Below are positions 1 to 64,000 of a stretch of DNA of 64,000 nucleotides, in pieces. The translations under genes and the position numbers were made by a program. Origin of the DNA: Sipunculus nudus (Eukaryota > Annelida > Sipuncula > Golfingiida > Sipunculidae); the NCBI GenBank assembly GCA_026874595.1, contig CM049307.1, positions 28,866,362 through 28,930,361 on the forward strand. The letters are read 5' to 3'. The notes under the pieces are model-generated. The model did not search any database, was not told the DNA's origin, and saw only the letters and a list, made by a program, of their open reading frames with translations. Within the stretch, counting starts at the first letter, position 1, and each line of letters starts with the position of its first letter.

Positions 1-1090
1 TTCAGCACACATTGGTCAATACATAGATAGCTAACATTCGAGTTGAAGGCTGTCACGTGATCACGAAACATTAGGTCATAGAGCCAGAGGATGTTGTCAT
101 CCCCCACTTCACCGTTATCATGCGATGTTTAAAAAAAATGACCATCCATCAAGAGACCTTGGAGTTGCAAATTAACTTTTGACCTATACAGTCACGTAGT
201 TTAAAAATCAAAACCGTGGATAATGGCAATAAAGAACTACATTCAGTGAAGAACATAGTCTGTCATAGATCTCAAAGTAACAGGCACCATATCATATAAC
301 TTATGGTTTTAATGGTGATACCAAATTGGGAGGATCCGAATCAAAATATGGTTGTAGGATCAATTTGTTTTGTCCATTTTCCCTTACAAGAAAATATGGT
401 TTAATATGGTACTGACATACGTTGTAGGAATGTGATGATTAAGGAACTAAGACAGATAAGGTGTTAAGACAGGGAAGAGTTAATTATGTCTCGGGCGTTT
501 GTGGAGGCATGTCCTCTCTCAGTACTGTTCACCTTTTACATCTAAGATCATGTCAGCTTGGTACATGCTTAGGAACATCTAAGTTGTTTTGTGGTTGAAA
601 TATGAAGCGGGTACAATGCAAGAGGAGGGAGAACAAGAAAGAACGAGTGATAGTCTGTTATACTTTAGCAGTAATTAGATCACTTTAACTCAAAACTCTG
701 CATATCGGCAGTAAAGAACTACATTTAGTAAAGGACAGTATCTGACGATCTCATATTCTTACCATATAACCTATGGCTTAAATTATCATAAAAATTGAAG
801 ATGAACTGCATCCAAATATCGATGCAGGATGCGGCATGAGGGAGAACAAGAAGGATGGGACGAAGTCCATGAGAAAAAGACACAAATTACTGAAATAATT
901 AGTTGCCGAAAGGTTATGCTCTGTAATACTTATTCAGTGAATATATCACTTTAAACCTTACCTAATCAAGACACTGTTTCCTTGATAATTGTATTGACAA
1001 ATACACAACAACATGTATCAGGTATCCTTCACGAGGATTGGAAACATGTGTAACCCCAAAGAAAGTTAAAGCCACGACAAAGCATTTGGT
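1..1090. other. AT-rich stretch, no gene seen
   Basis: No reading frame, RNA gene or clear repeat boundary could be supported here. The stretch is AT-rich, with short degenerate similarity between its own parts: phrases such as ACATTTAGT and GGGAGAACAAGAA recur near 650-860. Confidence 0.5.
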
Positions 1091-1095
1091 TTTTC

Positions 1096-1104
1096 TATAA
1101 ATAG
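1096..1104 (+). promoter_or_regulatory. candidate TATA box
   Basis: TATAAATAG matches the metazoan TATA-box consensus. It lies about 100 bp before a strong-context ATG at 1205 that opens an 83-codon frame. Position and consensus are seen; promoter activity is inference, because such motifs also occur by chance in AT-rich DNA. Confidence 0.25.
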
Positions 1105-1204
1105 CCGGTAATTGACTGCGGGGGTTCTAACAAAAGCCCTGAAGCAAAGTACATTTTTCAACAAGCGTTTCCTGGCTCACGCAGGAGCGGCAGTTTTCGT
1201 GACG

Positions 1205-1456
1205 ATGGACGGCTGCTGTTTAAGTGGGAGGAACTTGAGGCAACACTGTACAGCTTACGTCCTGCTGAAACACACACATACCATGACAAGGGATGCATTT
1301 AGACCCAGCTGTGGCTCTTCGATATACAGAGTTTATACCACAAAGCCACAATTTGGTCTAGGGGTGGCTAAGGTGTTATCGGAAGAACTAAGACTTCAGG
1401 CGCCCTGTTTTTTTTCCTTGTGTATTGCTCTATACACATTAATAGATGGGACGTAG
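1205..1456 (+). CDS. hypothetical 83-residue ORF downstream of a TATA box
   Basis: The frame starts at an ATG with A at -3 and G at +4, a good animal initiation context, and runs 83 codons to a stop. The same frame is open further upstream, to about 1112, without an ATG. The product is basic and cysteine-containing, with a hydrophobic C-terminal stretch (CFFSLCIALYTLI). I recognise no domain. A frame of this length is expected a few times by chance in 64 kb of this composition, so the only positive signs are the TATA box about 100 bp upstream and the start context. It could be a first coding exon or nothing. Confidence 0.2.
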   Translation: MDGCCLSGRNLRQHCTAYVLLKHTHTMTRDAFRPSCGSSIYRVYTTKPQFGLGVAKVLSEELRLQAPCFFSLCIALYTLIDGT

Positions 1457-1489
1457 TATATGTAAATGGGACTTTATCTATATGGTAGC

Positions 1490-1700
1490 ATATACGGCCG
1501 CTCCCAACCCACACGCACACATGTTTGAACTGCAGCAACATAGCTCCCCGTTAACCGCGCCGACATTTTGATCTGGCAGCCTCAGGTTAGTGTATGTCGT
1601 CCCCGGTAGATGCAGCACTGTCACTTGCTGCAGTATTTTCCGCTTCACCATTGTTCCCATGGATAGCTGTCCATGCCAACCATGATCGCGCGGTACATAC
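1490..1700. other. GC-richer block of unknown nature
   Basis: This block is clearly richer in G+C and CpG than its surroundings and holds several ATGs in good context on the minus strand, with a 60-codon open frame at 1660-1478. It could be a promoter or first-exon island of a minus-strand transcript, or an old transposon piece. No domain is recognised. Confidence 0.2.
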
Positions 1701-1984
1701 TGTAGCTATTCTTTCACTGTCATAACAGACGGCATAATGCTTGTAGTCAAATAAAACTTTAATTCATCCTGGGAAATCGTTTTTTTTTAACGGACCGATT
1801 AGTGAATAACCAGTATGTCGGTAAATATCGGTATCGACTAAATTTTACAAAATGGTGGTTTTCATTTTATTGCAAAAAGAAAGATTAAAAACAAACTTAA
1901 AAGGTCAGCACTGACATTGCAGAATTATAAAAAAAAAATTTTTTTCTTTTACACGGATTGTACCATAATGTTGTAATATCAACT

Positions 1985-2175
1985 TATGTGAGGCACTCTT
2001 CATGGCTGGGATGACGGCGTTCGGTAGTCTGTAGGGGTAAAGGAAACCGGGGAACAGGGAGAAACCACCGACTTTGGAAGGACCACTACACCCCACTCTC
2101 ATATAGCCACGGAATCGAACCCAGGCTTCCAGCGGAGACAGCCGAGCGTTTTACCCTACGACAGTACAGGTTCAG
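1985..2175 (-). repeat. tRNA-derived SINE fragment
   Basis: Read on the minus strand, the head carries a perfect RNA polymerase III B box (GGTTCGATTCC, at 2111-2121) with an A-box-like TAGGGTAAAACGC about 40 nt before it. A GC-rich body follows, containing a GGTTTCTCCC...CCGGTTTCC stretch like the conserved core of many animal tRNA-derived SINEs. The downstream tail is AT-rich, with an A/T run near 1930. The family assignment is inference; the B box is seen. Confidence 0.5.
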
Positions 2176-3640
2176 AAAATTATAAATACATTGTAATTCT
2201 AAGATACATGTAACGGGGCACAGCTTCAACCTGTGTAACAGGATAAAACTGAAGAAGTGTTATTCCAAAAATTTTGTATTTCCAACGGACCCTGATGCAA
2301 CACGTAAAGGGTGTTTAGCCCCCGTATGTCGCAGACACATGCGAATTTACCTTTCTATAATAATATGTTAAGTAGAAATGATGAACAGTTTAACAATGGA
2401 ATTATGTAGCTTTTCATACGTCAGTGTGATTATTATTTTTCCATCTTCAAAGTTTGCAGCCTTAGAAAATATCGACGTGATCCAGACTCATTTAAATGGG
2501 TTTTAATTATCCTTAAATGATGTTAATTATAGACACCCATTTCTAAACCCCCCTACCAGAGTGCCAGTACCAATATGGCTCGTGCGATTTCTTAATTTAT
2601 TAACACTTCCCTTGCCATTGTTGATTAACCAAGGTTTACCATCATTTTTCGACTAGGTAGGCCTTTAATAAGGCTGAGAGAGCCTGATACGTCCGTCAGT
2701 GTCGTTGGAAATGAGAGCTCTTCCTTTTAACTTATATCCTTGAACTGCAGTTGCCGTTTGTAACAAGAAATTTATATTTTCAGCGTCATGTAGCACAATC
2801 AGGTTAAAACGGAATGATACACGAGGGTTAAATGTTATCAAAGGTCTAATATAATATCTCAAAGCGAAGACCTGAACTATTTTCCGGACATTAATATTGC
2901 TGGATCTGTAAATAAATGTCTTAAATTTGTCTGTATATACGAACAAAAATACATGCACAAATAAATATAAATATATAAGTATAATTTAGCACGAGATATT
3001 GCGGATTGATTGAATATAACATTGACAGAGAGATATGAAGTTATATTAGTTGTTGCGCCATGGTGACCCGCGACCTACCCCATCAGAAAGGTCACCTGAC
3101 CTCATCATGCCAGTCCAATAATATACGTAATCACAAGAGGCCAGAGTGGCCATGGTCATCTGTGTCCCCCACCAAATCAATGCCGGCTCCGACAACTGCT
3201 TGTTTTTCCTGGGTTTTATTAAATCTGAAGGTCGCCGTAAGATCACATCCATGAGTATATACATTGTCAAACAATTCTTCTGATTTGTCAGTTTGGATAT
3301 CTCTTTCGGACAGAGAGCTGAGAGCTCATCTACAGTCTTATCATATACAAACCAATCTTCTTGTGTGGAGAACTTATATTATACACAGATTTCTCAGGAG
3401 TGACAGAGGGATGTACATATTAGATTTAACCGGCACTGATTGAATGCTATGTTTGAACAATATATAAAATGATATCATTTCAAATGCAATGCTTATCAGT
3501 ACTGTCTCTCTGTTTGATAGAAATATACCTAAATATTTGTTAATTTATATAATTACCTTAAATTTGGCTTTCAGTTCGCAGACACTAAGCCATTGTTCAT
3601 TGCCTCAACCGGGAGGGTATGCGTTCATTCCTGTTCGTGT
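2176..3640. other. no gene seen
   Basis: AT-rich sequence. A GC-richer patch at 3055-3260 is open on both strands for 64-74 codons but shows no recognisable domain and may be transposon-derived. Confidence 0.4.
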
Positions 3641-4337
3641 GTTTGTTTGTGTAGGTGTGTGTTTGTTTGTGTAGGTGTGTGTTTGTTTGTGTAGGTGTGT
3701 GTTTGTTTGTGTAGGTGTGTGTTTGTTTGTGTAGGTGTGTGTGTTTGTTTGTGTAGGTGTGTGTTTGTTTGTGTAGGTGTGTGTTTGTTGGTGTAGGTGT
3801 GTGTTTGTTTGTGTAGGTGTGTGCTTGTTTGTGTAGGTGTGTGTTTGTTTGTGTAGGCGTGTGTTTGTTTGTGTAGGTGTGTGTTTGTTTGTGTAGGTGT
3901 GTGTTTGTTTGTGTAGGTTTGTGTGTTTGTTTGTGTAGGTGTTTGTTTGTTTGTGTAGGTGTGTGTTTGTTTGTGTAGGTGTTTGTTTGTTTGTGTAGGT
4001 GTGTGTTTGTTTGTGTAGGTGTTAGTTTGTTTGTGTAGGTGTGTTTGTTTGTGTAGGTGTGTGTGTTTGTTTGTGTAGGTGTGTGTTTGTTTGTGTAGGT
4101 GTTAGTTTGTTTGTGTAGGTGTGTGTTTGTTTGTGTAGGTGTGTGTTTGTTTGTGTAGGTGTGTGTTTGTTTGTGTAGGTGTGTGTTTGTTTGTGTAGGT
4201 GTGTGTTTGTTTGTATAGGTGTGTGTTTGTTTGTGTAGGTGTGGGTTTGTTTGTATAGGTGTGGGTTTGTTTGTGTATGTGTTTGTTTGTTTGTGTAGGT
4301 GTGTGTTTGTTTGTGTAGGTGTGTGTTTGTTTGTTCA
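3641..4337 (+). repeat. 20-bp minisatellite, about 34 units
   Basis: Head-to-tail repeat of the unit GTGTTTGTTTGTGTAGGTGT, with single-base variants and a few 18- or 22-bp units. Because 20 is not a multiple of 3, every frame cycles through the same peptide every 60 bp. This produces long, low-complexity Thr/Asn/Gln-rich open frames on the minus strand that I regard as artefacts of the repeat. Confidence 0.95.
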
Positions 4338-4439
4338 TAACATAACCCGCGCAAGCATGAACGGAATCCCATGTTATTTAAGGGAAAGGGCCAATGAAAA
4401 ATGGACTAGGTCTTGGTTGGGCCTAGCTCATCATCTGGA

Positions 4440-4612
4440 TCCAGGAATGACTTCCAGAAATATTGACGAATGTGCAGTCACTTATGCGCGATTAAACATG
4501 TATGGGAAGATGGTAAAATAAGTTAATGCAAACACTTCTTGGGGAAGCTTATGCACCAGTGAACCACATGGGAGGCATCCCCGAGAATGTATATTTCCAG
4601 TAGGTTGAATGG
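4440..4612 (+). repeat. dispersed repeat, copy A
   Basis: Similar over its length to 39823-40036. Shared blocks include ACACTTCTTG...GCTTATGC...GTGAACC and CCCGAGAATG.ATATTTC. No coding capacity or terminal structure was seen, so its class is unknown. Confidence 0.5.
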
Positions 4613-4827
4613 TAAAATTTGATGCGTGCGCACAGCCGTTGGTTGTCTTTTTCCAGCCGTCAGCGTATAGAGCATAAGCATCTTCCTTTGATGTTGATGC
4701 AGTAAAAAATCGAATATAAATGGGTGTCATTTTTAACTGCGGTCCGGTTGAAAGAAAAGTTCATCAGTGATATTCCCAATTTATATTTTTCTTTGGTAAT
4801 TTGCTGCTAAAACTTTATAATTTTTAA

Positions 4828-5278
4828 AGGCTCTGTTACGATGTATAACGTATATTAACTGAAAAAAAATCCCTCGAAACTTTTATAAAAATAGACCAAG
4901 AAAACGCCACTATCACTGCATACAGGTTGCTCGTTTTGTTCATATTCAAATGTTTACAAAATTTGAGGACAAAGGCATCTGGTGGCAAGTCAACCAAATC
5001 AGAGATTTGCGCAAAGGGAGTTTTGAAACTGGTTACATTGCAGCTTCCACAAATATACAAAAAACCACCTCGGGTTACATGGTATTCCTACCTGCAACCA
5101 TTGGCGCAAGTATATACCGTGTTTTCTACAATATTGTAGATTAACAAGCTCGTACATCTGTCACAGATGCCTTATGAGATGCCTTTTCTTTACAGGAACC
5201 ACCTGCAGTTCATTTATATGTACAAAGAGTAAGCAAGAATTCACATTAAGTTCAACAGTAAAAAGTAGGTGAATAACT
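4828..5278 (+). mobile_element. TTAA-flanked MITE, copy A (3' end damaged)
   Basis: Homologous over about 430 bp to the better preserved copy at 24717-25182; shared blocks include GGCATCTGG.GGCAAGTCA and GGGTTACATG. A TTAA at 4824-4827 precedes the left end. The right inverted terminus is lost where a GGGGCGTAGCCAGG motif, common at ends of invertebrate repeats, begins at 5281. TTAA target use is typical of piggyBac-type elements; no transposase is present. Confidence 0.5.
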
Positions 5279-5323
5279 CAGGGGCGTAGCCAGGATTGAG
5301 GAAGGATATATATATATATATAT

Positions 5324-6117
5324 TGTTACAGGTGCTCTTTTTATTATGTGACACGAGCGTAACTCCTGTTGTGGCACTCGTGTCTTGCCGCGTATTATAT
5401 TCTATGTTTAATCCGTACTGGTTGAACTCTCGTTGTCATGTTTAGCCTTGGGATTTCACGCTTGGTCGTGGGTCACGTGATGAGCCTGGTATGTGGAGAT
5501 ACACAGCGCTGTTTTTCTGGAGAATTCCTGAAACGCGTGTAGACTGTGATGTTCAAGATCTTATAGACTATTCGAGAAGTGGAAAATTCTCGGCTTGAGG
5601 TGGGAAGGTATATAAAGGGGTGTGTTTTGTAACGGAAGAGAACAGCAGAGCAGATTCCAGCGGACGCAGAAGCGTGTGTCAGGACCTTATCCGACGAATG
5701 CGGCAATTATAGATATTCAAAGACCTTCTCCTCGATTTTATGAATTTGGACTTCAGTTTACTTTCTGGGTTGTTGCAAGAACTTTCAACTGGACTGTCAT
5801 TCTCCGAGAGTTTACATTTAAAGGACTTATCGTTGTGATGGTGTTGGTACCCAGGTACTGTGCACATTATTTTCTATGTGATTGTATTTATTTGTTGTTA
5901 TACCGCTGTTTTACTGTATAATTGTATTGATTTAGTGTATTGCAATGATTTAAGAATAAATTATAGTTATTTGTTAACAAAAATCCACTGACTTCTTTAT
6001 TCATTCCCCTAGACATTTCACGCTGCCTAGTGTTACAGAATCTGATTTTTTTTATCTTCATTACAAAACTTGTGTTTATCACACATACGTGATCTGTTTA
6101 TATTAGGTTCCGTAACA
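5324..6117 (+). repeat. 5' LTR of copy 1
   Basis: A 794-bp direct repeat of 11190-11920 with TG...CA ends. It contains a TATA box (TATATAAA, 5609-5616) and an AATAAA signal (5955-5960), so U3, R and U5 can be placed roughly. It keeps a segment of about 75 bp near 5945-6045 that the 3' LTR has lost. Confidence 0.92.
5609..5616 (+). promoter_or_regulatory. LTR TATA box
   Basis: TATATAAA within U3 of the 5' LTR, conserved at 11474-11481 in the 3' LTR. In LTR retrotransposons such a box positions transcription of the genomic RNA. Confidence 0.6.
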
Positions 6118-6123
6118 TAAAAT

Positions 6124-6141
6124 TGGGGGCTCGTCCGGGAT
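6124..6141 (+). promoter_or_regulatory. primer-binding site, tRNA-Pro
   Basis: TGGGGGCTCGTCCGGGAT is the exact complement of the 3' 18 nt of animal tRNA-Pro including CCA, the primer also used by murine leukaemia virus. It lies 6 nt after the LTR end. It is the site where minus-strand DNA synthesis starts. Confidence 0.92.
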
Positions 6142-6261
6142 GCTTAATAGTTTTCAAATTTATTAGGCCTTTACCTGGACATTGTTCTATCATACATTGT
6201 TTACAAGATTACATATTGTTTACAGGATTTATCTCAATTTTTTTTGTTATTGTTTTCAAAC

Positions 6262-7180
6262 TGAGACATTTGTTGACGATCCGGACCCTGATCAACTTGA
6301 ACAGTTGTCAAAAGACCAGTTGTTGCGTTTGGGACATTACTTGTGAAAAAAGCTTTGAGAAAGCCTGATATCATTGCTAAAATCATGCAAGATCTTATTA
6401 GAAAAGGTTTAATTGAAGAGATTGAAGTTGAAACATAAAAAAAATTATAGCCTTGCTATGCAATTGGAATTTAAAAAGTTAGAAATGCAACATTAGCTAG
6501 CATTAAAACAGTTAGAATTAGAAAAAGAAAAACAGAGAGAAGAGAGGGAAGAACATGAAAGGTTAGAAAGAGAAAGACTAGAAAAAGAAATAGAAAGAGA
6601 CAGACTAGAAAAAGAAAAAGAAATTAAGTTAAGACGACTGGATTTAGAAAGACTTAAAGTAGAACGTAGTCTAAGTGCTGCCCCAACTCACAGTTTTGAT
6701 GTTACTAAACACATTAGACTTGTCCCAACATTTCAAGAAAAAAAGGTTGATAAATATTTCTTACACTTTGGGAAGGAAGCTGAAAATTTAAAATGGCCCT
6801 GAGGAAAATTGGACTATGTTGTTACAAAGTGTATTGACTGGCAAGGCCAGAGAAATTTATACAGAGCTTTCAGTAGAAGCTGCTGCTGACTATGACCTGG
6901 TAAAACGGTTAATCCTAAAAGGTTACGAGTTAGTTCCAGAGGCTTACCGCCAGAAATTGAGAAATCGGGAAAAGCGCAAAGAACAGACCTACGTCGGGTT
7001 TGCTAGGACAAAAGATCAGTTGTTTGATCGCTGGTGTGGTTCTAAAAATGTAATGAAAGATTATGACAATTTGCGCCAGTTTGATTTTGCTTGAAGAATT
7101 TAAGCGCTGCATTAACGCAGATGTTAAAACTTTTCTCGATGAGAAAAGTCCTAAAACACTTGACATTGCGGCTCAATAAG
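6262..7180 (+). pseudogene. gag: gag (N-terminal, coiled-coil and capsid parts), broken
   Basis: By alignment with copy 2 the gag start codon is missing here: about 20 bp are deleted just before 6260. A SAP-like N-terminal segment, a long Glu/Lys/Arg-rich coiled-coil stretch (about 6470-6660) and a capsid segment follow. The capsid holds the motifs QSVLTGKARE and YELVPEAYRQ, similar to capsids of Gmr1-like elements and the related SCAN domains. Several stops and frameshifts interrupt it; the longest open piece is 6816-7094. In life this protein would form the particle that packages element RNA. Confidence 0.8.
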
Positions 7181-7389
7181 ATGATGATTATTCATTGTCA
7201 CACAAAAATGTCCTTTACTAGCAAATCAAACCAGTCATTCATAAATAAGAATGTAAAACAGTTTGGTTAAAAGAAGTTTACAGCGCAGTCTCTCAGTACT
7301 AGTAGTCCTGATAGTTCAGCAAAGCCTATAGATACATCTCATTCCACGTCCACTGTGTTTTAGTCCAACAAAGACCAGTATTTTCAAAG

Positions 7390-7855
7390 AAAATCTGTAA
7401 TTACTGCAAGAAGGAAGGTCATCTAATATCTGACTGCTGGAAACTTGCGAATAGACCAAATAGCAAACCTTCTGGTTTTGTTTCAAAATCTATGCATAGC
7501 ATAGTACAAGAGCCAGGCTCTTTTCATGTAAATAAGGGGTACAACTACTTTATTGGCTCCAGTAAAATAGTTTGATGCTACGGAGGCCCACGTGCCTTCT
7601 GAATCCAAAGGAAAATCCGTAGTTTGCGGGGTAAAAACCTCAGTTGATTCCTGCGAGGGATTAAATAAGGCTAGGTCCTTTCAAGACTCCTGCGAGGAGT
7701 GTTCTCTAAATAAGTCCTTTTATGACTCTTGGGAGAGTATTTCAAATGACGCCAGGTCCTATTATGACAAACAGAAGTTTATTTCTACTGAGGAAAATTC
7801 CTCTGTTGACTCCCATGAGGAGTTTGATGATAAAAAAGATGTAGATCCTTAGATG
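7390..7855 (+). pseudogene. gag: gag nucleocapsid zinc knuckle and linker
   Basis: A CCHC zinc knuckle (C-N-Y-C-K-K-E-G-H-L-I-S-D-C, encoded at 7396-7437) marks the nucleocapsid, which binds element RNA. After it, Ser/Asp-rich sequence is built of short repeats like CEECSLNKSFYDSWES, encoded at 7592-7852. The stretch is split by stops from the capsid part and from the protease ORF that begins at 7873. Confidence 0.75.
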
Positions 7856-7872
7856 ACTCTGAAACAGAGTTT

Positions 7873-8625
7873 ATGACTGACACCTTCAATGTCAGTTCTT
7901 TGTTTGATGAAGTTGAAGTAGTAGATTCCTCTCTTGACTCTAAAATGGAGTTATTTGAACCATTCATATATGATGGTTTTGTATCACTTTCGAGTGATTT
8001 TTCAGATTCAACCCCTATTAGAATTTTGAGGGACACTGGTTCAGGCCAGACTCTCATGTTAACAAACACTTTGCCATTTTCTGGTAGGTCCTTTACTGGT
8101 GCACATGCACTTGTTAATGGTGTTTTTTCAGACAGGCACACTTCATTTCCGCTTCACAGTATTCATTTAAATTCGGAATTGATTTCTTGGAATATTACTG
8201 TGGGCAAAAGAACTACTTTACCCTTTAAGGGAATTCAGTTGCTACTAGGCAATGATGTTGCAGGTGATAAAGTGCAGCCTGTAACGATAGTGACAGAAAA
8301 GCCGTCACTTGATCAGGACACTGATCTGGAAAGTCAGGAAATTCCTGGTTTGTATCCTTCATGTGCTGTAACTAGATCTATGGCCAAGAAAAACACAAAT
8401 GAGGATAATGGTCCAGATTATAACACTCTGGGAGTCACTAGTGACTCGTCTAACGACTCGCCCGTACAGGATGCAGCATTCTCAAGGTCAGAACTTATCG
8501 CGGAACAGCATAAGGACCCTGATATTTCATGTTTGTTTCCCAGGGCAGTTTCTAAAGATGAGCTGTCACAGAACCCAGTTTATTTCTATGTCAAAAATGG
8601 AGTGTTCATGCGTAAATGGCGTTAG
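7873..8625 (+). CDS. pol: retrotransposon aspartyl protease with start of integrase
   Basis: A 250-codon open frame. Residues 50-60 carry the active-site motif ILRDTGSGQT (DTG at 54-56), and residues 122-128 carry the second hallmark LLLGND. Together they identify a retroviral-type aspartyl protease, which cleaves Gag and Pol. The C-terminal third (from about residue 205, SELIAEQHKDP) is the start of the integrase N-terminal region, so protease and integrase were one polyprotein. The frame stops at 8623 where copy 2 continues, because about 115 bp of the integrase HHCC region are deleted in this copy. The catalytic aspartate is intact here, unlike copy 2. Confidence 0.85.
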   Translation: MTDTFNVSSLFDEVEVVDSSLDSKMELFEPFIYDGFVSLSSDFSDSTPIRILRDTGSGQTLMLTNTLPFSGRSFTGAHALVNGVFSDRHTSFPLHSIHLNSELISWNITVGKRTTLPFKGIQLLLGNDVAGDKVQPVTIVTEKPSLDQDTDLESQEIPGLYPSCAVTRSMAKKNTNEDNGPDYNTLGVTSDSSNDSPVQDAAFSRSELIAEQHKDPDISCLFPRAVSKDELSQNPVYFYVKNGVFMRKWR

Positions 8626-8639
8626 GTATAAATAAAACG

Positions 8640-9651
8640 TATCAGAAAGTTAGTACACATTTCTATTGGCCTAATCTCAGGAAAGATGTTATCATGCCAT
8701 ACATGCCAGACGGTAGGCAAGCCCAATCAGAATCCTCCTAAGGCCCCACTTAGGCCTATTCCTGCTTTCGAGGAACTATTCAGTAGGATTATTGTTGATT
8801 GTGTTGGACCACTGCCCAAAACAAAATCTGGACATGCATATTTGCTGACAATTATGTGCACATCTACCAGGTTCCCTTAGGCAATACCCTTGCGCGAAAT
8901 TAATGCCAAAAGTGTTGTCAAAGCTCTGACCAAATTTAACTTTTGGATAACCAAAATCCGTTCAGTCTGACCAAGGGTCTAATTTTATGTCTGGCTTATT
9001 CCAACAAGTTATGCTTGAGCTAGTTATAAAACAGTACAGCTTTTCGCCATACCATCCTGAAAGTCAGGGCGCCCTCGAGTGTTTTCACCAGACATTAAAA
9101 AAAATGATCAGAACTTATTGCTATGACACACAGAAAGACTGGAATAAAAGAATCCACCTATTTCTGTTTGCTGTCAGAGAATCCTTTCAAGAGTCCTTGG
9201 GTTTCAGTCACTTTTACTGCAGTATGTCTCAGACTTTCGCACTAAACTACACAATGCTTGTGAGATTGCAAAGTCAAATCTAAAATCTGCACAAAGTAAA
9301 ATGAAAACAAGGTATGACAAGCACACTGTAGGTCGAACGTTTGAGCCTGGTGAAAAGGTCCTTGCCTTACTTCCCATCCCTGGCAGACCTCTGCAAGCTA
9401 GGTATTTTGGTCCTTTCATTGTTGACAAGAAAGTCAATGATTTAAATTACATACTGTTGACACCAAATAGATGTAAGAAGAAACAACTGTGCCATGTTAA
9501 CATGTTGAAACCATATTATGACAGGAACAGCACATCAGATGTTGTACAAAATGTTACAGCTGTTAAATGTGTAAATACTGACCCTGACCGAGTTAAAGTA
9601 GATACTGATTGTAAGTGTGATGTAGACATTCAGTGTGGTACAGTACCATAA
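8640..9651 (+). pseudogene. pol: integrase, frameshifted
   Basis: Pieces in order: the end of the zinc-binding domain (CHTCQT, near 8694) and the first catalytic Asp in IIVDCVGPLP (near 8791-8820). The second Asp is in QSDQGSN (near 8964-8984). The catalytic Glu is in HPESQGALE (near 9053-9080). A C-terminal GPY/F module follows (YFGPF and CHVNMLKPYY, in the 9301-9651 frame). The domain joins element DNA to the host chromosome. It is broken by a stop at 8878, frameshifts, and a deletion of about 115 bp after GFS at about 9209 relative to copy 2. It lies before the reverse transcriptase, the diagnostic reversed order. Confidence 0.85.
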
Positions 9652-9750
9652 AAAAACTCAGACATACTTAAAAACCTTGATGCCAAACTGTCACACCTTA
9701 CCGCACAACAACAACAAGACCTCAAGAACCTGCTGCTGAATTATGAACAT

Positions 9751-10422
9751 TTGTTTAGTGACATTTCAACGCGAACTAACATGTTGTGGCATGACGTCGA
9801 TGTTGGCGAGGCAAGCGCAGTCAAGCAACATCCTAATAGACTGAATCCAGAAAAGCAAAAGTATCTACAAGATGAGATTCAATATTTGCTTGACAATGAT
9901 TTTATTGAACCTAGTAACAGTAACTGGAGTTTACCATGTATTCTTGTGCCAAAACCTGATGGAAGTTACCGTTTATGCACAGATTATCGAAAACTGAACT
10001 CTGTCACCAAGATTGACACGATCCCGATTCCGAGGATCGATGACTGTATTGATAGAGTCGGTAGCTCCAGATATGTCTGCAAGTTTGACTTGCTAAAAGG
10101 ATTCTGGCAAGTTCCGCTGACAGATCGAGCGAAAGAAGTGTCCGCATTTGTGACGCCGCAAGGACTATCCCAGTATAAAGTTATGCCGTTTGGCATGAAG
10201 AACTCTCCAGCCACGTTCCAGCGCCTCATCCATATGGTTGTCAAGGACATTCAGGGCTGCGACGCATATATTGATGACCTTATCGTGTACAGCGACACCT
10301 GGGAGAAACATCTGCAAATTCTTCGCGACCTCTTCGAAAGACTCAGTGAATCACGTCTGGTCGTCAACTTAGTGAAATCTGAGTTTTGTCATGCACAAGT
10401 AACATTTTTGGTTATATTGTAG
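9751..10422 (+). CDS. pol: reverse transcriptase, truncated by frameshift
   Basis: A 223-codon open frame with the ordered RT motifs: FIEPSNSNW, LVPKPDGSYRLCTDYRKLN, FDLLKGFWQVPL, TPQGLSQY, MPFGMKNSPATFQR and the catalytic YIDD (near 10267-10278) followed by LIVYSDTWEKHL. It copies element RNA into DNA. The active site is intact, but the frame is lost at about 10411 (ACATTTTTGG), one base short before the expected GHIVGQG. The identical one-base shortage occurs in copy 2. Confidence 0.9.
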   Translation: MFSDISTRTNMLWHDVDVGEASAVKQHPNRLNPEKQKYLQDEIQYLLDNDFIEPSNSNWSLPCILVPKPDGSYRLCTDYRKLNSVTKIDTIPIPRIDDCIDRVGSSRYVCKFDLLKGFWQVPLTDRAKEVSAFVTPQGLSQYKVMPFGMKNSPATFQRLIHMVVKDIQGCDAYIDDLIVYSDTWEKHLQILRDLFERLSESRLVVNLVKSEFCHAQVTFLVIL

Positions 10423-11067
10423 GGCAGGGTCAGGTAAAACCTGTTGATGCTAAAATAAGTGCTATTTCTGCATTTCCTAGACCAGAAAACAAAAAGCAAA
10501 TGATGGGTTTTCTTGGTATGGATACTACAGGAAGTTTTGTCCAAATGTTTCTGCTGTAGCTGAACCTTTGTCTAATTTTTTAAAGAAGAAACAAAAGTTT
10601 GTATGGAGTGTTCAGCGTGTAAATGCATTTAAGAATTTGAAAACAATTCTGCAAAGTTCACCAGTTTTAGCAGCTCTAGACTTTTCTGTACCTTTAAAGA
10701 TAGCTGTAGATGCTAGTAATACTGCTGCTGCTGCTGTGTTGTTACAAGAAGGCAATGATGGCATAGATCATTCAATTTGTTATTTCTCAAGAAAGATTAA
10801 TGCAAACCAGAAAAACTACTCCACTTTTGAAAAACAATGTTTGGCTTTGATTTTGGCGTTGCAACATTTTGAAGTTTATGTTACTTCATCAGTCAGGCCT
10901 ATCATTGTCTTCAGTGATCACAATCCCCTCACATTCATGAACAAGTTGAAGTGTAAAAATAAAAAAAAAAATGTTGAGATAATGTTTGTTCTTACAGGAT
11001 TAATCTCTTGATATCATGTACATTAAAGGGAAAGACAATGTACTTGCTGATGCTTATCGAGATGTTT
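10423..11067 (+). pseudogene. pol: RT thumb and RNase H, broken
   Basis: After the frame break, RT connection sequence (PRPENKKQ, near 10480) leads into RNase H. The open piece at 10568-11011 has the first Asp in IAVDASNTA, the Glu in STFEKQCLALILAL and the next Asp in VFSDHNPLTF, the catalytic set that degrades RNA in RNA/DNA hybrids. The C-terminal part (the LADSLSR region in copy 2) is damaged by an A-run at about 10960-10970. Confidence 0.82.
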
Positions 11068-11140
11068 ATGAAATGTTGTAAACAAGGTGTTTATGTAATG
11101 TTGTTTTTTGAGATGTAAAAATTTAGTGATTGTGATCGCA

Positions 11141-11174
11141 AAAAGAAAGTTTTCCGTGAAAACTTTCTTTTTTC
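11141..11174 (+). other. conserved hairpin before the polypurine tract
   Basis: AAAAGAAAGTTTTC and GAAAACTTTCTTTT form a perfect 14-bp stem with a CGT loop, just upstream of the polypurine tract. The same stem is kept in copy 2 (47183-47213) although the surrounding sequence has drifted. Confidence 0.7.
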
Positions 11175-11178
11175 TTAC

Positions 11179-11189
11179 AGCAGGGGGAG
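11179..11189 (+). promoter_or_regulatory. polypurine tract
   Basis: AGCAGGGGGAG lies directly before the 3' LTR (TGTTACAGG at 11190). This is the expected plus-strand primer site of an LTR retrotransposon. Copy 2 has AGAAGGGGGAG at the same place. Confidence 0.75.
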
Positions 11190-11920
11190 TGTTACAGGTG
11201 CCCTTTTTATTATGTGACACGGGCGTAACTCCTGTTGTGGCACTCGTGTCTGGCCGCGTATTATATTCTATGTTTAATCCGTACTGGTTGAACTCTCGTT
11301 GTTATGTTTAGCCTTGGGTTTTCACGCTTGGTCGTGGGTCACGTGATGAGCCTGGTATGTGGAGATACACAGCGCTGTTTTTCTGGAAAATTCCTGAAAC
11401 GCTGTAGACTGTGTTGTGCAAGATCTTATAGACTGTTCGAGAAGTGGAAAATTCTCGGCTTGAGGTGGGAAGGTATATAAATGGGTGTGTTTTAGAACGG
11501 AAGAGAACAGCAGAGCAGATTCCAGCGGACGCAGAAGCGTGTGTCAGGACCTTATCCGACGAATACGGCAATAATAGATATTCAAAGACCTTCTCCTGGA
11601 TTTTATACATTTGGACTTCAGTTTACTTTCTGGGTTGTTGCAAGAACTTTCCACTGGACTGTCATTCTCCGTGAGTTTACATTTAAAGGACTTATCGTTG
11701 TGATGGTGTTTGTACCCAGGTACTGTGCACATTATTTTCTATGTGATTGTATTTATTTGTTGTTATACCGCTGTTTTACTGTATAATTGTATTGATTTTG
11801 TGTATTGTAATGTTAAGGTTGTTTTAAGAAAAAATGTTACAGAATCTGATTTTTTTATCTCCATTACAAAACTTGTGTTCATCACACATACGTGATCTGC
11901 TTATATTAGGTTCCGTAACA
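11190..11920 (+). repeat. 3' LTR of copy 1
   Basis: A 731-bp direct repeat of 5324-6117 with the same TG...CA ends and TATA box. It differs by scattered substitutions and by loss of about 75 bp around 11830. Confidence 0.92.
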
Positions 11921-11974
<54 letters not shown>

Positions 11975-12057
11975 TAGAAGTATATAGGTGCAGAACGAAT
12001 CTAACAGTGCTCCATTAGCCTGATGCTAAGAGCTGATACACAGAATTTACAACGAAA

Positions 12058-12153
<96 letters not shown>
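11921..12153. repeat. TA and AG microsatellites around a short unique core
   Basis: (TA)n at 11921-11972, (AT)n at about 12063-12110 and (AG)n at 12110-12153, separated by about 90 bp of unique sequence. Confidence 0.9.
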
Positions 12154-12156
<3 letters not shown>

Positions 12157-12274
12157 TTTTACACAACAAGAAGGCACTTATGTTCTCTAATAAGTTATGG
12201 GGCTCAAGTTTCCTGCAATGTCTCCAATATTACATCCTAAGGATCGAGCTCAATGTCTCCTGACATCAGTGCTA

Positions 12275-12338
12275 CACTAGATCTAATTGGTGCTCGGTAA
12301 AACACCGGTGTTTAACCGAGCTCCAATTGGATCTAGTG
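12275..12338. repeat. 64-bp near-perfect palindrome
   Basis: CACTAGATCTAATTGGTGCT pairs with the inverted arm ending GGATCTAGTG. The centre is CACCGGTG at 12303-12310, with no loop and a few mismatches. It could extrude as a cruciform or be a foldback-type insertion. Confidence 0.75.
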
Positions 12339-12848
12339 CAATACCAGTTAGTCTCTCATTCCCAAATTATACGGATGGTAAAACGTGAAACAACAAAACT
12401 CCCTCTTCTTTAGAAAACTTTATATTGAAATAAGTCCCAAATCTGAGGATACAAGTATAAAGAATTCCCTGTTTTTTTTTTAAGTTTAACCCTAATTATA
12501 ATAAGTGAAATTGCGGGAGGACCGTACCAACCGAGAGGACCGGTGGAGGAGGGGGGGGGGGGATAGCCCCTGAATAACTGGCTTTAAATAAGCTACAACG
12601 TAAAATCCCGACTACTTATTCCGCGTTAATTCATGCGCACACACATTTAGGCCATATATAACCTGGCAGACCGCCGGCTTTGAATATTAGATTTCATTTC
12701 ATCAAGACTATTCTATACATGATGACCACTGACCAGAAAAAAACAACATCGGTTTAGTATTTAGCTAAAATTTCTATTATCCACTCCCTTTAATTATTTA
12801 ATGATCAGCTGGACTGTTCTGAACTTCCGTTGCTTGATAAGATCAGCA
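12339..12848. other. no gene seen
   Basis: Mixed sequence with a poly-G run at about 12549-12561. No supported frame or repeat boundary. Confidence 0.4.
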
Positions 12849-12860
12849 GCTGCATCACCT

Positions 12861-12867
12861 TATAAAG
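12861..12867 (+). promoter_or_regulatory. candidate TATA box
   Basis: TATAAAG in a GC-rich setting about 115 bp before an ATG at 12976 whose product begins like a signal peptide. Promoter function is inference. Confidence 0.25.
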
Positions 12868-12975
12868 CAGCAGCCCTTCCGTTGACCAGTCGACAGTTCC
12901 TGGCTTAACCTAGGTCTCCCCATCAAATCGTAGACGGTGATAAAGTCTGAGCGCAGCACGCCGATACACGTCTCT

Positions 12976-13125
12976 ATGCTTCATTCAATAAGGCTAACGC
13001 TCTCCGTATCAGTGACTACACTTACAGTGACCAGCGGGCCAGATCTCAACCAGGCTGATTCCAAGTTCCAGGAAACCCCAACTAATAAAAAATTGATACT
13101 CCCGCGAGATGTATGGGTTCATTAG
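12976..13125 (+). CDS. hypothetical small secreted-peptide ORF
   Basis: A 49-codon frame. Residues 1-21 (MLHSIRLTLSVSVTTLTVTS and on) have a short basic start and a hydrophobic Ser/Thr/Leu/Val core, similar to a secretion signal. A polar segment with KK before LILPRDVWVH follows, reminiscent of a processed peptide precursor. A TATA box lies about 115 bp upstream. No known peptide family is recognised, no second exon was found, and a frame this short is easily random. Confidence 0.2.
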   Translation: MLHSIRLTLSVSVTTLTVTSGPDLNQADSKFQETPTNKKLILPRDVWVH

Positions 13126-14071
13126 AGTCATTCCTTGTAAAGACCTGAGACTTCATTTGTGTTGCCTGGCTAAGCAGCTGGAGTATATACAGGGCTCCGC
13201 GTTCAGCCCTATGAGACCTGCACGGCTGTAACGAAAATTTAATAGCCAATGCGATTCTGAGCGGAAGGTTCAGGTCGCCGTATCGCTTTACTTTTGATAC
13301 CGAGTTGGGAATCGGCGTAGCGTAATGTGAAGGTCCTTGTTTCGTTAGCTGATTGCGTCCCCCGCGCGTCTGGGCGAACCACACCTGGGTTATTGCTGCG
13401 TGTCCAGTCATCTTTATGCCTACCTTAAAGTTCCGTCATGTTCCTACAGTGACGTATCACTTCATATCAATTCACCCCCTCACCTTATTCACCTACGCAA
13501 TCAAGGTGTCAGACAAATCACAGAGTTTATTATAAAACCTCACGCCAACATTGTTTGTTATATACCGATATACCAAACATGGTGTTTGAATATTATGATG
13601 AGCTTTCGCCATCCTTGCGAAAAATACCTGTAATTTCTAACATAATTAACTACCTAACAGAAACGTGACTTTACCTTCATTTGACAGGAACAATTATTTT
13701 CTTCAGAGTATGATTGTGTTTGTTTGTATGTGTAAACGAACATGTATAGGCTACATTAAGCTAAGTACTTAATTAAAACACACGCTAGTTTAAGTCAGCA
13801 ACAGTATGACTTTGACGTAATATCCCCTGCCGTCACTCCACTAGCTCACGTGTACAACTCTACTGAGACGTTTGAGTGAGAACAAACGAAGAGAAAACAG
13901 TAGGTCCTTGATTTTATTTCAATACAATATGAATTATATCTTTATGTATTCTTTTCACATCCCCTTATATAACCATATAAGTATCAACGTGCATATTACT
14001 ATATTACTATATATGCATCCATCTACGCATTAAGGTTCTGCCCTACAAACCGGATGAAATTAAAGTAACTG

Positions 14072-14108
<37 letters not shown>

Positions 14109-14738
14109 TAGTATGAAGAAAATGAAAAAGAGGCTCGTATAGAAACTCTCAGTGTATAATGGTAACGATTATCCAAGCAGCATTCTACTTCTGAGGAGAC
14201 AAATTGATCATTTGACTAGTGTGAGAAAACCTGATAAGAGAGATTACTTTTCCTCACAAACCTATTTTAGTCGTGCTTCAGATAAATGTTGGAGCGGCTA
14301 AGAGATCAGTCTAAACATCTTTGGATGGAGCAAATTAAATTCTCTCTTCTTCCTTGCACAGAGCTTTCCGAGAATACGACCGGAGAGTATTCAGTTAAAA
14401 CATGTAGGCTGATTGAAATCCCTGGAGGGTTGTTCAATCAGCGGGACGCACGCTGACAGATCCAATAGTTACAATCATCATCCAATAAGACTAACTGGGT
14501 ATTCAGTTTGCCGGAAGAGCGTCATCACCGGCGTGTGACAAACTGACGACCTGTCATTACTCTGTGAGAGGATTCAAGCCAAAGTTTTATTTGCCCGAAA
14601 GATTCTATGATTAGTGTCATTAAACACTTTAATTATAACGATCTCACTTAAGAACTGGTCTCAAAATAGATATAAACATTAAGTTTACAGATGAGAGCCA
14701 ATTAGAACTATTGGTCGGATATCGGACACGAACACACA

Positions 14739-14779
<41 letters not shown>

Positions 14780-16080
14780 AAAAAAAATATTGGCAATATC
14801 AATATGTCGTAGCATATTTATTTTCAACGATAATGTACCACTTTCCTTAAAAAAATCATTCAAGGTAACGTCAGTGTCCAATCAAAGTTTCCTATCTTGA
14901 ATGACTAATGTAAAAAGGGGGCATGACATGAACTGTTGAACATATATATAGAACTATATTATAGGAATAAAATTAAACACAAAAAACCCCAATAGGTCCA
15001 ATGTCTTCTCATGATTTTTCATCAAGATCTAGAAGGGACTCACGTGAGGTTTTGGGAAAGAACCCGCAGGGAAAAGGTATTACCATTAAATGTAAAACAA
15101 ACCATTTTCATTTTAAATACATTTATAACACATCAATTACCTTAGTTATTACACTAAATGTAACATTACTACCAAGAATATTCCTCTCAGATCACTTTTC
15201 AGCTGTGATTGCTCAGTATGAAAATGTCTTAAAGTGAACTGATGATTCAAATGTTGAAATGTTCCAACCGCTCCGTTCGTACATTTAGGTGACATACTTA
15301 GGTGCGTTGTATACTTTGTATTCTCAGGGCATTTCGGATATATCCAATCAAGAATCGATGAGATTTTGATGTGGATCTGGCCCATGCTGGATTCAGAAAC
15401 GTGACCAAGAAATAGTAATAAATGTACAGAACCTGGAAATATGGGCAGAGTAGGTGAATGCGATCACATGGTAGATGCTTGCATTCCTTAGAATGCAGAT
15501 ATCTAGCTAAGGTATGTTCCTTGCACGCGCTGTTTAACAAAGACAATTTGACCATATAAAGGGGACATTCACCGTGGGACCTGCTGAGCTGGTATATTTC
15601 AGGAAGAACGGCAGAGCTTACACTTTACTTGTCCACTCATGGAGACGCAACTCTGTGAATAACATACGAGACAGTTAAACACAGCTATATCCACGATCAA
15701 TCAGAGATTCACTGGCTAAAATCTTAACTTGCAGCCAACCGGGCCTCTAAAAAACCCCACCCCTACGCACCAAATAACGTTAGACATTATGGTGTATTAT
15801 TTCTAAAAAAAACCGGGCACGTTTGAAATGTTGCTACAGCGCTCTGTGTTTTGTAAGTATTTTGAAAGTTTCTTTAGTATTCATATGATCTTAGATACCA
15901 TCTGACGATTAGATCTGTTGGAAAATGTATCGTGAATTAGACCAGAAAAGCAGCGTGGTTGGCATTATTTTACTTAAGAATTGAGTGAAATAGGAGGCAT
16001 TAGGAACAGGTTGACCGATAAAGCACGTGTATGTTACAACGAAAGCTGAAGTTAAGTACAGCTTAGCATTCATTAGGTAA
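13126..16080. other. no gene seen; microsatellites
   Basis: AT-rich unique sequence with (AT)n at about 14076-14103 and (CT)n at about 14740-14775. Open frames such as 13411-13082 (minus, about 109 codons) are within chance length and show no domain. Confidence 0.45.
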
Positions 16081-17625
16081 AGAAGGTAGTACCTTTCGAG
16101 GAAGACAAACAGGAATATCAGAGGTAGTGAGGTATAGGAGCGGGAAGATATAGGTCAGTCAGGTAAGGAAGTACACAGGAGGTTGTGAGGTAAATGAAGA
16201 CATAGATAGACCAGAGAAAGAAGAACACAGGAAGTTGCGAGGCACAGGAACACATAGATAAACCAGAGGAAGAGGTACACAGAATGTATGTTGTAAGTAA
16301 AGGAAGACAAACAAAAGCAAGAGAAGGAAGTATACAGTGAGTTGTGAGGAAAAGGAAGACATCCACAGGCCAGAGAAAGAGGCACACAGGAGGTTGTGAC
16401 GCAGAGTCAGATATAGATAAGCCAGAGAAAGAGGTACACAGGAGGCTGCAAGGTAAAAGAAGATAAACATAAACCAGAGAAGGAAGTACATATGAGGTTG
16501 TAGGGTACAGGAAGACGGAGTTAAGTCAGAGAAGGAAGTACACACTAGGTTGTGGCGTACACGAAGACATAGATAAGCCAGAGAAGGAAGTACACAGGGG
16601 GTTATGAGGTACAAGAAGACATAGATTAGCCAGACAACCAGTTACACATGCAGGTGATTGTGATGTACAGTAAGACATAGATAAGCCTGATAAGGAGATA
16701 CACAGGAGTATGTGACGTACAGAAAGACATAAATAGTTCCGATAAAGAGGAAAACAGGAGGTTGCTAGGTAATGAAAGACAAACATTAGCCAGAGACGGA
16801 AGTATACAGGAGGTTGTGACGTACAGGAAGACATAGATAAACCAGAGAAAGAGGTACACATGAGGCTGTAAGGTAAAGGAAGATAATAAACATAAACCAG
16901 AAAAGGAAGTACATATGAGGTTGTAGGGTACAGGAAGACATAGTTGAGCAAGAGAAGGAATTACACAGGAGGTCGTGGCGTACACGAAGACATAAATAAG
17001 CCAAAGAAGGAGGTAACCAGGAGGTTATGAAGAACGGGAAGACATAGATTAACCAGACAAGCAAGTACATATGCAGGTGATAGTGAGGTACAAGAAACAT
17101 AGATAGGCCCCAGAATGAGTAACACAGGACGTTGTTAGGTAAAGAAAGATAAACATTAGCCAGAGATGGAACTATATAGGAGGTTGTAACGTTCAGCAGA
17201 CATAGATAAGCCAGAGAGGGAAGTACACAGGTGGTTGTGAGGTACAGGAAGACATAGAAAAGCCAGAGAAGGAAGTACACAAAAGGTATGTTGTAAGGTA
17301 AAGGACGATAGACAGAAGCCAGACAAGCAAGTACACATGCAGGTGATTGTGAGGTATAGTAAGACATAAATAAGCTAGATAAGGAGATACACAGGAGTTT
17401 GTGAGGTACAGAACGACATAGATAGCCCTAGAAAGAGGTACACCGGAGGTTGTTAGGTAAGATAAACATTAGCCAGAGAAGGAAGTACATAGGAGGTCGT
17501 AACATACAGGAAGACATAAATAGGCAAGAGAAACAGATACACATTTTTTTTAAGGTAAAGGATGATAAACATAAGCCAGCGCTTGAAGGTTGTGAGGTAC
17601 AGGAAGACAGATAACCCAATTAAGA
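16081..17625. repeat. minisatellite, about 52-bp unit with higher-order repeat
   Basis: About 28 units of roughly 51-56 bp, built around GGAAGTACACAGGAGGTTGT, GAGGTACAGGAAGACATAGA and TAAGCCAGAGAAGG. Blocks of about eight units recur: 16430-16590 closely matches 16852-17012, giving a higher-order period near 420 bp. The purine-rich plus strand makes hydrophobic, Cys/Ser/Leu-rich open frames of 141-193 codons on the minus strand, which follow the repeat period. Confidence 0.9.
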
Positions 17626-18425
17626 TGTTGTGAGGTTCCAAAAGAGATAAATTGAAGTACGAGTTTCACCTTAGGTAGTGAGTACAGCCAGCCACAGCTC
17701 CAGCGTGAGGTACACCAGAGTTAAAGATGTACGGGAAGACTGGGGTTGACGTTCGAGAGTCAGTAATGAAAGGTGGGCTTTGGACTTGGATGGAACTGGG
17801 CCAATTACCTTGAACTTTGAGGGCAGGTGATTGAGAGCAAATGAAGACCAGCATATCTACGATTTCTGACAATGGTTTACAGAAAAGCTGATGTCCGCAT
17901 TATTAATACAATGGCAGGTAAGGCAAGTTTCCAAGGTTTTAGGTCCAAGAGAAGTGATATTGGGACAGTTTGAGGTTAAAAGCTCTTAGCAAAGCACTCA
18001 CACCTGAGACTTGCCTTCACGGTAACGTCGGTAACGGCGGAGACAAACTTGACGCAACAAATTTAGCTACAGACTTGTACACGCCCTCACAGTGACGGGG
18101 CAAGCATTGTCAGCACTTACGTCTCTAGACGACGACGGACACTTACGTGTGTTATGTATTTTATTGGATCTTGTGCAATGATTTTTTTTTATAAATGTGT
18201 TAGCCTAGATATTCAGTAGAAAAACTTCTCAATAACCATTGGGTTATTGAAAATAATCTAAGAAAACTTACGATTATTGATTTGGCACCAGTAGGAAAGT
18301 GTAACACTGAGTATAACTGACCCTCGCGCTTTCCAACAAGTGACCGATGGGTCAGCATGCTCACTGGAACAGTTATGGCCTTAACACAAATTTTTTGTCT
18401 CTCAAAGAAACACATGCCAGTAGGT
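17626..18425. other. no gene seen
   Basis: Unique sequence between the minisatellite and the hAT-like element. No supported feature. Confidence 0.4.
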
Positions 18426-18433
18426 GTAGATAG

Positions 18434-19324
18434 TAGGGCTGTGTATCGGTCCGCCTCTTCCGGTACAATACGTATTGCGATACAGTTAATTCGATACCGA
18501 TACGTATTGACGATACGTTTCATTTTTCTTCGTATATCATTCCTAGATAAAAGTTCTGTTTCTTGTTTTTATATGTTTTTTTTTTTTATTTTAACATACC
18601 ACGTATTAAGTATGCTATGCTCTTAAGCAGCTTAAGTTTGATGTTAAATAAATAAACAAACCAGTTGATTTTAATTATCAAATTCTATCTTATCAAGACT
18701 AACAAAAAGCCTTTTTCATCCCCCCCGAAATTATGCACAAACACTGTTTCATTGCATTTGGTTTGGAGGTTCTTAGGCTATATTTTTTATGTTATGTAAT
18801 TACACTGTTTTGTTTTACATCTATTGTCGAACCCGGGAGTTCCGAGTAACCTTTGACCGGCTGTGTAAATAAAAAAAAAGTTGGAGATAAAATGATTTAT
18901 CATAAGCGAATAAGTGCCCTGCTCAGGTCACAGAATTGAAATATATATATATATAATATAAAGATAGGATATATAGGTGAATGTACCTTATTCCTAATAA
19001 CAATATGTGATGTGAATATCAGTTTCATTAATAAAGAGGAACGTCAGTATCATTCTTTTTTTATCGCTAACATGCGCCTGTTTGTTATGGAAATACTGAC
19101 GTGCATGCGTATGTACATTTATTGATGGGTCTTAAAAGCCAAAGCAACAAATATACAGTGCATTTAGATTTATAAATCGTCATGGTTATATTCAAGTAAG
19201 AGTTATATCTCTATTCATTAGCAATCAATCGATACGACCAATACAGCATGCAACGCATTTCGGTTATCGTATCGACGCCGTGTATCGATTCGTATCGATA
19301 TATCGATATATTGATACAGCCCTA
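18434..19324. mobile_element. non-autonomous hAT-like element
   Basis: The 891-bp element has terminal inverted repeats TAGGGCTGTGTATC (left) and the inverse of TAGGGCTGTATC (right). Subterminal zones are packed with CGATACG/TATCGAT motifs, as expected for transposase-binding sites. A perfect 8-bp duplication GTAGATAG flanks it (18426-18433 and 19325-19332); 8-bp duplications are typical of hAT elements. No transposase frame is present. Confidence 0.85.
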
Positions 19325-19346
19325 GTAGATAGCAAAGGAGTAGATA

Positions 19347-20075
19347 GTGTATACGGTTATGTCTTTATTTTGAATTTTCATATAGATTTTTGCAAACATA
19401 CTTTTTTCATAACTTTGGATAATAACTAAAAATCGATGTTTGCATTTTGCCTTCCGTCATCTTGTATAAATGGCGGCCACATTAAAACCAGGGTTATATA
19501 TCACTCAAACCCGTCATTTTAGACCAGGGTAAGGCAAGAACAATTTGATAATCCTCAATATAAAAAACTTCTATTGGTTGATTCCGGGAGGTTTTTCCTG
19601 TAGAATAAATTTCTGCTACCAAAAATGTTGTACTGTACATATTGAATTAGATAATTTGCATAAATTTGCACATTTAAATGAAACAGTTTAATAAATCATA
19701 TAATAAATAAAACTATTAAATAATTAGCTTTTAATAGCAAGAGTAAAGCATTTTGGATACAAAATATTCAAATTAGATTGGATATAACGTGTATCTATAT
19801 AATTTATTTTAATTTTAAATAATAAAATATGCAAATTAGACAGATTTTTGAGATTGAAGTAGCGTCTTTTAATAAAATCATAATGACGGAAACAGATGTT
19901 AAATAATTCACTTTTTAAGTAATATGTGTTGTTTCAATTTTAAAGCTAATTTACATATTTGTGTCATTTTTTTTTTTATCTAATATGCATATACAATTAC
20001 ATTTGCATATATTTGTCCAATGGGAACAGCGATGCTCAGGCTAATTTGACTTTTTTAAAACTGAATGTAATTTAG
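19347..20075 (+). repeat. left inverted arm
   Basis: Inverse of about 25730-26452 with many substitutions and indels; very AT-rich, no coding frame. The inner limit is approximate. Confidence 0.6.
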
Positions 20076-20598
20076 AAACATATACAAGTATTAAGCGTGG
20101 TTTGTCTACTTCCTTGGGTAATTGGTCATCCCCTTAGTTGTCCAATGAATAAAAAATTATTATATAAAAAGTATATAACAAATGAGCCGCGTTTTAATTG
20201 GTCTTACCCTCCAGGAGACCACTGAATATGTAATAAGCTAATTAGCATATGTAAGGGGCGACGGGTCATATATTACCACAATATTTTACCATAAGTGAGC
20301 GGTTATGAGGTGTAGAGGGTGTTAAACTCATGTCTGGTGATGCCTTGCTGAAAAAGAATGAATATTTATCCTTTTCAGGTTTTAGGATGTGTGATGCATA
20401 TGCCTTCGATCATGTTCTTTTATTCCGATTCTTCTCAGGGCAACCGATAATTATACCAAATATCAATAACATCGATTATTGATTCTTGTCAAAGCTATGG
20501 ATTATCATATGTGTCTTCTTGTATCGACTGATACATCTGGGCTATATAACGAGCCAGCTTATACATGTGAATGAAAGTCTTAAAAGGCACATATACTA
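20076..20598. other. no gene seen
   Basis: Unique AT-rich sequence between the left arm and the solo LTR. Confidence 0.4.
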
Positions 20599-20758
20599 TG
20601 TTGGGGAACCTAATATAAACAGATCACGTAGTCGTGACGAGCATAAATTCTGTTATGGAGATAAAAAAAATCAGATTCTGTAAAACTAGGAGGCGTGAAA
20701 TGTCTTGGGGAATGATTAAAGAAGTCATTGGTTTTTGTTAACAAATAATTATAATATA
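20599..20758 (-). repeat. solo LTR, U5 part
   Basis: Minus-strand LTR related to the Gmr1-like copies: its U5 end (inverse of GAACC...TGTT) and the segment around GTGAAATGTCTTGGGGAATG are kept. It stops abruptly at 20758 and resumes at 22805, on the other side of the Helitron. The rejoined sequence matches the intact LTRs at the same length with one substitution. Confidence 0.85.
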
Positions 20759-22804
20759 CTAGCAAATACCCGTGCTACGCACGGTTTTGGGCGAGCATTT
20801 AGTTCTGATGTCAAATAGTCTGTCATAGTTTCTGTCTTGGGTGTACAATGTTACTGTCTCTTTAAATCTGACATTTGGTATAAGTGTTCTGTCTCTGAGT
20901 TAACCTTAATTGTGTCGGAGTCTGAATGACCTGGACGAATACGTTCTTGTCCGAATGTTGGAATGTTTTCGGACAACCCAGAGCATATGTATGTCAAAAA
21001 TCACGGCAAACCGTAATGTCAGAGGAGACATGTAAATTCACACATATCGCGTTACGCTATTAATATATAGATCCATTATATGCATGGTGTTATGCATAAA
21101 ACTCTAATTGAAGCCGAGAGGTTGGCCGGAGAATTTTCGAAGAATTTGATATGTTAAATAAAATCATTTTTATACGAAAATATATATTATGCTGAACATC
21201 GCCATTTAAAGTTGCCCTCCGCGCCCGTGAATCCGCCAGTAAAGGAACCTGTTATCTTGCATGGTATAGTACAGTACAGCGCTGAGACGTGATCTCGATA
21301 ATTGCATTCCGCACAAAAACGCACAAAAAATGAGCACTCACATGGTCGGGCAATCCCGCTGCGCAAAAGTTCGTGGTAGCATTATATTATGTGGTACATT
21401 TAATGGCTGTATATATTTTTAAATATCACGCACTCCTTTCTGTTTGAAAGCTGAGCCAATGTTTTCCAGTGAGACAGTCACTGCGTTCAGGCAGTGTGTT
21501 AAACCCGGATCCCACTCCGGATCCCGGAACCCAAGAAAAATTTGTAATTCTTAAACTCTCATGGTAATTTGTCCAGATATTTTAGCATAATCGAATCTAA
21601 ACACATATTTTATATTATGTTTGGTTAAAACATAAAAAAATAGTCTGTTTTGCAACAAAATTTGATAAAAAAAAAACTTACGGACCCTGGGGTACGGACC
21701 TCACGGATTACACGGACCCCGTTTTCTCGTTGTTTTACCATTTCTTTAGTACATACATGTATTTGACATCACGTTTAGCCATGACACATTTGTGATTTAT
21801 TATTGTGTTTGTATCTGTATTTTTACATTTCTGTCATAATTTTATATTTGCTATTTATTTCATTTGTGTAGCGATTTAAAAAGTATTATAATTTAAAACA
21901 TTTACAAAATCATTATTTTGGAACCTGTAGTTGCTTGAAATGCAAGTAATCAACAATTCCTTTCGGTATTTATATTATTGCCAACTTTAAAATTGCATGG
22001 TTGTTATGAACGGTGCACGAAACCTGTTGTTATGTGGAAGTGCTCTGATATATCAGTCTCAGGTCCGCTCAACTGTTAGTGCACTTAAAATTAAATCTCC
22101 CCCACTGTGTCCGCACTATTATATTTTTATTTAAAATATCAAAAAAATATATTTAGTGTGTGACATGAATGCTATTTTTGTCCTCTTTAAGTCATAAATA
22201 AAAATATGAGCGGTGGTTACTGGGTTCCGTCAAAATTGAACAGTCGGCAAATTCAAGTAAATGAGGTCCGTCTTCATCGAAATATTTTGTAATTATAAAT
22301 CTTTCAGTGAATCGGTCATTTACAAATGTGCAACATTTAGGGACTTTGCTCTGTCCTTACATCAACAATAGTGGTGTTTTTATCGGTATAAATAATGGAA
22401 AATGAGGAAATAGGTTTATGGGGTCCGGGGACCGTGGGGTTCGGGTTTTACTCACTACCCTGCATTCACTACCGCTCGGAAAATTTTCATTCTTTGAAAG
22501 ATCCCTCTTTTGAGCATTTCCCTCACGCGAGATCTCCTTGTGCACAATAGACCTTTTCGCTGCGCGGAGGTTGCCTTTTGAGAAGGGATCACCAATGGGG
22601 ATTATTTCGGGCCGGTCACCGCAAATTTAAGAAAAGCCCAGATAGGGCCCCCGGAGAAAAACTCTGTACCGCCATGAAACACTCTGTGGCCATTGTGTTA
22701 CCAGGCCCGAAGACACAAAGAAAAGAGGCGCCCGCGGGGGAGCAAATATTAAAATTATTAATTATGCAGGTAATACGCAAATATTGCAAATAAAAGGGGG
22801 CGGA
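20759..22804 (-). mobile_element. non-autonomous Helitron
   Basis: Read on the minus strand it begins TCCGCCCCC and ends with the hairpin CCGTGC-GTA-GCACGG, seven bases, then CTAG. TC start, 3' hairpin and CTRR end are the Helitron hallmarks. It inserted without target duplication between A and T: the host LTR continues AAGAA | TATATTATAA, while intact LTRs read AAGAATAAATTATAA. No Rep/helicase frame exists in the 2046 bp. Its 5' 500 bp (22300-22804) are GC-richer than the rest and might be captured sequence. Confidence 0.85.
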
Positions 22805-23444
22805 TTCTTAAAACAACCCTAACGTTTCAATACACTAAATCAATACAATTTCACAGTTAACAACAGTACAATAGCAAATCAATACAATTACACAGTTTAA
22901 TATATAAATTGTACAGTACCTGGATACCACCACTGTCACAGCGACAACAAGTCCTTTAAAACCAATAATCCACGTAAACAGTTCAAATAATCCAAAGTAA
23001 AGCTCTTGTAATAATCCCGAAAGCAAACTGGAGACAGGCCGCACTAAATCTGCATAGAATTCGTAGAATCCCTGAAAATACCGCATTTATCGGATAGGTC
23101 CAAAACTGACTCACACTCTTCTGTGTCCGCTGGAATATTTCTCTCTCCGCTCCCTCACGGGTCTAAACACAGCCCCTTATTCATAACTTTTTACCTCAAG
23201 CCGAGAACTTTCCATTTCACGAACTATCTAAAAGAACCCAACAATACATAATACACACGCCTAAAGAACATTACAAGACACGCGCTCATTGAGCGCGACC
23301 AGCCAAGAAAGTTCCAGATCAGCATGAACGCTGTCAGACCCCACGTGTGGGCCGGGCCAGCTCGCGCGTCTCCCATGGCAACGGACAATGCTAGCGCTAC
23401 ACAGACACATGTAAGACTGCTGCATAAAAAAGACATCTGTAACA
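22805..23444 (-). repeat. solo LTR, U3/R part
   Basis: Continuation of the LTR begun at 20599. Minus strand; U3 starts TGTTACAGATGTC at 23444. The 3' flank ACTG (23445-23448) matches ACTA (20595-20598) at three of four bases, a plausible decayed 4-bp target duplication. The absence of an internal region marks it as a solo LTR made by LTR-LTR recombination. Confidence 0.85.
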
Positions 23445-24712
23445 ACTGTTAAATATAATATGCGGATAAATACTTTTTAGTTTTTTTTTTTTTGTTTCTT
23501 AACCCTGATTTATTTAGTTTATTTCAAATCCTTATCTTAATGTATGATATTGAAGGTGCTATAGATTACGAATTTTGTACATCCTTAGTTTATCTGTGGA
23601 AACTTAACTGTTCTGGATAAATGGTCAAGTACATGTATAATTTGTTAGCTACGTTTTCAGCGTTCTATAAATCCTGAAGTATACTTCTCTATCCATAAGT
23701 AACATTTAAGCAAAACGCTTCATTATATAGCTATTTTATTTGATACAGAGTGATGCATGATGTGATCACATTTGCGATCACTTATACATTACTCGTATGA
23801 AAATATACGTTAAATCACATCATAATAAATTTGTTATTTTATTGATCAAATTAAATGATATGTAATATATTATTTCATCGCAAGGCGCCAGATACCTATT
23901 ATTGAACTGTACAAGAAGAAGGACAGGAAGTGCAGGCGGTCTTGGGTTATTAGGCGGTCTCTTTTAGACTTTATCATGTTCTGATATACATGTAACGAAT
24001 GGACTTTTATATGACGAAAATATATGCACTCGCGTATACAGTATGTTGAAATCAAAGTATGACATGTAGGGTATTCATTAAATGCATAGGTCACAATGTG
24101 TTCAGAAAATTGTAAACTTAAAGTTTATATTTCTGTAAAATGTGACGTGATAATATGTTTAATTCCAGGGCATACCTTCTGGCTTGTCAGAGTTATTAGA
24201 CTCTAGTAGAACTTACAGAAGCATGAAGTAGTCTTTTATCCAAAAACACCGGCACTCATATATTTCTATATATCTTCAAGAGTCGGTAATTTATAAAACG
24301 TCAATTTCATTAAGCGCTTATCACCCTTGTCAATGACGTTTACTCAAACACTGTCAATTTTTTTTTAATGTATACGCTAGAGTGACCAATATCCAATACC
24401 CGTTACTGCATTAAGTTCTATTTCTTTTCTTGCTCAGATGGTTCACAGTGTTATCATTCTTTGATCACATTGGCTTATTACTTGGATACGGAACAAGCAT
24501 TTTCGCACGGTTAATATGCCTAATGGCAATCATCCAAACTTCAGTGCAACTGGAAAGAACATTATATTCATTCAGTTTCAGCCAAACATCCCACGAACAT
24601 GAGTTGGCATTCTTTGTTCCATATTTATATTAATTTATGCTGTTACGCATGAATTAAAATATTCCCTTAAATTGATGCATCAAGTTAATTTGTTTAGTGT
24701 TTAATGTAGTGG
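23445..24712. other. no gene seen
   Basis: AT-rich sequence with a T-run near 23480. No supported frame. Confidence 0.4.
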
Positions 24713-24716
24713 TTAA

Positions 24717-25182
24717 AGGGGTCCAATCACCTATCTAACCTTTATTAATTAAAGGAAATCCCTTGGAGCTTTTATATAAATAGGCCGGAAAACTTGGATA
24801 TAACCGCACACAGGCTGCTTGTATTGTTTATATCAACGTGTTTATAATATGTAGAGGCCCGCCAAAATAATCGAAACAAATTCAACAAGGGCATCTGGCG
24901 GCAAGTCAGATTATAAGCCAAAACTTTGCAAATGGCGTTTTGCAACAAGTGACCTTTCTACCTCCGCATATATGCAACCTGCCACCTTAGGTTACATGTT
25001 TTTCCCGTTTGTCAACATTACTTTGTTTACAAACATGTTGTTGATATTAAAAAAAAACATGTTGTTGATAAACAAGTAAGACTTTTAATGACCAGCATTA
25101 CCCTTAGATCATTAATATATACACAAAGGAAGCCAGAAATCACATAAATTTATTTTTCAAAAGGTGGGGTGAATGGACACCT
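24717..25182. mobile_element. TTAA-flanked MITE, copy B
   Basis: 466 bp with inverted ends AGGGGTCCAATCACC and the inverse of AGGTGTCCATTCACC (13 of 15 match). TTAA flanks both sides exactly (24713-24716 and 25183-25186). The target and termini fit a piggyBac-type non-autonomous element; there is no transposase. Copy A lies at 4828-5278. Confidence 0.75.
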
Positions 25183-25194
25183 TTAAATCTTTGC

Positions 25195-25960
25195 ATCTCA
25201 CACCTTGGCAATAACGAATGGATGTATTATTTTGCACCAAACACCCCACAACTGATCACGATTGGACCAGCTGCTCATTGCATGTGCAAATTAGTAAATT
25301 GTTCATTAACTAGACAACTTTATTGGAAGTATGTAAACCATTTAATCACATTACTGAATAAATACTCTCAAATAACATCAATTCTTTTTTTTCCAATCAG
25401 TTTCGCTATTTAAATTTGTTATACATACATATATATATATGTAAATTAGTGAATAAATAATAGAAATATGTAAATTAAAAACAACACATATTACGGTTAA
25501 TAACTGAGATAATAAGCAACTATTGAAATAGACGTAAAGTTAACTATTTAGCAGCTGTTCAAGTTATAATGTTCTTATAAAAAGACCACTACCTTTAATC
25601 CAATTTGCTCATTACATTTGCAAATTAGTTAATTGTTTTTTTTTCACTCGACAAGTAGAGGGAAAGACTAATTAACTAAGTAAGCGGATATTTAATCATT
25701 TAAATATATCTTTCTCAATTACTTTCAGTTAAAAAAAAACAATCCAATCAGTACCGCTATTCTCGTTCAAAAAGTTCATGCAAATGTTCATAAATGTGAA
25801 CATTATTTAATAAATAACACAAATATAAAAACTAGCTTTAAAATAAAAAAAAAAAAACAATTATTACAATTAATAAGTGGACATATTACTGTTTATAAGT
25901 GAATTATTAAGCAACTATTAACGTTACGATGTTCTGATGAAAAAACCACTACCTGGAATC
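25195..25960. repeat. degenerate 335-365-bp tandem duplication
   Basis: Blocks such as GCTCATTGCATGTGCAAATT (25273) and GCTCATTACATTTGCAAATT (25607), and TAAGCAACTATT at 25514 and 25910, show two to three diverged units. The last overlaps the inner part of the right inverted arm. Confidence 0.55.
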
Positions 25961-26452
25961 TCAATAATTTTATAATTTGTCTAATTTTCATAATGTATCT
26001 GCATTTTTATATTTTAAAAAAATATAAGATTTTAAATAGACATACGTTATATCTGATCAAATTTAAATATTTTGTACCCGAAATACCTCTATTCTTTCTA
26101 TAAAAGCCAAATAATTCCACTCATTCTTTCAAATATGCAAATTATCTAACTTAATATGTACAGTACACCATTTATGGTAGCAGGAATTGGTTCTACAGGA
26201 AAAATTGCCCCAGAATCAACCAAGAAAAGTTTTCTATTGAGGATTATCTAATTACTCTCGCCTTACCCTGGTCTAAAATGACGGCCTTCAGTGATATATA
26301 ACCCTGGTTTTAATATGACCGCTATTTATCTTAGATGGCAAAAGAAAAACGCATACATCGATTTTTAGTTACATTATAATCTAAAGTTATGAAAAAAATA
26401 TGTTTGCAAACATCTATATGAAAATTCGACAGAATGACACAACCGTATACAC
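25730..26452 (-). repeat. right inverted arm
   Basis: Inverted partner of 19347-20075. The outer part (26090-26452) is best conserved. Confidence 0.6.
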
Positions 26453-28995
26453 TAAGAGAGGAAAGATTTTGTCTTACTAGACATTTTACAGAATGTTTTC
26501 AACATGATTATTGAGATAAATGATTTCAGTAGGAGTAAATTATTGTGGAACTAACTGGAACATGGTTTTTTTTAGAAATACAATGACTACAATTCAAATC
26601 ATGGACTCTTCAGTAGTGATATTTAAGCATGAGAGATGTTTGAAAACACAAGAATAATACAACTTCTACAATCACGTATCCATAACCACATGACCACATA
26701 TCAGTTAAAAAACGTAGACAAGGTAGGTTGTGCAGTAGATGTGATTGTCAGAATACATGATTAATATTTTTGTTACTGCGGCTGCTGATATCCAAATTGA
26801 TCGCACAGCCAAAATTGTCGCATGACAAATATATATTTTTCAGTTTCAATATTAATAATAATCTTGTGTAACTAATAAGAAAGTCAACGTCATTGGTCTC
26901 ATATAGCCGGTAAAACTATCCAAGGGCAACGAACAGTAAGGCGATCCATTGCATGACTTATTGACAAACTGGTCTTTTCGGCAATGGGTGCTGCTTTGTG
27001 TGAGTTCGTACTTATATTTGACTACTTATGGTCAAATGTCATAACTGTTAGTGAAAGATTCGAAAATTAAGTTGAAAATTTAAAGAGTTAAAATGTACTT
27101 GAGGTTCACTGTTTCATTCTCATGATAAAATGCGAACTACATAAGTAACATGAGTAAAATTTCATATGATTTATATAAGTCAATTGCAAAACTTGTGTAA
27201 TAATATATAGAATTATTTCCCTATATTATAACCGAAACTAAGATATAAAACTGTACATGATTAACACGCCTATTTTACTCGACATTAACACTTTTTTATG
27301 TTTACGTTTGCACAATCTGGATAAAACGTAAAATGTGTTTTACTTGAAGACCCGGATTGGACGGTTCTTTTAAAACTTTGCGTGGGAAAACGTGAGTAAT
27401 ATAAATGTCATTTCAATTCAGTTTATACAGGAAAAAAATAGTTTTGCAGCAACCTTGAAAACAAGAGTCTGATTTCAAGGATGTTCTATATCGTATTCCC
27501 CAACCCCTATTTCAACCTTGTTCCAAGGAAGTACCACGAAGTCCTCTCTGAATATTACGTTAGTGTTCATGTCGCAAGGGATGGGATATTGTCCTGATGA
27601 CGGACAACGGGCGAAGGCCAGCGATATGTCTCATATGTGTTTCGTACATCTGAGCTGGAATTTTATTTAAGCTTTGAAATCAGACTTAAAGGACTCACAC
27701 ATAAATATTAAAATCAGCTATATTCATTTTATACAAGGTCAACAAAACTGATCAGTTGTAGCCCGTGATTTCGGTGTGCCAATTTTGGTATCTGACCGAG
27801 TCTAGTAATACCGTGCTAACGTGCATAACGGGTTGAGGCTAGGTACAGCCATCGTCTGAGCCAAAGTTTGAAATCGATAAAACACAGCTTACATTAGTTA
27901 AAATGTATAACTACATTAGATGCATTGTGAATAATAACGCACTTGTAAGATTTTCATGATTACAATGCCGATGATGATTTAATTCATATGTAATTACTCT
28001 AGAAAAGGGGGTAGATATTTAAACTGTCGATCGTCCATGGTGCCTTCACTTAAAATAGACCGTGTGGGACATTATCAAAAATTACTTGAAAGTGTCGCAA
28101 GAAATTAAATATTTTTTTACGCAAGCATATCTGAATGTAATAACTCTTGTATTCATAAAATAGTGTTACTATTAGATATCGTGATTTTCACCATTTTTTT
28201 ATTTACAAAGTGACAGTTGAGAGTATTTACGTAAATAAATCAAATCTAAATGTTTTCATATATATTATAGTTTACGTGCCGTGGTGAAGTATTTACCACT
28301 ATATTTCCATGCACAGCATTCCGCTGTTAAAGCAACGCTTTTCTAGACATAGGGCTCATAAAGGTGTTTACATTTAACATGAACAATGAAGCAAACCTGA
28401 ATGGAATATATATATAAAAAGATGCAAACCTGGTTGATCGTATGCAAAAATAGTTATTTACGATATTTTCAATTCATAACCTTAAATTAATATTTGCTTG
28501 TCAGTGCTGAGTTTCACACTTGAAACTTCCATTTGATTTGAATGCTGCACGTTTTTATTGAAGTGTCCTTCATGCCAATCATTTCATACATATTTATACG
28601 AATATTTGCAGAAATTTTTAAGTTTTAAAAATAAAAAAAATTAATACGATTTAGACATATGATTGTAAATATCAATATATAGAAAGCTTCAATTTTCCAA
28701 TGATATGTTTACAGAAAAATAACAAATCCCATTATTGTGTATCCCACGCTACATGGCATTCAATGTTAATGCAAACTCTTTGCAAACACTCATAAATGTA
28801 CACATGTGACCTGTGGAACGTTTAGTCGAAGCTACAGATCATATTTAACCCAAATTGTCATCTTTTGTGAATAAATGCCAACATAAACCAAACCATTTGT
28901 ATATATTGGTAATATGGTTTCACCGGGATCCATTTTATGACGTAATATTGATGTACACGAAGCTGGCAAGAAAGATACTTCATGGCACTTCATAA

Positions 28996-29033
<38 letters not shown>

Positions 29034-29330
29034 TTCTACAGCTGTAAATGTTACAATAATTACATTTAAATCCTAGAAATTATTTTTATAATTTTTATTC
29101 CTCTTGTCTCATCATCATCAAGGAACTGTTAGTATATCACAATAATGAAATTACCGCGAAGTATGAAAATTCAAGACACTTAAACCATTCATGATCTCAG
29201 TCACACAACAAACAAATCATGTGTTATATTTCTTTATAATCAATTGCTGGATCACACAAGAATGAATAGTGTAAAATATTAGTGAATAATAACATGATTT
29301 AAATACTACTTACTGTTCTTATATACATAC
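26453..29330. other. no gene seen
   Basis: Very AT-rich unique sequence with a (TA)n(TG)n microsatellite at about 28997-29033. No supported frame, RNA gene or repeat boundary. Confidence 0.45.
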
Positions 29331-29418
29331 CTCAGCTGATGCGTTGTGTACATAGTCCGCCAGTGATTGTATTTATAGCCAAAAATTTCATGGCATAATC
29401 AAATGTGTTTTTCATTGG
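29331..29418 (-). promoter_or_regulatory. candidate minus-strand promoter and short first exon
   Basis: On the minus strand, CCAAT (29418-29414) precedes TATAAAT (29377-29371), and a splice-donor match CTGAG|GTATGT falls at 29331/29330. Spacing is plausible for a promoter plus short first exon. Each motif is weak alone and no downstream coding exon was found, so this is a pointer only. Confidence 0.15.
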
Positions 29419-29802
29419 TTTGCATTTTGTGTGATTGAGCGTGTGGTGTACATGGAATTTTTTTTATTATGACAGATGTTTAGAGGGTGTTAAATAACAG
29501 ATTATCATTACAATCAGCGGGCGCTGTGAATCCCTATTCTTCATTAAACTTTCATCAGACATCTGCCGTTTCATTGTTTTACTGCAAGGTATGCTCCACT
29601 AGTCTGACTCGCTTCAGAATCTGTTATTTTAATGATACGCGGGTGTTGAATGAATGTTTCACGCATCTACATCCGTTATTGATTATACAATTCACGTACA
29701 AATGTTGCCCAGTGAAAAGAGGAGTTAACGATAAAAAATGGATTTACCTTTTAAGGACTGTGCAAATCCCTTTGCATAAAATGCTCTCCCCAATCAAACA
29801 AA

Positions 29803-29968
29803 TGAAGATAATATTTTAATTTTTCTTTTTATCATTTTCAAACGACATATATCATAATTGAGGGAGGTTAACTTACCGGTATTGAATCAAGATAATATCA
29901 TTTTAATTATTCTTTTTATCCTTTCTAACAACACGTATCATGCAAGACCAAAGCTAACTTACCGTTAT
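29803..29968. repeat. about 82-bp tandem duplication
   Basis: Two diverged copies of a unit running from ATAATAT.TTTTAAT.TTCTTTTTATC to TAACTTACCG; the second ends at a splice-donor-like site for the minus strand. Confidence 0.6.
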
Positions 29969-30025
29969 GAGTGATGCTGTCCAGGCCCATCTCGATGCGT
30001 TTGAGCTTGAAAGTAAAATCTCGGC
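29963..30025 (-). other. candidate internal exon
   Basis: 63 nt on the minus strand between an acceptor-like CTGCTTTAG (exon begins GCCGAG at 30025) and a strong donor-like ACG|GTAAGT (exon ends 29963). One frame reads RDFTFKLKRIEMGLDSITHN, a non-repetitive peptide. No homologue is recognised and no partner exon was found, so it may be coincidence. Confidence 0.2.
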
Positions 30026-30419
30026 CTAAAGCAGTGAGCGTTATTTTACGCTAAATCTCTGCACGCGTGATGATATCAGCTCTGCTAATCGCTGTCACAT
30101 AGATCGGCGCTTCCAGTGCACAGTTCCTTAAACATGATATTTGTAGCCAGGTTATTTTTCGGCAAATGAACAGCATAAATATTTTGGCCAGAATGTGGTC
30201 AATCGAATTGCCCTTTATCAACAGACACAGGTGGTCCGCGTAGATCAAGCAACATGGAAACTTGAAAAGAGCGACCGCTGCAGCATTCTGGCAAGAAAAC
30301 GTATCTATAATGAATGGAAAAGAGAGTCGCAAAACCTTTTCCTAAACAAACACGCATAACAATCATTTAAGGATAAATCTGTACTAATTACCCAAGTAAA
30401 CACACCTCTGTGGTCACTG

Positions 30420-30845
30420 AATAACAGCAAGGGCGTGTCTCGTCTAGAATCTGATAGTCCAATCCCTGAGCAAGCAGTCCCGCCGCAGGGGACCCGCCAG
30501 TCAAAATATCTTGGATTGCCATACCGTGAGCTGACACAAATATTGGTTCTGTAAACTTGTGGGAGAGTCCCTTGAGGTTTTAGCGACTTGATGGGTAATC
30601 CCTGACAGGGGGAGATACAGGCCTATCCGGGGAAACCGAGAAGGGTCCTTCTGTACCTTCAATAGATCAGGCTGGATCGGTGCTGGTCGATACGTGCAGG
30701 GACATCATTGAAGAAAAAGACAAGAACCACATTGTCAGACCCTATGCTATCCCCCGATTACCATATTCAAATCACGGAGAAGAAATAAAGACATTAATTC
30801 CATTGATAAATGTGAATATTAGTGGGATTTATAATACCTAAACCA
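30420..30845. other. GC-richer, coding-like block of unknown origin
   Basis: This block is GC-richer than its neighbours and open over long stretches on both strands. The plus strand (about 30603-30842) contains the phrase VLVDTCRDIIEEKDKNH. The minus strand (about 30578-30400) contains GSPAAGLLAQGLDYQILDE, slightly PDZ-like. I cannot assign it; a decayed transposon or exon fragment is equally possible. Confidence 0.2.
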
Positions 30846-31978
30846 GGTGTTAACGCCGCCAGCCGTTCATCTGCAAAGACGGCAAATTTATCTGCAAAAT
30901 CAATGTCGTCCCGATTGAAGATATGTATATATCCAATCGCACTCCAGGGCAAAAAGGATGGGTTGGTTCATTCCGTTATCATCTGTCTCCGTGCGTGGGA
31001 TAGTTAATACAGGAAGACGCCTCGCATTACCTTGCGACTAAATCACAACATCTTCCCTAATACATCATCCAAAACCATCAGTTTTTTGTCAGAAGCTTTC
31101 GTTTCTTTTGGAAGCACTTAAAATCAAAGACATGTTAATCTTACCAAAAAGTAAGTCGCATCTTTCTGGTAGCATTTCTTCCTTCGGTTTATTGATATTG
31201 ATTTCAAGCAATCCGTGGTTATAACCCAACAACGGTTAATTTAGTCATAGTATCAAGCAATGGGTGTTGTACACCTGCCCGAGGTCAGCTGATCAGAAAA
31301 GCAGTCAGCCACAATAAGCAGTCCACAACTTGTGTAGCGCGACTGGACATTTGTTGTATCGTGCAAGAGAGGCTTCCTCTTTATCCTATCACGAACGGCT
31401 GGTTGTGAGGGGCCTACCACCTGCCTCCCCGCTGGTTAAAAGATAGTCTCTATGCGTGTTTCCTTTAACTCACTCTGTTTAAAGTCACTAATATGCAGTT
31501 TCCTGGGCTCACACCGGTTTTTCTTCTTAGTTCATGGTTAACATTGTTATAAGTGTCCGATTCATCGTTTGATGGATTATACAGGACATGAGTTGTGCCA
31601 CATTAGACAGATTATGCTCACATAACTTTTGCTGTTTGTAACTGATCATCTAACTGTGTTCATTAATAATTACAATATTTTCAGCAGGCGGATGTTTTAT
31701 GATGCTATGGCAGTCATAAAATAATTCTGTCTGATATCAGTTTACTTCATTACACATTAATTAGAATACGAAAGCCCACCGTGTGTTATAATATTCTCTT
31801 TAATCAGGAGTTTGCAGGTTTTGCTTGTTTTCTGGCGTACAGTCATACCGAGTGAATGATTACCTTGGATCTACATTTTATATTGTGACGTAAGAATATC
31901 CAACGTTACGTTTGACATAAAGTATGTGCTGTTTTACTAATGAATTCCCCAAAAAACACTCCCAAGAGTAACATGTTA
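30846..31978. other. no gene seen
   Basis: Unique sequence. No supported frame or boundary. Confidence 0.4.
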
Positions 31979-32395
31979 CAGCTTCGACATATGTAATGAC
32001 TTTAGGAGTCGGTGATCTGTCGTGCGTGCACTTACAAGCTTCGACTTATGTAAATACTGTACTTTAAGTAGTGGAATATCCGTAGTACCTCCACTTTTTA
32101 GCTTTAAGAATTGTTATGACTGTACTTGAGGAATAAATGATCTTTAGTCAAGTTTAGTGCCTGCACTGTTAAGCTTCGACAAATGCAATGATTGTACTTG
32201 AGGATTCGATGACCTGTAGTGCCTGCACTTTTAAGCTTCTAAAAATTTGTAATGTTTGTGCTTGAGGATTCCATGACCTGTAGTTCCTGCACTTTGAAGC
32301 TTCTAAACATTTGTAATGTTTGTACTTGAGGATTCGATGACCTGTAGTGCCTGCACTTTTAAACTTCGGCAAATATTATTACATTACGTTAGGAG
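31979..32395. repeat. 62-65-bp minisatellite, about six units
   Basis: Units begin AAGCTTC near 32171, 32233, 32297 and 32362, with older, more diverged units back to 31979. Shared core: TGTACTTGAGGATTCGATGA, then CCTGTAGTGCCTGCACTTTT. Confidence 0.85.
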
Positions 32396-33379
32396 TAGGT
32401 GTTACATTACGTTAGGAGTATTGCAGGTGCGGAATCCTGACACTCCGTAAAACATTTCATACACACGGAGATACTTTAATTAAGGAATGTTGATACCGAG
32501 AGATTGAGAGATTTAGAGAGATTTATACAAGCTAATGTAAGTGTAATGAGATACATCCATATGCTGTTCATTGTCTCCATTTGTAATAAGGTGTAGATTT
32601 TCTCGAGGTTTTGCATCCAAGCTTTGGACCCTAAGTGATACTTGCTGTCAAGTGTTACGACGGAGAACTTAACGCTTGTCATCACGTCGGCCGAGTGTCC
32701 TGCGCTTGTGGTTGCTTTGAGGGAAACAGTTACAAAAGAAAATGGTGAACATTCAACATAACTTTTAGCAGAAAGACTGGGCAAGTGACACTTCATAATA
32801 CAGTGGTTTATCTTAGGCTCAGAATGAGAGCATCGCCTTGTGTTTAGAACAAAACTGCTCTTTCGTCCGATATGCCTGTACGGCGTCTGTGTCCTTTGTG
32901 TAAACTAGACTTCGTCGGGATCACCTTATACATTATTACCCTTGAGGGAAGATTTCAGTGCCAGCTTTCCTAACCTCATGTGAGTGCATGATCAGTCGGC
33001 CTGAAGAAGGTTGTCGTGAAAACAATAGTTTCACGTATGCAAAATAGAATGGAAAAGAAAGTGTATCCTGGGTGTTTAAAGCCTAGAGCTATGATGCATA
33101 GGCTTTCGATTAGGAGCCTAGTTCTTTTAATTTCATAAAGTACAAGTATTTTTTATTTTTTATGTACTTGAGAAGTATGTTGAGAATCTCTTTAATAACG
33201 AACTTTGCAATAGGTGAAGTACTTTGCTAAAACATAAGTGTTTTGCAGTGGTATATGTACCTGTAAGTGGTGCAAGTACTTTAACTAGTGTAAATACTGT
33301 ATATTGGTTTAAGGACACATATTTCTTTCAGAGTATTAAAATATACGTTTGGTGTAAGTGATCTGGTGTGTGTCTGTAT
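32396..33379. other. no confident gene; one 106-codon minus-strand frame
   Basis: The minus-strand frame at 32796-32476 starts at a real ATG and ends in a hydrophobic segment (WMYLITLTLACINL). It has no recognisable domain, and frames of this size are expected a few times by chance in this window. Confidence 0.25.
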
Positions 33380-33674
33380 TGTTACGAAGACAAATTTTGA
33401 GGGGAAAACATTGGGCCGATCCCGGTTTCGAACCCATGTTGGTGGCGCACATTAGGGGTATGATTCTCCATTTGGGTGCGAGAGGTCCCGGGTTTATATC
33501 CCGGACGAGCCCCCATTTTGTTACGAAGACAATTTTTTGAGAGAAAAACATTGGGCCGATCCCGGTTTCGAACCCATGTTGGTGGCGCACAAGTCCGGCG
33601 TACCAACCGCTTCGCTAGAAAAGCAAGCTTCACTAGCGAGACAGTTCGGACTGCTTTTATGTCACCCCGTAACA
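33380..33674 (-). mobile_element. TRIM-like LTR element carrying a tRNA-Pro copy
   Basis: On the minus strand: a complete 156-bp LTR (33674-33519, TGTTACGGGG...CTTCGTAACA), then AAA, then the tRNA-Pro primer-binding site continuing into 45 more nt of tRNA complement. A 5'-truncated second LTR (33451-33380) follows, ending with the same CGTAACA. GTAT flanks both ends (33376-33379 and 33675-33678), a 4-bp target duplication. No other internal sequence is present. The ends and duplication show that the chimera integrated as one unit. Confidence 0.85.
33453..33515 (+). pseudogene. reverse-transcribed partial tRNA-Pro (UGG)
   Basis: Matches animal tRNA-Pro from about nucleotide 13 to the 3' end. 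It includes D-loop AGGGGTATG, anticodon loop TTTGGGT (anticodon TGG), variable and T arms, acceptor strand and the post-transcriptional CCA (33513-33515). Only about 12 nt of the 5' end are missing. Differences from the usual animal sequence: two bases in the anticodon stem, C56 to T, and A58 to T (33497). Position 58 is the m1A that normally blocks reverse transcriptase. CCA and location at the primer-binding site show it came from a mature primer tRNA, not a tRNA gene. It lacks the 5' acceptor strand and cannot be a functional tRNA. Confidence 0.88.
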
Positions 33675-34265
33675 GTATTAACTGTCCAACTTGCCACAAG
33701 AACCGTCTGTACTTTGTGTTGAGAGCAACTGGTTGAGTCTTTAGTCTGTTTTAAGTGTATTTTGTAGCGTTTGTCGTGTAATCCTTAAATGCGACTAAGG
33801 AGATGTACAGATTATAAAAATATTTCAAGCTGTCAGCTTAAGGGGGCCTGGGACGGAGCAATGGACCTAAAGTCAGTCGTCACGGCCTAGATTTATACTC
33901 TGTGTATTCGTACGAGAAAAAAGTTAAGGCCATACCCAAAAAGAAATTGTTCTACAGACTTTAGAACCAAAATATAGTGCGAGCAAGTGATATTTTATAT
34001 TTTATTATTTTTTTTTCATAATGACCGGTCGAGAAACTATGTGACATTTTGCAAGTTTTTTTTTTTAATCGGTTCGGTTCCTAAACATGGTGCATCCTCA
34101 GGTAAGTTGAGGATTTGGGCGTGGTAAAAAATGAAATAAAAAAATCTGCTCTAAACTTTGCTGACACACGCTCCCATGCCACCGAATTCTCTATACAAAT
34201 AGATATTCGCCGGGATGCTTTCCGTGGAGTTCTTTCGTGTAGCATCCCCGTGCCCTCTAACAAGG
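33675..34265. other. no gene seen
   Basis: Unique sequence between two mobile elements. Confidence 0.4.
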
Positions 34266-34267
34266 TA

Positions 34268-35474
34268 CAGTAGAGCGTCGTTTATCCGAAAGTGTCAAGG
34301 GACAAGCTTTTTGTTCGGATGAATGATCGTTCGGATGAACGATTTCGCATAAAATTGCTCTGGGAATCACCGTGATAAGGCCTTCCTCCGATTTCGGGAC
34401 ATTACCAGATACTGACCGACAAAAATTGATTAAGCTATCCCCTGATAAACGTGTGGCAATATATTATAACATTTTTGATCGATTTAATAAATTTATCATA
34501 TAGAACACATTATTTTATAATCAATATTATTATTGGCGAACAGCCCTGCGCTGGAAACAATCGGTATCGTACCTACATCATGTCACGCGTGGCTGCCATG
34601 ATAACTGGAATGACCTGCCATGACCTCGAAAGTGCTGCCATCTCTCGGCAGATAGGTTAACTACGGGAACCTTTATATTTGTACTGTATTTTTTTAAATG
34701 ACAAGCGAGATGATCGATGATGCACAAGTTAACAAGTTTATGTACACAGTTTTATTTCAAATAATTCAAACAAAACGTAAATGTCGCTGATCGTAGATCT
34801 TTCGACGTTGAATTGGCTTGTTACACATGTCAAGTCTTGCAAGGATCGACAACTTGTAATCAACTGACAGGCCATGGCGCTTACGTGACTCCATTGAGGA
34901 GTACGAGTTTACAGTATGTAAAAATTCACGTGGAGAATAACCAGGATGAGCAGTAAATCGTGTAGACATTGACTATCACAATGGTTTATAACGGAGGTGC
35001 ACATTAACTCAAATAATGCTCACCCTTATAGTCAAGGCCTTGGCGACGACCGGAACGAAGATCATGGCTATCCTTTAAAGCCACCCTAATCAAAGCTGAG
35101 CCGAGGACTGCACGGATCGGCGAGGCCGAGTTTATCACACCTACAGCCTGTTATGGTGTGTTGAAACATTTTTTTTGTAGAGGTTAATTACTCAGGCCTG
35201 GGCATTCTGATTAAAGCCAGGACAACCCGCCCGGCGTGGCGGTGTTTGAAAACCTAGTGCCAACGCCGGGGTGCACTAATCAGTCGGCAATATGTATCAC
35301 CCCTGAGGTGGCTACTTTTATTTTGAATCAGACAATCTTATATACAATTTTAATTTTAGATTTTTTTTTAATGTTAAGATTTCGGATAAATGGTCAGAAT
35401 TTCGGTTCTCCGTATTTTATTTCGGATGAACAATTATTCGGATAAATGGTGTTCGGATATTCGACGTTATACTG
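34268..35474 (-). mobile_element. pogo/Tigger-like element, decayed
   Basis: The terminal inverted repeats start CAGTAGAGCGTCGTTTATCC on the left and CAGTATAACGTCG.ATATCC on the inverted right (19 of 23 bases match over the first 23). TA lies on each side. CAGT ends, TATCCGAA subterminal motifs and a TA target are typical of pogo/Tigger members of Tc1/mariner. Repeated TTCGGAT motifs lie near both ends. At 1.2 kb it is too short for a full transposase. Confidence 0.8.
34830..34894 (-). pseudogene. remnant of pogo-type transposase N-terminus
   Basis: On the minus strand an ATG at 34894 opens MESRKRHGLSVDYKLSILAR. Its basic start and spacing resemble the first helices of the CENP-B/pogo-type DNA-binding domain. 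Similarity fades after about 20 residues and no catalytic domain remains. Confidence 0.4.
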
Positions 35475-36980
35475 TATATGGCTCCCAGTTTCTCGAAACC
35501 CCTCCTGTGGGATGTCATTTTGCGTACAAACTAAAAGCAAGAAGTCACATGTCCCATGTCGAAATATTGGGTTTTACGCTAGAATAATCAAACACAAAAC
35601 ATATCCCACCGGGACCGGTAGTCTTCTGGAACGGGCTACCCTAAAGAATGCATTAATAAATAAATATAAATCGTATTTTTTCTAATCTTTAAGGAATCCT
35701 TCAAGGATTTAAGACAAAAGCATAAGTTAGCTACACTACCGGACTGGTCATTTGCAGAATAAATTTTCCACGTAAACAGTAGCGGGGAATTCGTCTAACA
35801 ACTAATTTCTATTGTGTGGCCTACAAGAAGGGCAGGGTAATAAAAACCTTGAGTATAAACTAATAATTGAATATAATTCCCTAATGAAACGGTTTGAAGA
35901 AAAGGTCGTTTAGAAAATAGTTAAGATACACTTCTATATTTCCACAAAATGCACTAGTACCGTTCATGTTCTATAGATTAATTGCCACTTGAGGTACCTG
36001 TAAAATAACCCGTACGACGGGACAATCACCGGCACGCTCAAAGGTGTACGTCAGCAAGTCTTACATTAAAGATAGTAACTGACATAAAACCTTTACCGCA
36101 GTCATTTAAGCCGTTTGCTTGTCAATATTGTGATTGCTAATAGGTTTTTATGTTTGAAATATTCACCGGCACATCTTATAAAATTCTCTATTAAAGAGTT
36201 TTACAATTGCGTTAAGCTTTTGAACGGTACCATACATACAAGCATTGTCAGCATTGCGCTGCTCGGTTATATGAATAAAATGTCTGTTGCGTCACGAAGC
36301 ACCTAGAATACAAGAGATAAATGACTTGTAGTCAGCAGGAGGCCAGGCAATACAAATAAATATTCATGTTGAATGTTTAGTAATGGAAAAGATCATACAA
36401 CTGAAGCGTTAAATCCCCTCTCAGAGGAACTGTACTATAGTTCTACTCGATAGCAGTACATTCAAATACTAGTATGTATAAACCATAATTGTGCTTAATT
36501 GATATCAAAACCGACCACGATTATCAGTCCTTCAGTTTTTACTGTAAGTATGTATATGTCAGTAACGAGAGAATAAAGGCACTGAAGGGGACTCGGGTAA
36601 ATCTATGTTTTTTTTTTTTTTTTTTTTTTTGCTTTTTTTGCTTTTCCTCGTTTAAACGACACTGCCGACCTAAACCCTCATAAGAAATAAATCATTGTTC
36701 AAGTCAGGTGTGTTCATTAGAGTTCGTTCAGATGACGTACAAATGTCTTTTCATGTGCGGAAAACAGACTGCGCATCAGAGTACACTATATAGTACACGT
36801 CAAGGAAATAGTTATGGAATGGAAGATTATTGTGTTTTCTTTACAGAATAATTGTTAGTTATGCTGCTGTATAAATGTAAAACGTAAGCAATGTCGGTAT
36901 ACGTTTGTTATGTTTATTTATGCATTGTCTTAAAATTATCCATACGCCTGCGCCTGAGGCCTTTTATTTCAGAATAAAGC
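35475..36980. other. no gene seen
   Basis: AT-rich sequence with a poly-T run at about 36609-36632. No supported frame. Confidence 0.4.
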
Positions 36981-37139
36981 AGAAGCGGATCCAGGGGGTG
37001 GGGGGTCCCCCCTTTCAGCAGAAGCAACCTTCTTTTAAGGATTTCAGACCGATTTTGTGGCCTGGACCCCCCCCTTATTCTGGACCTTCGCACATTGGTT
37101 AGACCCCTCCTTTTCCTAAATCCTGGACCCGCCCCTGTA
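36981..37139. repeat. MITE-like repeat with GGATCCAGG ends
   Basis: AGAAGCGGATCCAGGGGG at the left and CCTGGACCCGCCCCTG at the right are near inverse. The interior has more CCTGGACC/GGATCC motifs. A short non-autonomous DNA element is likely; no target duplication was resolved. Confidence 0.5.
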
Positions 37140-37198
37140 AAGTATTTCATTTTTTTTCTTTATGCCAAATTCTTTCGTCTTTTTTAGTTACTGTTTTT

Positions 37199-38398
37199 TT
37201 AGCTCAGCTGACTGTAAGTCAGAATGTAAGGATTTTTTTCTCTATTTTTTGAGAACTTTAAAAATGAGAACATCTGTTAACAGGGCACAAATCGTAAAGA
37301 CTGGACCTAGAATCTTTATTCTTGACACACGGAGAGACCTATAAAAAGTCTCAATTGAAACAAGAAATTAGGTCTCTGTTACCCATATCCTTCAAGCTAT
37401 GGGGCCCCAAAGTAGCCCCCCCCCCCAGAATAATGGAAAATTTTATTTAAAAAAACTGCAACATCTCAATAACTACAACACTGATGGTCATGATTTTTGG
37501 CATACATATTGATCATGAGGTGTTCCATCAGTTCCTGTAGACTGGTGGCGCCACCTGTATTTTTTCAATTTTTTTACAATTTTTTTCTCAATTTTTGAGA
37601 CCTTTAAGAATGTAGTTATCTTTCAACCAGGTACAAATCGTAACGACTGGACCTAGAATCTTCATTCTTGACACACAGGGAGACCCATGAAAAGTCTCCA
37701 TGAAAACCTAAAATTAGGTCTCTGTTACCCATATCCTTTGAGCTATGGCACTCCAAAGTACAGCTCAGAATAATGGAAAATTTGATACAAAAGCTGAAGT
37801 ATATGAACAACTAATGCAGAGAACATCATAATTGTTTGCATGGATATTGATCATTGAGTGTTTCATCAGTTTCTGCAGAATGGTGGCACCATCTGAATTT
37901 GTTCGGGTGTTTTTACGAATTTTTTTCTCAATTTTTGAGACCTTTAAAGATATGAACATCTGTTAACAGGGCACAAATCATAACAACTGTACCAAGAATC
38001 TTCATTCTTGACACACAGGGAGACCCATGAAAAGTCTCCATGGAAACCTGAAATAAGGTCTCTGTTACCCATATCCTTCAAGCTACAGGACTCCGAAGTA
38101 TCCCTCAGAATAATGGAAAATTTGATACAAAAGCTGAAGTATCTAAGCAACTAATGCAGAGATCACCATGATTCTTTGCATGGATATTGACCATGTGTTT
38201 TTATTAGTTTCTGCAGACTGGTGGAGCCACCTGTATTTTTTTTAAAGTTAACGCATTTTTTCTCTATTTTTGAGATATATAAATACAGACACAATCTTGG
38301 CCTGTTGGTTAATCTGTTTGATGCTTCAGTTGAATGGGTATATACTACCATTCAGATGATAAAACTTCCTTTTGCGAATCTCTTCCCAGTCAGCTGAG
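37199..38398. repeat. tandem repeat family, about 345-bp unit, locus 1
   Basis: Three to four units, each with a phrase like TTTTTGAGACCTTTAAAGAT, ...CTTCATTCTTGACACAC and GAATAATGGAAAATTTGATA. The block opens with TTAGCTCAGCTGACTG and closes with the inverse CAGTCAGCTGAGC. The same family is at 50340-50470 and 62181-63030. Antisense frames of 64-78 codons recur in each unit as by-products of the repeat. Confidence 0.8.
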
Positions 38399-39822
38399 CG
38401 TCATGACCCATGGGTCACTTGTCACAACGGAACTTACTCGTAATCAAAGTACAATATCACACATAGTTAGCATATAAACTAAATTTTTTTTATAAAATTG
38501 GTATAAAAAGTGTACAGGATCTATTTGATGAATGGGACCATATAATCTCTGAAAATTGGAAGTCAACAGGATTAAAAGGGGCTCATTTCCTTCATTGGTA
38601 CACATTGGTAGTTCAGGTAATTAAATTACAGTTGAATAGAGAAAAGGATACTTCCAGTACTGAAACTTAGAGGAATGACAGCAAAGAATGTGAAGTAAGT
38701 TTCCAAAATGAATCAGTTGCATTCCCGTATAAGTTTGTACAATTTATTTCATTGAATAATTGTTGGCTAAAAAATTGAAAATTCAAGATTCTGATTAAAA
38801 AAAACTTAAATTTTATAACATTTACTGTCGAAGGGTTTTATTTACGGAGAACTTAATTGAATTCATAGCAAGGGGACACATTAGCCTTTTATAGACATGT
38901 GTTAAAACGACAGCCGAGATCTGACAATATAGTGTTAAATATACCTAACAATATTTACACGTGTAATTTATTATCTTCCTCTAAACCACCTTTCAAGCGG
39001 CTTTGTCAAAGCGCGTGAACGTCCGCCTCCGCCATCTACTCGCCCTCATTATTAACAGCTCACTTAACATTTAATGGACCTCATCAATTTTTACACGTCA
39101 TCATAACGGGAGCGGGCACTTTTCCTAAAAATCTGGACATTATATTGATGATTACCACACACCTAATGCGGAAGACAAAAACAATTCAACGCAAGGACGC
39201 CCGTTGTCATTTTGTTCATAGCGTTTCGGATGATATTTGCAGCGCATACTATTATTTCTCTTATGTTTTTACTGTTTATTTTATTTCTGATTCTGCAGGA
39301 TTATTTAATATGGCATAAAATTCATGATACTGATGTATATATTCATGCAGATATCTCGAATCCTGATGTGATTTAGGGGTTGGGAGAATGACAACGAATC
39401 ATAACATTTCATCATAATAATAAATGTTTATGACTGTCAGGTTTTATACAGAGAATGCTTTGTGTTTCGGAATTCTGTGAAGTTTGACTTTCGTGATGGT
39501 GCATCAATTGCCACAAAGCATGAATATATTCGATTTTCCTCAGAGGAACTGATAGGTTTTGGCCGGAGCCTTATATATAATATAACTTATAAAAGCATTA
39601 TATCTTGACTTAAGAGGGTTATCAATAAGGCATTCACAGTAATTTGCTGCATATTGCTACAACTGACTCTCTTAAAATAGGTATGATCAACATATGTTCC
39701 TGACGTTTTGATCTTAGCACCCATGCATTTAACCCTTATTGCCTTATAGCCACAACAAAACTCACGCAGTCATGGGGAAATGAAAAATCGATAAGATTTT
39801 ATTTGATCATTATCCGGATTCA
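38399..39822. other. no gene seen
   Basis: AT-rich unique sequence. Confidence 0.4.
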
Positions 39823-40036
39823 GAAAGGACTTCCATCATTATTCACCAATATGCCGTTCCATGTACCCGACTGATATTGAATATGGGCCAAATGCGTGAA
39901 TGGAAACACTTCTTGAGTGAACTTATGCCTCAATGAACCCGGGAAAATAATTGATAGAAAACACGAATTGCGGAGTGTCCCCGCATTGAGGACCGCCCAG
40001 ATGGCGGAGGCCTGTATTCCTGAGAATGCATATTTC
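39823..40036 (+). repeat. dispersed repeat, copy B
   Basis: Partner of 4440-4612, with an extra internal segment of about 50 bp that includes the inverted-looking GTCCCCGCATTGAGGACCGC. Confidence 0.5.
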
Positions 40037-41058
40037 TAGTTAGGTTTGCTTTCTACCTCGGTTCATACCAGGTAATGATTATTTTCTTCAAAGTATGCTT
40101 ATTCAGGCCAATTACCTACACGGACCTGCTGTGAATGCATGTTCTTTATGTTGTTTTGGTGATTACAACGATTACACACCCGTAATCCTTACAAGTTATA
40201 TAATGCAAAATGAATGCAAACGATTATCTAAAAAATGAGCATATAAAATTACATTACATATTATATTTAAAATATTCAAGATGCCTCATTTTCTGACAGT
40301 ATATTCCATACAAGCGATACAATAGTACACACCAAACATGAAGAAGAAAAACAAACAACGTAACCTTGCAGTGGTTTTCACATCGCTTTGCCATACATGT
40401 GGTCAACATTTACCCATTTCTTTTCAAATGTTAAAACTTCAAACAATCAGCCCTGTATTTGTTGAAGCAGCTTCAAAACTATCACGCACAATCTGTCCTT
40501 TTGGTTGTCTTCAAAGGCAAAGCTCAAGGTCCACTGGGTAATTTCTTTGTAATGTACAGTTTATATATGTCACGATGACGTACCATCTTCTGCCCTGCCA
40601 GAAACAATTGGGAAGGAAAAGAAACCACCTGATTAGAAGAAAGGGGGAACTGGTTTATGGCAAGAGACGTTTAACATGCTATCCATCCAGACTTGCTGAA
40701 TGTTTTTGTTTTTAATTTCTGAACCACCTGCTGTCGTTTTAATATATATTTCCTCCGCCTGATGGCGTAACCACTGGCATTGTCCGTTTGCTGTTGCTTG
40801 TCAGATGTACAGACACAAGAGAATCTGAATCAAGGTCATCTTAATTTAACCTATAATTATTATAACTTCGTTACCCAATGTTTTGAAAGGTAAGGAAAAG
40901 GTGTTCAGTTCGCTTATACATATTTTAAAGTCATTAAAAAGGGGCGTTGGACGTTGCCTTGTGGGTCAGACGGCGGAGGTTCGTGTGCTCGGATCTCTAG
41001 GGCTATGTTTTTAAGATCTCTGAATAATCACTTATAACAGAACAGAACCTCATTACTG
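40037..41058. other. no gene seen
   Basis: Unique sequence before retrotransposon copy 2. Confidence 0.4.
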
Positions 41059-41654
41059 TGTTACAGATGTCTGTTTTATTGTGAGCTGTTGACATATCTC
41101 TTTTATTGTTCGCTGTTGACATTCTGATTCGTGTTTGGGTCAAGCCCTGGGCGTTGCTATGCTACAGCGTTCCGTGTTCTAGCTGGCCGGGTGCGGCCAA
41201 AGTGTGAAAAGACAGCGGTCATGCTAGTCTGGGGCTTTATCGCCTGGCCGGCCCACTGGTGAACCCTGATATGTAGAAACACAGCATTCATTGTTCTAGA
41301 TATTTGCTGTAACGTGTGTACTATTGGGTTCTTTGGATTGTTCGAAAAATGGAAAGTTCTCAGCTTGAGGTGAAACGTTATTAATAAGGGGCTGTGTTTT
41401 AGAGCCAGGAGAGAGAAGAGAAATATTCAGCGGACACAGAAGTGTGTAATTGTATTGATTTAGTGTATTGTAATGTGAGGATTGTTTTAAGAATAAATTA
41501 TAATTATTTGTTAACAAAAAAACACTGACTTCTTTATTCATTCCCCTAGACATTTCACGCTGCCTAGTGTTACAGAATCTGAATTTTTTTATCTCCATTA
41601 CAAAATTTATGTTCGTCACGACTACGTGATCTGTTGATATTAGGTTCCGTAACA
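41059..41654 (+). repeat. 5' LTR of copy 2
   Basis: 596 bp, TGTTACAG...TTCCGTAACA. Compared with copy 1 it lacks about 250 bp around R/U5, and its TATA-box region reads TTATTAATAAGG, so the promoter is weakened. Confidence 0.88.
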
Positions 41655-41660
41655 TAAAAT

Positions 41661-41678
41661 TGTGGGCTCGTCTGGGAG
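41661..41678 (+). promoter_or_regulatory. degenerate tRNA-Pro primer-binding site
   Basis: TGTGGGCTCGTCTGGGAG matches the tRNA-Pro site at 15 of 18 bases. Confidence 0.75.
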
Positions 41679-41787
41679 GCATAATAGTTTTGAAAATTTA
41701 TTAGCCCTTGCCCTAGACACATTGTTTACATAGCATTGTTTACAGGATTTATCTCAGTGTTTTTTGTAATTGTTTTAACATCTTAAC

Positions 41788-41964
41788 ATGGCAGATTTCA
41801 AACCTGAGACATTTCTTAAAGATCCCAACCCTGATCAACTTGAACAGTTGACAAAAGATCAGTTGTTGCGTTTGGGACAAGACTTAGGGCTAGGTGTGAA
41901 AAAAGCTTTGAGAAAGACTGATATCATTGCTAAAATCATGCAAGATCTAGCAAATGTTTAATTG
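41788..41964 (+). CDS. gag: gag N-terminal fragment
   Basis: The ATG at 41788 opens a 58-codon frame with the motif LTKDQLLRLGQDLGLG, a SAP-like helical module found at the N-terminus of Gag in Gmr1-like elements. It keeps the start codon that copy 1 has lost. A deletion near 41950 causes the stop. Confidence 0.6.
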
Positions 41965-42490
41965 AAAAGAGTGAAGTGGAAACATAAAAATGACAGCCTT
42001 GCTATGCAGTTGGAATTAAAAAAAGATAGAAATGCAACACGAGCTAGCATTAAAGCAGTTAGAATACGAAAAAGAAAAACAAAGAGAAGAGAGGGAATTA
42101 GGAAAACAAAAAGAAATAGAAAGAGAAAGACTAGAAAAAGAAAAAGAGTTAAAACGACTGGAGTTAGAAAAGGAATATTGGACTATGCTATTACAAAGTG
42201 TATTGACTGGAAAAGCCAGAAAAATTTATACAGAGCCTTCCGTAGAAGCCGCTGCTGACTATGACCAGGTTAAACGGTTAATCCCAAAAGGTTATGAGTT
42301 AGTTCCGGAGGCTTACCGCCAACAATTCAGAAAATTATGAAAGATATGAAAGATTATGACAATATGCGCCAGTTGATTTTGCTTGAAGAATTAAAGCGCT
42401 GCAGTAACGCAGATGTTCAAACTTTCTGGATGAGAAAACCCCTGACACTTGACATTGCTGCTCAATTAGCTGATGATTATTCATTAACAC
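41965..42490 (+). pseudogene. gag: gag coiled coil and capsid, broken
   Basis: A Glu/Lys/Arg coiled coil followed by the capsid motifs QSVLTGKARK and YELVPEAYRQ, open at 42032-42340. Relative to copy 1 about 170 bp between coiled coil and capsid are missing (EKEYWTMLLQ junction). The capsid C-terminal part (LTLDIAAQLADDY) runs directly into the TRIM insertion at 42491. Confidence 0.8.
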
Positions 42491-42648
42491 TGTTACGGGG
42501 TGACATAAAAGCGGACCGAACTGTCTCGCTAGTGAAGCTTGCTTTGCTAGCGAAGCGGTTGGTTCGCCGGACTTGTGCGCCATCGACCTGGGTTCGACTC
42601 CCGGATCGGCCCAGGAATTTTTCCCCTCAACAATTTGTCTTCGTAACA
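42491..42648 (+). repeat. TRIM LTR 1 with Pol III-like boxes
   Basis: 158 bp. It contains TAGCGAAGCGGTTGG (42548-42562, A-box-like, foldable as a D arm GCGA/TCGC). It also has GGTTCGACTCC (42591-42601, perfect B box) within a T-arm-like stem CTGGG/CCCGG. No acceptor stem pairs. Confidence 0.85.
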
Positions 42649-42754
42649 AAATGGGGGCTCGTCTAATGTGACAATTAACTTTGTGGCCCAGGAAATAAGC
42701 CCACCAAAGTGTGACTCATGGGATAATTAGGCAGAACGCTCTTAAAAGGGGGTG

Positions 42755-42888
42755 TGTTACGGGGTGATATAAAAGCGGACCGAAGTGCTAGCGAAGCGGT
42801 TGGTTCGCCGGACTTGTGCGCCACCGACCTGGGCTCGACTCCCGGATCGGCCCAGGATTTTTCCCCTCAACAATTTGTCTTCGTGACA
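42755..42888 (+). repeat. TRIM LTR 2
   Basis: 134 bp. Like LTR 1 but lacking about 24 bp between CCGAA and GCTAGCG; the end is mutated to CGTGACA. Confidence 0.85.
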
Positions 42889-43005
42889 AAATGGGGACTC
42901 GTCCTACGTGACAGTTAACTTTGTGGCCCAGGGAATAAGCTCACCAAAGTGTGACTCCTGGGATAATTAGTCTTGTTCTGATAGCAGAACGCTCTTAAGG
43001 GGGGG

Positions 43006-43110
43006 TTTGCTAGCGAAGCGGTTGGTTCGTCGGACTTGTGCGCCACCGACCTGGGTTCGACTCCCGGATCGGCCAAGGATTTTTCCCTATTACAATTTGT
43101 CTTCGTAACA
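43006..43110 (+). repeat. TRIM LTR 3, 5'-truncated
   Basis: Begins at TTTGCTAGCG, lacking the first 50 or so bases; the 3' end CTTCGTAACA is intact and followed by the ACAC target duplication. Confidence 0.85.
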
Positions 43111-43780
43111 ACACACAAAATGTCCTTTACTAGCAAATAAAACCAGTCATTCACAAACAAGAATGTAAATCAGTAAGGTCAAAAGAGGTTTAAGGCGCAG
43201 TCATCCAGTACTAGTAGTCCTGATAGTTCAGCATAGTCCATTGCTACACCTCAGTCCACGTCCACTGTGTCTGAATCGAACCAAGGCCAGTCTTTTTCAA
43301 AGAAAATTTGTAATTACTGCAAAAAGGAAGGTCATCTAAAAATCGACTGCTGGAAACTTGCAAAAAAAACAAAATGTAAAGCTTCTGGTTTTGTTTCAAA
43401 ATCTATGCATAGCAAAATACAAGAGCCAGGCTCTTTTCATGTTAATAAGGGGTACAACTCCTTTATTGACTCTACAAAAGAGTTTGATGCTACGGAGGTC
43501 AACGTGCTGTCTGACTCCTAAGAAAAATCCGCAGCTTGCGGGGTAAAAACCTCAGTTGATTCCTACGAGGTATTTAATAAGGCTAGGTCCTTTCAACTTC
43601 TGCGAGGAGTATCCTTTAAATAAGACTAAGTCCTTTTATGACTCTTGCGAGAGTATTTCAAATGAGGCCAGGTCCTCTTATGACAAACAGAAGTTTGTTT
43701 CTGCTGAGGAAAATTCCTCTGTTGACTCCCATGAGGAGTTTGATGGTAAAAGGATGTAGATTCCTCTAATAACTCTGAAA
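43111..43780 (+). pseudogene. gag: gag nucleocapsid and linker
   Basis: The frame at 43267-43521 carries the CCHC zinc knuckle (C-N-Y-C-K-K-E-G-H-L-K-I-D-C, encoded at 43309-43350). A Ser/Asp-rich linker with short internal repeats follows, interrupted by stops near 43519 and 43757. Confidence 0.75.
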
Positions 43781-44369
43781 AGAGAGTTTATGACTGACAC
43801 TATCAGTGACAGTTCTTTGTTTGGTGAAACTGAGGTAGTAGATTCCTCTCCTGACTCCGAATTGGAGATATTTGAGCCATTCATACACTTTTAAGTAATT
43901 TTTCAGATTCTACCCTATATGAATTTTGAGGGTCACTGGTTCAGTCCAGACTCTCATGTTAGCGAACACTTTGCCATTTTCTAATAGGTCTTTTACTGGT
44001 GCACACGCACTTGTTAATGATGTGTTTTCAGACAAACACACTTCAGTTCCGCTTCACAGTATACATTTAAAGTCAGATTTGATATCTTGGAATATTACTG
44101 TTGGCATAAGAACTGCTTTACCTTTTAAGGGAATTTAGTTGCTGCTAGGCAATGATGTTGAAGGTGACAAAGTACAGTCCGTACCAATAGTGACACAAAA
44201 GCCGTCACTTGATCAGGACACCGATCCTGAAAGTCAGGAAATTCCTGGTTTGTATCCTTCATGTGCTGTAACAAGATCTATGGCCAAGAATAACACATAT
44301 GAGGATAATGGTCCAGAAAATAACACTCTGGGAGTCACTAGTGACTCGTCTAACGACTCGCCCGTATAG
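43781..44369 (+). pseudogene. pol: aspartyl protease, active-site Asp lost
   Basis: Aligned with copy 1, the active-site motif reads RVTGSVQTLML (near 43927), so the catalytic Asp has become Val. A stop at 44136 splits it from the second motif LLGND (encoded from about 44142). The TRSMAKNN linker follows. The protease is certainly inactive. Confidence 0.8.
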
Positions 44370-44389
44370 GATGCAGCGTTTTCAAGGTC

Positions 44390-45534
44390 TTTCAAGAAAT
44401 TATCACAGAACAGCATGAGGTCTCTGATATTCCATGTTGGTTTCCCAGTTTCTAAAGATGACCTGTAACAGAACCCAGTTTGTTTCTATGTTAAAAATGG
44501 AGTGCTTATGCGTAAATGGCGACAACCTGGTGTATGTGATGATGAGTGGGCCATCAAACATCGAATAGTAATGCCCAAAAGTTATCGCAATTAAATTGTA
44601 AGCATGGCACATGAGGCTCCTTTGTCTGGCCATTACGGTATAAATAACTCTTATCAGAAAGTTAATACACACTTCAATTGGCCTAACCCTAGGACTGTTG
44701 TTGTAAATCATGCCATACGTGCCAGATGGTAGGCATCCCAATCAGAATCTTCCTAAGCCCCACTTAGGCCTATTCCTGCTTTCGATGAACCTTTTAGTAG
44801 GATTATTGTTGACTGTGTTGGACCACTGCCCCCCCTCCCCCCCCCCCCCCCAAAAAAAATCTGGAAATGAATACCTGCTGACAATTATGGGCGCATCTAC
44901 CAGGTTCCCTGAGGCAATTCCATTGCGCAAAATTATTGCCAAAAGTGTTGTCAAAGCTCTGACCAAGTTTATTACATCTTTTGGATTACCAAAATCCGTC
45001 CAGTCTGACCAAGGGTCTAATTATATGTCTGGCTTATTCCAGGAAGTTATGCTTGAGCTAGGTATAAAACAGTACAGCTCTTCGCCATACCATCCTGAAA
45101 GTCAGAGCGCCCTCTAGCATTTTCACTAGACATTAAAAAACATGATTAGGACCTATTATTATGACACACAGAAAGACTGGGATGAAGGAATCCACCTGTT
45201 GCTTTTTGCTGTCAGAGAATCCTTTCAAGAGTCCTTGGGTTTTAGTCCCTTTGAACTAGTTTTTGGACACTCAGTTCTCGGTCCATTCAAACTGCTTGAA
45301 GAAAAACACTTGTGTGAAAATCCTGATTCTCTTAGTTTGTTGCAGTATGTCTCAGACTTTCGCACTAACCTACACAATGCTTGTGAGATTGCAAAGTCTT
45401 ATCTACAATCTGCACAAAGTAAAATGAAAACAAAGTATGACAAGCACACTGTAAGCAGGACGTTTGACCCAGGTGAAAGGTCCTTGCCTTACTTCCCATC
45501 CCTGGCAGACCTCTGCAAGCTAATATACAAGTAG
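44390..45534 (+). pseudogene. pol: integrase, broken
   Basis: Keeps zinc-domain sequence that copy 1 lacks (APLSGHYG, near 44612-44640). The catalytic core has IIVDCVGPLP, QSDQGSN and HPESQSAL, the DD-E triad order. A poly-C/poly-A expansion at 44828-44867 disrupts the frame after the first Asp, and a stop at 45115 follows the Glu motif. The 45142-45534 frame retains the region between core and GPY/F that copy 1 lost, but the GPY/F module itself is largely deleted near 45530. Confidence 0.82.
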
Positions 45535-45688
45535 GTATTTAGGCGTAAGAAGAAACAACTATGCCATGTTAACATGTTGAAACCATATGATGGCAGAAAT
45601 AGCACAACAGATGTTATACATAATGTTACTGCTGTTAATTGTGTAAAAAATGACCCTGACCCAGTTTAAGTAGATACTTATTGTAAGT

Positions 45689-46490
45689 GTGATGTCGACA
45701 TTCAGTGTGGAACAGTACCACTTAAAAACTCAGAAGTGCTTAATAACCTGTCACACCTTACCGCACAACAACAACAAGACCTCAAGAACCTGCTGGGGAA
45801 TTATGAACATTTGTTTAGTGACATTCCAACGCGAACTAACATATTGTGCCATGACATCGATGTTGGCGAGGCAAGCGCAGTCAAGCAGCATCCTTATAGA
45901 CTGAATCCAGAAAAGCAAAAAGTATCTACAGGATGAGATTCAGCATTTGCTGGACAATGATATTATTGAATCTTGTAACAGTAACTGGGGTTCACCATGT
46001 ATTCTTGTGCTAAAACTTGATGGAAGTTACCGCGTATGTGCACACATTATCGAAAACTGAACTCTCTCACCAAGACTGACACGTTCTAAGGATCGATGAT
46101 TATATTGATAGAGTCGGTAGCTCCAGATATGTCTCCAAGTTTGACTTGCTAAAAGGATTCAGGCAAGTTCCGCTGACAGAACGAGCAAAAGAAGTGTCCG
46201 CATTTGTGACGCCGCAAGGACTGTACCAGTATAAAATTATGCCGTTTGGCATGAATAACTCGCAAGCAACGTTCCAGCGCCTCATCCATATGGTTGTCAA
46301 GGACATTCAGGGCTGCGACGCATATATTGATAACCTTATCGTGTACAGCGACACCTGGGAGAAACATCTGCAAATTCTTCTCGACCTCTTCGAAAGACTC
46401 AGTGAAGCACGTCTGACCATCAGCTTAGTAAAATCTGAGTTTTGTCATGCACAAGTTACATTTTAGGTCATATTGTAGGGCAGGGTCAAG
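45689..46490 (+). pseudogene. pol: reverse transcriptase, active site mutated
   Basis: Motifs as in copy 1 (KQHPYRLNPEKQK, FRQVPLTERAKEVSAFVTPQ, MPFGMNNSQATFQR). The catalytic motif reads YIDN (near 46323-46334) instead of YIDD, so one metal-binding Asp is lost. Frameshifts lie near 45920 and 46035. At 46461 the frame breaks (ACATTTTAGG) at the same codon and by the same one base as in copy 1. Confidence 0.82.
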
Positions 46491-47107
46491 TAAAACCTGT
46501 TGATGTTAAAATAGGTGCTATTTTTGCATTTCCTAGACCAGAAAACAAAAAGCAAATAATGCGTTTTCTTGGTATGGTTGGATACTACAAGAAGTTGTGT
46601 CCAATTTTTTTCTGCTGTAGCTGAACCTTTGACTAATTTGTTAAAGAAGAAACAAAAGTTTGTATGGAATTTCAGAATTTGAAAGCAATTCTGCAAAGTT
46701 CACCAGTTTTGGTAGCTCAAGACTTTTCTGAACCTTTTAAGTTAGCTGTAGATGCTAGTGATACTGCTGGTGCTGTGTTGTTACAAGGAGGCAATGATGG
46801 CATAAATCATCCAATTAGTTATTTTTCAAGAAAGTTTAATGCAAACCAGAAAAACTACTCCACTATTGAAAAGGAATGTTTGGCTTTGATTTTGGCATTG
46901 CGTTATTTTGAAGTTTATGTTACTTCTTCAGTCAAGCCTATCAATGTCTTCAGTGATCACAATCCCCTTACGTTCTTGAACAAATTGAAGTGTAAAAATC
47001 AAAGATTGCTGGGATGGAGTTTGTTTTTACAGGATTACAATCTTGAAATCAGACACATTAGAGAGAAAGACAATGTACTTGCTGATAGCTTATCGAGATG
47101 TTTTTGA
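46491..47107 (+). pseudogene. pol: RT thumb and RNase H
   Basis: The GHIVGQG frame resumes (open to 46624), then an RNase H frame runs from 46664 to 47107. It has LAVDASDTAGAVLLQ, STIEKECLALILAL, VFSDHNPLTF and the terminal HIREKDNVLADSLSR, the full catalytic set including the last Asp. This domain is better preserved than in copy 1; only about 50 bp before it are missing. Confidence 0.85.
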
Positions 47108-47182
47108 AATGTTGTAAACGAGATGTTTATGTAATGTTGTAAAGTGTTGAGATATTGTAAAGATTTAGTGATTGTGATCGAA

Positions 47183-47213
47183 AAAAGAAAGTTTTCCGAG
47201 AAAACTTTCTTTT
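47183..47213 (+). other. conserved hairpin before the polypurine tract
   Basis: AAAAGAAAGTTTTC / GAAAACTTTCTTTT stem as in copy 1, with the loop sharing bases with the stem edge. Confidence 0.65.
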
Positions 47214-47220
47214 TTCTTAC

Positions 47221-47231
47221 AGAAGGGGGAG
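47221..47231 (+). promoter_or_regulatory. polypurine tract
   Basis: AGAAGGGGGAG directly before the 3' LTR. Confidence 0.7.
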
Positions 47232-47519
47232 TCTTACAGATGTCTGTTTTATTGTGAGCTGTTAACATGTCTTTTTTATTGTGCGCTGTTGACATTCTGA
47301 TTCGTGTTTGGCTCAAGCCCTAGGCGTTGCTATGCTACAGCGTTCCTTGTTCTAGCTGGCCGGGTGCGGCCCACGTGTAAACACAGTGGTCATGCTAGTC
47401 TGGTGCTTTCTCGCCTGGCCGAGCTTTGACGGCCCACTTATGAACCCTGATATGTAGAAACACAGAATTCGTTGTTCTAGATGTTTCCTGTAACGTGTGC
47501 TATTGGGTTCTTTGGATTC
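47232..47519 (+). repeat. 3' LTR of copy 2, truncated
   Basis: Matches the first 290 or so bases of the 5' LTR. The first dinucleotide is TC instead of TG. Similarity ends at TTCTTTGGATT, where the 93-bp minisatellite begins. Confidence 0.85.
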
Positions 47520-47524
47520 GGTAG

Positions 47525-47945
47525 GAGGATGTTCAAGAGTCGGTAGGAGGATTGTATTTGATCATCCAATCAGGTGCTATACATAGGGACACAAAGTCAA
47601 ATATCGTATCGGTATCGTCATATGTCCCAGAGTCGATACGAGGATGGTATTTGATCATCAAATATAGACCAATACATAGGGACCTAAAGTCAAATATCGT
47701 ATCGGTATCATCAGGTGTTCCCGCGTCAATTCGAGGATTGTATTTGGTCAACCAATGGGTCCTATACATAGCTACACAAAGTCAAATATTGAATTGGTAT
47801 CGTCAGATGTACCAGAGTCAATACGAGGATGCTATTTGATCATCCAATGGGGACCTATACATGGTGCCACAAATTCAGTTATAGTATGGGTATCGTCAGA
47901 TGTTCCTGCGTCGATACGAGGATGGTATTTGATCATCCAATATAA
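47525..47945 (+). repeat. 93-bp minisatellite, about 4.5 units
   Basis: The phrase GTATTTGATCATCCAAT recurs at 47554, 47647, 47740, 47832 and 47925 (93-bp steps, one of 92). The unit is a multiple of three, so reading frames stay open through several units on both strands with a 31-residue repeat (plus strand 47552-47839, minus 47769-47533). It begins exactly where the 3' LTR is cut. Confidence 0.9.
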
Positions 47946-48133
47946 AGCGACGTGCCACATTTGAAATAGGCTACCAGCGCCATGTAAGAAATCTTAGGTT
48001 AAAGGTCATTGGTGAACAGCTTCTTATTGGATATTCGTCTGGAAATGAATGTTATTTATGCTTTAGAAAAACGTTTTATTAGCTTATATACATTCCTATA
48101 TACAAAGGATAATTCGCATTTTGAATCTATATT

Positions 48134-48135
<2 letters not shown>

Positions 48136-48178
<43 letters not shown>
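48136..48178. repeat. (AT)n microsatellite
   Basis: Alternating AT run followed by TGTGTG. Confidence 0.9.
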
Positions 48179-48182
<4 letters not shown>

Positions 48183-48301
48183 TATTTTGTATGGGATCGT
48201 GGGCTCAATAACGCGATACATGTGGTATCATGAGATAATGGACGTGTTTACTGCAGCCCTATTCCCTTGGCCAATGAACCACCCTGATGATCGTATAGAA
48301 C

Positions 48302-48882
48302 TAGAGCCCGGAGTCGAGTTATAGACACAAATGCGACTGGCTTAGACAAAAAGACGGCTTGCTTTTAGAGTAAGCCAAGTTTCGTGGCTTGGTTCGACTC
48401 GGTCTGCAAAATGTCGGCTGGCTTAAAATGACCTGAAAGCTTATTAATTTGACAATATTATAAAGTATCCACTTGATGTTATAAAGTATCCGTTTTATTT
48501 GAACAAGTTATCTATATTACGTGTGACTTTTTGCATCCATTTTACATTTAACCTTCTTATGATTAAATATCGAGTATAGTTTATCCTGGTGGTTTCATAA
48601 GCCAACATTTTCATACTTAAACAATCACACCCGGACCGTTTCTTTTCAGCGACAAGAAACAAAGGAAAAAACAAAACCTGGACATTTGTTTTGGGCAATT
48701 TTTATTGTTTTTTTTTTTATTTATATTTTGCATTTTTTTTTCTCAAGCCAAACTGAGCTGCACAAAATCGGCTCACTTTTGCTTAATGAAATATCGGCGG
48801 CGCCTCCTGATAAACTCGGCTGGCTCAGCTAAATCTTAACTCGGCTGGCGGCGGCGCAAAATGGCGGCGGCCCCGGGCTCCA
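48302..48882. mobile_element. hAT-like remnant
   Basis: Near-inverse ends TAGAGCCCGG and TGGAGCCCGG, flanked by TATAGAAC and TGCAGAAC (6 of 8 match, an 8-bp duplication if real). The interior has repeated CGGCTGGC motifs and no transposase. Boundaries are tentative. Confidence 0.35.
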
Positions 48883-49915
48883 TGCAGAACTGTCATTCTC
48901 TTGTGCCGAAGTGTAGGTCCACACACAAATTACAGGATGCAAAGGGAAATTACTTGCACAACATTTAAGTAAATATCTTATTAATATTAATATATATCTC
49001 ATAAATTCATTTTTTGAAGTTACATATATGATAAAGAATTGTTTCACATAAACATATACACTAGTAAATGGCAGTTGTGTTTAGGCCATGATAAAAAACC
49101 TGAACGTACTAGCGCAATAACCTGTATTTAACAGGCTCTTTTTAATCAGGAAGGATTTCCATTGTTAGTTTCGACCTAAGTGGCCGGTGTTGTTCATGAA
49201 TGTTATTTACATGTCACTCAGCAGTTGTTTGATTGTCACTTACGTTTGTTTGCATGTCTATTAACGATCCACCAAATAACCTCATAGCGGACTGGTCGTT
49301 CACTACGTATAAATAATAAACAGTTATTAAGCTTTTACACAGATTATTGAACCACTAACGCAGTCCTGCTTGTGGACTAACTCCCTTCTTAATTCAGTCT
49401 TTATTGTCTCTTCTCTGCCCCTGCTGTAGTTCGCTCGGTCGATATATGGAAGCTGAGAGCTCCCACTCAATAAGAATTATTGCCCAGCCATTTCTGAACG
49501 TTTCGCGGAGTAGTTTATGTGTAGGTCCGACTACACAGCGTACCCTGGACGGAGAACACCAGACTACCGTTTAAGTGTGTAATCTGTATCTTAAGCCCTT
49601 TTGAACCAAGAGGTCCTCAATTAGCCGGGACACCGGAGCCACCATTGATAACTCTACGTTAATCTTTATCCCAGATTAGATTATCATTTCATGCAAGGAT
49701 AAGAATCAGGGGATAATCTAAACAAATAAAACACAAGTAAACACACTAGAAATGACAGTCATCCTGGCACAAAAGTTCGATAAAAACATGGTTTGTAACA
49801 TGTCACAATATAAGTTAAACGTTAAATTCCAAAATAGGTTGTTATAATTGTCATATTAAGTATTTAAAAATATGTATCTTAATGATGATTTCAGCAATGA
49901 ATAAGGAACTATAGG

Positions 49916-49971
<56 letters not shown>

Positions 49972-50339
49972 GTGAAGGATATGAAGCATAGAAGAGTTTG
50001 GTCAACTTCAATGTTCCCGGGGTTATTTCGTTATCACATGATCAACAAAATTATGTTTTCTTTTTATTTGTTTAGTCTATTACGTTGGAATAAAAGGACA
50101 CATCTAGAGCACAGCTTTTAAGCTCATGCAATTGACTGAAAGTGAACTGAAGTATAGCGATGGCGCTTTCTTCGTCGTCCGTCCAGCCGTCCGTTAGTGC
50201 AGTAACTGCTAGATTCTAACTTGGAAAATTCAGATTGGGTCACTGCTACATAGATGGAGCCATGGGATTTGTTTGTGCATCCAGGATCACCAATAAATTG
50301 TTACAAAACCTCCAGTATCCCGATAAGTTTTGCATGACC
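48883..50339. other. no gene seen; (AT)n microsatellite
   Basis: Unique AT-rich sequence with (AT)n at about 49919-49970. Confidence 0.45.
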
Positions 50340-50470
50340 TGCCTTGATTTTCGCTTAGCTCATTGGCCATGGAGAGTTTCAGCAGCTGCTTAAGACTGGT
50401 GACGCTGCCTGTATTTTTTCCTGATTTTTACGAGTTTTTTCTTTATTTTTGAGACCGTCAAATGTCAGCA
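50340..50470. repeat. fragment of the 345-bp repeat family, locus 2
   Basis: AGACTGGTGACGCTGCCTGT, ATTTTTT and TTATTTTTGAGACCGTCAAA correspond to the matching part of the units at 37.2 and 62.2 kb. Confidence 0.6.
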
Positions 50471-51110
50471 CATCGTGTCAGTTTCTCAGCTGTGGTTTCA
50501 TGTTGCTTAGTTGCTTACATAGATCTGATTTAATTAAACGAGAAATAAGCATGCAACTTGCACACAGTCCTCAGTTACTACACACACAGCATAAAACATT
50601 AATTTGCCACTTCAATTTATGAACACTTGAGATAAAAAAAACCGGGGAGAATTACAGCTCTGTCATAACAGTCATAACCCTGGTTTATACATCACTATCC
50701 CACTTCAGTGGCTGTCTAAAAATCTGTCCGTTCGTGATCGTCACATAGCCTGTATTCTCATCCAGGCTTTCCAGGAAACACTTTCAGAAAACATCTGCCT
50801 GTTTATATTCCACCATGTAGGTTATTTGTAGGTTTTTAGTTATTTTTTCATCAAACAGTTACAAGTTTAGCTACCTTGTCTGTACTAAACCCAACAATTG
50901 TCTGTTCCCGCAAAGAAGCGTCACACAGAAACGGTTGAATTAATGCATCAAAGGCTACGTAAAAATCTATGTCACCGACATATCAATAAAATTATTTTAT
51001 TACAAAAGACTGGAGTCATATTCGCATTTTGATCCCTGTTTATATATTTATTCACAGCCTATATCTCCACCTTAGTATACCTCGTCTCACTTCTACACTT
51101 GCACCAGACA
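50471..51110. other. no gene seen
   Basis: Unique sequence. No supported feature. Confidence 0.4.
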
Positions 51111-51290
51111 GACCTGGGGTGATTACTTGATATATGTAATCGATTACGATTACAATTACTTTAAAAGTAAATGATTTCGATTACGATTACGATTACCAAC
51201 ATAATTTCATGTAATCGATTACGATTACAATTACTTTATGATAACTTCAAAAAGTAATCACGATTACAGCCATGATTACAAACCTTAATA
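51111..51290. repeat. GATTAC-rich repeat, possible hAT-type end
   Basis: GTAATCGATTACGATTACAA occurs twice, with further GATTAC/GTAATC motifs on both strands. Such motifs are common in subterminal regions of invertebrate hAT elements; no termini or duplication could be placed. Confidence 0.4.
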
Positions 51291-52058
51291 TTGCCTAAAT
51301 CCTACACAAGAATTGCATTTTATACCTTTATTCAAATGCATCAAAGGAAAGAAAATGTTTTCAAAGCATTGACAGAGTAGTTAGTCTCATCAAGATATGA
51401 AATAGATGAAATAGTCTGAAGGAATTATTTACATCACTTCAAATGCTTGCTGCACTTTATTGTTGATTTGCTCATATATATATATACAAATGAGGGGGTT
51501 GAATAGCTGAGTGTTTTAATGCTCTAGAGCTCTAAGTTGGCCAGAAACCGCCCCCTGGCTGCGGGTCTGTTGCCTATCCCGCCCTGCAGGCCCTTGAAGG
51601 TTGACTTTTTCATTATTTTGCAAAAAATATAAAGAATATATATGATTTTTAATGCGGTTTCTGTGGGCCAAAAGTATGGTTGTTGTAACATTGAGGAGAT
51701 TGTTACACCAGATGCGTGACTCGGCACATGCAAGCCTTATAGCTTCATTACAGCTTCATACATACAGCACAGTGGTTTCAGCTCAGCTGCACCGGTGCCT
51801 AGGTTATGGAACAATGTCTCTTATAATCTGCGACAAACTGCCAAATTTGAAATTTTCAACAACAAAAAATCTTAATTTACTGCTCTTTTCTCGCGCCAGT
51901 AGTATAGCACCACACAACCGCGCACAGACATGTCATATATATTTGTGCTTTGTTATGGGTTCATTACTGAAATGAGATTTCATTTCATTGAGTATGACCC
52001 GGGTCCCCCGGTGTGTATTCTCAGCCTTGCACCAAGGCAAATTTGTGCTTTGTTAATT
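51291..52058. other. no gene seen
   Basis: Unique sequence; a frame at 51652-51975 is 107 codons without a recognisable domain. Confidence 0.4.
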
Positions 52059-52154
52059 AATAACCAACGAACCCAAACACATAACCCCCACACGGGTTTA
52101 ATATTAAATATTATAATCCGTGCAAGGGTTATGTGTTTGGGTTCGTTGGTTATT
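52059..52154. repeat. hairpin with perfect 29-bp arms
   Basis: Arms 52059-52087 and 52126-52154 are exact inverses (AATAACCAACGAACCC... / ...GGGTTCGTTGGTTATT), with a 38-nt AT-rich spacer that itself has a short CACGG/CCGTG stem. Perfect identity suggests recent origin. Confidence 0.9.
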
Positions 52155-52436
52155 CTGTTAGCAACATTACTCAAAAAGTTATTTACGGTTTTTATCAAAC
52201 TAATTTTGGGTGATTCATGCGTAAATAATCCCGGAACGTTTTATTATTGGTTTTTATAGTACATTTGTTTACGCGGAGAGATAGCATTTGACGATATGAC
52301 CATCTTTGGAGTGCGAGACGTGACGTAACAGACCTGACGTCAAAGAGGACAATAACGTTACTCCACATGTACGTGCCGTTTCCCTGAACGGTGTGAGTAA
52401 ATCAAGCATGCGAGTCATTTTTATTTAAAGATATAT

Positions 52437-52870
52437 GAAAAGATAAGATAAGATAAGATAACATTTATTAGCCTTCAGTTCCAGGAATTTGTCGTTGACT
52501 TGCAATTCATTACATAGAAAATAGATAAGTAAATAGATAAATACATAAAAATAATACATAAACATACATTAAAAATAACACATAACATATTGACTATGCA
52601 TGTAAAAATAGGCATGTAAAAATGATAGAACGGATAATTCTGCAGGTAAAAACACATAATTCAAAACATTAAATATCTAAGAGGGTTGTGAGTTAAAAAG
52701 TTTAATACTGTTTGGTACGAGAGATTTTTTAAAACGAGTTGATGCATTTCTGACATTGCCATATGGGGGTAATGACCTGCCTTGGTGGAGGTCTGCACTG
52801 ACTGAGCACATTTTAGTTATTATTATATTTATGACACAACTCTTGTCAGACTGATATAAAGTAAAATGCC
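52437..52870 (-). mobile_element. 3' end of a non-LTR retrotransposon (LINE)
   Basis: Minus strand. A short frame (about 52867-52677) ends ASTRFKKSLVPNSIKLFNS, like the C-terminus of reverse-transcriptase ORFs of jockey/CR1-type LINEs (basic residues, SF.P..I.LWN pattern). About 220 bp of untranslated sequence follow, then a (TTATC)n tail (forward AAGAT repeat, 52437-52460), as in LINE 3' ends with microsatellite tails. The rest is 5'-truncated, as usual. Confidence 0.45.
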
Positions 52871-54404
52871 TCGCTTACTCCGCCTGAGAAATTTAAACTG
52901 ATTTGCTGAGAGATTAAAACATGGTCCACATCATTTTTCCATTTATTTTGTTACAAACTAAATTTCAGGTTTCAGAATTGCAAGAACGAACAGATGTGAG
53001 AGGCAAAAAAAAAAACTATTAACATCCCTGCCAAAAGAGGCCTCAGTGCACCTTCCAAGTACCATGAGCAAGGACCTGACAAAATTGTCGTTTGGCATAG
53101 TCGAGCTTCTGTGACGTCATACTTCTCCTCCCGCTATGGTTGCCGCATGACAAGGTTCAGTGATGCTGCGTTAAAAGTGACCGCGTCTTTAGGTAATATG
53201 ATTTTATTTCATCAATAATTTTAATAAATTACAAAATAAATTACAAAATTATATTAATTACAAATAGGAGTGTTCAGTGAATGGGCTTATATAGATTATG
53301 CTCTCAAAACATGCCTGGTTAAAATATTGTATGGGCCTTCAACAGGAGCAACTTCTCACAAACGTCCCTCAGTACGGGGGAATGTCGGGCCTATATATGC
53401 TTGTTCCAGTGATCATGGCCCATACAAACATGTTAAACATTAGTTATATTTATTATCTGCTCTTTGTCCTTTCATCAGTCATACATTTATACCTCTTCTA
53501 ATTAAATTTACATTATAAATTGGATTTATAAATATATGTAGATCTATTCTAATTTACGGTCATCACGGTCAACAACACGATATGTCACCACAGCACAGGA
53601 ACAACATGAACTTTTCCAGCCAATACAAGCGCCTCTTGGAGAAACTGTCGCAAAGTTTGTAGACTGATTCTCACATTTCAGAAAAAAATCTATTGTGAAA
53701 ACAACATGCAAGGTACAGTGTCATATATATGATGGAAAATTAGGTTGATGTTTCTTCTACCCTCATTTGTAAGATTTGTTATGATATCTAACTTCACATT
53801 TTTTCTCGCAAAAAAACGGGTGGATCATGGTTTATGGAACGGAATATAATTACCTCCTGCAGAGCTTCCAATAGACATAACATTTGATGAGTCCAGGACG
53901 CTCGGTCCTCAATTTTGAAGAGCAACGTAAAATTTTCGAAGCATCCCAAGAGAGGGAGAGAGTAGTATATTTTGAAGAGTCTACATTTATAATACTATTA
54001 AAATAATATGTATCACCGATGTTCTCTTTTAGTAGGTTGTGATATGTAGATACTGAAATTCATACTTAGAATATTATCCGCTAGTATAATGAATCCATTT
54101 ACAGATTTGCACTACGCCACAATGCCGTAAAATGTCTCTTATCTGTTCATCTATCCCTGACTTCCTCCACACTAGTGCTCCCTACGGCCAGTGTTAATTA
54201 ACCAGTCAGCGACTAGCCCCCTTCAGATATTAGCTCCTGATTTATAAGGTTAATCAGAAAGATTAAAGAAAAACGATTTATGAATAGGTGTATACAATGT
54301 TAATCAGTTATCTAGAGAAAAGACTAAGAAATGGCTAATATATTTTATTGAACTTTAAATCTTGTGTTGCAATTAATTAGCTTATTTAATTTTTTTAAAT
54401 ATAC
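52871..54404. other. no gene seen
   Basis: AT-rich unique sequence. A CRE octamer (TGACGTCA, 53112-53119) lies in a GC-richer patch ending with a donor-like TTTAG|GTAATA at about 53195, but no exon can be supported. Confidence 0.4.
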
Positions 54405-55238
54405 TGTTACGGAACCTAATAGCAACAGATCACGTATGTGTGATGGACATGATTTTTTTCAAGGAGATATAAAAAATCAGATTCTGTAACACCAGGCAGA
54501 GTGAAATGTCTAGGGGAATGAATAAAGAAGTCAGTGGTTTTTTTTGTCAACAAATAACTATAATTTGTTCTTAAACAACCCTAACATTACAATACACTAA
54601 ATCAATACAATGACACAGTATAACAGCAAATCAATAAAATCACACAGTGAAATAAAATGAGTGCACAATACCTGGATACCACCACTGCCACAACGATATA
54701 GGTCATCTAAAATGTATAAGCCGGCGAAGAGTTCACACGAATTCTCCCGGAGAATAACAGTCCAATGTAAAGCTCTTGTAACAATACAGAAAGTAAACTT
54801 GAGACAGGCAGCACTAAATTGTAAAGTGTTAGTAATAGTAGAATCCCTGAAATTACCGGATAATCGGATGATCCCACACGTCTGTGTCCGCTGGAATATT
54901 ATCTCACCTCTCCCCGCTTTAAAACACAGCCCCCTATTTTATAACTTCTCGCCCCAAGCCGAGAATTTTCCACTTCTGGAACAGTCTAAAGGATCTAACA
55001 TAATACACAGTAAACACGCGTTACAGGAATCATCTAGAAAAAAACATCACTGTGTCTCTACATACCGGGGTGCACACGTGAGCTCGCCACGGCTCGACCA
55101 GGCGAGAAAACCCCAAGCTAGCATGACAACGAGAGTTCAACCAGTTCGGATTAAACCGAGAGTGCAACACGCGGCCAGGCAAGAGCGCTACAACACGAGT
55201 TACGCCCGTGTCACACAATAAAAAAGGGACCTGTAACA
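54405..55238 (-). repeat. complete solo LTR of the Gmr1-like family
   Basis: 834 bp, minus strand, from TGTTACAGGTCC (55238) to TTCCGTAACA (54405). ATAC occurs on both flanks (54401-54404 and 55239-55242), a perfect 4-bp target duplication. The 186-codon plus-strand frame inside (54661-55221), the longest but two in the window, is antisense to U3/R and not a gene. Confidence 0.92.
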
Positions 55239-56169
55239 ATACATTCAGCTTAATTAGTCAACAATAATAAAATTCCCTTATGCCGTAAATAGACTCACAG
55301 AAAGCCTTTCATGAATGCACTTGTCCGTGCTAAAAGCGCACAAGTCAGATCGTCATCACGATATAGATCTTGTTGATTGACCTATTTTCAGTTTCCTGCA
55401 GCTCCAGACCTGTGGCATGTGCTGACCAGTTTCAAAAGTTAATTTAAAAATTAAGACAAACGGCACTCATAGTACTTATAATATCTTCAAACTAAATTAT
55501 ACAGCAAAACATTGTCTATCCCCCCCCCCCCCCCAAACTAAATGGAGATGACAGGGGATCGATTTATTGTAATCCTGTGGAACCTCGCGACACGCGTGAT
55601 ACATACTATACACATCCTTGATTTTAACCCTAAGCTAAAGTTCAACTGTGGGTGTGTTCCTCAAACATGCATGTGGTATTTAAAGTGAAAAACAAATAGA
55701 TGTGTCGGGTCATACACAATCGTTAAAAGGACACAAATACATCTCTAAACAAAAAAGAAATCTACCTTGCCTTCGAGTACAAGGAGAAAGTTTCAGTTAT
55801 ATTCTGCCTAAAAGTTTAGTGATTTATTTGATACCTACAATGTAACACAAATCGAGAAACTACGTGTACATTTTATACATTTTTTTACATAGTATGTTTA
55901 GTTTATTAACTTTACATAAAGTTTGTACATCAGAGGAGATACGCGTCTAGCATGTAACTAGTGAGGAGATATATATGCAAGCCGACTTTTTACATTTCCT
56001 TAGTAGGGAGAACATTTGCCACAAGAATGGTACAGATGGTCTTTAGAATATATCATAATTTTCCTTACCTATACCTTATTACATGTATACAAAGCATCGC
56101 AAGATGGTAGTGTATACCATGCGTCGTTACACACTGATTCATGTCAGTGGACCTGTAAACATGTTGGGA
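55239..56169. other. no gene seen
   Basis: Unique sequence with a C-run at about 55520-55534. Confidence 0.4.
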
Positions 56170-56420
56170 GGGGTTTTAAAAGGAGGGTTATGAAGGGAAA
56201 AGCAAAGGAATACAAAGGAGGAAGAATATTGGACTAAGAAGGAAAGAGCAAAGGAACACAAATGAGGAAGAGGGAACTTCGGAAGGAAGAACAACGGGAT
56301 ACAAAGGAGGAAGAGAGGACTGGAAAGGGAAGAGTAAAGGAACCAAGGAAGAGAGGACTATTGAGAGAGACAAAGGGTTTCAAAACTGAAGAGCAAATCT
56401 ACATAAGGAGGAACGAGAAA
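56170..56420. repeat. purine-rich degenerate minisatellite, 42-48-bp unit
   Basis: About five units built on GGAAGAG.AAAGGAA.ACAAAG and GAGGAAGAG. Nearly all purine on the plus strand, so triplex or H-DNA formation is possible. Confidence 0.7.
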
Positions 56421-59400
56421 TTCCAAAGGTGAAAAACAAATGAATTTAAATAGGTAACAACAAGTAGGGATGGAGACGCGAAGAAGGATATTGAGTATTT
56501 CAAATGGGAAGAGAAAAAAAAATAAAAAAAAATAAAATCAGATAAAATTTTGTTTCTGCAGAAGAAGATATCTTATTGGGCCGTGTTTTATATCACCACT
56601 CACATGGATTATAGGATTTATAGACGCTCTTTGACCAGCTTCACGCTTGATTTATGTTTTCATCACATCTAAATGTGGCACCATGCCTTACTCTATGACC
56701 TTCATAACTCCTGGATATCTATGAACGTTACACAGTATTCACAACACAGCTAAGATAATGTCTTCATTTCTGAAGAAATCGATAATAGCTTGCCTTATTT
56801 CCGAAAATTAGCTTTTTCATGTGACATAAATATAAATAAAACGGAATCAGGTAGCGATATATAATCACTAGTGTGGCAGCAGAGAAGCTTCATTTGATTT
56901 CGCTGTTTACTCCTGCTTTATTGTTTCTGCGAAATACAATTCAAATTTTGACTTCCTCCCATACGTCTCCAAAATACAATTTGTACAGCATGCCGCCACT
57001 AGATGTCTCTGTGTATCACACGCCCGAGAGAAGCTCTTCTTTCTCACTGGCAACTTGGAAGTTAATCAAACATTCAAGTCTTTTCCATTTGTCATTATAT
57101 TATCAAAATACATCGATGTAAATTGTCAGTGTAAACTCTGAAACAACCCACCCCATTTCCTGATGAACATATATTTTAGTTTAACGCTCTATAATTGACC
57201 AGCACTCTCTCCAAATGCATTACAGTATCGTACATCATAGACCAAGGCTGTAACAAGTAATTTACGCCCAATTAATACTATATTTTGCCCTCTTTGTACA
57301 TTCTTTTCAAATAGCTACAGACTGAGGTGTGTCACTAACAACATAAATATTTTGCCCATGTCTTCTTTACGAGCTTCAAGCTAGTCAGCAAGGATATTAA
57401 AATCCCGCTTTGTATAGGTTTTACTGCTCTATTGATTTATTGTTCGCTTTAGGGAGGGAAGGATTGTTGCAGTAACAGTTGGCGGATGTGTGATAACAAG
57501 GACTTGGATGACGCTTGTTCAGTCAAGATCCAACTGGAACAGATGGCAACAGGGTTTCATATCTAAAACATATATAAATATTACAATGATGTTTACATCG
57601 TTTTCACTTTTAAAGAGGGCGTAAGGACTGCAGTATGTGCCACTGAAAAATTTCTAAATATTATATTTGAATAATATAAACCTCTATGCATCTATATAGC
57701 TTTTAAAGGAGTGTCATAGAGCTGTTATGCTGTGTTATACGTACGGCACAATTTTAATTTTTTTTTCTCCATTGTGAAGCGCCATGATCAGTGGTTAGAT
57801 TTGGTGGGGTGCTAGTGTGCATTATTATCCAAATGTTATTATTGCTAGATTTAGGGTGGGTGGGAAAACAGGGTACATATAAGGCAGAAGTTTGTTATTT
57901 CATACCCCACACGACTTTGCATATTAGAACAGACATTAGGAACCACCAAAGGGATGGCCAAGACGCAGCGCCAAGAAGTCTGGAACAATGTATGAGATGA
58001 GATTGGGACCGTCTTTGTAAACAAGAGAACTTAGGCGTCTATACTTGGTAACAAGGGAGAAATTACGATTTACTTGTAGGCGTGTGCATCAAATGGTCGT
58101 GTACCTGTTCCTCTACTATCAGAGAACTAGCCAAACTATCGTTACTCCTTGGGGCTCGGAATGAATTAAACGGAGGTATTTCGTTCAGTTTTATTATTTT
58201 TAATCAAATTAAATAAAACGTGGAAATATGTTTACTCTCACTTCACTCCCTCATGATAAATCAATCAAAATAAAATTCACATTGCGTGTTAAGACTTTCC
58301 ATTGAACGAATGATTACTCTTTAAGAAGCGGCCCTGATTATCCTCAGTGGAATACCTCTCACGGACCATAGGTTAACAGAAGTACCAGTTGAATATACGC
58401 ACGTCAGTAAGATCCGTATATAAATATTCTCAATGCGTGAGCAAAATATGTAATTTTTCCTGATCAGCAGAAAAAATAAATACGTGTTCCTGAACTCTAT
58501 GACACTCGTTCAGTAGGCTTCCACAGTTGACTTAGTTTCCGAGACCTCCACTTTAGAATTAATTTTTTTTGGTACTGAAACGAGAAAGAATCTGTCAAAT
58601 ACTTATCTCTCAAATTATTTATCTTATTTTTTCTTCAAGGAGGGACCAAACGTACTATAGTGACATTTTACCTATTAAAAGGAAAATGGGGTGATTTTTT
58701 GTTCAACAGAGATAAAGATATAAGCTGACTGCATGCATGAGGAGTGCTTCGGCGCATCCGTTCAGGTTCATTAAATCTGCTGTGCCATGCAGATAAAAAA
58801 AAATCCGTTTTTGATATTTAATATTTCATGCTCTCTGATAGGCCTAGTACTTTTACATCAACTTTTCACATCAATATTACCAGAATCTAATTCGGTTTAA
58901 GAACTGCCCGCGTCTATATTTTGGCCTCATTATACCAGAGTGCTCTTGTATACTTAACGCGTACAGAACTGTCCGTGTATCATATCTGACGTCACACATT
59001 GCTCCCCTGGACACCGTATGTCTACTGGGGGGCTTTAATTTTATCTTATTTGGATGGATTAACCAACAGATTAAAAAAGAAATACTTGCCTGGATCAGTT
59101 ACATTTGTATATACTTTACCCCTGGAAAATCGCAAGCACTCATATATGTATACAGAGTTCAAGGGCTAAAGTCGCGGCAAATTAATGATATATATGATTA
59201 TGCTGTCTTTATATCTGCACGCATGGGTGTCTTACTAGGCTACATGTCTTACAAAAACAAATCCAAATGCAGACTGACTGAATTATATGCATTTTATACA
59301 AATGCAAATTAATTTGACATTGAGATCAGGCGGCAACCATGGTTGAATCCCTCACATTTAAAACCGATTCGGCGGTCATTTCTAAATCAATATGTTATAC

Positions 59401-60684
59401 ACTCCCTAAAATATTTTAGTTTAAATCTAGAACAATGTTCCTTTCAATGCTATATTTATTTTATTAAGCATTAATGACATTTTATTTTCATATGATGTTT
59501 TGATATTATTTACTTTTTACATTTTAAACGCGCATAAGCCACGTTAGCGGACTCATATTATATTGCGTGTATCTATCAATATGATTTTGAAATGGATTTG
59601 AAACTTTGTTTTTAAATTTGAACATTTTATTACGGAAAATTTAAATATATGTTTTATTGGAATGTCTGAAAATTCTTCAACAGTAAAGATTTCTTTTAAA
59701 TTTTATACAAATTCTAAAAAGGCACTAGTATTTGTATTACATCACTATCTGAGAAAATAAGTGATAGAAAGCCCCCCTGGGTCAGATCTGGTCATCATCC
59801 CCCCCCCCCCCTTTTTCAATTAAACAAATGGCGGGAACATAAAGTTTGCTTTTCACAGTAGGTCTACTGTCCATCGAAACTGACCATCTCAAAGTAGTGT
59901 AAAATCCTCTCACAAGGTTCAGTTTTATGACGCAGGTACACAGCATGTCGAGGTACACAGCTATAAAATGCCGGTCCATGTTTGCTAATGAGCGTCATAG
60001 CCCGGGCAGTTAAAAGAAATCAGTACTCCCTTTTCCATGATTTTACCTATAGACCTGGCATCTATATGCTAGCCATGATATCTTTCAGTTGTTTTAATAT
60101 TTCATTGATGACTTTACTTTGTTGGTATATTAAATTAATGTATAATAAGCACTGAACACCGATGTATTATTCGGCAAATCCCGCCGTCTTCTGGGTGGTT
60201 ATGTTCTTCTACAATACCGACATATATATTGTTCCTAAATACGGTACATTTTTTTAAAATTCCTCAGAATATTTGAAGACCTTTCGTAATTTTGAGGTTT
60301 TGTCTTGATTTCTTGTTGCCTCATAGATAATAAAATGTTCTTCTTCATCTTCTGAAGGAATGAATGAATTAATGAATGAATAACAGAAAAATGAATTAAT
60401 GAATGAAGATATCTCCTAAACTGAAAGTTCGAATTTATTTTCCTCTTTTCTTAAGCAGAAATAGATATAAAGCTTCGAGTTAATATCCTCTGCCTGTAAT
60501 TTGTTACATAAAGTGTCCGCATACACATCTGCGAGCCATGTATCAATTCAAGCTCAGTATCGCCGTCTACTGGTGCGTTTGTGAAGTCGGGGATACCGTG
60601 ACGTCATAGTGAGGGATGCCCGTGGCCGCGGACCAGAACTGAAAGGTAAACACCAAGTGACCCTGATCCACGGTGATACATGGA
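56421..60684. other. no gene seen
   Basis: Long AT-rich unique stretch with poly-C at about 59800-59812 and an (AATG)n-like microsatellite at 60356-60407. Frames are at chance length. GC-richer sequence with a CRE octamer begins near 60540. Confidence 0.45.
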
Positions 60685-60780
60685 CATGGACCTCAACGTT
60701 CTCCGATATATATCTCTGCTGGACGGACATTCAGTAATGTTGGTACAGCAGAAATATATCAGAGGACTTGATGGTCCATG
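60685..60780 (+). ncRNA. candidate miRNA-like hairpin
   Basis: CATGGACCTCAACGTTCTCC followed by GATATATATCTCTGCTG (60685-60721) folds back on CAGCAGAAATATATCAGAGG followed by ACTTGATGGTCCATG (60746-60780), with a loop of about 24 nt and a few bulges. Length, stem and loop resemble a pre-microRNA, but MITE-derived hairpins look alike. The sequence lies in an otherwise GC-richer unique region. Confidence 0.3.
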
Positions 60781-61366
60781 ACTACAAGTTGCCCTTGGTG
60801 GTATTACTCCGTGCTTGCTGTCTCATAGTGTTTTTATAAAGTCTTAATCCGCACAGCTCGAGCTGTGGCACTGTGTAAAACCCGGAGCGCACGGACTCCA
60901 GTTTCCATATTTTCCGTTATCCATACCGATAAGAGCACCATTTTTACTGATTCAAGAACAGTAGACAGTCCTTAAATGTTGCGGCTTTGTAATCCAGGCC
61001 CTATTAGTTCATTTCCGCAGGCCTGAGTGTCATGTGGTCATGGTTAGCTTTGTTAATGACCGAATCGGTGAGTAATTTATGACTATATTATAGTCCATTT
61101 CACCACCTGCTGTCCACCTGTTTTTAGTAGATAATTTACTTAAAGGTTTGTATTTTTCAATATTTTCCAAGTAAACAACATATGGAAGTGACAACCTAAT
61201 ATGGCAGTTCAGAATTTTACAATAATTCCCCCATTCATGTTTCACAACATTTTAGTCTTTTTATCATGATCTGGCAGATATTGTGTGTCCCTCCATAAGT
61301 AGCCATCTTTGTTTTAGCTGGTAATATTTTTTAGAGTGTTTACATGAGATCATCCAATCAGCAGCT

Positions 61367-61758
61367 GTCAGTTTAGTCTCTCCAACAGGTGCCGCTACCG
61401 CTCTTGCACCAGTACGTCTGTTATTGGACGCCATTTTTTTTCAAGAATCTTGAAAAACGGAAGTGCCGTTGGGCATGCGCAAGGAAACCCCCCTAGCATC
61501 TGGAGGTGAAACCAGAATAGATGTTGCCCTTGCACAAACCGGGCAGACCCCTATAAAGACAAGTAAACAATATTGTTTGGTTGTGTGGCAAATATATCCA
61601 CTTTTGCTTGTCTATTGCAAGGGTGGTATAGTAGGGGGATTCCTTGTGCATGCCAAACAACACTTCCGTTCCTAAGAAAAGTGGCGTCCAATAACAGACG
61701 TACTGGTGCAAGAGCGGTAGCGGCACCTGGCGTCTGTTGGAGCGACTACTGCCAGTTG
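61367..61758. mobile_element. foldback element with perfect 47-bp inner arms
   Basis: Arms 61387-61433 and 61682-61728 are exact inverses (AGGTGCCGCTACCGCTCTTG... / ...CAAGAGCGGTAGCGGCACCT). Weaker pairing continues both inward (AACGGAAGTG..., GCATGCGCAAGGAA) and outward (GTCTCTCCAACAG / CTGTTGGAGCGAC). No coding capacity; a foldback MITE is likely. No target duplication was resolved. Confidence 0.75.
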
Positions 61759-62180
61759 AGGCTGTTTTTGCATGTGACCAATGACCTTGACTGCCATAAA
61801 TGGGTCTGATATGTTGTAAAATGTAGACTGATTTCTCATATTTTCAGAAAATTCTGTTACTCAAATATGGCATAAGGTAGGAATTTAGTTACCTAGTTGA
61901 AAATTAGGTTCTGTTATCCTCTCCTCTACACTATAATTGTATCTCTTGAAATGAACCTAATAAAAATTTTCATAGCAAAAAACAGGCGGACATGAGGGGA
62001 TGAAACGGACTTTAGTATACAAAATATGGTGAAGACGGACACCATGAACTGCTTGCATTTGAGAACCATTAATTTTGGTGGACTCCCACACTATTGCAGT
62101 AACCACTGCTCATAATTTTATTTATGACTCTATGAGAAATGGATTAGCACTCATGTCAATCGATCATCACATATCATTTT
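61759..62180. other. no gene seen
   Basis: Unique AT-rich sequence. Confidence 0.4.
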
Positions 62181-63030
62181 TAGCTCAGCTGACTGAAAGT
62201 CATCTCCAAAGTACAGCTCAGAATAATGGAAAATTTGATACAAAAGCTAGAGTATCTGAACAACTAATGCAGAGATAACCATAATTGTTTGCATGGATAT
62301 TGATCATGGAGTGTTTCATAAGTTTCTGCAGACTGGTGGCACCACCTGTATTTGTTCAGTTTTTTTTACGAAATTTTTCTGTATTTTTGAGACCTTTAAA
62401 GATATGAACATCTGTTAACAGGGCACAAATCATAAAAACTGGACCAAGAATCTTCATTCTTGACACACAGGGAGACCCATGAAAAGTCTCCATGGAAACT
62501 TGAAATTAGGTCTCTGTTACCCCATTCTTTAAGCTGTATGGGTCCAAAATAACCCCCCCCCCCCCCCAGAATAATGGAAAATTTGATACAAAAACTGCAG
62601 TATTTCAATAACTACAACACTGATGGTCATGATTTTCGGCATACATATTAATCATGAGCTGTTCCATCAGTTTCTGCAGACTGGGTGTGCCACCTCTATT
62701 TTTTTACAAATTTTTTCTTTTTTTTGAGACCTTTAAAGATGTGGTTATCTGTCAACAGGGTACAAATCGCAACAACTGGACCTAGAATCTTCATTCTTGT
62801 CATGCAAGGAGGCCCATGAAAGGTGCCTGTGGAAACTTGAAATTAGGTCTCTGTTACCCATATCCTTCAAGCTATAGGACTCCGAAGTATCCCTCAGAAT
62901 AATGGACAATTTGATACAAAAACTGAAGTATCTGAACAACTAATGCAGAGATCACCATGATTTTTTGCATGGATATTGACCATTAAATGTTTTTATTAGT
63001 TTCTGCAGACTGATGGAGCCACCTGTATTT
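62181..63030. repeat. tandem repeat family, about 345-bp unit, locus 3
   Basis: Same family and orientation as 37199-38398, again opening with TTAGCTCAGCTGACTG and with two to three units. A poly-C run at about 62552-62567 corresponds to the one at 37419-37431. Confidence 0.85.
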
Positions 63031-64000
63031 TTGTATCTGCCAAAACGAAGTTTTGCGGATACTATGTTTTTGACCGAGTTCCTCCACCGCGGCGGCGTTC
63101 GTTTCCAGAGAGCTCCTCGGAGACAAATGGACCGATTTTTCCCAAACTTACACCTATTATCGGGTCACATGTGAACTGGTGCCTAACCAATTTGCGTTGA
63201 CCTCTGACCTTTCCTCTCTATCCAGTGTCCATTTGTGAGTCTGTTTCCACTCATAAACCCTCATATCTCGGGAACCGTTTGACCGATCAGGAAATAAAAT
63301 TGATACAAATGTAGCCCTTGGATTGCTTTATAACATACACAAAAAATGGTGGCGCCACCTGTAACCATGTTTGCACAGTGTCCATCTGTTCATCTGCCTT
63401 GGGTTAAAATCACTCATATCTCTGCAGTGAATTGACTAATTCACCTGAAATTCGTCATGCGTATACATCCAGGATAGCTTTCTTGATTTTATGACAGGTG
63501 GCGCCACCTACGTTCACGTTCACGCTGATGACATCCAAGCTTATATCTTGGGAACTGTTTGACCGATCAGGAAATAAAATTTATACAAATGTAGCCCTTT
63601 GATAGCTCTGTAACATACACAAAAAATGGTGGCGCCACCTGTAACAATGTTTGCACAGCGTCTGTCTGTTAGTTTGCCGTGGCCTAAAATCACTCATTTC
63701 TCTGTAGTGGTTCGACATAACTGCCTAAAATTTTACAGGTTTATACATCGTGGACAGCTTTCTTGATTTTATGACAGGTGGCGCCACCTACATTCTAGTT
63801 AACGCTGCACACATCCAAGCTCATATCTCAGGAACCATTTGACCGATTGGGCCAAAATTGTGCATGTGTTTAGATCTCACATAGGTCTTTATCATACACA
63901 AAACTGGAGGGGTTACCTGCAAAGATTTTTGCACAGTGTTTGTCTGTTTGTCTGCCATGGGCAAAAATCGCTCATATACATGTAGTGGTTTGACTTTTCT
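63031..64000. repeat. about 280-bp tandem repeat with GGTGGCGCCACC palindromes
   Basis: TCATATCTC.GGAACC.TTTGACCGAT recurs at about 63262, 63543 and 63821. Each unit contains two copies of the dyad GGTGGCGCCACC (63348, 63498, 63628, 63778). A hairpin CCAAAAC-GAA-GTTTTG lies at about 63047-63062. No convincing frame; continues past the window end. Confidence 0.85.

What the first reader, a model, noticed from the sequence alone, without database searches (positions are those of the whole stretch)
33380..33674. LTR mini-element whose internal region is a read-through copy of its own tRNA primer
The element consists of LTR, AAA, the tRNA-Pro primer-binding site extended by 45 nt into the tRNA body, then a truncated second LTR, all inside a GTAT target duplication. 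Normal plus-strand synthesis stops after 18 nt of tRNA. Here it seems to have run to about tRNA nucleotide 13 and then switched template into the LTR, with one extra A at the junction (CCCCTA-A-TGTGCGCC). Intact outer termini and duplication show the aberrant product was a proper integration substrate. tRNA insertions are known in two-LTR circle junctions of retroviruses; a chromosomally integrated, TSD-flanked example making up the whole internal region is unusual to me.
Basis: partly seen in the sequence, partly recalled or inferred. Interest (0 to 1): 0.9.

Follow-up and report, generated by a model that had tools for sequence, protein, structure and literature searches.

The report
Mobile element carrying its copied primer
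A tiny jumping element was copied too far into the transfer RNA that primes its own copying, and the faulty product was still inserted neatly into a chromosome; the same genome holds other such failures, several of them ending where that transfer RNA is expected to carry chemical marks.

Summary
On the minus strand, 33380-33674 reads LTR (156 bp), AAA, 63 nt complementary to mature tRNA-Pro including CCA, one extra A, then the last 72 bp of a second LTR, inside a GTAT duplication. The family is Helenus-like and shares tRNA-Pro priming, LTR ends and 4-bp duplications with a Gypsy element in the window. Read-through of the primer tRNA past the usual stop (m1A58) is the best explanation. The copy is unique among the matches seen, but the kind of event is not: 17 loci carry tRNA-Pro copied past nt 58. 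Nt 58 is changed in 5 of 16 scored; 6 of 17 end at nt 38, next to the expected m1G37. L075 repeats the layout with different junctions; in L104 tRNA-Pro seems to have misprimed inside the Gypsy. A sister class (44 loci, plus 5 Gypsy-Helenus chimeras) stops at nt 59 but then continues as an inverted LTR, as if the cDNA end had paired with the tRNA-like arm of the Helenus LTR. Copied tRNAs are known from a retroviral circle and an HIV provirus. New variant of a known kind; template switching versus end joining is unresolved.

The parts
33376..33379 (.). target-site duplication GTAT, left copy
33380..33451 (-). 3' partial LTR, LTR positions 85-156
33452..33452 (-). one extra base at the tRNA-LTR junction (A on the sense strand)
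33453..33515 (-). complement of mature tRNA-Pro from CCA to nt 13; the first 18 nt are the ordinary primer-binding site (33498-33515)
33516..33518 (-). AAA spacer between LTR and primer-binding site
33519..33674 (-). full 5' LTR of a Helenus-like TRIM, 156 bp, with box B GGTTCGAAACC
33675..33678 (.). target-site duplication GTAT, right copy
42491..43111 (-). ordinary relative: tandem Helenus-like array with three LTR stretches and two internal regions
5324..11920 (+). tRNA-Pro-primed Gypsy-like element, probable source of the enzymes: LTRs 5324-6117 and 11190-11920, PBS 6124-6141, RVT_1 domain within 9751-10422
   Evidence: link to Helenus from junctions in L039, L114-L116, L118, L119

Best explanation
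The element is an integrated aberrant reverse-transcription product of a Helenus-like TRIM, probably made by the enzymes of a tRNA-Pro-primed Gypsy. Plus-strand synthesis copied the LTR and then the primer tRNA still joined to the minus strand. It did not stop at m1A58 but went on to nt 13, leaving T at the place of A58. The end was then connected to LTR position 85, most likely by a jump onto minus-strand LTR DNA, with one extra A. The molecule had normal outer ends and was integrated with a 4-bp duplication. Shown: structure, identity with mature tRNA-Pro including CCA, duplication, recurrence at other loci, excess of changes at nt 58, clustering of ends at nt 38. Inferred: the modifications in this species, the order of events, the acceptor strand, second-strand completion, and the Gypsy as helper.
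For: Structure and duplication. CCA present in the element, absent from 29 of 29 tRNA-Pro genes held. 16 of 18 matches to a tRNA-Pro-with-CCA pattern are read-through loci, 2 are tRNA genes; reversed control 0; one more, L117. Nt 58 changed in 5 of 16 loci scored against 22 of 528 cells at the other positions 43-76, P 3.7e-4, 0.013 after correction. Last copied nucleotide nt 38 in 6 of 17, P 1.2e-6 under a uniform model. L075 has the same layout between ATAT copies. L039 runs from a Helenus LTR through tRNA to nt 10 into a Gypsy LTR. L104 has tRNA complement starting where Gypsy sequence reads AAAAATGG. m1A58 as the normal stop, a minor stop at nt 37, and m1A58 in primer tRNA-Pro: PMC13191261 section 10. 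m1G37 and m1G9 in yeast tRNA-Pro: PMC10608323 passages.
Against: 11 of 16 scored loci keep A58, so the misincorporation signal is partial. C56T occurs in one tRNA-Pro gene (L024), so it may come from the template; C31A and G30C are unexplained. Five of 17 ends lie at nt 42-43, where I know of no modification. The window end at nt 13 is not next to a known block. L108 can be read as passing nt 37 with one inserted base. The two LTR stretches differ by 3 substitutions, so they need not come from one template. Modifications were not measured.
Confidence: 0.75

Rival explanations
1. The tRNA was copied past m1A58 by reverse transcriptase, but the LTR-tRNA end was joined to a broken second LTR cDNA by host end joining, as in two-LTR circles or concatemers, before integration. 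No template switch took place.
For: Junctions show little shared sequence: one extra base in the window, a 10-nt filler in L002. Partial LTRs begin at different places. Tandem LTR arrays are common in the family.
Against: It does not by itself give normal outer ends and 4-bp duplications at the window and L075. The inverted sister class joins at one place set by 8 complementary bases, which fits priming. None of this excludes it for the direct class.
Confidence: 0.27
2. A heritable extended primer-binding site: a lineage whose genome carries more tRNA complement, like the primer over-extension sequences of lentiviruses.
For: The window and L002 share C56T and A58T. Over-extension sequences exist in lentiviruses and spumaviruses (PMC13191261 section 10).
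Against: The ordinary 18-nt site followed by ordinary internal sequence has 356 matches, and both Gypsy copies seen in the window leave the tRNA sequence after 18 nt. Read-through loci differ in end point, flanks and LTR family.
Confidence: 0.06
3. Recombination or insertion of a genomic tRNA-Pro gene into an LTR element.
For: tRNA-Pro genes are abundant here, in tandem arrays.
Against: CCA is present in the element and in 0 of 29 genes held; the segment starts exactly at the primer-binding site.
Confidence: 0.02

Closest known systems
Helenus, TRIMs with tRNA-like LTRs (TRIMp3), Kojima 2024, PMC10886601 (outline, Results and passages read)
   Same: Miniature LTR element, PBS and PPT in a short internal region, 4-bp duplications in animals, PBS shared with Gypsy; tRNA-Pro is among the primers named for bivalve Helenus.
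   Different: The window copy has no ordinary internal region or PPT. The paper reports no complementarity between the tRNA-like LTR part and the PBS; in this family 8 nt are complementary. The words inverted, palindrom, strand transfer and read-through do not occur in its main text.
[quoted passage not shown]
   Same: A reverse-transcribed tRNA lies between two LTRs, lacking its 5' bases.
   Different: Unintegrated circle, tRNA-Gly described as a spurious primer; here the cognate primer, integrated, with a duplication.
tRNA-Gly beside an HIV provirus (PMC12220202; outline and passages)
   Same: Integrated reverse-transcribed mature tRNA with CCA next to an LTR.
   Different: Outside the provirus, non-cognate tRNA; its authors favour self-primed copying and separate insertion.
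Plus-strand strong-stop products of HIV at m1A58 and nt 37 (PMC13191261, section 10)
   Same: Same step of reverse transcription, same kind of stops.
   Different: Seen as cDNA; the nt-37 product is described there as not active in transfer, whereas here such products ended up in chromosomes.
biv-TRIM (PMC6934838; abstract and first part of Results)
   Same: Animal TRIM with canonical, solo and tandem forms.
   Different: TDRs of 202-218 bp and no unambiguous PBS; sequence relation to the present family was not tested.

Membership tests
Helenus (the family of the element) | miniature element: two LTRs and a short non-coding internal region | tested here: met
   ordinary copies L003, L005, L006, L007: LTR about 156 bp, internal about 119 bp
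Helenus (the family of the element) | tRNA-derived sequence with boxes A and B in the LTR | tested here: inconclusive
   box B GGTTCGAAACC and a box A-like TAGCGAAGCGGTTGG read by eye; Rfam and ARAGORN made no tRNA call in the LTR
Helenus (the family of the element) | PBS and PPT between the LTRs | tested here: met
   ordinary copies: TGGGGGCTCGTCCGGGAT and AAGAGGGGGTG. Not met in the window copy itself, which has the PBS but no PPT
Helenus (the family of the element) | 4-bp target duplications | tested here: met
   window GTAT; L003 GTAT, L005 ACTG, L006 ATAT, L007 ATAT, L100 ACGT (the other 7 of 12 LTR pairs printed there are mostly parts of arrays and do not match)
Helenus (the family of the element) | same primer site as an autonomous Gypsy of the genome | tested here: met
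   window Gypsy 5324-11920, PBS TGGGGGCTCGTCCGGGAT
Helenus (the family of the element) | transcription by RNA polymerase III | not testable with these tools
   no expression data
Retroviral two-LTR circle with tRNA insert | unintegrated circle with U5-tRNA-U3 junction | tested here: not met
   integrated, GTAT on both sides, second LTR lacks its first 84 bp
Primer read-through product of plus-strand synthesis | LTR-spacer-PBS continuing in register into the tRNA body, with CCA | tested here: met
Primer read-through product of plus-strand synthesis | traces of modified bases (nt 58, stop at nt 37) | tested here: inconclusive
   window has T58; as a group 5 of 16 changed at nt 58 and 6 of 17 end at nt 38; the modifications themselves were not measured

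The most novel reading that the evidence does not exclude
The Helenus LTR carries a mimic of the primer tRNA's T arm that catches plus-strand strong-stop DNA at the second strand transfer, its own and that of the helper Gypsy. This yields a recurrent class of integration-competent inverted elements (LTR-PBS-inverted LTR arm). Read-through products such as the window element are the sister class, and together their junctions record where tRNA modifications stopped the enzyme.
Probability: 0.5. Interest if true: 0.75.

Novelty: new variant of a known kind. Interest (0 to 1): 0.62.

Why it matters
The second strand transfer of reverse transcription is known mainly from retroviruses in the laboratory. 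Here one genome holds many integrated failures of that step, from two interacting element families, with end points that fit tRNA modifications. This would allow modification-dependent stops to be read from genome sequence, would show that cDNA extended past m1A58 can still be integrated, and would let the helper of a satellite element be identified from junctions that join the two. It also bears on how tRNA sequences come to lie inside retroelements, an open question for TRIMs with tRNA-like LTRs and, as I recall without a source from these calls, for tRNA-derived SINEs.

Tried and rejected
Origin from a tRNA gene was rejected (0 of 29 genes held encode CCA; other flanks). A self-amplifying family of this layout was looked for: apart from the window only L075 shows LTR-AAA-tRNA-partial LTR with matching flanks, and its junctions differ. 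At first I took the extended matches for read-through; on inspection 44 of 62 continue as inverted LTR and 6 of 62 as tRNA. Arm identity did not prove self-copying: within 0.90, between 0.87 for 10 inverted loci, much like 0.91 and 0.86 for 12 ordinary LTR pairs, so copying of the same strand and of a sister strand both fit. A phage-collection search gave no match. Rfam gave no tRNA match. Pfam gave no gag or pol family for the short pieces of L039 and L110; the L104 and L110 pieces were placed by DNA match to the window Gypsy. Ten paper searches listed no title or abstract that I could recognise as describing integrated, duplication-flanked read-through or fold-back TRIMs; this covers only that open-access library, those terms and the rows shown.

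Full report
Observation. The minus strand of 33380-33674 reads: 156-bp LTR, AAA, 63 nt of tRNA-Pro complement beginning TGG (the CCA end), one extra A, the last 72 bp of the LTR, between GTAT copies. The first 18 nt of the tRNA part are the ordinary primer-binding site (PBS); the other 45 continue in register to tRNA nt 13. Against tRNA-Pro(TGG) there are four differences: A58T, C56T, C31A, G30C. The two LTR stretches differ by 3 substitutions and 1 gap over 72 bp.

What family it is. The genome (1.43 Gb, unnamed) holds a large family of LTR - AAA - PBS - about 100 bp - PPT - LTR elements, often as tandem arrays (where 40 of 3468 candidates were scored). Size, layout, box B in the LTR, 4-bp duplications and the shared PBS fit Helenus, described by Kojima in 2024 (PMC10886601; outline, Results and passages read). 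The tRNA-like nature of the LTR rests on boxes read by eye; ARAGORN and Rfam made no tRNA call there. The window also holds a Gypsy-like element, 5324-11920: LTRs 96% identical over the longest aligned piece, ATAT on both sides (in AT-repeat surroundings, so weak), an 18-nt tRNA-Pro PBS at 6124-6141, and a reverse transcriptase domain in 9751-10422 (RVT_1, E 1.1e-33). A second Gypsy copy, about 41443-47256, is interrupted by an ordinary Helenus-like array at 42491-43111.

Where the tRNA sequence came from. One search scored 40 of 149 candidates: the element and 39 others. I held 29 of those others; ARAGORN finds a tRNA-Pro gene in 29 of 29. Read, none of the 29 encodes CCA and none has T58; one, L024, has T56. 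The element carries the mature CCA end joined to the LTR spacer, as expected of a copied primer.

Recurrence. Pattern AGGTCCCGGGTTNNNATCCCGGACGAGCCCCCATT with up to 3 mismatches gave 18 matches, reversed control 0. Two are tRNA genes (L020, L111). The other 16, the window among them, carry tRNA-Pro complement past nt 58; searches added L117, making 17. Last tRNA nucleotide copied: nt 38 in L075, L002, L004, L106, L108, L113; nt 39 in L105; nt 37 in L112; nt 34-35 in L110; nt 43 in L104, L107, L109; nt 42 in L073 and L117; nt 13 in the window; by eye nt 10 in L039 (after a 2-nt deletion) and about nt 3 in L008 (with a 27-nt insert), where the script had cut at nt 20 and nt 38. L108 can also be read as passing nt 37 with one inserted base. 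Six of 17 at nt 38 has P 1.2e-6 under a uniform model that treats the loci as independent. The five ends at nt 42-43 have no such explanation. The pattern itself needs tRNA sequence to about nt 45, so earlier stops would not have been seen.

Position 58. Of 16 loci scored (L117 came later and is not included), nt 58 is changed in five: T in the window, L002, L004 and L110, G in L104. The other positions of nt 43-76 show 22 changes in 528 cells; P 3.7e-4, or 0.013 after correction for 34 positions. A57G in L075, L008 and L107 matches a tRNA-Pro(CGG) gene with G57 (L111). Eleven of 16 keep A58, so the signal is partial.

Papers on the step. A 2026 review (PMC13191261, section 10 read) states that HIV plus-strand synthesis stops mainly at m1A58, with minor stops at nt 55, 54 and 37, and that m1A58 is present in the primer tRNAs it lists, tRNA-Pro among them. 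Yeast tRNA-Pro has m1G37 and m1G9 (PMC10608323, passages). m1A causes arrest and misincorporation that depend on the 3' neighbour (PMC4787781, abstract and passages). That the present species has these marks is inferred.

Layouts that bear on mechanism. L075 is LTR - AAA - tRNA to nt 38 - end of the LTR, between ATAT copies in AT-rich surroundings. L039 goes from a Helenus LTR through tRNA to nt 10 into the end of a Gypsy LTR and its leader. L104 carries Gypsy sequence (94.7% to window 8278-8597) ending AAAAA; the Gypsy continues TGG there, but L104 continues with tRNA-Pro complement to nt 43 and then a partial Helenus LTR. This looks like mispriming at AAAAATGG. L110 joins Gypsy sequence (92.5% to window 9738-10018) to tRNA complement without such a TGG. 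L002 has a 10-nt filler between tRNA and the next LTR; L004, L073 and L105 run into other sequence after the tRNA.

The sister class. Pattern GGGTTNNNATCCCGGACGAGCCCCCATNNTGTTAC with up to 3 mismatches gave 62 matches, control 0. By what follows the PBS: 44 continue as inverted LTR arm, 10 as ordinary internal region, 6 as tRNA, 2 as neither (L089 and L101, which the script put with the inverted class at scores of 9 or less). The 44 include near-duplicates such as L045/L046 and L067/L068. In this class the LTR is followed by the spacer, the 18-nt PBS, and the reverse complement of an LTR from its box B back toward its U3 end. The last 8 nt of the PBS, TCCGGGAT, are complementary to ATCCCGGA in the LTR; Kojima reports no such complementarity for the families studied there. 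Of nine distinct loci of simple layout, seven have perfect 4-bp duplications (L045, L050, L052, L059, L060, L063, L064; L052 and L060 are ATAT) and two match at 3 of 4 (L053, L074). L046 duplicates L045 and was left out, as were the other, more complex or arbitrarily bounded loci printed, of which some match (L054, L067) and some do not (L051, L071, L047).

Chimeras. Pattern AACATAAAATTGGGGGCTCGTCCGGGANTTGAACC gave 9 matches: L109, L112 and L113 (known read-through), L117, and five in which a Gypsy LTR and PBS continue as an inverted Helenus arm: L114, L115, L116, L118, L119. L119 has GTAT on both sides, with a full Gypsy LTR at its left end. L115 has GGTA on both sides, its left end being a Helenus LTR start. 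The outer ends of the other three were not settled. So such products can form between two molecules. For scale, the ordinary 18-nt PBS followed by ordinary internal sequence has 356 matches at up to 3 mismatches; the patterns differ, so any ratio is rough.

Reading. After a correct stop at m1A58 the plus-strand end should pair with the PBS copy at the minus-strand end. Here the tRNA-like arm of the Helenus LTR offers a second partner, which would give the inverted class. When the stop fails, the enzyme goes on into the tRNA and halts further on, which would give the class of the window element. Where the outer ends could be read, 4-bp duplications were found in the window, L075, seven of nine inverted loci, L115 and L119. 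The switch, the acceptor strand and the completion of the second strand are inferred. End joining of cDNA pieces is the main rival for the second junction of the direct class.

Known and not known. A copied tRNA between the LTRs of a retroviral circle, a copied tRNA beside an HIV provirus, and stops at nt 58 and 37 are in print. In the ten searches listed I recognised no report of integrated, duplication-flanked read-through copies in a TRIM, nor of the inverted class.

Noticed in passing
L045-L103 (44 loci), e.g. L063, L064, L050: Inverted elements: LTR, spacer, 18-nt PBS, then an LTR arm in reverse from its box B to its U3 end, seven of nine simple ones with perfect 4-bp duplications.
   Followed up: partly
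L114, L115, L116, L118, L119: Chimeras in which a Gypsy LTR and PBS continue as an inverted Helenus LTR arm; L119 and L115 have matching 4-bp flanks.
   Followed up: partly
L104:1-354 and window 8570-8640: tRNA-Pro complement begins where Gypsy internal sequence reads AAAAATGG, which looks like mispriming inside the helper.
   Followed up: partly
window 41443-47256: Second Gypsy-like copy interrupted by an ordinary Helenus-like tandem array at 42491-43111.
   Followed up: no
window 54399-55244, 22805-23235 and 20597-20758, minus strand: Further stretches similar to the Gypsy LTR at 70-87% identity.
   Followed up: no
L020 (C5:29681781): A tRNA-Pro(AGG) gene whose 3' flank CAATGTTTTCCTCTCAA closely resembles the U5 side of the Helenus LTR.
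   Followed up: no
G000 C14:19.08-19.31 Mb and C5:41.62-41.73 Mb: Clusters of tRNA-Pro genes in tandem arrays, paired with tRNA-Gln and tRNA-Val genes respectively.
   Followed up: no
L073, L104, L107, L109, L117: Five of 17 read-through copies end at nt 42-43, at the foot of the anticodon stem; no modification known to me explains it.
   Followed up: no
window 42400-43300, L002, L008, L044: Some Helenus-like copies match tRNA-Pro over only 12-13 nt of the PBS (TGGGGGCTCGTCCAACGTG or TGGGGGCTCGTCTAATGTG); a genome count was asked for and never answered.
   Followed up: no
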